Shown: one piece after another, positions 1 to 34,538 of the stretch
Layout of the letters: every line of letters starts with the position of its first letter
Numbering within the stretch: position 1 is the stretch's first letter
Notes under the pieces: model-generated
The model's database searches: none
What the model was told of the DNA's origin: nothing
What the model saw: the letters and a program-made list of their open reading frames with translations, nothing else
Program-made: the position numbers and the translations under genes
Source: an uncultured Oscillospiraceae bacterium
GTDB taxonomy: Bacteria > Bacillota > Clostridia > Oscillospirales > Oscillospiraceae
DNA: 34,538 nucleotides
Assembly: GCA_947629795.1 (NCBI GenBank)
Contig: CANRFC010000032.1
Coordinates: 1 to 34,538, forward strand
Direction of reading: 5' to 3'

Positions 1-249
1 CTGCTCCCCGGTCAGGCCTACACCCCCAACGGCTCGGAGATGAAGACCCCCTTCAGCGGCGACCGGACCTATCAGCCCGCCCCGTCCCCCACCAGGGTGG
101 GCGGCGTGGAGACCGCCCTGGAGGCCATCTTCCTCACCGATGACAGCGGCGGCGGCTACACCTATTACAAGCTCCGGGACCTGGGCGCCGCCCTGGGCTT
201 CACCGTGGACTGGACGCCGGAGCGGGGGGTCTACATCGAGACGAAATAA
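1..249 (+). CDS. C-terminal fragment of a stalk-domain surface protein
   Basis: The reading frame is open from base 1 to a TAA at 247-249, so only the last 82 codons are present and the start lies outside the window. The visible end contains YYKLRDLGAALGF followed by VDWTPERGVYIET. This is the pattern of the copper-amine-oxidase N-terminal-like 'stalk' domain that ends many secreted or wall-attached Firmicute proteins, where the LRDLGAALGF and W...GVYIET segments recur. The linker before it is rich in Pro, Ser and Gly, typical of an extracellular spacer. The function of the full protein cannot be read from this part. A hairpin terminator follows about 85 bases downstream. Family call is from motif recognition, moderately sure. 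Confidence 0.6.
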   Translation: MLPGQAYTPNGSEMKTPFSGDRTYQPAPSPTRVGGVETALEAIFLTDDSGGGYTYYKLRDLGAALGFTVDWTPERGVYIETK

Positions 250-334
250 GCCCCGGCGAAAGGCGCAGGATCAAGCGGCGGGGGGATCACCGCCAATGCC
301 CCTCAGTCAGCAGCCAGAGAACATTGACGGGAAC

Positions 335-386
335 GAAAAAAGGCAGTACACAGCGAAGCGAAAGCGAGCTGTGTACTGCCTTTTTC
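335..386. terminator. strong intrinsic terminator, bidirectional
   Basis: AAAAAAGGCAGTACACAGC is followed, after a short GAAGCGAAAGCGA loop, by its complement GCTGTGTACTGCC and TTTTT. The stem is at least 13 perfect pairs, with an A-run on one side and a T-run on the other, so it can work on both strands. It probably ends the stalk-protein transcript. Confidence 0.85.
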
Positions 387-815
387 GGTATGATGGGAAA
401 ACAGAAACGCGGATTGGAAGATCCGCTTGAAAGAGCTTTTCGAAAAGGGGAGATCATAGCGCTGATATGCAGCAGAGCACAGGCCGCCTGCCCATTCACA
501 CCGGGGAAGAAAGGCTCCGGATCGTGTCTTTCCGTGTGCTTTTGACTGCGTTGGGACCCATTACATCCTCCCTGTAGTTTGGGGTGCCGGGACATCTCTC
601 TGCCTGCAAGGGTCATTTTGCTGACCGCAGTCCGCATAATGACCGCACAAGATCGTACTTTTGTCAGGCCCTTTTTTGAAATATTGCAAAAGCATCCCCC
701 CACTGCTCAAGCTCTGCGTGTAGGGGGATACGTATGCCTATTGCCGACATCGATCCTTGAATATGGACAGCCGGGGCAATCGGAGGGAGGGCAAAGGGAG
801 CTCTCCGGGGCCGGG
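387..815. other. gene-free stretch, no recognisable feature
   Basis: About 430 bases between the terminator and the end of the AlkZ-related gene. Short open frames exist on both strands, but none has a convincing ribosome site, a recognisable product or a hydrophobic or structured composition. Two of them run through the terminator hairpin. Base composition is less GC-rich than the flanking genes, so this may be decayed sequence. I see no repeat or RNA gene here. Confidence 0.5.
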
Positions 816-1487
816 TCAGCGGATGAGCTTTTCCAGGGCCTCCTCGGGGTCGTGGGGACAGAGCCGGCGCAGGCGCTCCAGCAGGCGGGCCTTGGACTGG
901 GCGGGGGACCGGCCGTAGGCGGCCCGGGTGACCTCCTCCCCCAGCACCGCCTCGGTCACCGCGTACCGAGCGATGCCCCAGCCGTAGGCCCTGCCCTGTT
1001 TGTCCAGGGCGTAGTCAAAGCTGTGGACGGTGACATAGGTGCTCATCTGGAGCCGGGTGATGGCGGCGTCGAAGCCCTTCATGCCCCCCTTGTCAAAACC
1101 CGCCAGGCGCTTCAGGTCCCTGGACAGGGTGGGCCCCTCCCCCAGGAGCACGTCCATGATGCACTTCTCCCGGTAGCCGGCCTTGCCGTCCTCGTACCGG
1201 GCGTCGAAGTCGTAGCCCTCCCGGCGGTAGTTGGCCAGGTCGGGATACCACTCCCGGCTCACCAGCCCCGCCTTGCCCCGGAAGAGCTTGCCGTAGGCCA
1301 CCCGCCCCCGGCGGGCCGCCTCCATGCGCCACTCCCAGGGGCCCTCCACTCCCTCCCGGAACCAATATTCCGGCGGGGTCAGGGCCTCGATGGAGAGCTC
1401 CACGCCGCAGTCAAAGAAGGGCAGCAGGCCGCAGCGGAGGGCGGTCTCCTCCAGCTCCCGGGCGTTGTGGATCGCCGGTCCGGTCAT
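816..1487 (-). CDS. AlkZ-related (winged-helix glycosylase-like) protein
   Basis: 223 residues. The segments EYWFREGVEGPWEWR, GRVAYGKLFRGKAGLVS, WYPDLANYRREGYDFD and the C-terminal KGFDAAITRLQMSTYVTV match, as I recall it, a Firmicute family annotated as AlkZ-related. It is distantly akin to the HTH_42 DNA glycosylases that unhook interstrand cross-links. Tryptophan-, arginine- and lysine-rich patches suit nucleic-acid binding. The QxR-type catalytic motif of true AlkZ/YcaQ is not obvious to me, so enzymatic activity is not claimed. It is the last gene of the recQ-glpK-hydrolase operon, starting 14 bases after the hydrolase stop. A DNA-repair role would fit co-transcription with recQ, but that is inference. 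The ATG at 1487 has only a weak GGGGGCG ribosome site. Confidence 0.6.
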   Translation of the reverse strand: MTGPAIHNARELEETALRCGLLPFFDCGVELSIEALTPPEYWFREGVEGPWEWRMEAARRGRVAYGKLFRGKAGLVSREWYPDLANYRREGYDFDARYEDGKAGYREKCIMDVLLGEGPTLSRDLKRLAGFDKGGMKGFDAAITRLQMSTYVTVHSFDYALDKQGRAYGWGIARYAVTEAVLGEEVTRAAYGRSPAQSKARLLERLRRLCPHDPEEALEKLIR

Positions 1488-1501
1488 GGCCCGCGCCCCC
1501 G

Positions 1502-2428
1502 TCAGGCCGGTCTCCCGGCGGGAAGGTGGGCCTCCAGCCAGGCCAGGACGTGGTTAAAGACCTCATCCTTGTTGGTCTCGTTGAGCATCTCATGGCGGCC
1601 GCCGGGGTAGAGCCTGACCGCCACGTCCTTCATGCCTGCCTCTTTGAACCAGCCGGCCACCTTCTTCACGCCCTTCCCCATGGCCCCCACGGGGTCGGAA
1701 TCCCCGGCGAAGAAGTAGACGGGGGTGTCCTTGTCCATCCTCTGCAGGTTGGCCCGGGCGCCCACGCACTGAAGGCCCTGCATCATGGCGTGGTTCATCC
1801 CCGCCTTGGTGGGGAAATTGCACAGGGGGTCGGCCAGATAGGCGTCCACCACCTTCTCGTCCCGGCAGATCCAGTCGGCGGAGGTACGGGTGGGCTTGAA
1901 ATGGTCGTTGTAGGCCCCGATGGACAGCTTGTAGAAGAGCTTGTTGACCTTGTGGGGGTCGCCTATCCCGGTGAGGAGCTTGCCGGCGGCCACGGTGAGG
2001 GGGCTCTCCTGCCCGGTGCCGGACAGGACGCACCCGGTGAGCTCCCCGGGGTAGTCGATGAGGAAGGTCCGGGCCACAAAGGAGCCCATGGAGTGGCCCA
2101 GGAGGAAGTAAGGCAGGTCTGGCCAGGTCTCCTTGACCTTGAGCTGTAAGGCCCGCACGTCGTGGACCAGGTCCCACCAGTCGGTGAAATAGCCGTACTC
2201 CGAGGGGTCCTTGGCGGTCTTGCCGTGGCCCAGGTGGTCGTTGCCGCACACGGCAAAGCCGTGGCCGGTGAGGAAGCGGGCAAAGGGGTCGTAGCGCAGA
2301 GCATACTCACAGATGCCGTGGACCAGCTGGACCACGGCCCGGGGCTCCCCCTCCGGGAGCCAGAGCACGGCGTGGACCTGATGGACCCCGTCGGAGGAGG
2401 GGTAGGTGAATTCCTGTCTGTCCGTCAT
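1502..2428 (-). CDS. alpha/beta hydrolase, monoacylglycerol lipase / lysophospholipase-like
   Basis: 308 residues of the serine aminopeptidase S33 / Hydrolase_4 fold. The oxyanion segment VQLVHGICEY is at about 33-42, the nucleophile elbow GHSMGS at 111-116 (Ser113), a likely acid in GDSDPVG (Asp245), and the catalytic histidine in GGRHEML (His279). This order and spacing are those of bacterial monoacylglycerol lipases and PldB-type lysophospholipases. There is no signal peptide, so it should be cytosolic. The ATG at 2428 is preceded by AGGAGA at good distance, 20 bases after glpK. Glycerol released from lipid by this enzyme would be the substrate of the adjacent glycerol kinase, a plausible functional pairing but not proof. 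Substrate is unknown; other esters are possible. Confidence 0.85.
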   Translation of the reverse strand: MTDRQEFTYPSSDGVHQVHAVLWLPEGEPRAVVQLVHGICEYALRYDPFARFLTGHGFAVCGNDHLGHGKTAKDPSEYGYFTDWWDLVHDVRALQLKVKETWPDLPYFLLGHSMGSFVARTFLIDYPGELTGCVLSGTGQESPLTVAAGKLLTGIGDPHKVNKLFYKLSIGAYNDHFKPTRTSADWICRDEKVVDAYLADPLCNFPTKAGMNHAMMQGLQCVGARANLQRMDKDTPVYFFAGDSDPVGAMGKGVKKVAGWFKEAGMKDVAVRLYPGGRHEMLNETNKDEVFNHVLAWLEAHLPAGRPA

Positions 2429-2448
2429 AGTGATCGTCTCCTGTTTTC

Positions 2449-3936
2449 TCAGTTTCGGGCCCAGTCCCGGCTGCGGCCCACGGCCTTGTGCCAGCCGGCG
2501 AGGAGCCTTTCCCGCCGGGAGGCGTCCATCTGGGGTCGGAAGATCTGGTCACACTTCCACAGGCCCTTGATCTCCTCCCGGTCCCTCCACACGCCCACCG
2601 CCAGGCCGGCCAGGTAGGCCGCCCCCAGGGCGGTGGTCTCCCGGATGGCGGGGCGGTGGACCGGGCGGTCCATGATGTCGGCCTGGAACTGCATGAGGAA
2701 TTGGTCCCGGCTGGCCCCGCCGTCGGCCTTGAGCTGGGTGAGGGGGACGCCGGTGTCGCTCTCCATGGCGCGGAGCAGGTCGGTGACCTGGTAGGCGATG
2801 GACTCCTGGGCGGCCCGGATGATGTGCTCCCGCTTGGTGCCCCGGGTGACGCCCAGGATGGCCCCCCGGGCGTACATGTCCCACCAGGGGGCCCCCAGGC
2901 CGGTGAAGGCGGGGACCAGGTAGACCCCGCCGCTGTCGGGGACCTTCCGGGCGTAGTATTCCGCGTCCCGGCTCTCGTCAAAAAAGCGCAGCTCGTCCCG
3001 GAGCCACTGGATCACCGCTCCGCCCACAAAGACGCTGCCCTCCAGGGCGTACTCCACCCGGTCTCCCAGGCCCACGGCGATGGTGGTGAGAAGGCCGTTT
3101 TTGCTCTCGCAAGGGGTCTCCCCGGTGTTCATGAGCAGGAAGCAGCCGGTGCCGTAGGTGTTCTTGGCGTCCCCGGGGGCAAAGCAGGTCTGGCCGAAGA
3201 GGGCGGCCTGCTGGTCCCCGGCGATGCCGGCGATGGGGACCTTCACCCCCTGGATCTGGGTGTAGCCGTAGACCTGGCTGGAGGAGCACACGGCGGGGAG
3301 CATCTCGGGGGGGATGTCCAGGGCCTTCAGGAGGGTCTCGTCCCAGCAGAGGTTGTGGATGTCGTAGAGCATGGTGCGGGAGGCGTTGGTGCAGTCGGTG
3401 ATGTGGACGGCGCCGCCGGTGAGCTTCCAGAGCAGCCAGGTGTCCACCGTGCCGAAGAGGAGCTTCCCCGCGCGGGCCCGGTCCCGGGCCCCCTCCACGT
3501 GGTCCAGGATCCACTTGATCTTGGTGGCGGAGAAGTAGGCGTCGGGGATGAGCCCGGTGGTCTTTTTGATGTGCTCTCCCAGGCCATCGGCGACCAGCTT
3601 GTCCACCATGTCCGCCGTGCGGCGGCACTGCCAGACGATGGCGTTGTACACCGGCCGGCCGGTGTCGGCGTCCCAGACCACGGTGGTCTCCCGCTGGTTG
3701 GTGATGCCGATGGCGGCGATGTCCTTGGGGGAGACTCCGGTCTGGGCGATGACCTCCATCATCACGGCGTACTGGCTGGACCAGATCTCCATGGGGTCGT
3801 GCTCCACCCAGCCCTCTTGGGGGTAGAACTGGGTGAATTCCTTCTGGCTCAGGCCCACGATGTTCTGCTCGTTGTCGAAGAGGATGGCCCGGGAGCTGGT
3901 GGTGCCCTGATCCAGGGCCAGGATATACTTTCCCAT
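2449..3936 (-). CDS. glpK: glycerol kinase
   Basis: 495 residues, the normal length of GlpK. It phosphorylates glycerol with ATP to sn-glycerol 3-phosphate, feeding phospholipid synthesis and glycolysis. The N-terminus has the FGGY-kinase phosphate loop [10 protein letters not shown] at about 9-18. [23 protein letters not shown] and AIVWQCRRT are diagnostic for glycerol kinase, as are [28 protein letters not shown] and the second FGGY signature around [19 protein letters not shown]. The ATG at 3936 has an ideal AGGAGG seven bases upstream that overlaps the end of recQ, and the gap to recQ is 11 bases. No glycerol facilitator or GlpD is adjacent, which is unusual; the neighbour downstream is instead a lipase-like hydrolase that could supply glycerol. 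Confidence 0.97.
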
Positions 3937-3947
3937 GTGAAAACCTC

Positions 3948-5813
3948 CTATGGAAGGGATCTATCTCCGCGCTCCCCGGCGCGCCAGGCGGCGATCTCGG
4001 CCAGGAAGGGCTTGGCATACTTCCGCGCTTTGGCCTCTCCCACGCCGGAGACCTGCAGGAACTCCTCCGGGGTGGCGGGCCGGCGGGCGGCCATGTCGGT
4101 GAGGGTGGCGTTGGAGAACACCACGTAGGCCGGGACGCTCTCCTTCTGGGCCAGTTGGAAGCGCAGGGCGCGAAGGGCCTGGAAGAGCCCGTCGTCCACC
4201 GGCCCGGGCATGGCTTTGGCCCCCTTCCGCGCCGAGGCCGTCCGCTCCGCCGCCGTGGGCCGGCGCTGACGGAGGGTCACCCGCCGGCCGTGGAAGAGGA
4301 CTTCCGACGCCCGCTCGGTCAGGCGCAGGACGGGGTATTCCTCCCCCTGGAGGGTCAGGAAACCCTCCTCCAGGAGATGGTCGATCTCGGCCCGGAGCTG
4401 GATTCGGTCCACGTCCTGCATGATGCCGTAGGTGGGCAGCTTGTCCAGGCCCAGCCGGAGGATGCGCTGCTCCCGGCTGCCCCGGAGCATCTGCATAACG
4501 GCGGTGATCCCCAGGCCGGAGCGGTACTTCTTCTCCACCCGGGCCACGCCGGAGAGGATCTTCTGGGCCTCCAGGGTGATATCCCGCTCCTCCATCTCCC
4601 CGGCGCAGTTGCCGCACCGGCCGCAGTGGGCGGGGGCCTCCTCGCCGAAGTAGCCCAGCAGGTAGGCGCGCAGGCATTTTGTGGTCTTGCAGTAGCCCAC
4701 CATGCGCTCCAGCCGCTCCAGGTCCTGCTCCCGCACCCGGGCCCGGGCCTCTGGGGTAAGGGCCTGGTTCTCCTCGCCGTTTTCGATGAGGAAGCGGGCG
4801 GTGCGCACGTCATTGGGGGAAAAGAGGAGCACACAGCGGGCCCCGGCGCCGTCCCGGCCGGCCCGGCCGGCCTCCTGGTAGTAGCTCTCGATGTTTTTCG
4901 GCATATTGTAGTGGACCACGAAGCTCACGTTGGACTTGTCGATGCCCATGCCGAAGGCGTTGGTGGCCACCATGACCTGGGCCCGGTCGTAGACGAAGTC
5001 GTCCTGGTTTTTCCGCCGCTCCTCGTCGCTCAGGCCCGCGTGGTAGCGGGTGGCGGCGATCCCTGACCCGATGAGCTGCTCGCACACCATCTCCACTCCC
5101 TTCCGGGTGGCACAGTAGACGATGCCGCTCTGCCCCCTCTGTCGGGCCAGTAAGGCCCGGAGATAGGCGATCTTGCTCTTGGGGCGGGCCACCTCGAAGA
5201 AGAGGTTGGGACGGTCAAAGCCGGTGGTGACGCACAGCGGGGAACGCAGGTCCAGAAGGGTCCCGATGTCCGCCTTCACCTTGTCGGTGGCAGTGGCGGT
5301 GAAGGCCCCCACCACCGGCCGCCGGGGCAGGCCCGCCACGAACCCGGCGATGTCCAGATAGCTGGGGCGGAAGTCCTGCCCCCACTGGGAAACGCAGTGG
5401 GCCTCGTCCACTGCCACCAGGGAGATCTCTGCGCTCCGGGCAAACCGGAGGAAGGCCGGACTGGTCAGCCGCTCGGGGGCCACGTAGATCAGCCGGTAGG
5501 CCCCCGCCGCGGCCCGGCGCAGGGCCTCCTGCTGCTGGGCCGGGGTGAGGGAGGAGTTGAGATAGGCCGCCGGGAGCCCCGCCTGGGTCAGGGCGGCCAC
5601 CTGGTCCTTCATCAGGGAGATGAGGGGGGAGACCACCACCGTCAGCCCCGGCAGCAGCAGGGCCGGGAGCTGGTAGCATATCGACTTCCCCGCTCCCGTG
5701 GGCATGACGCCCAGCACGTCCCGGCCTGAGAGGAGGGCGTCGATGAGCTCCTCCTGGCCCCGGCGGAAGTTTTCGTGTCCGAAATGCCGCTTGAGCAGGC
5801 TCTTTTTGTCCAC
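3948..5813 (-). CDS. recQ: ATP-dependent DNA helicase RecQ
   Basis: A 3'-5' superfamily 2 helicase for recombinational repair and fork processing. With the GTG start at 5813 it has 621 residues. Walker A is PTGAGKS (about 38-44), the DEAH box about 136-139, and TATATDKV and the [10 protein letters not shown] motif VI are present. The RecQ zinc site ([13 protein letters not shown] followed by CGRCGNC) is followed by a winged helix and a C-terminal HRDC domain (about 530-600). A longer frame opens at an ATG at 5891. However, the predicted -10 box (5881-5886) lies downstream of that ATG, so it would not be in the message. The GTG has an AAAGGGGGG ribosome site and begins the conserved [17 protein letters not shown]. 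First gene of the operon with glpK and two others. Confidence 0.96.
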
Positions 5814-5880
5814 GCTGCACCCCCCTTTCCGGCGCCCAGGGGCCCGGTCCGGACCCCCGTGGGGCACATTTCTGTCTTCC

Positions 5881-5909
5881 AGTTTAGCCAATCTTTAGTC
5901 TGTTGTCAA
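5881..5909 (-). promoter_or_regulatory. sigma-A-type promoter of the recQ operon
   Basis: Reading the minus strand, TTGACA (5904-5909), a 17-base spacer and TAAACT (5881-5886). The predicted start near 5874 supports the GTG start of recQ. It diverges from the pucR promoter, with the two -35 boxes about 35 bases apart. Confidence 0.7.
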
Positions 5910-5944
5910 CCTTGCGGCTCCAAATGGGGGCGGGGCGATTTTTG

Positions 5945-5974
5945 TTGACGGGTCCGCCCTTTTCATAGTATATT
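5945..5974 (+). promoter_or_regulatory. sigma-A-type promoter of the PucR-family gene
   Basis: TTGACG (5945-5950), an 18-base spacer and TATATT (5969-5974), each five of six to consensus. The predicted start near 5981 precedes the ATG at 6016 by about 35 bases. Confidence 0.65.
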
Positions 5975-6015
5975 GGGGACACAGAGAAATGCGGCTGCAG
6001 AAAGAGGGGTACGTC

Positions 6016-7614
6016 ATGAGCCTTACCGCCGCGGATGTCTTGTCCCTGCCCTCCCTCCGGGGCGCGGAGGTCCTGGCCGGCCGGGGCGGGCTGGGCAGGG
6101 TGGTGGCCTCTGTCTCGGTGCTGGAGTATACCTCCCCCACCGCCCTGCAGCAGGACTTTTTCCGGAGCAACGAGTTCTACGGCAGCGAGCTGGTCATCAC
6201 CGCCTTTGCCGGGATCGCCGGGGATGTGGAGGCCCAATGCGCCAACCTCCGCCGTCTGGCCCAGGCCGGAGAGGTGGGGCTCATCCTCTACTACGTGGGG
6301 GTGCTGATGAAAGAGGTCTCCCCCCAGCTCATCGCCCTGGCGGATGAGCTGGATTTCCCCCTGATCTGCATGCCCCGGGGGCGGCTGGATCTGCAGTACA
6401 GCGAGGTCATCGGGGATGTGATGCGGGCCATCTTCCGGGACCAGGAGGAGAACACCGCCATCAACACCGAGCTGCTCAACCAGATCTCCACCCTGCCTGA
6501 CCACCTGCGGACGGTGGACACCGTGCTGCGGATGCTCTCCGACCGGCTCCACCTCTCCCTTCTCCTTCTGGGGGCCAAAAACACCGTGCTCAGCGCGGCG
6601 TCGTGGCCCCGGACCATTGTGGATGAGCTCACCGCCGCCGTGGGCACCCTCCCCCTCCCCCAGCCGGAGAAGGACCCGGCCTGGGGGGAGATCCGGGACG
6701 CGCTGTGGGTGAGCCGCCTGCCCATCAGCGCCGGAGGCAATTCCCTGGAGCTGCTTCTCTTTTCCGCCGGCGGGAAGGCACCCTCCCCCGCCGCGGCCGC
6801 CCAGGCGGGTGAGATGGTCCAGCTGGCGGTGAATCTCTGGGGCGGCGGGCAGGAGCAGGTGGCGGTCACCGAGCTGGTGCGGGCCATCCTCATGGACGAG
6901 CCCATGAAGATGCGCCGGCTGGCCGAGATCTTCCGCATCGACGTGGCCTCCATCCACACCATGTGGATCATCCACCCCCTGGACAACGGGGGCAGGGACC
7001 GGCTCCACACCGCCATCCAGCCCGTCCGGGACCTGGTGGCGGGATATGCCTCCACCATGCTGTGCGACCTCTATGAGGGGGATCTGTTCCTCTTCATGGA
7101 CAACCCCGCCTCCTTCGCCGAGGGAGAGCGGCTTTGCGAGGCGCTGGAAGAAATGCTGCTTGAGCTGGGGCTGCAGACCGTCATCACCTGCTGCAACGCC
7201 CAGTCCAATACCTCGGAGGTCCGGGCCGCCTTTTTGTCCAATCGGCAAAACTTGGAGCTGGCCCGGCGTCTGTTCCCCCACCGCCGCCGCTACTCTCTGG
7301 ATGAGATCGACTTTGCCGGCTCCTGCGGCGCCGTCCTCTCCGCCGGGGAGACCGCTCTGGCTCAGGCTGCCGCCCCCCTGGAGCCCCTGCGGGAGATCAA
7401 GGACGGCGGCGAGCTCCTGCACACCCTGGTGGTACACCTGCTGGACTGCGGCGGGAGCGTCACCAGGACGGCCAAGGCCCTCTACCTCCACCCCAACACC
7501 ATCAAGTACCGGCTGCGGCGGGTGAGCGACCTGCTGGGCCGGCCCATCGACCGGATGCCCGCCTCCATCAGCCTCTACCGGGCCGTGGCCCTCAAGCGCC
7601 TGCTGGAGGATTGA
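6016..7614 (+). CDS. PucR-family transcriptional regulator
   Basis: 532 residues from the ATG at 6016, which has AAAGAGGGG six bases upstream; an in-frame ATG at 5989 lacks a ribosome site. The N-terminal PucR domain (about 4-125) starts SLTAADVLSLPSLRGAEVLAG. The central region resembles the CdaR GGDEF-like segment. The C-terminus has the PucR helix-turn-helix near 470-525, with SVTRTAKALYLHPNTIKYRLRRVSDLLG. In Bacillus subtilis PucR controls purine and ureide catabolism; family members usually activate neighbouring genes for nitrogen compounds. The gene lies directly upstream of, and in line with, the permease/DUF917/hydantoinase genes and is separated from them by a terminator, so it is most likely their local regulator. 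The inducer is unknown. Confidence 0.9.
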   Translation: MSLTAADVLSLPSLRGAEVLAGRGGLGRVVASVSVLEYTSPTALQQDFFRSNEFYGSELVITAFAGIAGDVEAQCANLRRLAQAGEVGLILYYVGVLMKEVSPQLIALADELDFPLICMPRGRLDLQYSEVIGDVMRAIFRDQEENTAINTELLNQISTLPDHLRTVDTVLRMLSDRLHLSLLLLGAKNTVLSAASWPRTIVDELTAAVGTLPLPQPEKDPAWGEIRDALWVSRLPISAGGNSLELLLFSAGGKAPSPAAAAQAGEMVQLAVNLWGGGQEQVAVTELVRAILMDEPMKMRRLAEIFRIDVASIHTMWIIHPLDNGGRDRLHTAIQPVRDLVAGYASTMLCDLYEGDLFLFMDNPASFAEGERLCEALEEMLLELGLQTVITCCNAQSNTSEVRAAFLSNRQNLELARRLFPHRRRYSLDEIDFAGSCGAVLSAGETALAQAAAPLEPLREIKDGGELLHTLVVHLLDCGGSVTRTAKALYLHPNTIKYRLRRVSDLLGRPIDRMPASISLYRAVALKRLLED

Positions 7615-7625
7615 GGGAAATTTCC

Positions 7626-7670
7626 CGGCGTTCTCATTGTCCGATTGGACAATAAGAACGCCGTTTTTTT
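7626..7670 (+). terminator. intrinsic terminator after the pucR-like gene
   Basis: CGGCGTTCTCATTGTCC, loop GATT, then a complementary arm ending AACGCCG and TTTTTTT. The stem has one mismatch. It separates the regulator from the permease gene, so the permease has its own promoter; a TATACT at 7707-7712 is the best -10 candidate, without a clear -35. That would fit an activator-dependent promoter. Confidence 0.9.
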
Positions 7671-7778
7671 ATTTTTTCCGCCAGTGCAATCTTCCGCAAA
7701 AATGACTATACTACCAGCTATACCGGATGGGCGGTGACGGCCGCTCCATCCGGCATTTCGCAAAAGGGAGGAATCCAC

Positions 7779-9092
7779 ATGAATGAAACATCCACCGGCT
7801 TTGAAGTCAAACAGGAACAGCGCCAAAGCTGGGTCTCCATCGCTCTGGTGTGGGCGGGCGGCATGATCTGCGTGCCCTGCCTGATGGTGGGCGGGGTGCT
7901 GTCGGGCAGCGGGCTGTCCATCCCCCAGATCCTGGCCTCCATCCTCTTGGGCTACGGGCTCATCTGCGCCTACATGATCTGCATCGGCATGGCTGCCTGC
8001 GACACCGGCCTGCCCGTCTCGGTCATGGCGGAGGGGGCTCTGGGCAAGCAGGGCGCCCGGTACATCATCAGCCTGCTGCTGGCCTTTGCCTGCATCGGCT
8101 GGTTCGGCATCCAGTCGGCCACCTGCGGGCAGGCTTTCGCCTCCATGCTGGCGGGGATGATGGGCACCGAGGCCAGCCCCCTCATGGTGGCGCTGAGCTC
8201 CATCGTCTGGGGCATCATCATGCTCATCACCGCCTGCGCCGGGTTCAAGGGGCTGAAGTGGCTCAACTACATCGCCGTGCCCCTGTTGGTCATCGTATGT
8301 CTCTACGGCCTGGTCATGGGCTTTGCCCAGAATGACGGCATGGCCAAGATCTCCGCCTATGACCCGGCCCAGTCCGCCGGGCTGGTCTTCGGCATCTCCA
8401 TGGTGGTGGCCTCCTTCGCCCTGGGCGGGGTCATCTCCGGGGACTACTGCCGCTTCGCCCGGTGCCGGGCGGACGTGGTCAAGTCCTCCCTCGTGGGGGT
8501 CATCCCCGCGGGGCTGTTCATGCTCCTCATGGGCGCTCTGCTCAGCCTGGTCACCGGGCAGTACGACATCTCGGCCATCCTGGCCGGTGTGGGCGTGCCG
8601 GTCATCGGCCTGGTGGCCCTGGTGGGCGCCACCTGGACCACCAACGTCACCAACGCCTACTCCGGCGGTCTGGCCCTGGCGAATCTGCTGGGCATGGACG
8701 AGAGCAAATTCACCGTCACCACCGGCGTGGCCGGGGCGGCGGGCACCCTTCTGGCGGCGGTGGGCCTGCTGGGGAAGTTCTCCGCCTTCCTCAATCTGAT
8801 GTCCGGCCTGATCCCCCCGCTGGCGGGAGTGCTCATCGCCGAGTACTGGCTGGTGTACAGGGGCGACAAGGCGCGCTTCCGGCTGCGCAAGGGCTTTTAC
8901 GCCCCCGGCGTCATCTCCTTCCTGGTGGGGGCCCTGGCGGCCTGCATCACCGGCGGCACCTTCGCCAACTTCCCGGCCCTGGCCGCCGTTCCCTTCCTGA
9001 ACGTGCCCTTCTTCGTGGGGCCCATCAACGGCATCGTCCTGTCCCTGGTCCTCCATGCCCTGCTGTCCAAGGTCATGGGCAGCAAAACGTAA
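7779..9092 (+). CDS. NCS1-family permease (cytosine/purine/hydantoin type)
   Basis: 437 residues, nearly all hydrophobic with about 12 membrane segments, as in CodB and Mhp1. WVSIALVWAGGMICVPCLMVGG near the start and GDYCRFARCRADVV in the middle are family hallmarks; the region around AEYWLVYRG near the C-terminus is also typical. It should be a sodium- or proton-coupled importer of a nucleobase, allantoin- or hydantoin-like ring. The start chosen is the ATG at 7779, preceded by AGGGAGGA; the frame is open 15 codons further upstream without a ribosome site. The next genes downstream encode hydantoin-ring-type enzymes rather than cytosine deaminase. I therefore infer a (thio)hydantoin or related ring as substrate, but cytosine or a purine cannot be excluded. 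Confidence 0.88.
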   Translation: MNETSTGFEVKQEQRQSWVSIALVWAGGMICVPCLMVGGVLSGSGLSIPQILASILLGYGLICAYMICIGMAACDTGLPVSVMAEGALGKQGARYIISLLLAFACIGWFGIQSATCGQAFASMLAGMMGTEASPLMVALSSIVWGIIMLITACAGFKGLKWLNYIAVPLLVIVCLYGLVMGFAQNDGMAKISAYDPAQSAGLVFGISMVVASFALGGVISGDYCRFARCRADVVKSSLVGVIPAGLFMLLMGALLSLVTGQYDISAILAGVGVPVIGLVALVGATWTTNVTNAYSGGLALANLLGMDESKFTVTTGVAGAAGTLLAAVGLLGKFSAFLNLMSGLIPPLAGVLIAEYWLVYRGDKARFRLRKGFYAPGVISFLVGALAACITGGTFANFPALAAVPFLNVPFFVGPINGIVLSLVLHALLSKVMGSKT

Positions 9093-9107
9093 AGTCGTTT
9101 TCCCCAC

Positions 9108-9137
9108 CCGTTGGGGCGGCCGCGGCCGCCCCAACGG
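9108..9137. repeat. perfect GC-rich palindrome between permease and DUF917 genes
   Basis: A 14-base arm beginning CCGTTGGGGCGG and its exact complement, with two bases between. No T-run follows on the plus strand, so it is not a standard terminator. It may stabilise the permease message or set unequal expression of the two genes. A smaller hairpin (GGCGGC-ACG-GCCGCC) follows at 9158-9172. Confidence 0.7.
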
Positions 9138-9196
9138 ATCTTCTCTGTCTGTTCCAAGGCGGCACGGCCGCCATCAAATCAAAAAGGAGTGTTCCT

Positions 9197-10291
9197 ATGC
9201 GTAAGATCGGCATACCCGAGATCGAGGACATTGCCCTGGGCGCGTCCCTGCTGGGCGCCGGCGGCGGCGGCGACCCCTATGTGGGCAAGCTGGTAGCCAT
9301 CGGCGCGGTGCGGGAGTGCGGCGAGGTCACCATGCTGGACCCGGAGGAGGTCCCTGACGACGCCCTGGTGGTCCCCATCGCCATGATGGGCGCCCCCACC
9401 ATCCTGGGAGAAAAGGCGGTGGGCGCCGGGGAGTACCAGTCCATCTACAAGACGGTCTCCAGCTTCTACGGCAAGCCCATCTTTGCCCTGATGCCCATTG
9501 AGGCCGGCGGGGTCAACTCCATGCTCCCCATCGCCGCGGCGGCCCGGCTGGGCCTGCCCCTGGTGGACGTGGACGGCATGGGCCGGGCCTTCCCCGAGCT
9601 GCAGATGGTCACCTTCACCATCGGCGGCGGCTCGGCCACCCCCATGGCCCTGGTGGACGAGAAGGGCAACTCCTGCATCTTCAACACCATCACCAACAAA
9701 TGGACCGAGGACCTGGCCCGGGCGGTGACCATGGCCTGCGGCGGGTCGGTGTCGGTGTCCCTCTTCGCCATGGAGGGGGCCTTCATGAAGAAGTACGGCG
9801 TGCGAGGCATCGTCACCCGCAGCCAGATGCTGGGCTCGGCCATCCGCCGGGTGAAGGAGAGCGAGGCAGGGACCCCGGAGGAAAAATTCCTGGAGATCAC
9901 CGAGGGGTTCCGCCTTTTCAAGGGCAAGATCACCGATGTGCTCCGGGAGGTCCGGGGGGCCTTCAACTTCGGCAAGGTGGTGCTGGACGGCATCGGGGAG
10001 GACAAGGGCCGCAGCGCCTGCGTCACCTTCCAGAACGAGAACCTCACCGCCGAGGTGGACGGTGAGATCCTGGCCACCGTCCCCGACCTCATCTGCCTGG
10101 TGGACACCGAGACCTTCACCCCCATCCCCACCGACGCTCTGAAGTACGGCAAGCGGGTGCTGGTGGTGGGGCTGAAGTGCTTCCCCCTGTGGCGCACCCC
10201 CGAGGGCCTGGAGCTGGTGGGGCCCCGGTATTTCGGCGTGGACACCGACTACATTCCGCTGGAAGAGCGGTGCAAGGGAGGGCGTAAGTGA
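9197..10291 (+). CDS. DUF917 family protein (S-methyl-thiohydantoin desulfurase-type)
   Basis: 364 residues. The frame is open far upstream inside the permease gene, but the real start is the ATG at 9197, with AAAGGAG eight bases before it. The N-terminal ALGASLLGAGGGGDPY, the central PLVDVDGMGRAFPELQM and the C-terminal PIPTDALKYGKRVLVVGLKC are DUF917 signatures. As I recall, this Pfam family was renamed after an S-methyl thiohydantoin desulfurase; that naming is from memory. DUF917 proteins are nearly always encoded next to hydantoinase/oxoprolinase genes, as here, where the stop and the next ATG share one base (TGATG), implying coupled translation and probably a joint pathway step. Substrate is not shown by the sequence. 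Confidence 0.88.
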   Translation: MRKIGIPEIEDIALGASLLGAGGGGDPYVGKLVAIGAVRECGEVTMLDPEEVPDDALVVPIAMMGAPTILGEKAVGAGEYQSIYKTVSSFYGKPIFALMPIEAGGVNSMLPIAAAARLGLPLVDVDGMGRAFPELQMVTFTIGGGSATPMALVDEKGNSCIFNTITNKWTEDLARAVTMACGGSVSVSLFAMEGAFMKKYGVRGIVTRSQMLGSAIRRVKESEAGTPEEKFLEITEGFRLFKGKITDVLREVRGAFNFGKVVLDGIGEDKGRSACVTFQNENLTAEVDGEILATVPDLICLVDTETFTPIPTDALKYGKRVLVVGLKCFPLWRTPEGLELVGPRYFGVDTDYIPLEERCKGGRK

Positions 10292-11853
10292 TGTATAAGC
10301 TGGGTATTGACGTGGGCGGCACCAACACCGACGCCGTCATCATTGACGAAGACCTGAAGGTGGTGGCCTCGGTGAAGAGCCACACCACCCCCGATGCCTA
10401 CGACGGCATCCTCAACGCCATCCGGGCGGTGCTGGAGACCTCCGGGGTGGACCGCAGCCAGATCGGCCAGGCCATGCTGGGCACCACCCAGTGCACCAAC
10501 GCCATCGTGGAACGCAAGCACCTCTCCCCCATCGGCGTGCTCCGTCTGGGCGCTCCCGCCACGGTGGGCATCCCGCCCATGGTGGACTGGGCGGAGGATC
10601 TGAAAAAGATCGCGGTGAAGACCGCCGTCATCGGCGGCGGCTTTGAGTACGACGGCAAGGAGCTCGCCCCCTTCGACGAGGAGGCCGCCCGGGCCTTCTT
10701 CCTGGAGCTGAAGGAGAAGGGGGTCAGGTCGGTGGCCATCTCCTGCGTATTCTCCACCGTGCGCAACGACCACGAGCTGGCCGCCGCCAAGCTGTGCCGG
10801 GAGGTCATGGGGGAGGACGTCCACGTGTCCGTCTCCAGCGAGATCGGCTCCATGGGCCTTATTGAGCGGGAGAACGCCACCATCCTCAACGCCGCCCTCT
10901 ACCAGGTGGCCCAGTCCTTCACCGAGGGCTTTGCCAAGTCTCTGGCCGACGAGGGCATCACCAATGCCGACATCTACCTCTCCCAGAACGACGGCACCCT
11001 GATGACCATGGACTACGCCCGGCGCTATCCCATCCTCACCATCGCCTGCGGCCCCACCAACTCCATCCGGGGGGCCAGTTACCTCAGCAAGCTGAAAAAT
11101 GCCATCGTCATCGACGTTGGGGGCACCACCACCGACCTGGGGGTCATCCAGAACGGCTTCCCCAGGGAGTCCGGCGTGGCGGTGACCATCGGCGGGGTGC
11201 GCACCAACTTCCGCATGCCCGATGTCATCTCCATCGGCCTGGGCGGCGGCTCCATCGTGCGCCAGCGCCCCGACGGGAGCGTCACCGTGGGGCCCGATTC
11301 GGTGGGCTATGAGATCACCGAAAAGGCCCTGTGCTTCGGCGGCAAGGTGTGCACCGCCACCGACATCGCCGTCCGCCTGGGTATGAGCGGCCTGGGGGAT
11401 AAGACCCGGGTGGCCCATCTCACCGAGGACTTCGCCCAAAAGGCCATGGAGGCCATCCTGGCCCTGGTGGAGGACGCGGTGGACGCCATGAAGGTCTCCG
11501 CCGATGATGTGGATGTGATCCTGGTGGGCGGCGGCTCCATCGTCCTGCCCGCCAAACTCTCCGGGGCCAGGACCCTGGCCAAGCCCGCCGAGGGTGGGGT
11601 GGCCAACGCCATCGGCTCAGCCATCTCCAAGGTCTCGGGCACCTACGAACAGCTCATCGACTTCAGCGCGCACCCCCGGGACGAGGCCCTGGCCCAGGCC
11701 AAGAAGGAGGCCGCCGCTCTGGCGGTGGAGGCGGGGGCCATTCCCGAGACGGTAGAGATCATCGACGTGGAGGACGTGCCCCTGGCCTACTACCCCGGCA
11801 ACACCAGCCGGGTGAAGATCAAGGCCGCCGGCGACCTGAGCAGAAAAGGCTGA
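10291..11853 (+). CDS. hydantoinase/oxoprolinase family protein (HyuA-like)
   Basis: 520 residues of the ASKHA ATPase fold: phosphate-1 loop GIDVGGTNTDAV (about 5-16), phosphate-2 loop VIDVGGTTTDLG (about 273-284) and adenosine motif VILVGGGSIVLPA (about 410-422). The family uses ATP to open 5-membered cyclic amides such as hydantoin or 5-oxoproline. It is the short, single-subunit form typical of partners of DUF917, without a HyuB gene nearby. The ATG at 10291 overlaps the DUF917 stop by one base and has AAGGGAGGG upstream; a GTG one codon earlier is possible. I infer that it completes ring opening of the compound brought in by the NCS1 permease. Exact substrate is unknown. Confidence 0.9.
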   Translation: MYKLGIDVGGTNTDAVIIDEDLKVVASVKSHTTPDAYDGILNAIRAVLETSGVDRSQIGQAMLGTTQCTNAIVERKHLSPIGVLRLGAPATVGIPPMVDWAEDLKKIAVKTAVIGGGFEYDGKELAPFDEEAARAFFLELKEKGVRSVAISCVFSTVRNDHELAAAKLCREVMGEDVHVSVSSEIGSMGLIERENATILNAALYQVAQSFTEGFAKSLADEGITNADIYLSQNDGTLMTMDYARRYPILTIACGPTNSIRGASYLSKLKNAIVIDVGGTTTDLGVIQNGFPRESGVAVTIGGVRTNFRMPDVISIGLGGGSIVRQRPDGSVTVGPDSVGYEITEKALCFGGKVCTATDIAVRLGMSGLGDKTRVAHLTEDFAQKAMEAILALVEDAVDAMKVSADDVDVILVGGGSIVLPAKLSGARTLAKPAEGGVANAIGSAISKVSGTYEQLIDFSAHPRDEALAQAKKEAAALAVEAGAIPETVEIIDVEDVPLAYYPGNTSRVKIKAAGDLSRKG

Positions 11854-11864
11854 CCTTCCGCATC

Positions 11865-11893
11865 TTGCCTTTTTGCCGCTCCTTCGCTATAAT
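11865..11893 (+). promoter_or_regulatory. sigma-A-type promoter of the M20 amidohydrolase gene
   Basis: TTGCCT (11865-11870), a 17-base spacer and a perfect TATAAT (11888-11893), within the short gap after the hydantoinase gene. The amidohydrolase can thus be transcribed independently of the upstream operon. Confidence 0.7.
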
Positions 11894-11930
11894 TGTGACA
11901 GAGTCAAAACAGCGAAAGGACGGTGTCCCC

Positions 11931-13241
11931 ATGAGCGGCATTTACGAGACCATCCGACAAAAGGCCCTGGATCTGGAGCCCCAGATGCGCGCGGTGCGTC
12001 AGGATCTCCACACCTACGCGGAGTCGGGCTGGTTCGAGGTCCGCACCACCTCCATCATCGCGGACCGGCTGACCAGGCTGGGGTATCAGGTCCTCACCGG
12101 AGCCGACGTGTGCCTGGCCGGATCCCGGATGGGCCTTCCCCCCCAGGAGGCCCTGGACCGGCACTACGCCCTGGCCCTGGAGCAGGGGGCCATCCAGCCC
12201 TATGCGGAGCGGGCCAAGGACGGCTTCACCGGCGCCATCGGCATTTTGAAGTGCGGGGAGGGGCCCACCATCGCCCTGCGCTTCGACATCGACGCCCTGG
12301 GCGTCTTTGAAGAGAAGGGGAGCTCCCACCGGCCCAGCGCCGAGGGCTTCTGCTCAGTGAACGACGGGATGATGCATGCCTGCGGCCACGACAGCCACGC
12401 CGCCATGGGCCTGGCGGTGGCCGAGATCCTCATGTCCCTGAAGTCCCAGCTCCGGGGCACGGTGAAGCTCATCTTCCAGCCCGCCGAGGAGGGGCTCCGG
12501 GGGGCCAAACCCATTGTGGACCACGGACATCTGGACGATGTGGACTTCGTCATCGGCAACCACATCCGGCAGCGGGAGGGGGACTATCAGATCGGCCTGA
12601 ACACCGGCGGGTCCCTGGCCTCCACCAAGCTGGACATCTCCTTTTCCGGCAAGGCGGCCCACGCCGGCGCCGTCCCCGAGAAGGGCAACAACGCCATGCT
12701 GGCGGCGGCCACCGCCGTGCTCAACCTCAACGCCATCCCCCGAACCAGCCAGGGGGTCACCCGGGTGAACGTGGGCATCCTCCAGGCGGGCTCCGGGCGG
12801 AACGTGATCCCCGACCGGGCCAGGATGGAGGTGGAGGTCCGGGGCGCCACCTCCGAAGCCAACGAGTACATGGAGCAGTACGCCCGGCGCATTGTCCAGG
12901 CCGCCGCGGAAATGCACGGGTGCACCTGCAAGGTCCGGGTGGTGGGCTCGGCCCCCTCGCTGTACAGCGACGCGCCCATGAACGACCGGTGCCTGCGGGT
13001 GTGTACGGAAAAGCTGGGCCTGCGGGCCACGCCCCCCGCCTCCGGCAACGGCGCCAGCGAGGACTTTGCCTGGATGGTGGATGCGGTGCGCAGCCACGGC
13101 GGCCAGGGGCTCCGGTTCCTCACCATGACCGAGACCGGCGGCGCCCCTCACAGCACCACCTTCGACATCCGGGAGGAAGACCTCCCCTGCGGCGTGATGA
13201 CCTTCTGCGCCCTGGTCTGCGACTGCATGGGGATCGACTGA
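11931..13241 (+). CDS. M20 family amidohydrolase, AbgA-like
   Basis: 436 residues, the size I recall for Escherichia coli AbgA, the A subunit of p-aminobenzoyl-glutamate hydrolase. Similarity is visible in RQDLHTYAESGWFEVRTTSI, SRMGLP, GFTGAIGIL, FDIDALG (about 118-124), the metal site MMHACGHDSH (147-156) and FQPAEEGLRGAK (about 182-193, catalytic Glu pair). It should be a cytosolic di-metal amidase cutting an N-acyl, N-carbamoyl or aminobenzoyl amino acid. The ATG at 11931 has GAAAGGA upstream; the frame opens 22 codons earlier, across the promoter's -10 box, so the longer form is unlikely. Neither AbgB nor AbgT is present. Behind a hydantoinase, an N-carbamoyl-amino-acid amidohydrolase role is attractive but unproven. 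Confidence 0.88.
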   Translation: MSGIYETIRQKALDLEPQMRAVRQDLHTYAESGWFEVRTTSIIADRLTRLGYQVLTGADVCLAGSRMGLPPQEALDRHYALALEQGAIQPYAERAKDGFTGAIGILKCGEGPTIALRFDIDALGVFEEKGSSHRPSAEGFCSVNDGMMHACGHDSHAAMGLAVAEILMSLKSQLRGTVKLIFQPAEEGLRGAKPIVDHGHLDDVDFVIGNHIRQREGDYQIGLNTGGSLASTKLDISFSGKAAHAGAVPEKGNNAMLAAATAVLNLNAIPRTSQGVTRVNVGILQAGSGRNVIPDRARMEVEVRGATSEANEYMEQYARRIVQAAAEMHGCTCKVRVVGSAPSLYSDAPMNDRCLRVCTEKLGLRATPPASGNGASEDFAWMVDAVRSHGGQGLRFLTMTETGGAPHSTTFDIREEDLPCGVMTFCALVCDCMGID

Positions 13242-13317
13242 CCGGGCGCCTCCCCCCTCCCCGCGGGGCAGACCTTGCCGGCGGCAGCGAGAACGCCGAA
13301 AGATCCGTCAGCCTGTG

Positions 13318-13356
13318 AAGGGCCGGGAGTCCACCGACGTGGACTCCCGGCCCTTT
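13318..13356. terminator. convergent bidirectional terminator
   Basis: AAGGGCCGGGAGTCCAC, loop CGAC, and the perfect complement ending GGCCCTTT. The 17-pair stem lies between the amidohydrolase gene and the convergent metallophosphoesterase gene. Confidence 0.8.
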
Positions 13357-13399
13357 GTGCTTGATCAGAGCGGGTCCCCTGCCCGTGAGGGGCCCGTTT

Positions 13400-13936
13400 C
13401 TATTGGGGCGTTCCGGCCTGAAAGAAGGCGAGGATCTCCTCCACGCTCACCGGCGTGAATCGGTTCGCGTCCACCCCCACGTCGTACCGCCGCAGGCCCC
13501 GGTCCCGGGCGAGCAGGTTGACCTCCGGCCTGCCGTGGCGGTGGCCGTGGAGGTGGTAGGCCCCCCGGAAGAACTGGTCCCACTCCTCGATGGGGTAGTG
13601 GAACAGGACGAACCGCTGGCCCCGGCAGTCCAGCACGTGGTAGTCCTTGACCCATTGGAACAGGCTCCGGTCAAAGTCCGGCTGGTCCACAAACTTGTCG
13701 TGATTGCCGCGGATCAGGTACTTGCGGCCCTTCAGCTGCCCCAGGGCCGCCATCGCCAGGGCCGCGCCCTTCATGGTCACATCCCCCAGGATATAGACCT
13801 CGTCCGACGCCTCTACCCGGCGGTTCCAGTTCTCCACCAGGGCCTTGTTCATCTCTTCGGCGCCGGAAAAGGGGCGGCCGGTCATGGTGATGATCTTCTC
13901 ATGATAGAAGTGAAGATCCGATGTAAAATAAATCAT
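13400..13936 (-). CDS. calcineurin-like metallophosphoesterase
   Basis: 178 residues carrying all the metal-binding motifs of the family in order: SDLHF (about 6-10), GDVT (51-54), GNHD (77-80), HYP (113-115) and HGHRHG (130-135). The compact size and lack of other domains match the small YfcE/MJ0936-like or 'phage-type' phosphoesterases acting on phosphodiesters or phosphomonoesters; the substrate is unknown. The ATG at 13936 has GGAGGG nine bases upstream. The ATG eleven codons further up has no ribosome site. It ends facing the amidohydrolase terminator and starts back-to-back with the SWIM gene. Confidence 0.9.
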   Translation of the reverse strand: MIYFTSDLHFYHEKIITMTGRPFSGAEEMNKALVENWNRRVEASDEVYILGDVTMKGAALAMAALGQLKGRKYLIRGNHDKFVDQPDFDRSLFQWVKDYHVLDCRGQRFVLFHYPIEEWDQFFRGAYHLHGHRHGRPEVNLLARDRGLRRYDVGVDANRFTPVSVEEILAFFQAGTPQ

Positions 13937-13980
13937 CCTTTTTCCCTCCAAACGGGTTTTTCTGTCCATTGGCCTGTGGC

Positions 13981-14006
13981 CCCTGCCGTTCCGGGAAACG
14001 GCAGGG
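13981..14006. repeat. 10-bp inverted repeat in the divergent intergenic region
   Basis: CCCTGCCGTT, six-base loop, AACGGCAGGG. No T-run follows on either strand. It lies between the phosphoesterase and SWIM genes; role unknown. Confidence 0.6.
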
Positions 14007-14041
14007 CGGCGTTTCAGTCCGTTTTATGGGACTGTTCCTTT

Positions 14042-14058
14042 GGTATCATAAAGATACC
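14042..14058. promoter_or_regulatory. inverted repeat GGTATC-N5-GATACC, possible operator
   Basis: Perfect 6-base arms around ATAAA, about 35 bases before the SWIM gene ATG and overlapping a possible -10 box (TATCAT, 14044-14049). A candidate repressor site; no clear -35 supports the promoter. Confidence 0.35.
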
Positions 14059-14092
14059 CTGAAAAGGCGATCATGATGAGGAGGTAAAATCT

Positions 14093-14905
14093 ATGAAGTT
14101 CCCCATTGGTTTCCAGCCGGAAGGGGTCCAGCAGGACACCCCTGCCCCGCCCGCTGCGGTCCGGGAAGCGGCCCCGGCGAAGGAGTCCGTGGTGCTGGTC
14201 CGCTTCCCCGCCTGCCGCATCCCCCTCTCCTACTACAACGACCGGTTTGACCTCCGGCCCGGGGACATCGTGTTCGTGGAGGGCAAGTACGAGGGCGTGG
14301 CCGGCCGGGTGGAGAAGGTCAGCACCAGCTTCAAGATCAGGCTGGAGGACTACAAGAAGGTGGTCGGCGTGGCGGACACCAGGGTGCGCGGCGCCTTCCG
14401 CCAGGCCGGCGGGCATCTCATCACCTTTGACCGGGCAGTGCTGCCCTACCGCCAGGCCCTGAGCTGGTTCAGGCCCGTCCCTGAGGAGGACGGCTTCTAT
14501 GTCAACTACGAAGATGCCGGATTCCCTCTGAAGGAGCTGGGCGCCTGGCCCTTCTCTCCCGAGATCATGGAGCGCGGCGTGGATCACTACAGCGAGAACA
14601 AGGTGGTCTATCTCTGCCTGGACGGCACCAAGGGCAGGGCTCTGGTGGAGGGCAGCCATATCTATGAGGTAGAATTCACCCTTACGGAGGGCCGGATCAG
14701 CGACCTGGTCTGTGACTGTCCCTGCGGGTACCACTGCAAGCATGAGGCCGCCGCGCTGCTGCAGCTCCGGGAGACCCTTGCCGTCATTGCCGGACGGTAC
14801 TCCGACATCCTGCGGGAGAGCCTGTACTTCGCCGCCGTGTCCAAGCCCGTGTTCTTCTCCTTCGCCATGGATGGGGACGCCGATGTGACCCTCACCCTCT
14901 CCTGA
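14093..14905 (+). CDS. SWIM zinc-finger protein
   Basis: 270 residues. A SWIM-type zinc motif CPCGYHCKH is visible (Cys209, Cys211, Cys215, His217), preceded by the usual beta-hairpin context EVEFTLTEGRISDLVCDC and followed by KHEAAALL. The N-terminal part has VVLVRFPACRIPLSYYNDRFDLRPGDIVFVEG, resembling the start of PSP1/primosome-type small beta domains; its meaning is unclear. SWIM fingers bind DNA or proteins and are common in Swi2/Snf2-associated proteins, but no helicase is adjacent. The ATG at 14093 has GAGGAGG at good spacing. It stands as a single gene, followed by an XRE regulator. DNA/protein binding is a family inference. Confidence 0.8.
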   Translation: MKFPIGFQPEGVQQDTPAPPAAVREAAPAKESVVLVRFPACRIPLSYYNDRFDLRPGDIVFVEGKYEGVAGRVEKVSTSFKIRLEDYKKVVGVADTRVRGAFRQAGGHLITFDRAVLPYRQALSWFRPVPEEDGFYVNYEDAGFPLKELGAWPFSPEIMERGVDHYSENKVVYLCLDGTKGRALVEGSHIYEVEFTLTEGRISDLVCDCPCGYHCKHEAAALLQLRETLAVIAGRYSDILRESLYFAAVSKPVFFSFAMDGDADVTLTLS

Positions 14906-14964
14906 CCGGGGAGCGCCGGGCAGGCGCTCTGTGTGACGGTTTGATTACAAATGGCTGGAAAGGG

Positions 14965-14993
14965 TTGCCTTTTTCGCCGCCATCGGTTATTTT
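14965..14993 (+). promoter_or_regulatory. possible promoter of the XRE-family gene
   Basis: TTGCCT (14965-14970) with a 17-base spacer to TATTTT (14988-14993); a better -10, TATACT (14993-14998), sits too far from that -35. Weak but the only candidate upstream. Confidence 0.35.
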
Positions 14994-15040
14994 ATACTCA
15001 TCCGCACAGCGGAAATGACTCTTGAATGGAGGCGACAACC

Positions 15041-15379
15041 ATGCCCTCGATCCGGTTTCCCGTGATCGACCCGGAGGCCACCGGCGCCAATATCCTGCGG
15101 CTGCGCCGGGAGCGGGGATTCACCGTCCGGGATCTTCAGCAATACTTCGGCTTTGAGGAGCCCCAGGCCATCTACAAGTGGCAGCGGGGACAGAGCCTTC
15201 CCAGCGTGGACAACCTCTACGCCCTGAGCGTTCTGTTCGGCGTGCCCATGAACGACATCCTGGTCTCATCCGGGCAGTCCCTCTATATAACCGCTTATGA
15301 GCAGCAGGCCGTGGCCTGCTGCTCTGCTTTTATATCCCCTTGGGCACAGCGGGCATGGCAGAATTTCGAGGCTGCTTAG
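15041..15379 (+). CDS. small XRE-family helix-turn-helix regulator
   Basis: 112 residues. An XRE/Cro fold covers about residues 15-78: GANILRLRRERGFTVRDLQQYFGFEEPQAIYKWQRGQSLPSVDNLYALSVLFGVPMNDIL, with the second and recognition helices around VRDLQQYFG and PQAIYKWQRG. The C-terminal 30 residues are poorly structured and contain a double cysteine. The ATG at 15041 is preceded by GGAGGCG; another in-frame ATG five codons earlier provides part of that ribosome site and is less likely. Its targets are unknown; it lies next to the SWIM gene and just upstream of an insertion element. A terminator-like hairpin lies within its 3' end. Confidence 0.85.
   Translation: MPSIRFPVIDPEATGANILRLRRERGFTVRDLQQYFGFEEPQAIYKWQRGQSLPSVDNLYALSVLFGVPMNDILVSSGQSLYITAYEQQAVACCSAFISPWAQRAWQNFEAA
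15299..15332 (+). terminator. terminator-like hairpin inside the 3' end of the XRE gene
   Basis: GAGCAGCAGGCC, two bases, and the exact complement GGCCTGCTGCTC, followed by TGCTTTTATAT. It falls at codons about 87-95 of the XRE frame. If functional, it would truncate most transcripts before the stop codon. Confidence 0.5.
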
Positions 15380-15636
15380 ACCCTTATCCGTCCCGGGAAA
15401 AGGCGGGGCTCTGCTCCAAAAAGGAGCCGACCCACCTCTCCCGGGGCGACTTGTATTCTATGAGAGGAGCGGACCTGCGGTCCGGCTCAGAGGGGGAGGC
15501 GTAAGTTGGGTCCGGCAGAGGTCGATGGGGGGAACGGAGGTAGGGACGGCACGGCGCGGAACACTGGAGGAAGGGTCTGGCGTACTTTTATCCTGTGTTT
15601 TCTTCACAGAAGGCATTTTCCAGATGCTCTTTCCAT

Positions 15637-15669
15637 TTGACACTCCCCATGCCTAAAGCCGGGGGATTC
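15637..15669 (-). repeat. right end (RE) hairpin of the IS605-type element
   Basis: On the minus strand: GAAT guide, imperfect hairpin with arms CCCCCGGC / GCATGGGG, then AGTG and the cleavage tetranucleotide TCAA. The sequence just outside begins ATGGAAAGAG. Confidence 0.8.
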
Positions 15670-15850
15670 TCGGTTCAGCGACCATTGCCTTCACCATGAG
15701 AGGTCTTACGCGGTCTCCCCGAGCGTTAGGTTCGGGCGTGTCCCGCCCTACCACATGGACTGGCTACACCAACAGGCGCAGCCCTTCGTTCAGAATGTTC
15801 TTCGCGGCGTTGATATCCCTGTCGTGGACGACCCCGCAGCTTGGGCAGGT
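15637..15850 (-). ncRNA. predicted omegaRNA (TnpB guide RNA) region
   Basis: In characterised IS605-family elements the guide RNA spans the 3' end of tnpB and the right end, with its 3' guide in the flanking DNA. Here that covers the last tnpB codons and the roughly 125-base tail to TCAA at 15637. The guide itself would read into the flank, starting ATGGAAAGAGCATCTGG. The 5' boundary is not determinable from sequence. Confidence 0.6.
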
Positions 15851-16876
15851 CCACTCCCGGACGGAGAGGTCTTTGGTTCCGGGCCACTGAGTGCCGCAAG
15901 CAGAGCAAAGCTGGCTGGACGGGAAAAATCGGTCAACAGTGACTACCTGTTTCCCGTACCATTTCGCCTTGTATTCCAACTGCCGCCGGAACTCGCTCCA
16001 GCTTGCATCAGAGACAGCCCTTGCCAGCTTGCGGTCCTTCACCATGTTCTTGGGAACCAGGTCCTCAATGCAGATGATATCATTTTCCCGCACCAACTTT
16101 GTGGACAGCTTATGCAGCATGTCATTCCGCTGGTTGGCGATGTGCTCGTGGAGCCTTGCCACCTGCACCCGTGCTTTCTCCCTGCGTTTGCTCCCCTTTG
16201 TTTTTCGGGAGAGCTGCCGCTGGAGCCTTGCGAGCTTCTTCTGGCTTTTGGACAGATACTTGTGGTTGGGGTACTCCGTTCCGTCGGAGGCAACGGCAAA
16301 CGCCTTCAAACCCAAATCAAGACCAACTACTTCTCCGGTAGAGGGCAGAGGCTCCATCTCAACGTCGGTGCAGCACAGAGCGACAAAGTATTTCCCACTG
16401 GGGTTCTGTCTGATTGTGGCGGACAGAATGCGGCCCTTGACTTCTTTGGAAATGCGGCATTTCACGAGGCCCAGCTTGGGAAGTTGCACCGCCTTATCCA
16501 GCACTTTGATATTTGTGCCAACGCACTTGCTCTTGTAGCTCTTTCGGTGGTCGCGCTTGCTCTTGAACCGTGGATAGCCCGGCTTCCCGCCCTGTTTCAC
16601 CCGATGGAAGAAATTCTTGTAGGCTGCGTCCAGCGCCTGCAAAGACGCTTGCAGAGAAGTGGCGTCCACCTCTTTCAGCCATTCCAATTCTCTCTTGAGA
16701 AGTGTCAGCTCCTTGTCCTGCTGGAACCGCGTAGGGGCTTTCCCGGTTTCTTTGTACAACTCCATCCGCTGCGCGAGAAAATGATTGAACACAAACCGGC
16801 AGCAACCGAAAGTGCGCTGTATCAAATTTTCCTGCGCCTTTGTTGGGTAGATGCGAAATTTATAACTATATTCCAC
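15764..16876 (-). CDS. tnpB: TnpB, RNA-guided nuclease of IS200/IS605 family
   Basis: 370 residues and apparently intact. The N-terminal [15 protein letters not shown] and the [11 protein letters not shown] helix are the OrfB N-terminal domain. The RuvC-like nuclease residues are Asp187 (VVGLDLG), Glu271 (IICIEDL) and the Asp352/Asp354 pair ([11 protein letters not shown]). A four-cysteine zinc finger inside RuvC is at Cys324, Cys327, Cys344 and Cys347. Spacing matches characterised TnpB proteins such as that of ISDra2. TnpB cuts DNA next to the element's target motif using a guide RNA made from the right end, which keeps the element at the donor site. The ATG at 16876 lacks a strong ribosome site, common in these elements. 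Base use is less GC-rich than the neighbours. Confidence 0.95.
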
Positions 16877-16948
16877 ACAATCACCAGGTCTATTGTAACA
16901 TATCGTGGAAATTACTGCAATATATACAGGGGGTGGTGCGCCTTATAT

Positions 16949-16990
16949 CCCCATGCCTAAAGGCAGGGGCTTTACGGCACACTTTGGTAA
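16949..16990 (-). repeat. left end (LE) hairpin and TTAC target of the IS605-type element
   Basis: On the minus strand: TTAC (flank), then a short spacer, AAAG guide, and a hairpin CCCC-TGCC-TTTA-GGCA-GGGG with one bulged base. TTAC would also be the target-adjacent motif for the encoded TnpB. Confidence 0.8.
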
Positions 16991-17064
16991 GCCGTGGGAC
17001 AATGCGCAGCGTTATAATTCATCTGCGCCTGAACCGGCCGTCACAGTCTCTCCATTCTGCCACG

Positions 17065-17092
17065 CCCGCCATGCCCAGGCGGGCATGGCGGG
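17065..17092. repeat. GC-rich hairpin downstream of the 17102 gene
   Basis: CCCGCCATGCCC, loop AGGC, GGGCATGGCGGG: 12 perfect pairs just past the minus-strand gene end. No T-run follows on the minus strand, so a terminator role is uncertain. Confidence 0.45.
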
Positions 17093-17101
17093 GGCGGGGA
17101 C

Positions 17102-17752
17102 TCAGGAGACGGCGGTCTCCTCCCACTTCCGGATAAAGGCGGCGACGATCTCGTCAAAGCTGTCGTTGACGTCGAAGGGAGGCTGATAGGCCACCTGTGT
17201 GTTGACCAGGCACCGGTCCAGGGCGGCGGAGACCTCGTCGGCCCTGCGGCTGAGCTCAGCGGCCATCCCCCTGACCTTGTCCCGATCAAAGTCGATGGTG
17301 GTGACCACCCTGGCGTCGCACCGGTAGGTCACCTGGTTGCCGTCGCTGTTGAACCGGTAGCCCGTGCCGCCGCCGGGTATGACCTTCTCGCCGGACCGGC
17401 AGGCGGTCATCTGCCGGAGGGTGGCGGCCATCTGCTGCCGGACCCTGTTGAGCCCCACCTGGCTGTCCATGTCGATGTCCAGCCCCGCCTTGGCGCCGCG
17501 GATGGCGGCGGAGAGCTTCTCCCGCTCGGCGAGCATGGCCATGAGGAAGGCCGCCAGGGCGGTGGCCTGGCCGGCATAGTCGCTGGGGCAGAGCTCCTCC
17601 ACCTCAACGTCCTTTTCCTCCGGAGAGACCTGGCTGCGCAGGTGGGTGGTCCTGACCTTCAGGATGTTGCGCCGGTCCTGAAGGATCCCGCAGGCCTCAT
17701 CCATCAGGCTCTCCAGCTTGTTCTGAAAACGGAACGCGTCTTTGAGGTCCAT
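17102..17752 (-). CDS. unrecognised alpha-helical protein
   Basis: 216 residues that I do not recognise. Three parts are visible: a heptad-like helical N-terminus (about 1-40, LKDAFRFQNKLESLMDEACGILQDRR); a middle section with long alanine-rich helices (about 60-120); and a C-terminal part (about 135-210) with a beta-rich YRFNSDGNQVTYRCDARVVTTIDFD segment followed by further helix. There is no signal peptide or membrane segment. It may form a coiled-coil scaffold, but no function is proposed. The ATG at 17752 has GAGAGGAG upstream and a good promoter at 17783-17811. It is a single gene, ending beside a GC hairpin, between the IS element and the ABC transporter operon. Confidence 0.75.
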   Translation of the reverse strand: MDLKDAFRFQNKLESLMDEACGILQDRRNILKVRTTHLRSQVSPEEKDVEVEELCPSDYAGQATALAAFLMAMLAEREKLSAAIRGAKAGLDIDMDSQVGLNRVRQQMAATLRQMTACRSGEKVIPGGGTGYRFNSDGNQVTYRCDARVVTTIDFDRDKVRGMAAELSRRADEVSAALDRCLVNTQVAYQPPFDVNDSFDEIVAAFIRKWEETAVS

Positions 17753-17782
17753 GCCCTCACTCCTCTCTGTTTGATCGGCTAT

Positions 17783-17811
17783 ACTTTACCACCCCGGGGC
17801 CCGTTTGTCAT
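17783..17811 (-). promoter_or_regulatory. sigma-A-type promoter of the 17752 gene
   Basis: On the minus strand, ATGACA (17806-17811), 17-base spacer, TAAAGT (17783-17788). The predicted start is near 17776, just ahead of the ribosome site. Confidence 0.55.
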
Positions 17812-17847
17812 TCAACTGCTGGTTTGATTTTTTTCAGAAGACGGCTT

Positions 17848-17880
17848 TGGCCCGGACGCATGGAAAATGCGTCCGGGCCA
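17848..17880. terminator. hairpin after the ABC transporter operon
   Basis: TGGCCCGGACGCAT, loop GGAAA, ATGCGTCCGGGCCA: 14 perfect pairs about 95 bases past the last stop of the minus-strand operon. No T-run directly follows on either strand, so termination is likely but not certain. Confidence 0.5.
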
Positions 17881-17974
17881 GATCGCGCTTGGAATTCCGG
17901 TCCTCTTTGCGGCCGCGCAGGACAGCAGGGGCGGACCGCCGGCAGGGTCTTCCTTCCGGCGCAGCCCCTTCCGA

Positions 17975-19708
17975 CTATCCCAGGGACCAGGCCTGACTCT
18001 CGGTCTGGAGCCGCACCATCCGGGCGAAGGCCCCGTTTTGGGCCATCAGCTCCGCCGGGGCGCCCGTCTCGACCACGGTGCCGCGGTCCAGGACCACGAT
18101 CCGGTCGGCGTTTTCCACGGTGCGCATGCGGTGGGCGATGATGAGCACCGTCTTGTCCTTCACCAGCCGGGAGATGGCCTGCTGGATCTCGGTCTCGTTC
18201 TCGGCGTCCAGGGAGGCGGTGGCCTCATCCAGGAGGATGATGGGGGCGTCCTTCAGCAGGGCCCGGGCGATGGAGATGCGCTGGCGCTCGCCGCCGGAGA
18301 GGGTGGAGCCGTTTTCCCCGATCATGGTCTGGTAGCCCTGGGGCAGTTTGGCGATGAACTCTCCGCACATGGCCGCCTTGGCCGCCTCCATGACCTCCGC
18401 GTCGGTGGCGTCCTTGCGTCCGATGCGGATGTTCTCCATGACCGTGTTGTTGAACAGAGTCACGTCCTGAAATACGATGGAGAAGGCGGTGAGCAGCTTC
18501 TCCGGGTCCACGGTCTTCACATCCACGCCGCCTACGGTGACGGTCCCCCGGTCCGCGTCCCAGAACCGGGCGGCCAATTTGGCGGCGGTGGACTTGCCGC
18601 CTCCGCTGGGGCCGATGAGGGCGGTGACCTGACTCTGGCGGGCGGTGAAGGAGACGTCCTTCAGCACGGTCTCGCCGCTGTTGTAGGTGAAGCCCACGTG
18701 GTCAAAGACCACGTCGTAGCCCTTGGGAGCGAACGATCCCCCGCCGCCCTGTTCGGCGCAGTGATCGATCTCGTTCATGCGGTCGATGTTCACCTGCAGG
18801 GAGTTCATGGCCGCCAGGTTTTGCAGGGAGAAGGACAGGGGCTCATAGAGCCGGGAGACCGCCAGCAGGAACAGGGCGAAGAGGGGCAGGGAGAGTTCCC
18901 CGCTGACAAGGCGCATGCTCCCCACCAGGGCTGTGGAGGCCATGCCCAGCTTCAGGATCATCTGGGCCGGGACCACAAACATGGCGGCGCCCAGTTCACT
19001 CTTTATCATTCGGCCTTCCAGCGCATCTATTTTTTTGTTCAAACCGTCGAGATATGCCTGCTCCGCTTTGTTGCTCTTCAAATCGCGGACGGTCTCCAGA
19101 CATTCCTGCACGCCGTCTGCAACGGAAACCAGCGCGGCGCTTTGCTTGCGGGTGAAATAGTTCTGCGTCTTCTTGGAGACCCCCACGATCACCAGCGCCA
19201 CAGGCAGGACCCACAGGGCGGCCAGGGCCATCTGCCCATCGTAACAGAGCAGGCCGACCGCCACCAAGCAGGTGGAGAGGATGGAGCCGTAGAACTGGGG
19301 GACATAGTGGGAGAACATCTGCTCGGCGGTCTGCACGTCTCCCAGGATGGTGTTGGTCAGGTCGGCCAGGTCCTTTTGTCCGAAGAAGGACAGGGGCAGC
19401 CGCCGCAGCTTCTCCGCCAGGCGGATGCGGCACTCTCCGGACTCCCGGTACGTGGAAAAATAGGTGGCGTTATACTTCCAGAACTCGGTCAGGAGCACCA
19501 GGGCCAGGGCCCCGGCGATGCCCAGGCCGTAAAAGGCGTATCCCCGAAGGGCTCCGCCGCCGCTGAGGAAGTCGCAGACCAGGGCGTAGAGCAGTCCCAC
19601 CGGGAGCATGAGGGCCAGGTCCGCCACCCCGCAGGCAATGGTTGCCTTGACCAGCCCCTTGGCGCCCTCCTCTGAGAGGGCAAAGCGTTTCATCAGTGTC
19701 TCGATCAT
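17975..19708 (-). CDS. ABC half-transporter (fused TM-NBD), second subunit
   Basis: 577 residues from the ATG at 19708, which overlaps the preceding gene's stop as ATGA; the frame is open 16 codons further, inside that gene. About six membrane helices occupy residues 20-300, then a nucleotide-binding domain: Walker A GPSGGGKST near 364, signature LSGGERQRISIARALL, Walker B IILLDEATASLD and the switch histidine in IIAHRM. With the upstream gene it makes a heterodimer. Type IV pairs of this form include exporters and the YbtPQ/IrtAB siderophore importers. The direction cannot be read from sequence, but co-transcription with DUF3793 and the shared operator favour a metal-related cargo. Confidence 0.9.
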   Translation of the reverse strand: MIETLMKRFALSEEGAKGLVKATIACGVADLALMLPVGLLYALVCDFLSGGGALRGYAFYGLGIAGALALVLLTEFWKYNATYFSTYRESGECRIRLAEKLRRLPLSFFGQKDLADLTNTILGDVQTAEQMFSHYVPQFYGSILSTCLVAVGLLCYDGQMALAALWVLPVALVIVGVSKKTQNYFTRKQSAALVSVADGVQECLETVRDLKSNKAEQAYLDGLNKKIDALEGRMIKSELGAAMFVVPAQMILKLGMASTALVGSMRLVSGELSLPLFALFLLAVSRLYEPLSFSLQNLAAMNSLQVNIDRMNEIDHCAEQGGGGSFAPKGYDVVFDHVGFTYNSGETVLKDVSFTARQSQVTALIGPSGGGKSTAAKLAARFWDADRGTVTVGGVDVKTVDPEKLLTAFSIVFQDVTLFNNTVMENIRIGRKDATDAEVMEAAKAAMCGEFIAKLPQGYQTMIGENGSTLSGGERQRISIARALLKDAPIILLDEATASLDAENETEIQQAISRLVKDKTVLIIAHRMRTVENADRIVVLDRGTVVETGAPAELMAQNGAFARMVRLQTESQAWSLG

Positions 19709-21480
19709 TTCGCCCCACCTACCTTCCAGGTCACAGAGGTCTGATAGTCCTGCCACATCCTGGCATAGAGCCCGCCCTGCTCCACCAGGGCGTCGTGGGT
19801 GCCGCTCTCCTCCACACGGCCCTCCCGCAGGACAAAGATGCGGTCGGCCCGCCTGACGGTGGTCAGACGGTGGGCGATCATGATGACCGTCCTGCCCTGA
19901 GAGAGCCGCTCAAAGGCCCGCTGCACCAGGGCTTCATTCTCTGGGTCGGCAAAAGCCGTGGCCTCGTCCAAAATGAGGATGGGGGCGCTTTTCAGCATCA
20001 CCCGGGCGATGGCGATGCGCTGCTGCTCGCCGCCGGAAAGGTAGACGCCTTTGGTGCCAATGACGGTATCAATTCCATTGGGCAGCTTGGCAAGGATGTC
20101 GTCACACTGGGCTTCATGCAGGACCCGCTCCACCTCCTGCCGGGAGGCGTCAGGCCGGGCCAGGCGCACGTTCTCCAGAATGGAGGTCTTGAGCAGGCGG
20201 CTGTCCTGAAAGACATAGGCCACAGTGTCCGCCAGGGTCTCCTGGGAGAGCTCCTTTACGTTGACGCCGCCGATGGAGATGGCGCCGCCGGTCACATCCC
20301 AGAACCGGGAGATGAGCCCCGCCACAGTGGTCTTACCCCCGCCGGAGGGACCCACCAGGGCCACTGTCTCCCCCGCCCCGACCCGGATCTTCACACCCTT
20401 CAGGGCATCCTCTGCAGCATTCCGGTAGCGGAAGGTCACGTTGTCCAGCGTGACCGAGTTGTCCGCCGGGACCTTGCCCTTATCGGGTCCGCTCAACGGT
20501 TCCTCATCCAGGATGGAGTGGATACGCGTCAGCGCATCGTCCACCACCATGCCGTTCTCGCTCATGTACATGACCTTGGACATAGCAGTAGCGATGATGG
20601 GCGTGAAGAGCACGTAAAAAAGGAAGTTCAGCAGCACCGGCCGGGCCACCGGACCGTCCCCGGTGAGGATCAGGGCCAGGACGATGAGGAAGGCAAAGGC
20701 GCTGTTGATGAACACCGTGTAGACCATCATGGGGCCCCGGCACTTTTTGCAGTAGCCCACGCAGTACTTGTAGTAGTTGTCGATGGTGGCCTTGAAGCGC
20801 TTGAAGGTGTGGACGCTCTGGCCGAAGGTCTTGACCACCGGCACCCCCCGGACGTACTCCACCGCCTCGTTGTTCATGTCCGCCAGGGCATCGTTGTAGT
20901 CCTTCATATCCTTCGCCATACCGGGGCCGGCCATTTGGAACATAGCGGCAAAGCCCAGGGCAATGGGGATCAGGCTCACCAGGCCGAACCGCCAGTCAAA
21001 GAGAAAGAGCATGACCACCATGCAGATGGGGGTGGCAACGGCCGCCGCCATATCCGGAAGCTGGTGGGCCAGATAGGTCTCGGTGGCGGCGCTGGAGTCG
21101 TTGACGATGCGGCGGATCTTTCCGCTGCCCATTTCCCCGATGAAGCCCAGAGGCAGCCGGGCGATGTGGGCCATCAGCGTCTTGCGGAGATTTGCCGCGA
21201 TGCGAAAGGCTGACAGGTGGGAGCACATCAGGCCGCCGATGTAGACCAGGATGGACACCACCGCAAAGGCCACCGCCAGGGCGCCGTTGCGGATGACCCC
21301 GGTGGCCTGGGCATAATCGGGAGCCACTTCAAGTACTTCCCGGATGATATAAAAGAGAAATACGAAGGGGAACAGGGCCAGCACGGCGCTGATGATGCTC
21401 AGCAGGAGGGACAGGTACGTCAGATACCGGTACCCCCCGGCGTGACCCATGAGCTGGGACAGGTTGGATGGTTTTTTCAA
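19705..21480 (-). CDS. ABC half-transporter (fused TM-NBD), first subunit
   Basis: 591 residues from a TTG start at 21480. The frame runs open to 21813, but its first 111 codons overlap the DUF3793 gene in another frame and are not protein-like. The TTG has a perfect AAAGGAGG eight bases upstream and gives a length matching its partner. The N-terminal part has six membrane helices; the nucleotide-binding domain has Walker A GPSGGGKTT near 374, signature LSGGEQQRIAIARVML and Walker B ILILDEATAFADPENE. As I recall, ATAFADPENE is typical of the YbtP/IrtA siderophore importer branch, where Phe-Ala replaces the usual Ser-Leu. It overlaps its partner gene by four bases. The importer reading is inference. 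Confidence 0.9.
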   Translation of the reverse strand: MKKPSNLSQLMGHAGGYRYLTYLSLLLSIISAVLALFPFVFLFYIIREVLEVAPDYAQATGVIRNGALAVAFAVVSILVYIGGLMCSHLSAFRIAANLRKTLMAHIARLPLGFIGEMGSGKIRRIVNDSSAATETYLAHQLPDMAAAVATPICMVVMLFLFDWRFGLVSLIPIALGFAAMFQMAGPGMAKDMKDYNDALADMNNEAVEYVRGVPVVKTFGQSVHTFKRFKATIDNYYKYCVGYCKKCRGPMMVYTVFINSAFAFLIVLALILTGDGPVARPVLLNFLFYVLFTPIIATAMSKVMYMSENGMVVDDALTRIHSILDEEPLSGPDKGKVPADNSVTLDNVTFRYRNAAEDALKGVKIRVGAGETVALVGPSGGGKTTVAGLISRFWDVTGGAISIGGVNVKELSQETLADTVAYVFQDSRLLKTSILENVRLARPDASRQEVERVLHEAQCDDILAKLPNGIDTVIGTKGVYLSGGEQQRIAIARVMLKSAPILILDEATAFADPENEALVQRAFERLSQGRTVIMIAHRLTTVRRADRIFVLREGRVEESGTHDALVEQGGLYARMWQDYQTSVTWKVGGAK

Positions 21481-21511
21481 CGCGGAGACCTCCTTTGTCA
21501 AATTTGGCCGA

Positions 21512-22075
21512 TCAGACCGCCACCGTGAGCTGTGCAACGCCCATTCCGCCGGCATACCGCCGCTTATAGGCCGCCGTACAGGCGCGGTAGCTGGAAAAAC
21601 GGCGGCGGGCCTGGGCGGGGTCCCCGTAGCTTTTCCAGCAGCCGCAGCAGGTGTAGTTCCTGCCCTGATTCTCCATGAAGCCCCGCACATCCTCCAGGGG
21701 ATAGCCCAGAAAGACGCCGATCTCGTGGGGAAAATCCCGGCAGGTCCGCAGACGCACTCCAAGCTGCCGGAGAAGTCCCCCGCTCCCCTGGGACACATCG
21801 TAACCCAAAGCACGGAGGAAGGCCCGGACCTCCGGCTGCCCCAGCTCCCGCTCCAGGGCCCGGGGCCGGTAGAGATACAGGAGATAATCGTTGTTCTCCC
21901 TGCTCCCCCGCAGCACGGTCAGGCACAGTCCGCAGCGGGCAAACCACGCCCGCCACAGCTTCATCTGAAGGGCGAACTGCCGGACATTCTCCGGGAAAAA
22001 GCGGTACAGGCTGGCCGTCTTGAGCCCCGCCAGCGTGGGGGCACAGTGTTCCACCAGGGATTCCTCCAGAGACAC
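21512..22075 (-). CDS. DUF3793 family protein
   Basis: 187 residues. The opening SLEESLVEHCAPTLAGLKTASL, the central LLYLYRPRALERELGQPEV, then FPHEIGVFLGYPLEDVRGFMEN and the cysteine segment TCCGCWKSYGD are the recognised pattern of DUF3793, a Clostridia family often found beside iron-uptake and flavodoxin genes; that association is from memory. The conserved histidine and cysteines suggest metal or redox binding, but no activity is known. The start is GTG at 22075, with GAGAGGG seven bases upstream. It is the first gene of the unit with the two ABC half-transporters (31 bases before the TTG start) and lies behind a leader holding two 18-bp operators. Confidence 0.85.
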   Translation of the reverse strand: MSLEESLVEHCAPTLAGLKTASLYRFFPENVRQFALQMKLWRAWFARCGLCLTVLRGSRENNDYLLYLYRPRALERELGQPEVRAFLRALGYDVSQGSGGLLRQLGVRLRTCRDFPHEIGVFLGYPLEDVRGFMENQGRNYTCCGCWKSYGDPAQARRRFSSYRACTAAYKRRYAGGMGVAQLTVAV

Positions 22076-22102
22076 GGCGATCCCTCTCTTTTCAAAAAAA
22101 TT

Positions 22103-22120
22103 AGTTAGTTATAGCTAACT
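22103..22120. promoter_or_regulatory. 18-bp operator-like dyad, copy 1 (DUF3793 leader)
   Basis: AGTTAGTTATAGCTAACT: perfect AGTTAG/CTAACT arms around six bases. It is the exact reverse complement of the copy at 22218-22235. It lies 28 bases before the DUF3793 start codon, and on the minus strand it is followed by AA and seven Ts. Confidence 0.75.
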
Positions 22121-22135
22121 CCTGTGGAGATAAGA

Positions 22136-22162
22136 GGCGCTCCCTCATGGCGCGGGAGCGCC
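22136..22162. repeat. 9-bp stem hairpin between the two operator copies
   Basis: GGCGCTCCC, nine-base loop, GGGAGCGCC. In the DUF3793 leader RNA it would sit inside the larger stem that the two operator copies could form. It has a weak T-rich tail on the minus strand. Confidence 0.6.
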
Positions 22163-22217
22163 CGATCCTTTTGGTGTTGGGCAACACAAAATGGCTTTGG
22201 CTGAGGAGTCTTTTTTG

Positions 22218-22235
22218 AGTTAGCTATAACTAACT
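22218..22235. promoter_or_regulatory. 18-bp operator-like dyad, copy 2 (at the transcription start)
   Basis: AGTTAGCTATAACTAACT, same arms AGTTAG/CTAACT. It begins at about +1 of the promoter at 22242-22270, a position where a bound repressor would block transcription. Confidence 0.8.
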
Positions 22236-22241
22236 GATAAG

Positions 22242-22270
22242 ATAATACCAGATGCCGGACCCGTTGTCAA
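22242..22270 (-). promoter_or_regulatory. strong sigma-A-type promoter of the DUF3793-ABC unit
   Basis: On the minus strand TTGACA (22265-22270), 17-base spacer, TATTAT (22242-22247), with the operator dyad directly downstream. Confidence 0.8.
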
Positions 22271-22302
22271 GCCCCGTTTCAAACTTTTCCCGGCCTTTCC
22301 TG

Positions 22303-23127
22303 TCATTCCGCCCGGAACTCCACATGGAGCATGAAGCTCATGTGGAAGGTCCGCATGACCCGGTTGAACAGCCGGGTCACCGGGGTCTTACGGTAACCGC
22401 CCTTCAGGTAACCGTCGGCATAGTCCTTTTCGGTGACGTTGACAATGCGCTCCGACCAGCTCTCCAGCTCCTCCTTGGGGCGCTCCAGAGAGAAATAGGA
22501 CCCGGCCCTCTCCCCGGCCAGCCTGACCTCGGCGCTCACTCCCCTCAGGCCCAGGGCGTTCACCCCGTCGAAGGCGAGCATGCCGCCGGGGAACCGCTCC
22601 GCCATGGCGCAAAAAAGGCGGCGGACCTGCTCCTTTTGGAAGTAGTAGAACAGCCCGCCGGCGGTGAACACGATGCCCTCGGCAGGGTCAAAGTCAATTT
22701 TGTCGAACCAGGAGAGATCGTTCAGATCGCAGACCACATTGTGCTCCTTCTCCCCCCTGGGGATGTGCTGCTCCCGCAGGGCGATGACGTCGGCCATGTC
22801 CAGGCAATACCAGGGATTCGTATCGTTTCCCATCTGCCGCCGCAGGCAGGAGAGCCCCGCCCCCAGCTCCACCACGGCGGCTCCGGGGTGGAGCCTGAGA
22901 TATTCGTTGATCTCCCAGGCCAGATCATACTGGCGGATGACACAGTTCATCCACATATACTGCAGGCGGTAGAGCCCATTTTGAGCGAGGTCCTCTCCCA
23001 GTTCCCGGACGATGCGCTCCGCGTCCCGGTCCGGAAACAGGTCGGGGTATTTCCGCGCGGCGATCATCCGTCCCCGCAGAGGCATACAGAGGGTGTGCTG
23101 GACGGTATGTTTTTTCAGCTCAGACAT
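22303..23127 (-). CDS. LCM-type SAM-dependent O-methyltransferase
   Basis: 274 residues from the ATG at 23127 (GAGAGGTG upstream, 11 bases after the previous stop); the frame runs 80 codons further into the neighbour without protein-like sequence. The SAM-binding loop is VVELGAGLSC at about 85-94, and YCLDMADV (107-114) holds the acidic residue for the SAM ribose. VCDLNDLSWF and GIVFTAGGLFYYFQKEQV follow the order of the leucine-carboxyl-methyltransferase / polyketide O-methyltransferase (Omt) family. Such enzymes methylate carboxylates or hydroxyls of natural products. It is the last gene of the ten-gene unit. The acceptor is unknown. Confidence 0.82.
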   Translation of the reverse strand: MSELKKHTVQHTLCMPLRGRMIAARKYPDLFPDRDAERIVRELGEDLAQNGLYRLQYMWMNCVIRQYDLAWEINEYLRLHPGAAVVELGAGLSCLRRQMGNDTNPWYCLDMADVIALREQHIPRGEKEHNVVCDLNDLSWFDKIDFDPAEGIVFTAGGLFYYFQKEQVRRLFCAMAERFPGGMLAFDGVNALGLRGVSAEVRLAGERAGSYFSLERPKEELESWSERIVNVTEKDYADGYLKGGYRKTPVTRLFNRVMRTFHMSFMLHVEFRAE

Positions 23128-23138
23128 AAGGCACCTCT

Positions 23139-24017
23139 CTACCACCTGGAAACGAATTCCAGGGTCTTTTCCAACGAGTCCATCCGGGCTTTGCGGCCCG
23201 GCTCCCTGTTCCTTCCCCGGTCCCCCCGGAAGAACTTCGCCATGGGCAGCTCCATGGGGACAAACAGGTGGCTTCCATAGTCGTAGCTCAGGTGCTGACA
23301 GGGATAGGAGAAGTTCTTCTCCTTCAGGCGCTTCATGATCTCCTCCGCCGCCGGCTCCGAGGGCCACATGGTGTCCAGCTTGGAGGAGATGAGCAGGATG
23401 GGGCCGGTGATATGCTCCGCCCGGATGACCGCATCAGGGACGGGGCCTTTCACCATAGGAAGATACAGGTCGAACATGGTGACCTCCCGGGCCTTCAGGC
23501 TCTTCCAAAGGATGGCGCCGTAGGGGGTCTTCTCATACCCGAAGGGGGTGTAGGGCACCTCCCGACCGTGAAAGCTCCAGGAGCTTCCCGGCATCAGCTC
23601 GATGCCCTTCCCCTTGGCAAAGCCCTGGCACACGGTGCTCATGGGGGCCACCGCCGCCACGGCGTTGACCAGCCCCGGCAGCAGGCTCCCTGCCAGCAGG
23701 GCCAGCTCCGCCCCCTTGGAGATGCCCCACAGGCCCACCTTTTCATAGCCCATCTCATGGAGCCGCCCGGCCGCCGCCTCCAGGGGGTCGATGGGCACCC
23801 GGAAGAACCGGTCGGGCAGGCCCTCCTCCATCACATAGGCCAGAGCCAGAGCGGTCAGGCCCCGCTCCTGAAAGACCGCCGCCAGGGCCCGGGCCAGTTC
23901 AAAGTTCCCGTCACTGCCGCCGAAACAGATGAGCACCCTGCCCGGATATCCGTCCTGCCGGGGGCAGAACAGTTCGGCGTGGAAGCCGTCGGTCTTCATG
24001 CGGAATGTCTCATTCAT
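23139..24017 (-). CDS. alpha/beta hydrolase, acyl-CoA thioester hydrolase/BAAT C-terminal type
   Basis: 292 residues. VLICFGGSDGNFE gives the oxyanion region (about 28-40), GISKGAEL the nucleophile elbow with Ser100, LDTMWPS a likely Asp215, and YGSHLF the histidine His250. This matches the BAAT/acyl-CoA thioesterase C-terminal family, whose bacterial members act as esterases or thioesterases on small-molecule conjugates. No signal peptide. The start ATG overlaps the preceding MBL stop as ATGA, showing translational coupling. A second, frameshifted member of the same family is encoded earlier in the same unit (25909-26825), so this is the intact one. Substrate unknown. Confidence 0.85.
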   Translation of the reverse strand: MNETFRMKTDGFHAELFCPRQDGYPGRVLICFGGSDGNFELARALAAVFQERGLTALALAYVMEEGLPDRFFRVPIDPLEAAAGRLHEMGYEKVGLWGISKGAELALLAGSLLPGLVNAVAAVAPMSTVCQGFAKGKGIELMPGSSWSFHGREVPYTPFGYEKTPYGAILWKSLKAREVTMFDLYLPMVKGPVPDAVIRAEHITGPILLISSKLDTMWPSEPAAEEIMKRLKEKNFSYPCQHLSYDYGSHLFVPMELPMAKFFRGDRGRNREPGRKARMDSLEKTLEFVSRW

Positions 24018-24886
24018 TGCAGTTTCCTCACTTTCGGGAGTCGGCCGGAGCGGGCCTTTTCCTCGGTGTCCTCCGACTCGTCATAGGCGTCATAGGGAGC
24101 GCTTGGGTCGTGGGGCTTTTGCCGGACAAAGGCGCTGCACACCCTGTCCCGGTGGGCGAAGGCAAAGTCCAGGTCGTTGGTCCATCCGGTGTGGCCGGTG
24201 ATGATGACAGGGCTCAGGCCGCGCTGACGCAGCTTATCCTCCAAGGCGGCCAGGGACCGGACAGCCACCCCGTTGCTCTCGGCCAGCATGTTGATGAAGC
24301 TGTACCCGCCGTCCGGGCCCAGCCAGAGGGTGTCTCCGGTGAACAGGTAGGCGTCGTCGATGAGGTAGACCATGTGGCCCCAGGTGTGACCGGGGACCAG
24401 GAAGCACTCGATCCTGATGCCCCCGATGTCGATGAGCTGCCCATCCCGCAAAAGCACCTTGGAATTGTCGATGAGGACCTGGGGCAGCTTGTAGAGGCCG
24501 AAAATCACCCGGCGGCGTTTCTCTCCGGTGAGGTAGCGGTCCTCCTCCCGGCCTATGTAGAGGGTGGCCTCCCGGAACAGTCCGCCGCTGTCCCGCTCCA
24601 CCGCCCCCACATGGTCGGTGTCCTGGTGGGTGATGAGGATGTGCCGGATGGCGGCGGGGTCCAGGTCCAGCCAGCCCATCTTCTCCCGAAGCCGGCCGTA
24701 ATTATAGCCCGCGTCAAGCATGACGGTGACGCCGTTTTTCGTATAGAAGAAGATGTTGGCCACGAACTCCCGGACACAGCTCACCCGCTCGTCAATGTGT
24801 CCCGTGTTCAGCGGCTTGAAGATCTCCTTGCCCCGGAAGAACCGGGACATGGTCTTTTCCTGAAATTCCGACGCCTGTTTTGACAT
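24014..24886 (-). CDS. metallo-beta-lactamase-fold hydrolase with a variant metal motif
   Basis: 290 residues from the ATG at 24886 (GAAAGGGTGG upstream). Motifs: LDAGYNYG (58-65), THQDTDHVG (86-94), GHTWGH (166-171), TGDTLW (183-188) and ITGHTGW (229-235). The usual HxHxDH is here HQDTDH, with Asp89 in place of the second histidine, so the first metal site differs from textbook enzymes; the other ligands (Asp91, His92, His167, Asp185, His232) are kept. I recall Clostridia relatives with the same THQDTDH form, so this is probably a subfamily trait rather than damage. Likely a cytosolic hydrolase of an ester, lactone or thioester. Sits between membrane-protein genes and the hydrolase it overlaps. 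Confidence 0.87.
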   Translation of the reverse strand: MSKQASEFQEKTMSRFFRGKEIFKPLNTGHIDERVSCVREFVANIFFYTKNGVTVMLDAGYNYGRLREKMGWLDLDPAAIRHILITHQDTDHVGAVERDSGGLFREATLYIGREEDRYLTGEKRRRVIFGLYKLPQVLIDNSKVLLRDGQLIDIGGIRIECFLVPGHTWGHMVYLIDDAYLFTGDTLWLGPDGGYSFINMLAESNGVAVRSLAALEDKLRQRGLSPVIITGHTGWTNDLDFAFAHRDRVCSAFVRQKPHDPSAPYDAYDESEDTEEKARSGRLPKVRKLQ

Positions 24887-24902
24887 ATTGCCACCCTTTC
24901 TC

Positions 24903-25385
24903 TCAAAAGATCCATACCACCAGTGCCGCCACCGCGGCGGCGCCCACAATCCAGACCAGCGTCAGCTTCCCCCGCTTTTTCAGCACCTGGGGCCAGGTCT
25001 GTACAAAGGGGATATCCTCCGTGCCGGGGAGCACCCAAAACCTGCTGTGTCCCACCCAGAGCCGGTCGATGACAACGCCGTCATACCAGTTCATCCCCTC
25101 CAGGAGCAGGAGCGACTGGAGGTACGCGGTCTTGAAGTCCCGTACGCCGTTCCAGGCCCCGATGATCAGCAGCAGGACGGCGAGCATCATAAGTGGAAAG
25201 AGGGTCAGGAACCGCCTGTGCTTCCGCGCCACATCCGCCCGGTCTGCCAAACCGATCGCAAAGGCCCGCTCCTGCACAGGCTTGGGATAGAAGTACAGGG
25301 CGTTGACCGCCTTGCCCCCGGTGAAAAGGTACACCAGCGCGGTGAACAGGGCGAAGAAAAGGCAAAGTTGGATAATCAGGAGCAT
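24903..25385 (-). CDS. small membrane protein, unknown
   Basis: 160 residues that I do not recognise. Three hydrophobic segments are visible: about 2-22, 62-80 and 140-160. Between the first two is a basic loop (YFYPKPVQERAFAIGLADRADVARKHRR), and a longer polar loop (about 95-138) contains aromatic residues around GMNWYDGVVIDRLWVGHSRFW. The ATG at 25385 has AAAGGGAG upstream. It lies 18 bases after the next membrane-protein gene, with which it probably forms a complex; both sit in the middle of the operon. A permease or membrane-enzyme role is possible but not supported by motif. Confidence 0.75.
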   Translation of the reverse strand: MLLIIQLCLFFALFTALVYLFTGGKAVNALYFYPKPVQERAFAIGLADRADVARKHRRFLTLFPLMMLAVLLLIIGAWNGVRDFKTAYLQSLLLLEGMNWYDGVVIDRLWVGHSRFWVLPGTEDIPFVQTWPQVLKKRGKLTLVWIVGAAAVAALVVWIF

Positions 25386-25403
25386 GTTTTCTCCCTTTCA
25401 AGG

Positions 25404-25895
25404 TCACAACAGCGTGCAGACCCACGCCAGCAGCAGGGACACAAAGGGGAACAGCACGATCCGGGTCAACTGTCCCTTCCGGTTGAAGCCAAACTGGTGG
25501 TACCCGGCGCAGCCCTCGGTCTCCGGGTAGTAGTGCTGGAAAAAGCGGGATCTTGTCAGCAGAAGCCAATCGAAACACACGATGTCAAAGGCCTTCAGCA
25601 GATACAGCATAGCCAGAAATCTTCCGAAGAACTGCCAGAAGCCGTAGCTATGGCGTATTCCATCCCACCCGGCGTAGACAAAGGTCCCCCCGAAGGCCAG
25701 CACGCACAGCGCCAGGCAGCACCAGCCCAGAGCGTGGGCTCCGGGGAACCGCTCCGGGTGGTCCCGCACCGCCGCCTGGATATCCTTGGGGGCGGTGGTG
25801 AAGAGCTTTTTGGACTGCACCAGGGCCACCGCCGCCCAGAGCATCAAAAACAGCGCCGCCATCAGGGTCAATGATAAGATGAGAGTAGCTTTCAT
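25404..25895 (-). CDS. small membrane protein, unknown
   Basis: 163 residues, not recognised. Four hydrophobic segments are visible at about 4-26, 55-77, 85-107 and 143-163. A loop near 118-140 has YYPETEGCAGYHQFGFNRKGQ, with a cysteine, histidine and tyrosines that could bind a ligand or metal. The ATG at 25895 has GGAGAG upstream. The gene starts 13 bases after the frameshifted hydrolase and precedes the other membrane protein by 18 bases. Likely an integral membrane partner of the next gene; function unknown. Confidence 0.75.
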   Translation of the reverse strand: MKATLILSLTLMAALFLMLWAAVALVQSKKLFTTAPKDIQAAVRDHPERFPGAHALGWCCLALCVLAFGGTFVYAGWDGIRHSYGFWQFFGRFLAMLYLLKAFDIVCFDWLLLTRSRFFQHYYPETEGCAGYHQFGFNRKGQLTRIVLFPFVSLLLAWVCTLL

Positions 25896-25908
25896 TTGAT
25901 CTCTCCAT

Positions 25909-26825
25909 TCACCACTCCAAAATGCTGCGGGTCAGCTTTTCGTCAATGTCGATCCGGGTCTGTCTGCACTCCCCGGGGTACTCCCGTCCTGCCCGGAACA
26001 TCAGACGGATCAGCAGCTCCGAGCCCACCGGGAGCATGGTCTTCAGCATGGACTGGGGAAAGACGAAGTGGGTGCCGTGGTCATAGAGCAGGGCCTCCGC
26101 CCGGCATCGGTGGGGCAGTGCGTTCAGCCGGGAGAGCATCCGGCGGATGTATTTGCAGGTGTCCCACAGCACGTCGTCCTCCGCGCCCACGAAGATGACC
26201 TTGCCCCTGATGTCCTCCACCTTGATGGTTTCCGCTTCCTGAATGGGGTGGAGCCGCTCGGAGGCGTCAAACATGGGCCGGCTTGCGATCCGGTCGCCGC
26301 CGGCCTTGCCGTCTGCCATCATCTGCTGCCAGTATTGGGGATGGCGGTAGGCGTAGGGCAGATAGGGCAAGCTCTTCCCCTGCCAGGACAGGCTGGAGCC
26401 GTCGGAGGGCCACTCCCCGGCCCCGTCCCGGTCCCCCCGGTAAAAGCCCTCCATGATGAAGTCCGGCGGGGTGAGGGCAATGGTCAGGGTGAGGTCCGGG
26501 AAGAGGGACGCCGCCGCCAGGGCCACCATGCCCGTGGTGGAGGCCCCACGATACCCAGTTTTTCGTTCCCCCAGGCCTTCAGGACCTCAACGGCCCTCCC
26601 GACCCGTTCCAGGGGATAGTCGTGGTGTCCGTAGTCCTTCTTCCCCGGAGACATGGCCATCACGCTGCAGCCCCGCTTGTGCAGCCACTTCACCCCGGAG
26701 ATCACCATGCGGTCCTCCGAGGAGTCCCCAAGCATGGCGATAAACGCCTTTTTGACGGGGGTAGCGTTCGGGTAGAAGACCCCGTAGAAGCCGTCTTTTT
26801 CGGGGGTAAAGTATTGTTTTTGCAT
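25909..26825 (-). pseudogene. alpha/beta hydrolase (BAAT C-terminal type), broken by a one-base frameshift
   Basis: The N-terminal half begins at ATG 26825 with MQKQYFTPEKDGFYGVFYP and runs to NEKLGIVG. The C-terminal half continues in another frame as GMVALAAASLFPDLTLT and ends at 25909. The break is at a run of four G (26544-26547, minus strand). One more G would restore VGASTTGMV, which supplies the G-A-S-T-T nucleophile elbow. The later acid and histidine are intact (FVGAEDDVLW, YDHGTHFVF). The restored protein is about 305 residues, a paralogue of the intact hydrolase at 23139-24017. A homopolymer slip could be a sequencing error, phase variation or true decay. The gene begins four bases after the ATC-hydrolase-like stop. 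Confidence 0.85.
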
Positions 26826-26829
26826 CCCC

Positions 26830-27495
26830 TCACCCTCCCCCTCGCCGCTCCCGGTCCCAGCGGGAGCCCTTGCGGCAGATGTAAAAATCGCACTCCTCCC
26901 CGCCGGAGGCCAGGGTCTGGGTCCGGTAGAGCCGGCCGCCCATCCAGTCAAAGGAGAGGGTGTCCACGGCGCACATATAGGGTACCAGATGGGAAAGCCC
27001 CTCCTGCTTTCCCAAGGCACACAGGCCGCACCGGCGGTAGAGGATGGTGTACTCGTCCGCGTCCCGGCCCAGGATGACCGCCGCCTTCCAGTTGAACGCA
27101 CCGCCCGGCCCGGCGTTGGCCCGCACCGCATCGGCTGCCCGCTTTTTCTGGGCTTTCAGGGTAAACGCGCTCTTTGCTTTGCCGGTAAAGGACGCCTTCA
27201 CCAGAGGTGCGTTCATGCTGGCTTCCACCATGCCGCCGAAGCGCTCCTCGCTCACGGCCCCCTCAGCCGCCTCGTAAAAGGACAGCCACAGCATCCCGGC
27301 GGCCAGGCAGATCCGCAGGGAGTTCTCCTTCAGAGAGCCGATATCCGGTGTCCGACCGATCATCTGCCGGTAGGTCTCCCCCGCCCCTCGCTTCAGGCCG
27401 GAAATGTTCCAGTCCGGTTCCGTCTCTCTCAGATATCCCAGCGCCGCCGGCGCCATGGCAAGCCATATCACGGTCTCACAAGCAGAACGTCTCAC
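26830..27495 (-). CDS. L-2-amino-thiazoline-4-carboxylate hydrolase family protein (copy A)
   Basis: 221 residues from a GTG start at 27495 that overlaps the methyltransferase stop as GTGA, with GGGGGAGA upstream. The C-terminal half carries the family pattern: YRRCGLCALGKQEGLSHL (Cys156, Cys159), PYMCAVDTLSFDWMGGRLYRTQT (Cys175, Asp178), then ECDFYICRKG. The founding enzyme hydrolyses 2-amino-thiazoline-4-carboxylate to S- or N-carbamoyl-cysteine in cysteine production; most homologues are uncharacterised, and the cysteines suggest thiol or metal chemistry. A second copy lies upstream in the same unit. A different thiazoline or thioether substrate is possible. Family call is fairly firm, the reaction is not. 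Confidence 0.82.
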   Translation of the reverse strand: MRRSACETVIWLAMAPAALGYLRETEPDWNISGLKRGAGETYRQMIGRTPDIGSLKENSLRICLAAGMLWLSFYEAAEGAVSEERFGGMVEASMNAPLVKASFTGKAKSAFTLKAQKKRAADAVRANAGPGGAFNWKAAVILGRDADEYTILYRRCGLCALGKQEGLSHLVPYMCAVDTLSFDWMGGRLYRTQTLASGGEECDFYICRKGSRWDRERRGGG

Positions 27496-28172
27496 CTTCT
27501 CTCCCCCTTCACGCAGGCAAAGCAGGCCATGGCCTTCACGGTCGCCAAAGACACCCGGGCGTACATTTCCTCCAGGCGCCGCCACAGGCTCTCCGCGGTC
27601 TCATAGGGCGGGGTAAAGAAGCCCTTGGGGGTGTAGAGCTTGTCCACGAACCAGTCGGTGCGGCGGTCCTCACCCTTGATGTAGAAACAGCCGCAGAAGG
27701 TCCCGCCGGGCCTCAATACCCGATAAGTCTCCCCATAGGCCGCCTCCTTGTCCGGGAAGGCATGGAAGCCGTTGAGGGAGAGAACGATGTCAAAGCTGCC
27801 GTCCGCAAAGGGCAGCGCTCCCACGTCCCCCCGGACCAACCGCACGTTGTCCGGGGCGCGGCGCCGGGCCCGCTCCATCATGTCCGGGGAGTAGTCCAGG
27901 CAGGTGACGTCGGCCCGGGGCAGGGTCCGGTAGACGGGCATGGTCAGCACCCCGGTGCCCACCGGCACCTCCAGGAGCGTCCCGGAAAAGCCCTCCGGGA
28001 TGCCGGACAGGGCCTTTTCCAGATACGCCTGGTTTTCCTCCTTGCCCATGCCCCACACCAGGCGGCACACCGCCTTGCCCGGCAGGGTGGAGCAGGTGAT
28101 CATGCCGTCATAGAAGGTGGCCTCCCCACCCAGGGCTCTGTAGGCATTTTTGACCTCATCGCGGCGGCCCAC
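27492..28172 (-). CDS. class I SAM-dependent methyltransferase (Methyltransf_11 type)
   Basis: 226 residues. Motif I is LLEVPVGTGVL (66-76) and motif II CLDYSPDMME (91-100). RGDVGALPFADGSFDIVLSLNGFHAF supplies motifs III-IV, and RVLRPGGTFCGCFYI motif post-IV. These are typical of small-molecule C- or O-methyltransferases. The N-terminus has a YDGMITCSTLPGKAVCRLVWG stretch that is not part of the core fold and may bind the substrate. The start is GTG at 28172 with AGAGGGGA upstream, four bases after the copy B gene, and the stop overlaps the start of copy A. It lies between two ATC-hydrolase-like genes, so methylation of a thiol or thiazoline-type compound is a plausible but unproven role. Confidence 0.87.
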   Translation of the reverse strand: MGRRDEVKNAYRALGGEATFYDGMITCSTLPGKAVCRLVWGMGKEENQAYLEKALSGIPEGFSGTLLEVPVGTGVLTMPVYRTLPRADVTCLDYSPDMMERARRRAPDNVRLVRGDVGALPFADGSFDIVLSLNGFHAFPDKEAAYGETYRVLRPGGTFCGCFYIKGEDRRTDWFVDKLYTPKGFFTPPYETAESLWRRLEEMYARVSLATVKAMACFACVKGERR

Positions 28173-28176
28173 GGCG

Positions 28177-28797
28177 TCATCCCCTCTTCTGATAATGGCA
28201 GTCGCAGCACGGCCCGCCCCCGGCCAGGGTGTACTCCCGGGTGAACTGGGTCCCGGACTGCTGCGCCATCTCGTAGTCGTAGGTACACATGGCCGGGACG
28301 TATTCGCCCAGCCGCAGGGTACCCAACAGGTGCAAAATACCGCAGGCCGTAAAATTGGCGGTGTAGCTGGTCAGGTCCGGCCCCGGCTCGTAGGTAAAGC
28401 ACCAGGTGTAGGGATTGGCCGCAGAACGGTCCACGCTGTCCCGGGCCTGACGGGCCAGTTTCGCCTGGGCCTTGGCGGTATAGCTGTTCCGCTTCAAAAA
28501 CCGCTTCATAACAGCGTTGTCCGTCATGGCGTGGTGATAATAATCCGCCACCGCCGCCACCGGAGGCCGCTTGGGCAGCTCCAGCAGGACCGCCGCAAGC
28601 ATGGACGCGCTGAGGATATTCACCAAAAAGCGGTCGCCCCGCTCGAATTCCGGGATGGGGGCCAGGATCTCCCGGTAGCGTCTGTGGGCCTTCTCCATCA
28701 AGGGCTCCGCCGGGGTATCGGTGAGCCGGGGAAGCTCCCTGGTGAAGGAGTCCCGGAACACCGCCCACATCAGCCGGGGCATCACACCGTACCGCAT
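28177..28797 (-). CDS. L-2-amino-thiazoline-4-carboxylate hydrolase family protein (copy B)
   Basis: 206 residues. The C-terminal part repeats the family layout of copy A: TACGILHLLGTLRLGEYVP (Cys152), AMCTYDYEMAQQSG (Cys171, Asp174), then TREYTLAGGGPCCDCHY (Cys197, Cys198, Cys200). The cysteine and aspartate positions align with copy A, but the end is CCDC rather than CDFY, and overall sequence is quite different, so the two copies are old paralogues and not a recent duplication. The N-terminal half is helical. The ATG at 28797 lies six bases after the HMA gene. Likely a cytosolic enzyme; substrate unknown. Confidence 0.78.
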   Translation of the reverse strand: MRYGVMPRLMWAVFRDSFTRELPRLTDTPAEPLMEKAHRRYREILAPIPEFERGDRFLVNILSASMLAAVLLELPKRPPVAAVADYYHHAMTDNAVMKRFLKRNSYTAKAQAKLARQARDSVDRSAANPYTWCFTYEPGPDLTSYTANFTACGILHLLGTLRLGEYVPAMCTYDYEMAQQSGTQFTREYTLAGGGPCCDCHYQKRG

Positions 28798-28803
28798 GTC
28801 CGC

Positions 28804-29058
28804 CTACCTGCCAAAGCCGAGCAGCCCTTTTTTCACATAGGGCCCGCACACAGCGTCCAGCACCCGGTAGCCCATGGGCTCGATGGCGGAGCGGAGCTGC
28901 TCCACGCTGATGTTCTCCTCCGCCAGGATGACGGTCTCTCCCCTCTTGTGGGAGGACGTGACCTTCTTCACCGGAAACGCCCGCCGCACTGCGTCGTTGA
29001 CGTGGCTCTCGCACATCCCGCAGGCCATCCCCTCCACCTTTACCGTGATCTGGACCAT
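28804..29058 (-). CDS. HMA-domain metal-binding protein (CopZ-like)
   Basis: 84 residues. VQITVKVEGMACGMCESHVNDAVRR is the heavy-metal-associated fold with the GMxCxxC metal site (Cys13, Cys16), followed by VKKVTSSHKRGETVILAEENISVEQLRSAIEPMGY, the rest of the ferredoxin-like domain. Such proteins carry Cu(I), Zn or similar ions. The C-terminus has an added short tail with one cysteine. The start chosen is ATG 29058, which has GGAAAGGA upstream. An ATG at 29091 lies inside the operator, and the predicted transcription start near 29100 leaves no room for a ribosome site. First gene of the ten-gene unit. CopZ normally pairs with a P-type ATPase, which is absent here. Confidence 0.88.
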   Translation of the reverse strand: MVQITVKVEGMACGMCESHVNDAVRRAFPVKKVTSSHKRGETVILAEENISVEQLRSAIEPMGYRVLDAVCGPYVKKGLLGFGR

Positions 29059-29081
29059 TGTGATCATCCTTTCCATATTAA

Positions 29082-29099
29082 AGTTAGTCATTACTAACT
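29082..29099. promoter_or_regulatory. 18-bp operator-like dyad, copy 3 (HMA unit)
   Basis: AGTTAGTCATTACTAACT, with the same AGTTAG/CTAACT arms as the copies at 22103 and 22218 but a different centre. It lies at about +1 to +18 of the predicted promoter. This conserved position relative to two promoters is the main evidence for an operator. Confidence 0.8.
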
Positions 29100-29106
29100 A
29101 TTGAAT

Positions 29107-29134
29107 AGTCTACCACGTTTCCGCCATTTGTCAA
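29107..29134 (-). promoter_or_regulatory. sigma-A-type promoter of the ten-gene unit
   Basis: On the minus strand TTGACA (29129-29134), 16-base spacer, TAGACT (29107-29112), directly followed by the operator dyad. The divergent SDR gene starts 71 bases away. Confidence 0.65.
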
Positions 29135-29204
29135 TGCCATTTTCACTCTTTGTCCCGAACCGCTCCCCTCTCCGGGGCATACCATGATTCGGAGGTGTCA
29201 GCCA

Positions 29205-30107
29205 ATGGAATGCAGAAAAACGAGTCCCTATGAGCCGGCCAGGGCCGGAGAGAGCGCAGCTCCCTTCCCGCCCCAGCATCAGGACCGCCTGCCCGGCCTG
29301 GAGTATGTCATGGACCCTCGGCCCGTGTCCGAGTGTGGCAGGACCTGCCGGAAGCTGGAGGGCAAGACCGCCCTCATCACCGGCGGCGACAGCGGCATCG
29401 GCCGGGCGGTGGCCTATGACTTTGTGAAGGCGGGAGCCGAGGTGGCCCTGGTCTATTACGACGAGGATACCGACGCCGACGAGACCGCCCAGCGGATCAA
29501 GCAGTTGGGCGGGCGCTGCCTGCTGCTCCGGGGAGATCTGAAGGACCCGGACTTCGCCAAGAGCTGCGTGGAGCGGACCGTGGCCTGCTTCGGCAAGCTG
29601 GACATCCTGGTGAACAACCACGGGGTGCAGATCATCCGCCACAGCATCCTGGATATCCCTCCCGAGCAGCTTACATTTATCTTTCAGAACAATTTCTTCT
29701 CCTTTGTCTATCTCATCCAGGCCGCCCTGCCCCACCTCAGACGGGGCAGCGCCATCATCAACACCGCCTCGGTCACCGCCTACCAGGGCCACAAGGACCT
29801 CATGGATTACAGCGCCACCAAGGGGGCTATCGTGGCCCTCACCCGCTCCCTCTCCCTTTCCCTGGCCCAACAGGGCATCCGGGTCAACGCCGTGGCTCCC
29901 GGCCCCATCTGGACCCCCCTCATCCCCTCCTCCTTTTCCGCCGAGGAGGTGCGCACCTTTGGGGTGAAGACCTCCCAGGTCCCCATGCTCCGGGCGGGGC
30001 AGCCCTGTGAGGTCTCCCCCTGTTACGTCTTCCTGGCCTCGGAGGACTCCAGCTACATGACCGGCCAGGTCCTCCACCCCAACGGCGGCACCATCGTGGG
30101 CGGGTGA
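29205..30107 (+). CDS. SDR-family oxidoreductase
   Basis: 300 residues. Rossmann motif TGGDSGIG (59-66), NNHG (137-140), catalytic serine in NTASVTAY (Ser189), Tyr202 and Lys206 in DYSATKGAI, and the APGPIWTPLIP and LHPNGGTIVGG ends. A roughly 50-residue N-terminal extension rich in Pro (PFPPQHQDRLPGLEYVMDPRP) is typical of the YhdF/YghA-type 'glucose/general stress' SDRs, which carry exactly such a leader. NADP- or NAD-dependent dehydrogenation of an alcohol is expected; substrate unknown. The ATG at 29205 has GGAGGTG upstream; an ATG seven codons earlier has none. It is divergent from the HMA unit and shares its promoter region, so co-regulation is possible but not shown. Confidence 0.92.
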   Translation: MECRKTSPYEPARAGESAAPFPPQHQDRLPGLEYVMDPRPVSECGRTCRKLEGKTALITGGDSGIGRAVAYDFVKAGAEVALVYYDEDTDADETAQRIKQLGGRCLLLRGDLKDPDFAKSCVERTVACFGKLDILVNNHGVQIIRHSILDIPPEQLTFIFQNNFFSFVYLIQAALPHLRRGSAIINTASVTAYQGHKDLMDYSATKGAIVALTRSLSLSLAQQGIRVNAVAPGPIWTPLIPSSFSAEEVRTFGVKTSQVPMLRAGQPCEVSPCYVFLASEDSSYMTGQVLHPNGGTIVGG

Positions 30108-30401
30108 GCTGACCGCCCAAACCGTCCCCGCTCCTGCGGCGGGACCTGTCCGGCTCCATGCTCCGGTGCCCTCTTCGGGAAGGGGGCTTTGGGGGACAAA
30201 ACAATAAGCCCGGATCACTGAGTCGACTGCTCATCATTACCCATCTCCGCCCACCCGCAGATCCGGCAGAAGGCTGCACGGGGCGGACTGCTTTCGGCAG
30301 CCCATTTGCAATGCGCCCCTTTCTTTTGCAATGGTGATGATTGGCTTCTCTCGCCCCTTTTCGCTTTTTCGCCACTCCCACAGGTCTCAGGACACACAAA
30401 G

Positions 30402-30422
30402 AAAGTGCCAAATTTGCACTTT
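30402..30422. promoter_or_regulatory. AAAGTGC-N7-GCACTTT dyad
   Basis: Perfect seven-base arms around CAAATTT. A closely related dyad lies inside the nearby fic gene (30941-30965). A candidate binding site for the winged-helix domain of that Fic protein; no gene start is adjacent. Confidence 0.45.
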
Positions 30423-30686
30423 GGAAGCTATATACGCTCTTTCATAAGGTGTGGCCTTCCGCCACAATGAGAGAAGCAGAAAGAAGAGCAGCGCCTTTTG
30501 GATGGCTACCACGCAGGTCAAACCATTCCTCAGTTGGCAACCGCCCACGGCAGAACTCGGGGGCCATTGGTGTCAAGATCACAACGGCTGGGGGTAATTC
30601 CTCAGCGAGAAGGCAATGGATAACAGTGCTGCTTTGCTCAATCATTCGTTATGTGACAGGGCGACAAAAATCTAATGAAGTCAGGC

Positions 30687-30717
30687 AAAAGCGGCGCAGG
30701 GATCCATCCTGCGCCGC
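30687..30717 (-). terminator. intrinsic terminator of the minus-strand fic gene
   Basis: On the minus strand GCGGCGCAGG, seven-base loop, CCTGCGCCGC, then TTTTGCC. It lies 25 bases past the fic stop. Confidence 0.8.
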
Positions 30718-30741
30718 TCTCATTTAAGCCATTTGGCCGTG

Positions 30742-31839
30742 TCAGTTCAGCTCACCTTTTACCACCCAACGGCCATTGCGCTTGCCGTTTTCCCGGGTAA
30801 GGATGCCCTTCTCTTGAAGCCTTACCGTCATGCTCTTGACCGTCCGGGGAGATTTGCCAATTTTCCGAGCCAGCTCTTGCTGGGTGATGGACGGCTGCAC
30901 GGCCACCGCCCGCAGGAGCGCCAGCTCCTCCAAAGTGCAATCCAAAGTGCAATTTTTGTACTTTGGAACTTCCGCTGGCTGGTAATTGATATGCAGGAAT
31001 CGATTTTTCAGAGGATGGTCAGCGCCCAGCAGAAGGTTCTCAAAGAAGTGCTCCAGGTAGACCGGATCAGCATGTACGCCGGTACTCAAATTTGTGTAGT
31101 TGGCCCGGACCAAGGCGTTGCGAAAGTACCAGGAGTGCTGGGCAAACAGGTCGTTTTTCGCATCAAAGCCCAAGAATCGCAGATATTTGATGGCAAATAC
31201 GGCAGTAGTCCGGGTGTTGCCCTCGCCAAAGGGATGGATCTGCCAGACGCCGGAAATGAAACCGGTCAGGTGGCGGATAGAATCGGGCAGCGAGAGCCCA
31301 GCGTAGGAAAAGGCTTTCTCCTGATTGAAGTCGTACTCCAAGGTGGCCTTGAGGCTGTCCGCCGAGGCGTAGAGCACCGTGCCACCGTTCAGGACCCATT
31401 CTTTCTTGGTGATGTTGTAGTCCCGCAACCTACCGGCATGGGAGAAAACGCCGGTGAACAGGCGCTTGTGGATAGAGATGAACTCCGCCGGAGACAGCTG
31501 AAAAGCACGTTCGGCCAGGACCTCCACGATCCGGGCAGAGACCTTGTCAGCCTCCTCGGCATCGACCTCTATGCTCTTGCGGACAGCCTGTTCCTCATAA
31601 TAACTGTCAATGCGCCGCTTGGCAGTGGCAATGTCGATGTCGCCGTCAATGTGGGCCTTGGCTGTCTCCAGCAGGTAGTCGGAGGTCTTCAGTCCGTCCA
31701 CATCCTGCAACCCGATGGCGGTCTGCCAAGCCAGACTCTTTTCCGCCTGCTCCGGCTCACCCTCTCGAATATAGGTTTCTAAGCTCTCCTGCCACGGCTC
31801 GGTCTGGTGGTTCTGCTCACGATGCTCCACCCGGCTCAT
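30742..31839 (-). CDS. Fic-domain protein with C-terminal winged helix (Fic 1)
   Basis: 365 residues. The Fic active-site loop is HPFGEGNTRTT at 202-212 (catalytic His202); a threonine stands where many Fic proteins have glycine in GNGR, a variant seen in other Fic proteins of this type. The flap region lies around EWVLNGGTVLYAS (148-160). An inhibitory (S/T)xxxE(G/N) helix is not clearly visible. A winged helix-turn-helix follows at about 305-360 (ITQQELARKIGKSPRTVKSMTVRLQEKGILTRENG). Fic enzymes transfer AMP or other phosphate groups to proteins; the HTH suggests DNA binding and autoregulation. The ATG at 31839 has AAAGGAAGGAG directly upstream. Between catalytic and HTH parts the gene contains a tandem 12-base duplication encoding CTLD/CTLE. 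Confidence 0.9.
   Translation of the reverse strand: MSRVEHREQNHQTEPWQESLETYIREGEPEQAEKSLAWQTAIGLQDVDGLKTSDYLLETAKAHIDGDIDIATAKRRIDSYYEEQAVRKSIEVDAEEADKVSARIVEVLAERAFQLSPAEFISIHKRLFTGVFSHAGRLRDYNITKKEWVLNGGTVLYASADSLKATLEYDFNQEKAFSYAGLSLPDSIRHLTGFISGVWQIHPFGEGNTRTTAVFAIKYLRFLGFDAKNDLFAQHSWYFRNALVRANYTNLSTGVHADPVYLEHFFENLLLGADHPLKNRFLHINYQPAEVPKYKNCTLDCTLEELALLRAVAVQPSITQQELARKIGKSPRTVKSMTVRLQEKGILTRENGKRNGRWVVKGELN
30941..30965. promoter_or_regulatory. intragenic CCAAAGTGC-N7-GTACTTTGG dyad in Fic 1
   Basis: Nine-base arms with one mismatch and AT-rich centre, preceded by a second TCCAAAGTGCAA in tandem (30929-30951). It lies between the catalytic and winged-helix parts of the coding sequence. 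Related to the dyad at 30402-30422. Confidence 0.45.
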
Positions 31840-32157
31840 CTCCTTCCTTTTGGAACTTTGTGCGGAATTTTGTTACAACGATCAGTAAAATTGCTCGGAA
31901 AATGTTACACGGCTCTGGCTTGGTCATTTCCAGCAAGACCTTCGATACAGCTATCGCAATGCCAGCATAATAATACAAGGTGCACTATTGCGGTTGGCGT
32001 GCCAGCTTTTCCTTCCGGATAAGTAGTAATTCTGAAATAGCAACGGAAACTCCGCAGTGAGGGCGAGCAACCGTCTTCGTGCGTACAATTCCTCCGCATT
32101 TCTGATAGGTAATGAGTTCCACAACTATTGCCCTTTCTTCTAATTGCTTTGCAGGCG
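31840..32157. other. intergenic stretch, no gene recognised
   Basis: About 320 AT-richer bases between Fic 1 and the recombinase-like gene. Short open frames have no ribosome site or recognisable product. It must contain the Fic 1 promoter, but no clear -35/-10 pair was found. TTTGGAACTT at 31849-31858 recurs inside the fic gene beside its dyad (30962-30971). Confidence 0.5.
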
Positions 32158-33102
32158 TTAAAGGAACTCATAGTAGCTGCATTGACACACCCCATCCTGT
32201 ATCTGCTGGCTGATCTTAGCTTTTGCGATATCTCCAGCATACTTCTCTACAAGATTCCAAACACCTTGTACGGTGATGCTTGCAACCTTGGATATGGCAT
32301 ATAGGTTTACATTTTGGGAAAAAAGATTGAGGATTGCCGAAATGCGGATAGCTTCGACGGCAAAGGAATGCTTACCCTCAGGAACAGCATAGCCGGATTT
32401 TTGGAGGGCGTAGTATAGCTGATTATTGAACGTTTCGCCCTTAAACTTTTCACTTCCCACAATCTGCGCAAAGATGGAACTTGTTGTCTCTAAAGGTTTG
32501 CTCCGCCTCATCTCGTGCGTAATGGACCTGGACAACGCTATGGGGAGCTCAATGTCAACACCGTTAACACGCATCTCTCTGTAATCAAAAGAGAAATTCT
32601 CCCGGGAAAGATTTGCCAACACTGTGCGCTTGGCTGGAGCCACAAGCATAAGTTTGCAGAATATAGCCAGAGCAGGGTACTCGTCAGGCTGAGAATTGAA
32701 GTATTCCAATAAATTACAAATATCCTCATTAAGAAGATAGTCCTTTGGCCGCGCCTCAATTAGATTATACCGGTCGATCATGGTTTGACGGAAAACGTTC
32801 CAATCCTTTATCAAATGAAAAATATTATCGCCCTTATAGTTTTTATCAAGAAATGTATAAAAACTTTTTAGGGCATTAAGATGATTGTCCAATGAGTTGA
32901 CGGAACATATCGACCCACGCCTATGGTAATAACCCACGCATTCTTCAACGTCCTCCCTTACTATTGACTTCAGGCTATCCGCTTTTGTGCCGCCGAGTCC
33001 TTCAATATAGGCAACGAACTTCCTAACATGGTTCTCAGTAGAATATGCCAATGTTTTGCTGGAGGTGAAGAATTCATCCATGCACTGCGATAAATAGCTC
33101 AT
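32158..33102 (-). CDS. tyrosine-recombinase-like protein lacking most catalytic residues
   Basis: 314 residues from the ATG at 33102, with GGGGCGG upstream; the frame's first ATG (33159) lies in the -35 box of the predicted promoter and is excluded. The N-terminus (1-95) resembles the SAM-like core-binding domain of phage integrases (STENHVRKFVAYIEGLGG, SLDNHLNALKSFYTFLDK). The C-terminal part follows the catalytic domain fold. Arg159 in LVAPAKRTVLANLS could be the first arginine, but the HxLR region reads PEGKHSFA and the nucleophile position reads SITVQGVW, with Trp instead of Tyr. It probably binds DNA without cutting, or is decayed. AT-rich codons differ from most of the window, suggesting transfer. 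Confidence 0.65.
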   Translation of the reverse strand: MSYLSQCMDEFFTSSKTLAYSTENHVRKFVAYIEGLGGTKADSLKSIVREDVEECVGYYHRRGSICSVNSLDNHLNALKSFYTFLDKNYKGDNIFHLIKDWNVFRQTMIDRYNLIEARPKDYLLNEDICNLLEYFNSQPDEYPALAIFCKLMLVAPAKRTVLANLSRENFSFDYREMRVNGVDIELPIALSRSITHEMRRSKPLETTSSIFAQIVGSEKFKGETFNNQLYYALQKSGYAVPEGKHSFAVEAIRISAILNLFSQNVNLYAISKVASITVQGVWNLVEKYAGDIAKAKISQQIQDGVCQCSYYEFL

Positions 33103-33130
33103 CAAACCGCCCCATAAAAGAATTTCTTTA

Positions 33131-33159
33131 ATTGTATCACGAGAATCAGGAAAAGTCAA
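33131..33159 (-). promoter_or_regulatory. sigma-A-type promoter of the recombinase-like gene
   Basis: On the minus strand TTGACT (33154-33159), 17-base spacer, TACAAT (33131-33136). The predicted start is about 33124, 22 bases before the ATG at 33102. Confidence 0.75.
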
Positions 33160-33307
33160 CCAATCTTTAACATAGCATGCATAAAAATAGAGCAGTCACT
33201 TTATTTTTTCACATTTTACATAAAAAGTTGAAAAAATTTTTGACTTTATCTGGAACCATTGGGACACAAGGCGTTGCGGGAATGACCATTTCCCCTCACC
33301 AGCGAAT

Positions 33308-33393
33308 ATTCCCCCTAAAGAAAGGGTATAATTAGGAGAAAGCAAGTGCACCATCTTGACTTTCCCCTAAAGCAGAGGTAAAATTATGGGAAA
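33308..33393 (+). repeat. imperfect direct repeat upstream of Fic 2
   Basis: Two 34-base units, 33308-33341 and 33360-33393, match at about 26 of 34 positions. Each has CCCCTAAAG, then GGTAtAATTA, then GGGAAA or GGAGAAA. The second overlaps the promoter; the first contains a perfect TATAAT without a -35. Likely operators. Confidence 0.65.
33356..33384 (+). promoter_or_regulatory. sigma-A-type promoter of Fic 2
   Basis: TTGACT (33356-33361), 17-base spacer, TAAAAT (33379-33384). The predicted start is about 33391, some 20 bases before the ATG at 33412. Confidence 0.75.
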
Positions 33394-33411
33394 AGAAAGG
33401 GGGCTAGGGGA

Positions 33412-34458
33412 ATGAGAGAGTTCAACTATGACCGTCTGGGAGAGCAGGTATGGGACGGTGAGGTGTTGTCGCTTGTTGCTCAGATCCACGAGTGCAAGGG
33501 CCGGCAGGAGATGTTTCTGGCTCAAAAGCCAGCTGTACTGGAAAAGCTGGTGGAGATCGCCAAAGTGCAGAGCACTGAGGCATCCAACAAAATTGAGGGC
33601 ATCGTGACTACCTCCACACGGGTACGGCAGCTCTGCGAGGAAAAGACTACTCCCCGCAACCGGGATGAGGAGGAGATTATCGGCTATCGGGATGTTCTGG
33701 CCACCATTCATGAGAGCTATGAATATATCCCTATCACCAGCAACTACATCCTTCAGCTTCACCAAATGCTCTACCGCTACTCTGGCCGGAGCATTGGGGG
33801 ACGGTTCAAAAATGTGCAGAACTATATCAGCGAAACCCGGCCCGATGGCACCACCTTCACCCGGTTCACCCCTCTGGAGCCCTATGAAACGCCGAGGGCG
33901 GTGGAGACTCTATGTGCGACCTTCAACAAAGCAATAGACGATGGCAGGGTCGATCCTCTGCTCCTGATCCCCATTTTTATCAACGATTTCCTTTGTATTC
34001 ACCCCTTCAACGATGGAAACGGACGAATGGGTCGGCTGCTTACCACTCTTCTGCTCTACCGCAGCGGCTATGTGGTGGGTCGGTATGTGAGCCTGGAGGC
34101 CAAGATCGAACGCAACAAAGGCGCCTACTACGATGTGCTCCAGGTTGCATCCCAAAACTGGCACGAGGGGCAAAATGACCCCTTGCCCTTTGTGAAATAT
34201 ATCCTGGGCACCGTCCTGGCCGCCTATCGGGACTTTGAGGATCGGGTGGCACTTGTGGGCGAAAAACTCCCTTCCATCGAGTTAGTTCGCCGGGCGGTAC
34301 AGAGGAAGATTGGCAAGTTTGCCAAGAGCGAGATCATGGAATTATGCCCCTCCATCAGTATAGCCTCGGTGGAAAACGCCCTGCGCAAGCTGGTGAAGGA
34401 GGGTGCGCTGACTCGCCACGGCACCGGGCGAACCACTTTCTACACTAGGAACGACTAA
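33412..34458 (+). CDS. Fic-domain protein with N-terminal inhibitory helix and winged helix (Fic 2)
   Basis: 348 residues. The inhibitory motif is SNKIEG (58-63, (S/T)xxxE(G/N)), the class II arrangement, in EASNKIEGIVTTSTR. The canonical active site is HPFNDGNGRMGR (197-208, His197). The N-terminal DUF4172-like/Fic_N part precedes it. The C-terminal winged helix (about 290-345) ends in LVKEGALTRHGTGRTTFYT. Full length and intact residues predict an AMPylating enzyme held in check by its own helix. The ATG at 33412 has AGGGGGCTAGGGG upstream. It sits behind a direct-repeat promoter region consistent with autoregulation. Target protein unknown. Base composition is lower in GC than the main part of the window. 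Confidence 0.95.
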   Translation: MREFNYDRLGEQVWDGEVLSLVAQIHECKGRQEMFLAQKPAVLEKLVEIAKVQSTEASNKIEGIVTTSTRVRQLCEEKTTPRNRDEEEIIGYRDVLATIHESYEYIPITSNYILQLHQMLYRYSGRSIGGRFKNVQNYISETRPDGTTFTRFTPLEPYETPRAVETLCATFNKAIDDGRVDPLLLIPIFINDFLCIHPFNDGNGRMGRLLTTLLLYRSGYVVGRYVSLEAKIERNKGAYYDVLQVASQNWHEGQNDPLPFVKYILGTVLAAYRDFEDRVALVGEKLPSIELVRRAVQRKIGKFAKSEIMELCPSISIASVENALRKLVKEGALTRHGTGRTTFYTRND

Positions 34459-34493
34459 ACCAGGGCCCGTTGCAAAATGAGTAAAAAAAGAGA

Positions 34494-34525
34494 CGAGAGG
34501 TCAGCCCAAAGGGGTTGGCCTCTCG
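34494..34525. terminator. hairpin terminator with T-run on the minus strand
   Basis: CGAGAGG...CCTCTCG arms. On the minus strand it is followed by TCTCTTTTTTT, so it best serves a minus-strand gene beyond the window. On the plus strand it lies about 35 bases past the Fic 2 stop and could also end that transcript. Confidence 0.7.
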
Positions 34526-34538
34526 CCCTGTTTGCGGT

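Follow-up and report, generated by a model that had tools for sequence, protein, structure and literature searches.

Two gene units under a putative iron operator in an uncultured Oscillospiraceae bacterium: a candidate accessory iron-starvation locus

Iron is contested in the gut, and to our knowledge iron scavenging by strict gut anaerobes beyond Feo has been little worked out. The locus analysed here, on a contig of 34,538 nt that we took in its entirety (the window), combines transporter, methyltransferase and hydrolase genes in two neighbouring units. Which metal controls these units, and what might their products do with it?

Two units and their putative operator

The minus strand of the window carries a 10-gene unit (unit 1) and a 3-gene unit (unit 2). 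A sequence-only reading had each unit begin with a promoter and, directly after it, an AGTTAG-N6-CTAACT dyad, and our dyad and consensus promoter scans confirmed this arrangement. In unit 1, a promoter-like site on the minus strand (29107..29134; TTGACA, 16 nt, TAGACT; 10/12 matches) lies directly upstream of a dyad at 29082..29099; in unit 2, a site on the same strand (22242..22270; TTGACA, 17 nt, TATTAT; 11/12 matches) lies directly upstream of one at 22218..22235. The hexamer TTGACA is exact in both, and four sites of this kind were found in the 21400-29400 region against 1.5 expected. That there is one dyad per unit holds for unit 1, whereas unit 2 has a second copy at 22103..22120, near the start of its DUF3793 gene. 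All three dyads are exact, and a search allowing up to two mismatches found these 3 in the window, where 100 shuffles averaged 0.27. The putative operator sits where each unit is presumed to start, in agreement with the claim that they form one regulon.

The genome contains only one other exact copy of the dyad, flanked by a DtxR-family gene on one side and feoA-feoA-feoB on the other (Pfam Fe_dep_repress, FeoA and FeoB_N). For this reason we regard the dyad as a putative iron operator. The earlier reading had left the controlling metal unspecified; the operator common to feo and the DtxR-family gene points specifically to iron, and for the same reason copper, which the HMA protein of unit 1 had suggested, was set aside.

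Across the family the motif is often found alongside feo, dtxR and DUF3793 genes. Among 150 family genomes, 80 contained it in exact form; the sites numbered 138, and the reversed control gave 12. When 30 three-kb stretches around such sites were listed, 11 carried feoA, feoB or dtxR, 10 had other model matches (3 of them DUF3793 only, and some weak), and 9 had no model match. In 20 genomes bearing the gene cluster, 41 motif sites were counted against 5 for the control; several lie upstream of feo, dtxR, DUF3793, ECF or ABC genes, others precede genes with no obvious iron role, and the exact 12-base site is absent from 7 of the 20. We also examined 80 named loci, the best 80 of 455 stretches found solely through the UbiE-like methyltransferase, some of them cut by contig ends. 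An unbiased inverted-repeat scan of these best 80 ranked GTTAG-N6-CTAAC top (133 sites in 66 loci), and a whole-locus count gave 153 sites in 68 of the 80 against 2 for the control. Of these 153, 146 were intergenic or at gene edges, and 123 fell within 250 nt of a gene start.

DtxR-type metal control is further indicated by the position of the operator near regulator and feo genes in several genomes. The DtxR-family regulator aligns best with MntR, with a Cys in place of the MntR Glu and an MntR-like Asp retained. According to a study of equibactin (PMC3672683), the repressor EqbA and DtxR have a Cys in common here, which is said to confer Fe(II) responsiveness on EqbA, and yet EqbA also responded to Zn and Mn in vitro. 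This response and the MntR-like Asp make iron specificity uncertain. On these alignments and motif counts, we consider iron control of both units by the putative operator well supported, as are the operator itself, the regulon and the association of the genes. Assignments of FeoA, FeoB, the DtxR-family gene, and the AraC, flavodoxin, OrfB and Fic genes of the loci were checked by Pfam.

Encoded proteins and a proposed function

All 13 genes lie on the minus strand. Unit 1 starts with a small HMA-domain metal-binding protein of 84 aa (28804..29058; Pfam HMA), for which 11 NCBIfam families, CopZ, MerP-like and others, matched below their cut-offs. There follow ATC2, an ATC-hydrolase-family protein of 206 aa (28177..28797); the UbiE-like SAM methyltransferase that served as search marker for the gene set (27492..28172; Pfam Methyltransf_11/25), 63-78% identical to the orthologues compared; ATC1 (26830..27495); a BAAT_C alpha/beta hydrolase, hydrolase 2 (25909..26825); the membrane proteins TM2 (25404..25895) and TM1 (24903..25385), which align as one family with no Pfam match, TM1 being mostly helical in its model; an MBL-fold hydrolase with an HxDxDH motif (24014..24886; Pfam Lactamase_B); BAAT_C hydrolase 1 (23139..24017; Pfam), whose nearest solved relatives are acyl-CoA thioesterases; and an LCM-type SAM methyltransferase assigned by Pfam (22303..23127), for which a sequence search of the PDB yielded nothing usable. 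Unit 2 encodes a DUF3793 protein (21512..22075; Pfam, 174.6 bits), a family found near the operator elsewhere too and adjoining flavodoxin in loci L024 and L071, followed by two adjacent fused TMD-NBD half-transporters, ABC1 (19705..21480, TTG start) and ABC2 (17975..19708), both with Pfam ABC_membrane and ABC_tran.

The proposed content of 13 genes was upheld, except that hydrolase 2 is split over two reading frames, with BAAT_C in its 3' part. The frame changes between about 26544 and 26571, so that either the gene is broken or the sequence contains an error. A search with the undivided L064 protein returned 10 undivided relatives, L064 included, 3 split and 2 partial ones. The three split genes, in the window, L081 and L084, are each interrupted at a different place in the protein; a shared recoding site is therefore not supported, and we rejected a programmed frameshift.

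The likeness of the ABC pair to siderophore importers stood up to comparison with solved structures. ABC1 matched YbtP (332 bits) and IrtA (314 bits) ahead of MsbA (238), and ABC2 matched YbtQ (286) narrowly ahead of Sav1866 (268), a ranking among unfused solved transporters; two-repeat P-glycoproteins reach higher scores, each the sum of its two halves. By sequence, then, the pair is nearest to YbtPQ/IrtAB within that group. In neither unit did we see a gene for a substrate-binding protein. Excerpts of PMC3672683 report that deletion of eqbKL, the YbtPQ-like pair of equibactin, left the iron-import phenotype in place and hinted at efflux, which makes the direction of transport uncertain.

On balance, and with a little better than even confidence, we favour an accessory iron-starvation locus whose products would transport and modify a small iron ligand, using transporters like those of equibactin but no NRPS. 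Part of the case is a Petralouisia muris contig, described below, whose regulator and transporter genes recall equibactin loci. When iron is plentiful, an Fe(II)-loaded repressor would block both units; when it is short, both would switch on. The YbtPQ/IrtAB-type pair would then carry iron complexed with a small ligand across the membrane, most likely into the cell, the HMA protein would accept the metal, and the two SAM methyltransferases, the alpha/beta hydrolases, the MBL-fold hydrolase, the two ATC proteins and TM1/TM2 might tailor or recycle the ligand. In this scheme we infer the protein that binds the operator, every enzyme activity, and transport by the ABC pair together with its direction and ligand.

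Alternative readings and recurrence in relatives

Is the ligand made by the cell itself? The absence of an NRPS or PKS had been read as favouring uptake and breakdown over synthesis. Indeed, no NRPS condensation domain was found in the whole window genome (98.6% complete), but the methyltransferases, of which the units have two and relatives have further ones, are as compatible with tailoring or synthesis as with breakdown. A tentative alternative is that the enzymes build a lipophilic or aromatic iron ligand of small size, starting from a primary-metabolism precursor and using no NRPS, PKS or NIS enzyme; one transporter would export it and another would bring it back in. Tailoring chemistry is suggested by the SAM methyltransferases and the thioesterase-like hydrolases, as well as by a ketopantoate-reductase-like domain that relatives carry fused to the methyltransferase (13 proteins grouped, one Pfam-checked). 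Condensation domains are missing from 17 of the 20 cluster-bearing genomes, and NIS (IucA/IucC) synthetase domains from all 20, the window genome included. A 42-kb contig of Petralouisia muris, moreover, carries HMA, UbiE, ATC, MBL and LCM genes with a DtxR gene, AraC and TetR genes, six dyads, three ABC pairs and two ECF importer sets (Trep_Strep or related, CbiQ, ATPase), and equibactin loci likewise combine two transporter types. Against self-made ligand, Pfam recognised no scaffold-building enzyme in the two units, and inspection by eye of ORFs of at least 700 aa revealed no NRPS or PKS in the best 80 of 455 loci and three others.

It is unlikely that the locus serves iron-sparing remodelling of membrane lipids or cofactors, with transporter and enzymes acting on an endogenous lipid and no metallophore involved. 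TM1/TM2, DUF6796 and PEMT-like membrane proteins do recur among the sets, and flavodoxin, the neighbour of DUF3793 in two loci, is an iron-sparing factor. What speaks for acquisition is the operator common to feo, together with linkage to transporters of the ECF and YbtPQ-like kinds.

Somewhat less probable still is import of heme or a related tetrapyrrole, handled by the ATC proteins. ATC1 and ATC2 belong to Pfam PF14196 (59.6 and 62.7 bits; cut-off 28.1) and share 18% identity. A sequence search of the PDB with the ATC profile yielded nothing usable; fold searches with the predicted ATC2 structure suggested a resemblance to H-NOX/V4R/Bet3 ligand-binding folds, with heme-binding H-NOX among the matches. 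Excerpts of two papers lend this idea some support, in that an ECF transporter can bring in heme for iron (PMC7299338) and the tolyporphin cluster has been given a provisional 'ATC hydrolase' (PMC8401325). Yet this fold also accommodates palmitate (in Bet3) and phenols (in PoxR and MopR), no heme-degrading enzyme was seen in the locus, and no His is invariant in the ATC set, where Trp, Cys, Asp, Arg and Cys are.

As improbable as heme import, in our judgement, is that unrelated genes have drifted together, sharing a popular iron operator but no common pathway. The expectation that the set would recur in relatives was borne out for genes and dyads, whereas gene order is shuffled and content loose. 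Families were counted by profiles instead of Louvain groups, which split the UbiE family, and two family counts of 80 loci each were discarded because their profiles were too wide; the gene-content comparison left 28 short 3-kb loci (L035-L062) out of the 120 loci L023-L142; and since the gene caller omits some short or overlapping ORFs, gene lists were read alongside the other locus analyses. In the best 80 of 455 loci, the only universal family is the UbiE-like search anchor, a pair-type half-transporter lies near it in 19, and 16 lack every one of the eight companion families up to 9.5 kb away on the strand. Chance assembly is opposed by the repeated close linkage of set genes and by the finding that UbiE, MBL and ATC2 co-occur at genome level in a set of 399 (p = 9e-10, 5e-12 and 1e-13, genomes treated as independent). 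The best matches of different window proteins fall in different loci, titled Lachnospiraceae (L063), Eubacteriales (L064), Treponema MAG (L065), Ruminococcus (L070), Clostridiaceae (L074) and Oscillospiraceae (L079 and L084); MAG titles can be wrong, and the pattern fits shuffling or horizontal spread. A plasmid origin was rejected, as the MBL protein had no match among 72,556 plasmid records.

Finally, breakdown of a thiazoline metallophore is very improbable: the PF14196 name and the YbtPQ-like pair suggest it, but no other feature points to thiazolines, the ATC2 model and a domain analysis connecting PF14196 with V4R and HNOB (PMC5847659, in excerpt) would place the family in a broad ligand-binding superfamily, and we dropped thiazoline chemistry as the lead reading. 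ATC genes, once thought central, lie near in 24 of the 80 UbiE-anchored loci (best 80 of 455).

Relation to known systems

An open-access literature search returned no paper describing the gene set, and DUF3793 in one unrelated paper. We propose, with considerable reserve, that the set may represent a metallophore pathway of a new class in Clostridia of the gut. It would be repressed by iron, would rely on methyltransferases, thioesterase-like hydrolases and H-NOX/V4R-like proteins to make and recycle the metallophore with no NRPS, PKS or NIS enzyme, and would have spread as reshuffled modules across Lachnospiraceae, Oscillospiraceae and relatives. The recurrent set raises the question of whether anaerobes make or use a metallophore of their own without NRPS. 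The operator offers a concrete iron motif for which genomes of Oscillospiraceae and Lachnospiraceae can be searched, and PF14196 and DUF3793, two poorly characterised families, gain an iron context.

PF14196 takes its name from one Pseudomonas enzyme, L-2-amino-thiazoline-4-carboxylate hydrolase, which ATC1 and ATC2 recall through Pfam membership and conserved Cys residues, as family members by sequence only. As in DtxR/MntR-family iron regulons, a DtxR-family gene stands beside the operator and feo; the window half-sites GTTAG/CTAAC are spaced by six bases, in contrast to the tighter spacing of the classical DtxR/IdeR box. With YbtPQ/IrtAB the window shares a fused TMD-NBD pair and an iron operator, whereas Pfam did not report the siderophore-interaction domain of IrtA in the window pair. 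The heme transporter LhaSTA (PMC7299338, in excerpt) is likewise an iron-regulated ECF importer in a Gram-positive; the window units, however, have no ECF gene, and the Trep_Strep protein of relatives is likened to it by type only. An NIS siderophore locus would carry an IucA/IucC synthetase, and equibactin- and yersiniabactin-type loci an NRPS assembly line, neither of which was found in the window genome; what the window has in common with the latter is DtxR-type metal control, through the putative operator.

The closest parallel is the equibactin locus eqbA-N of Streptococcus equi ICESe2, where PMC3672683 describes a repressor resembling DtxR, a fused pair of YbtPQ type (eqbKL) and, apart from that pair, an importer (eqbHIJ). 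Regulator and transporter genes of matching kinds occur on the P. muris contig, and in place of the NRPS the window genome has methyltransferases, hydrolases, ATC proteins and HMA. By analogy, the P. muris contig resembles the regulatory and transport part of equibactin loci, with the enzymes of the set replacing the NRPS.

An iron operator at the head of both units

The 13 genes occupy 17975-29134 on the minus strand of the window, which is one entire contig (C32) of a 2.86-Mb genome in 83 contigs. By Pfam, unit 1 encodes an HMA protein, the 'ATC hydrolase' family protein ATC2, a UbiE-like methyltransferase, a second such family protein (ATC1), BAAT_C hydrolase 2, the membrane proteins TM2 and TM1, an MBL-fold hydrolase, BAAT_C hydrolase 1 and an LCM-type methyltransferase (LCM); unit 2 encodes DUF3793 and the fused half-transporters ABC1 and ABC2. 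Each unit is headed by a TTGACA promoter (10/12 consensus matches for unit 1 and 11/12 for unit 2), directly followed by an AGTTAG-N6-CTAACT dyad. The sequence-only reading was thus right about 13 genes in two minus-strand units with this promoter-dyad order, but its single dyad per unit holds only for unit 1, as unit 2 has two copies; the window contains three dyads, against 0.27 expected. Unit 2 also has a G+C-rich hairpin in its presumed leader, at 22149-22162 between its two dyads. The contig also encodes an OrfB_IS605/TnpB-type protein (Pfam OrfB_IS605) just past the end of unit 2 (15764-16876, minus strand) and two Fic/DOC proteins (30742-31839, minus strand, carrying a MarR-like helix-turn-helix, and 33412-34458, plus strand).

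With one mismatch allowed, six dyad places are found genome-wide, against one for the reversed control. The sole exact dyad outside the window (C8:79006, with a near-copy 34 bases off) is flanked by a divergent DtxR-family gene on one side and feoA-feoA-feoB on the other, all Pfam-checked. Judged from its sequence context, the dyad is an iron operator, and we infer that the DtxR-family protein encoded on C8 binds it. This regulator aligns best with MntR and has cysteine at the position of MntR's glutamate. In PMC3672683, EqbA, the DtxR-like repressor of the Streptococcus equi equibactin locus, is described as having cysteine there, as in DtxR, and its response to Fe(II) is attributed to this residue; in vitro EqbA also responded to Zn and Mn. 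Iron control of both units is well supported, and the "metal-controlled system" first proposed can be specified as iron, since the dyad is common to the dtxR-feoA-feoA-feoB site.

Conservation of the operator

Among 20 genomes drawn from the 27 carrying the UbiE marker, 13 contain the exact motif (41 sites versus 5 for the reversed control). Near these sites lie feoA-feoA-feoB, dtxR, DUF3793, ECF genes of the Trep_Strep type and AraC genes accompanied by ABC pairs; inspection by eye adds FecCD-like genes and genes for binding proteins. Some sites adjoin genes with no clear iron role. A family survey found exact sites in 80 of 150 genomes (138 sites versus 12 in a control summed by hand). Among 30 listed stretches of three kb, 11 contain feoA, feoB or dtxR, 10 have other model matches (some weak, and three of them DUF3793 alone) and nine have none.

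Scanning named genomes with the UbiE alignment yielded 455 stretches encoding a relative (E 1e-3 or better), orthology not being certain for all; locus comparisons use the best 80 of these (L063-L142), 66-78% identical. An unbiased scan of their intergenic DNA for 5-mer and 6-mer inverted repeats returned GTTAG-N6-CTAAC as the top 5-mer (133 sites, 66 loci). The remaining 5-mers listed comprised shifted or longer versions of it, A/T-rich repeats in no more than 10 loci, and two dyads of similar appearance: TAGTT-N6-AACTA in 12 loci and AGTTA-N4-TAACT in 10, perhaps a sister operator. Across the whole loci, dyad conservation, which the sequence-only reading had marked for checking, was evident: 68 of the 80 carry GTTAG-N6-CTAAC, with 153 sites versus 2 for the reversed control. 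Mechanical gene calls place 146 sites between genes or at their edges, and 123 no more than 250 nt from a gene start; the sites have the profile (A/G)GTTAG(C/T)N4(A/G)CTAAC(T/C). Operator sites also occur upstream of very large secreted-looking proteins (L161, 1678 aa; L167, 1917 aa; L184, 1706 aa).

A modular gene set and its enzymes

In 400 family genomes, own included, UbiE-like proteins occur in 27, MBL in 13 and ATC2 in 19. With the own genome excluded, UbiE and MBL share 9 genomes (of 26 and 12; Fisher p 9e-10), UbiE and ATC2 12 (of 26 and 18; p 5e-12), and MBL and ATC2 10 (of 12 and 18; p 1e-13), taking genomes as independent and, as the genome identifiers indicate, the three samples as identical. 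For the LCM protein, 13 of 119 genomes (the own one among them) gave a match. Companions were counted on the UbiE strand up to 9.5 kb away, in loci some of which are cut by contig ends; the 80 loci contain TM in 32, LCM in 27, ATC in 24, HMA and ABC-pair half-transporters in 19 each, BAAT in 17, MBL in 13 and DUF3793 in 8; 45 loci have two or more companions and 16 none. Recurring runs include UbiE-BAAT2-TM1-MBL-BAAT1-LCM in L064, whose LCM-family match is only 23% identical to that of the window, and LCM-ABC1-ABC2 in L084. In relatives the gene set was found as co-occurrence and recurring runs, but gene order varies among loci. A modular, co-inherited gene set is well supported. Beside the set, at L026:1-1380, a fragment of a P-type metal ATPase was recognised by eye.

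In three relatives the HMA gene comes soon after a FeoB gene (L104:11927-15000, where Pfam confirmed FeoB; L112:12858-15815; L102:6597-9980), which ties HMA to iron rather than copper. The MBL protein (24014-24886) has the motif HxDxDH, invariant in 13/13 aligned sequences, where the usual MBL motif is HxHxDH; it also weakly matches the Pfam ODP family (E 0.008), a hint of another kind of metal centre. The UbiE-like methyltransferase at L093:598-2259 bears an N-terminal ketopantoate-reductase (ApbA) domain (Pfam), an arrangement also assigned to L096:9014-10687 from length and score. BAAT_C hydrolase 2 is spread over two frames, changing at 26544-26571. Ten relatives are undivided, and the L081 and L084 copies are split elsewhere in the protein; the differing places argue for recurrent decay or sequence errors rather than for a shared recoding site.

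Transport, tailoring and likeness to equibactin

Among unfused chains, ABC1 best matches YbtP (332 bits), IrtA (314), YbtQ (269) and then MsbA (238), and ABC2 matches YbtQ (286), Sav1866 (268) and IrtA (255); two-repeat P-glycoproteins score above these only when their two halves are added together. The description of the pair as siderophore-importer-like accordingly stands. In S. equi, the import phenotype survived deletion of the YbtPQ-like pair (PMC3672683). From its transporters, it may fairly be inferred that the gene set moves an iron ligand, whether inward or outward.

The enzymes may make, tailor or dismantle that ligand. The methyltransferases argue for its making or tailoring, and the lack of a scaffold enzyme argues for use of something already present. 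Condensation domains were not found in 17 of 20 cluster-bearing genomes searched, own included, with one or two in each of G233, G277 and G408; IucA/IucC was found in none of the 20. By eye, no NRPS or PKS was recognised among ORFs of at least 700 aa in the 80 loci plus three more, where FeoB was recognised repeatedly. One relative, G277 (13 exact operator sites), encodes a 2334-aa NRPS-like ORF with two condensation domains (G277:C19:77854-82305). True synthesis of the ligand by the set's enzymes seems rather unlikely; the best general reading, with which it overlaps, is movement of an iron ligand with tailoring, and this we consider somewhat probable.

A fuller set is found on a Petralouisia muris contig of 41,853 bases, covered by L081, L220 and L221. 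The order there is two dyads, HMA, UbiE, a split BAAT-like gene, ATC2, a TM-like protein, a second methyltransferase, DtxR, MBL and LCM, followed by a dyad, a Trep_Strep protein, CbiQ, an ABC ATPase, AraC and an ABC pair. Next, two serine-recombinase-like genes recognised by eye (L220 3705-7186, contig 20204-23685) are found, and their position between ABC pairs suggests a mobile element. Beyond them lie TetR, a dyad, an ABC pair, a dyad, AraC, a Trep_Strep-like protein with a dyad at its start, CbiQ, an ABC ATPase and an ABC pair. L099 resembles this set, without a convincing ATC gene. In its kinds of genes, the P. muris contig is similar to the portion of the equibactin locus that encodes the regulator and the transporters (eqbA, eqbHIJ and eqbKL; PMC3672683).
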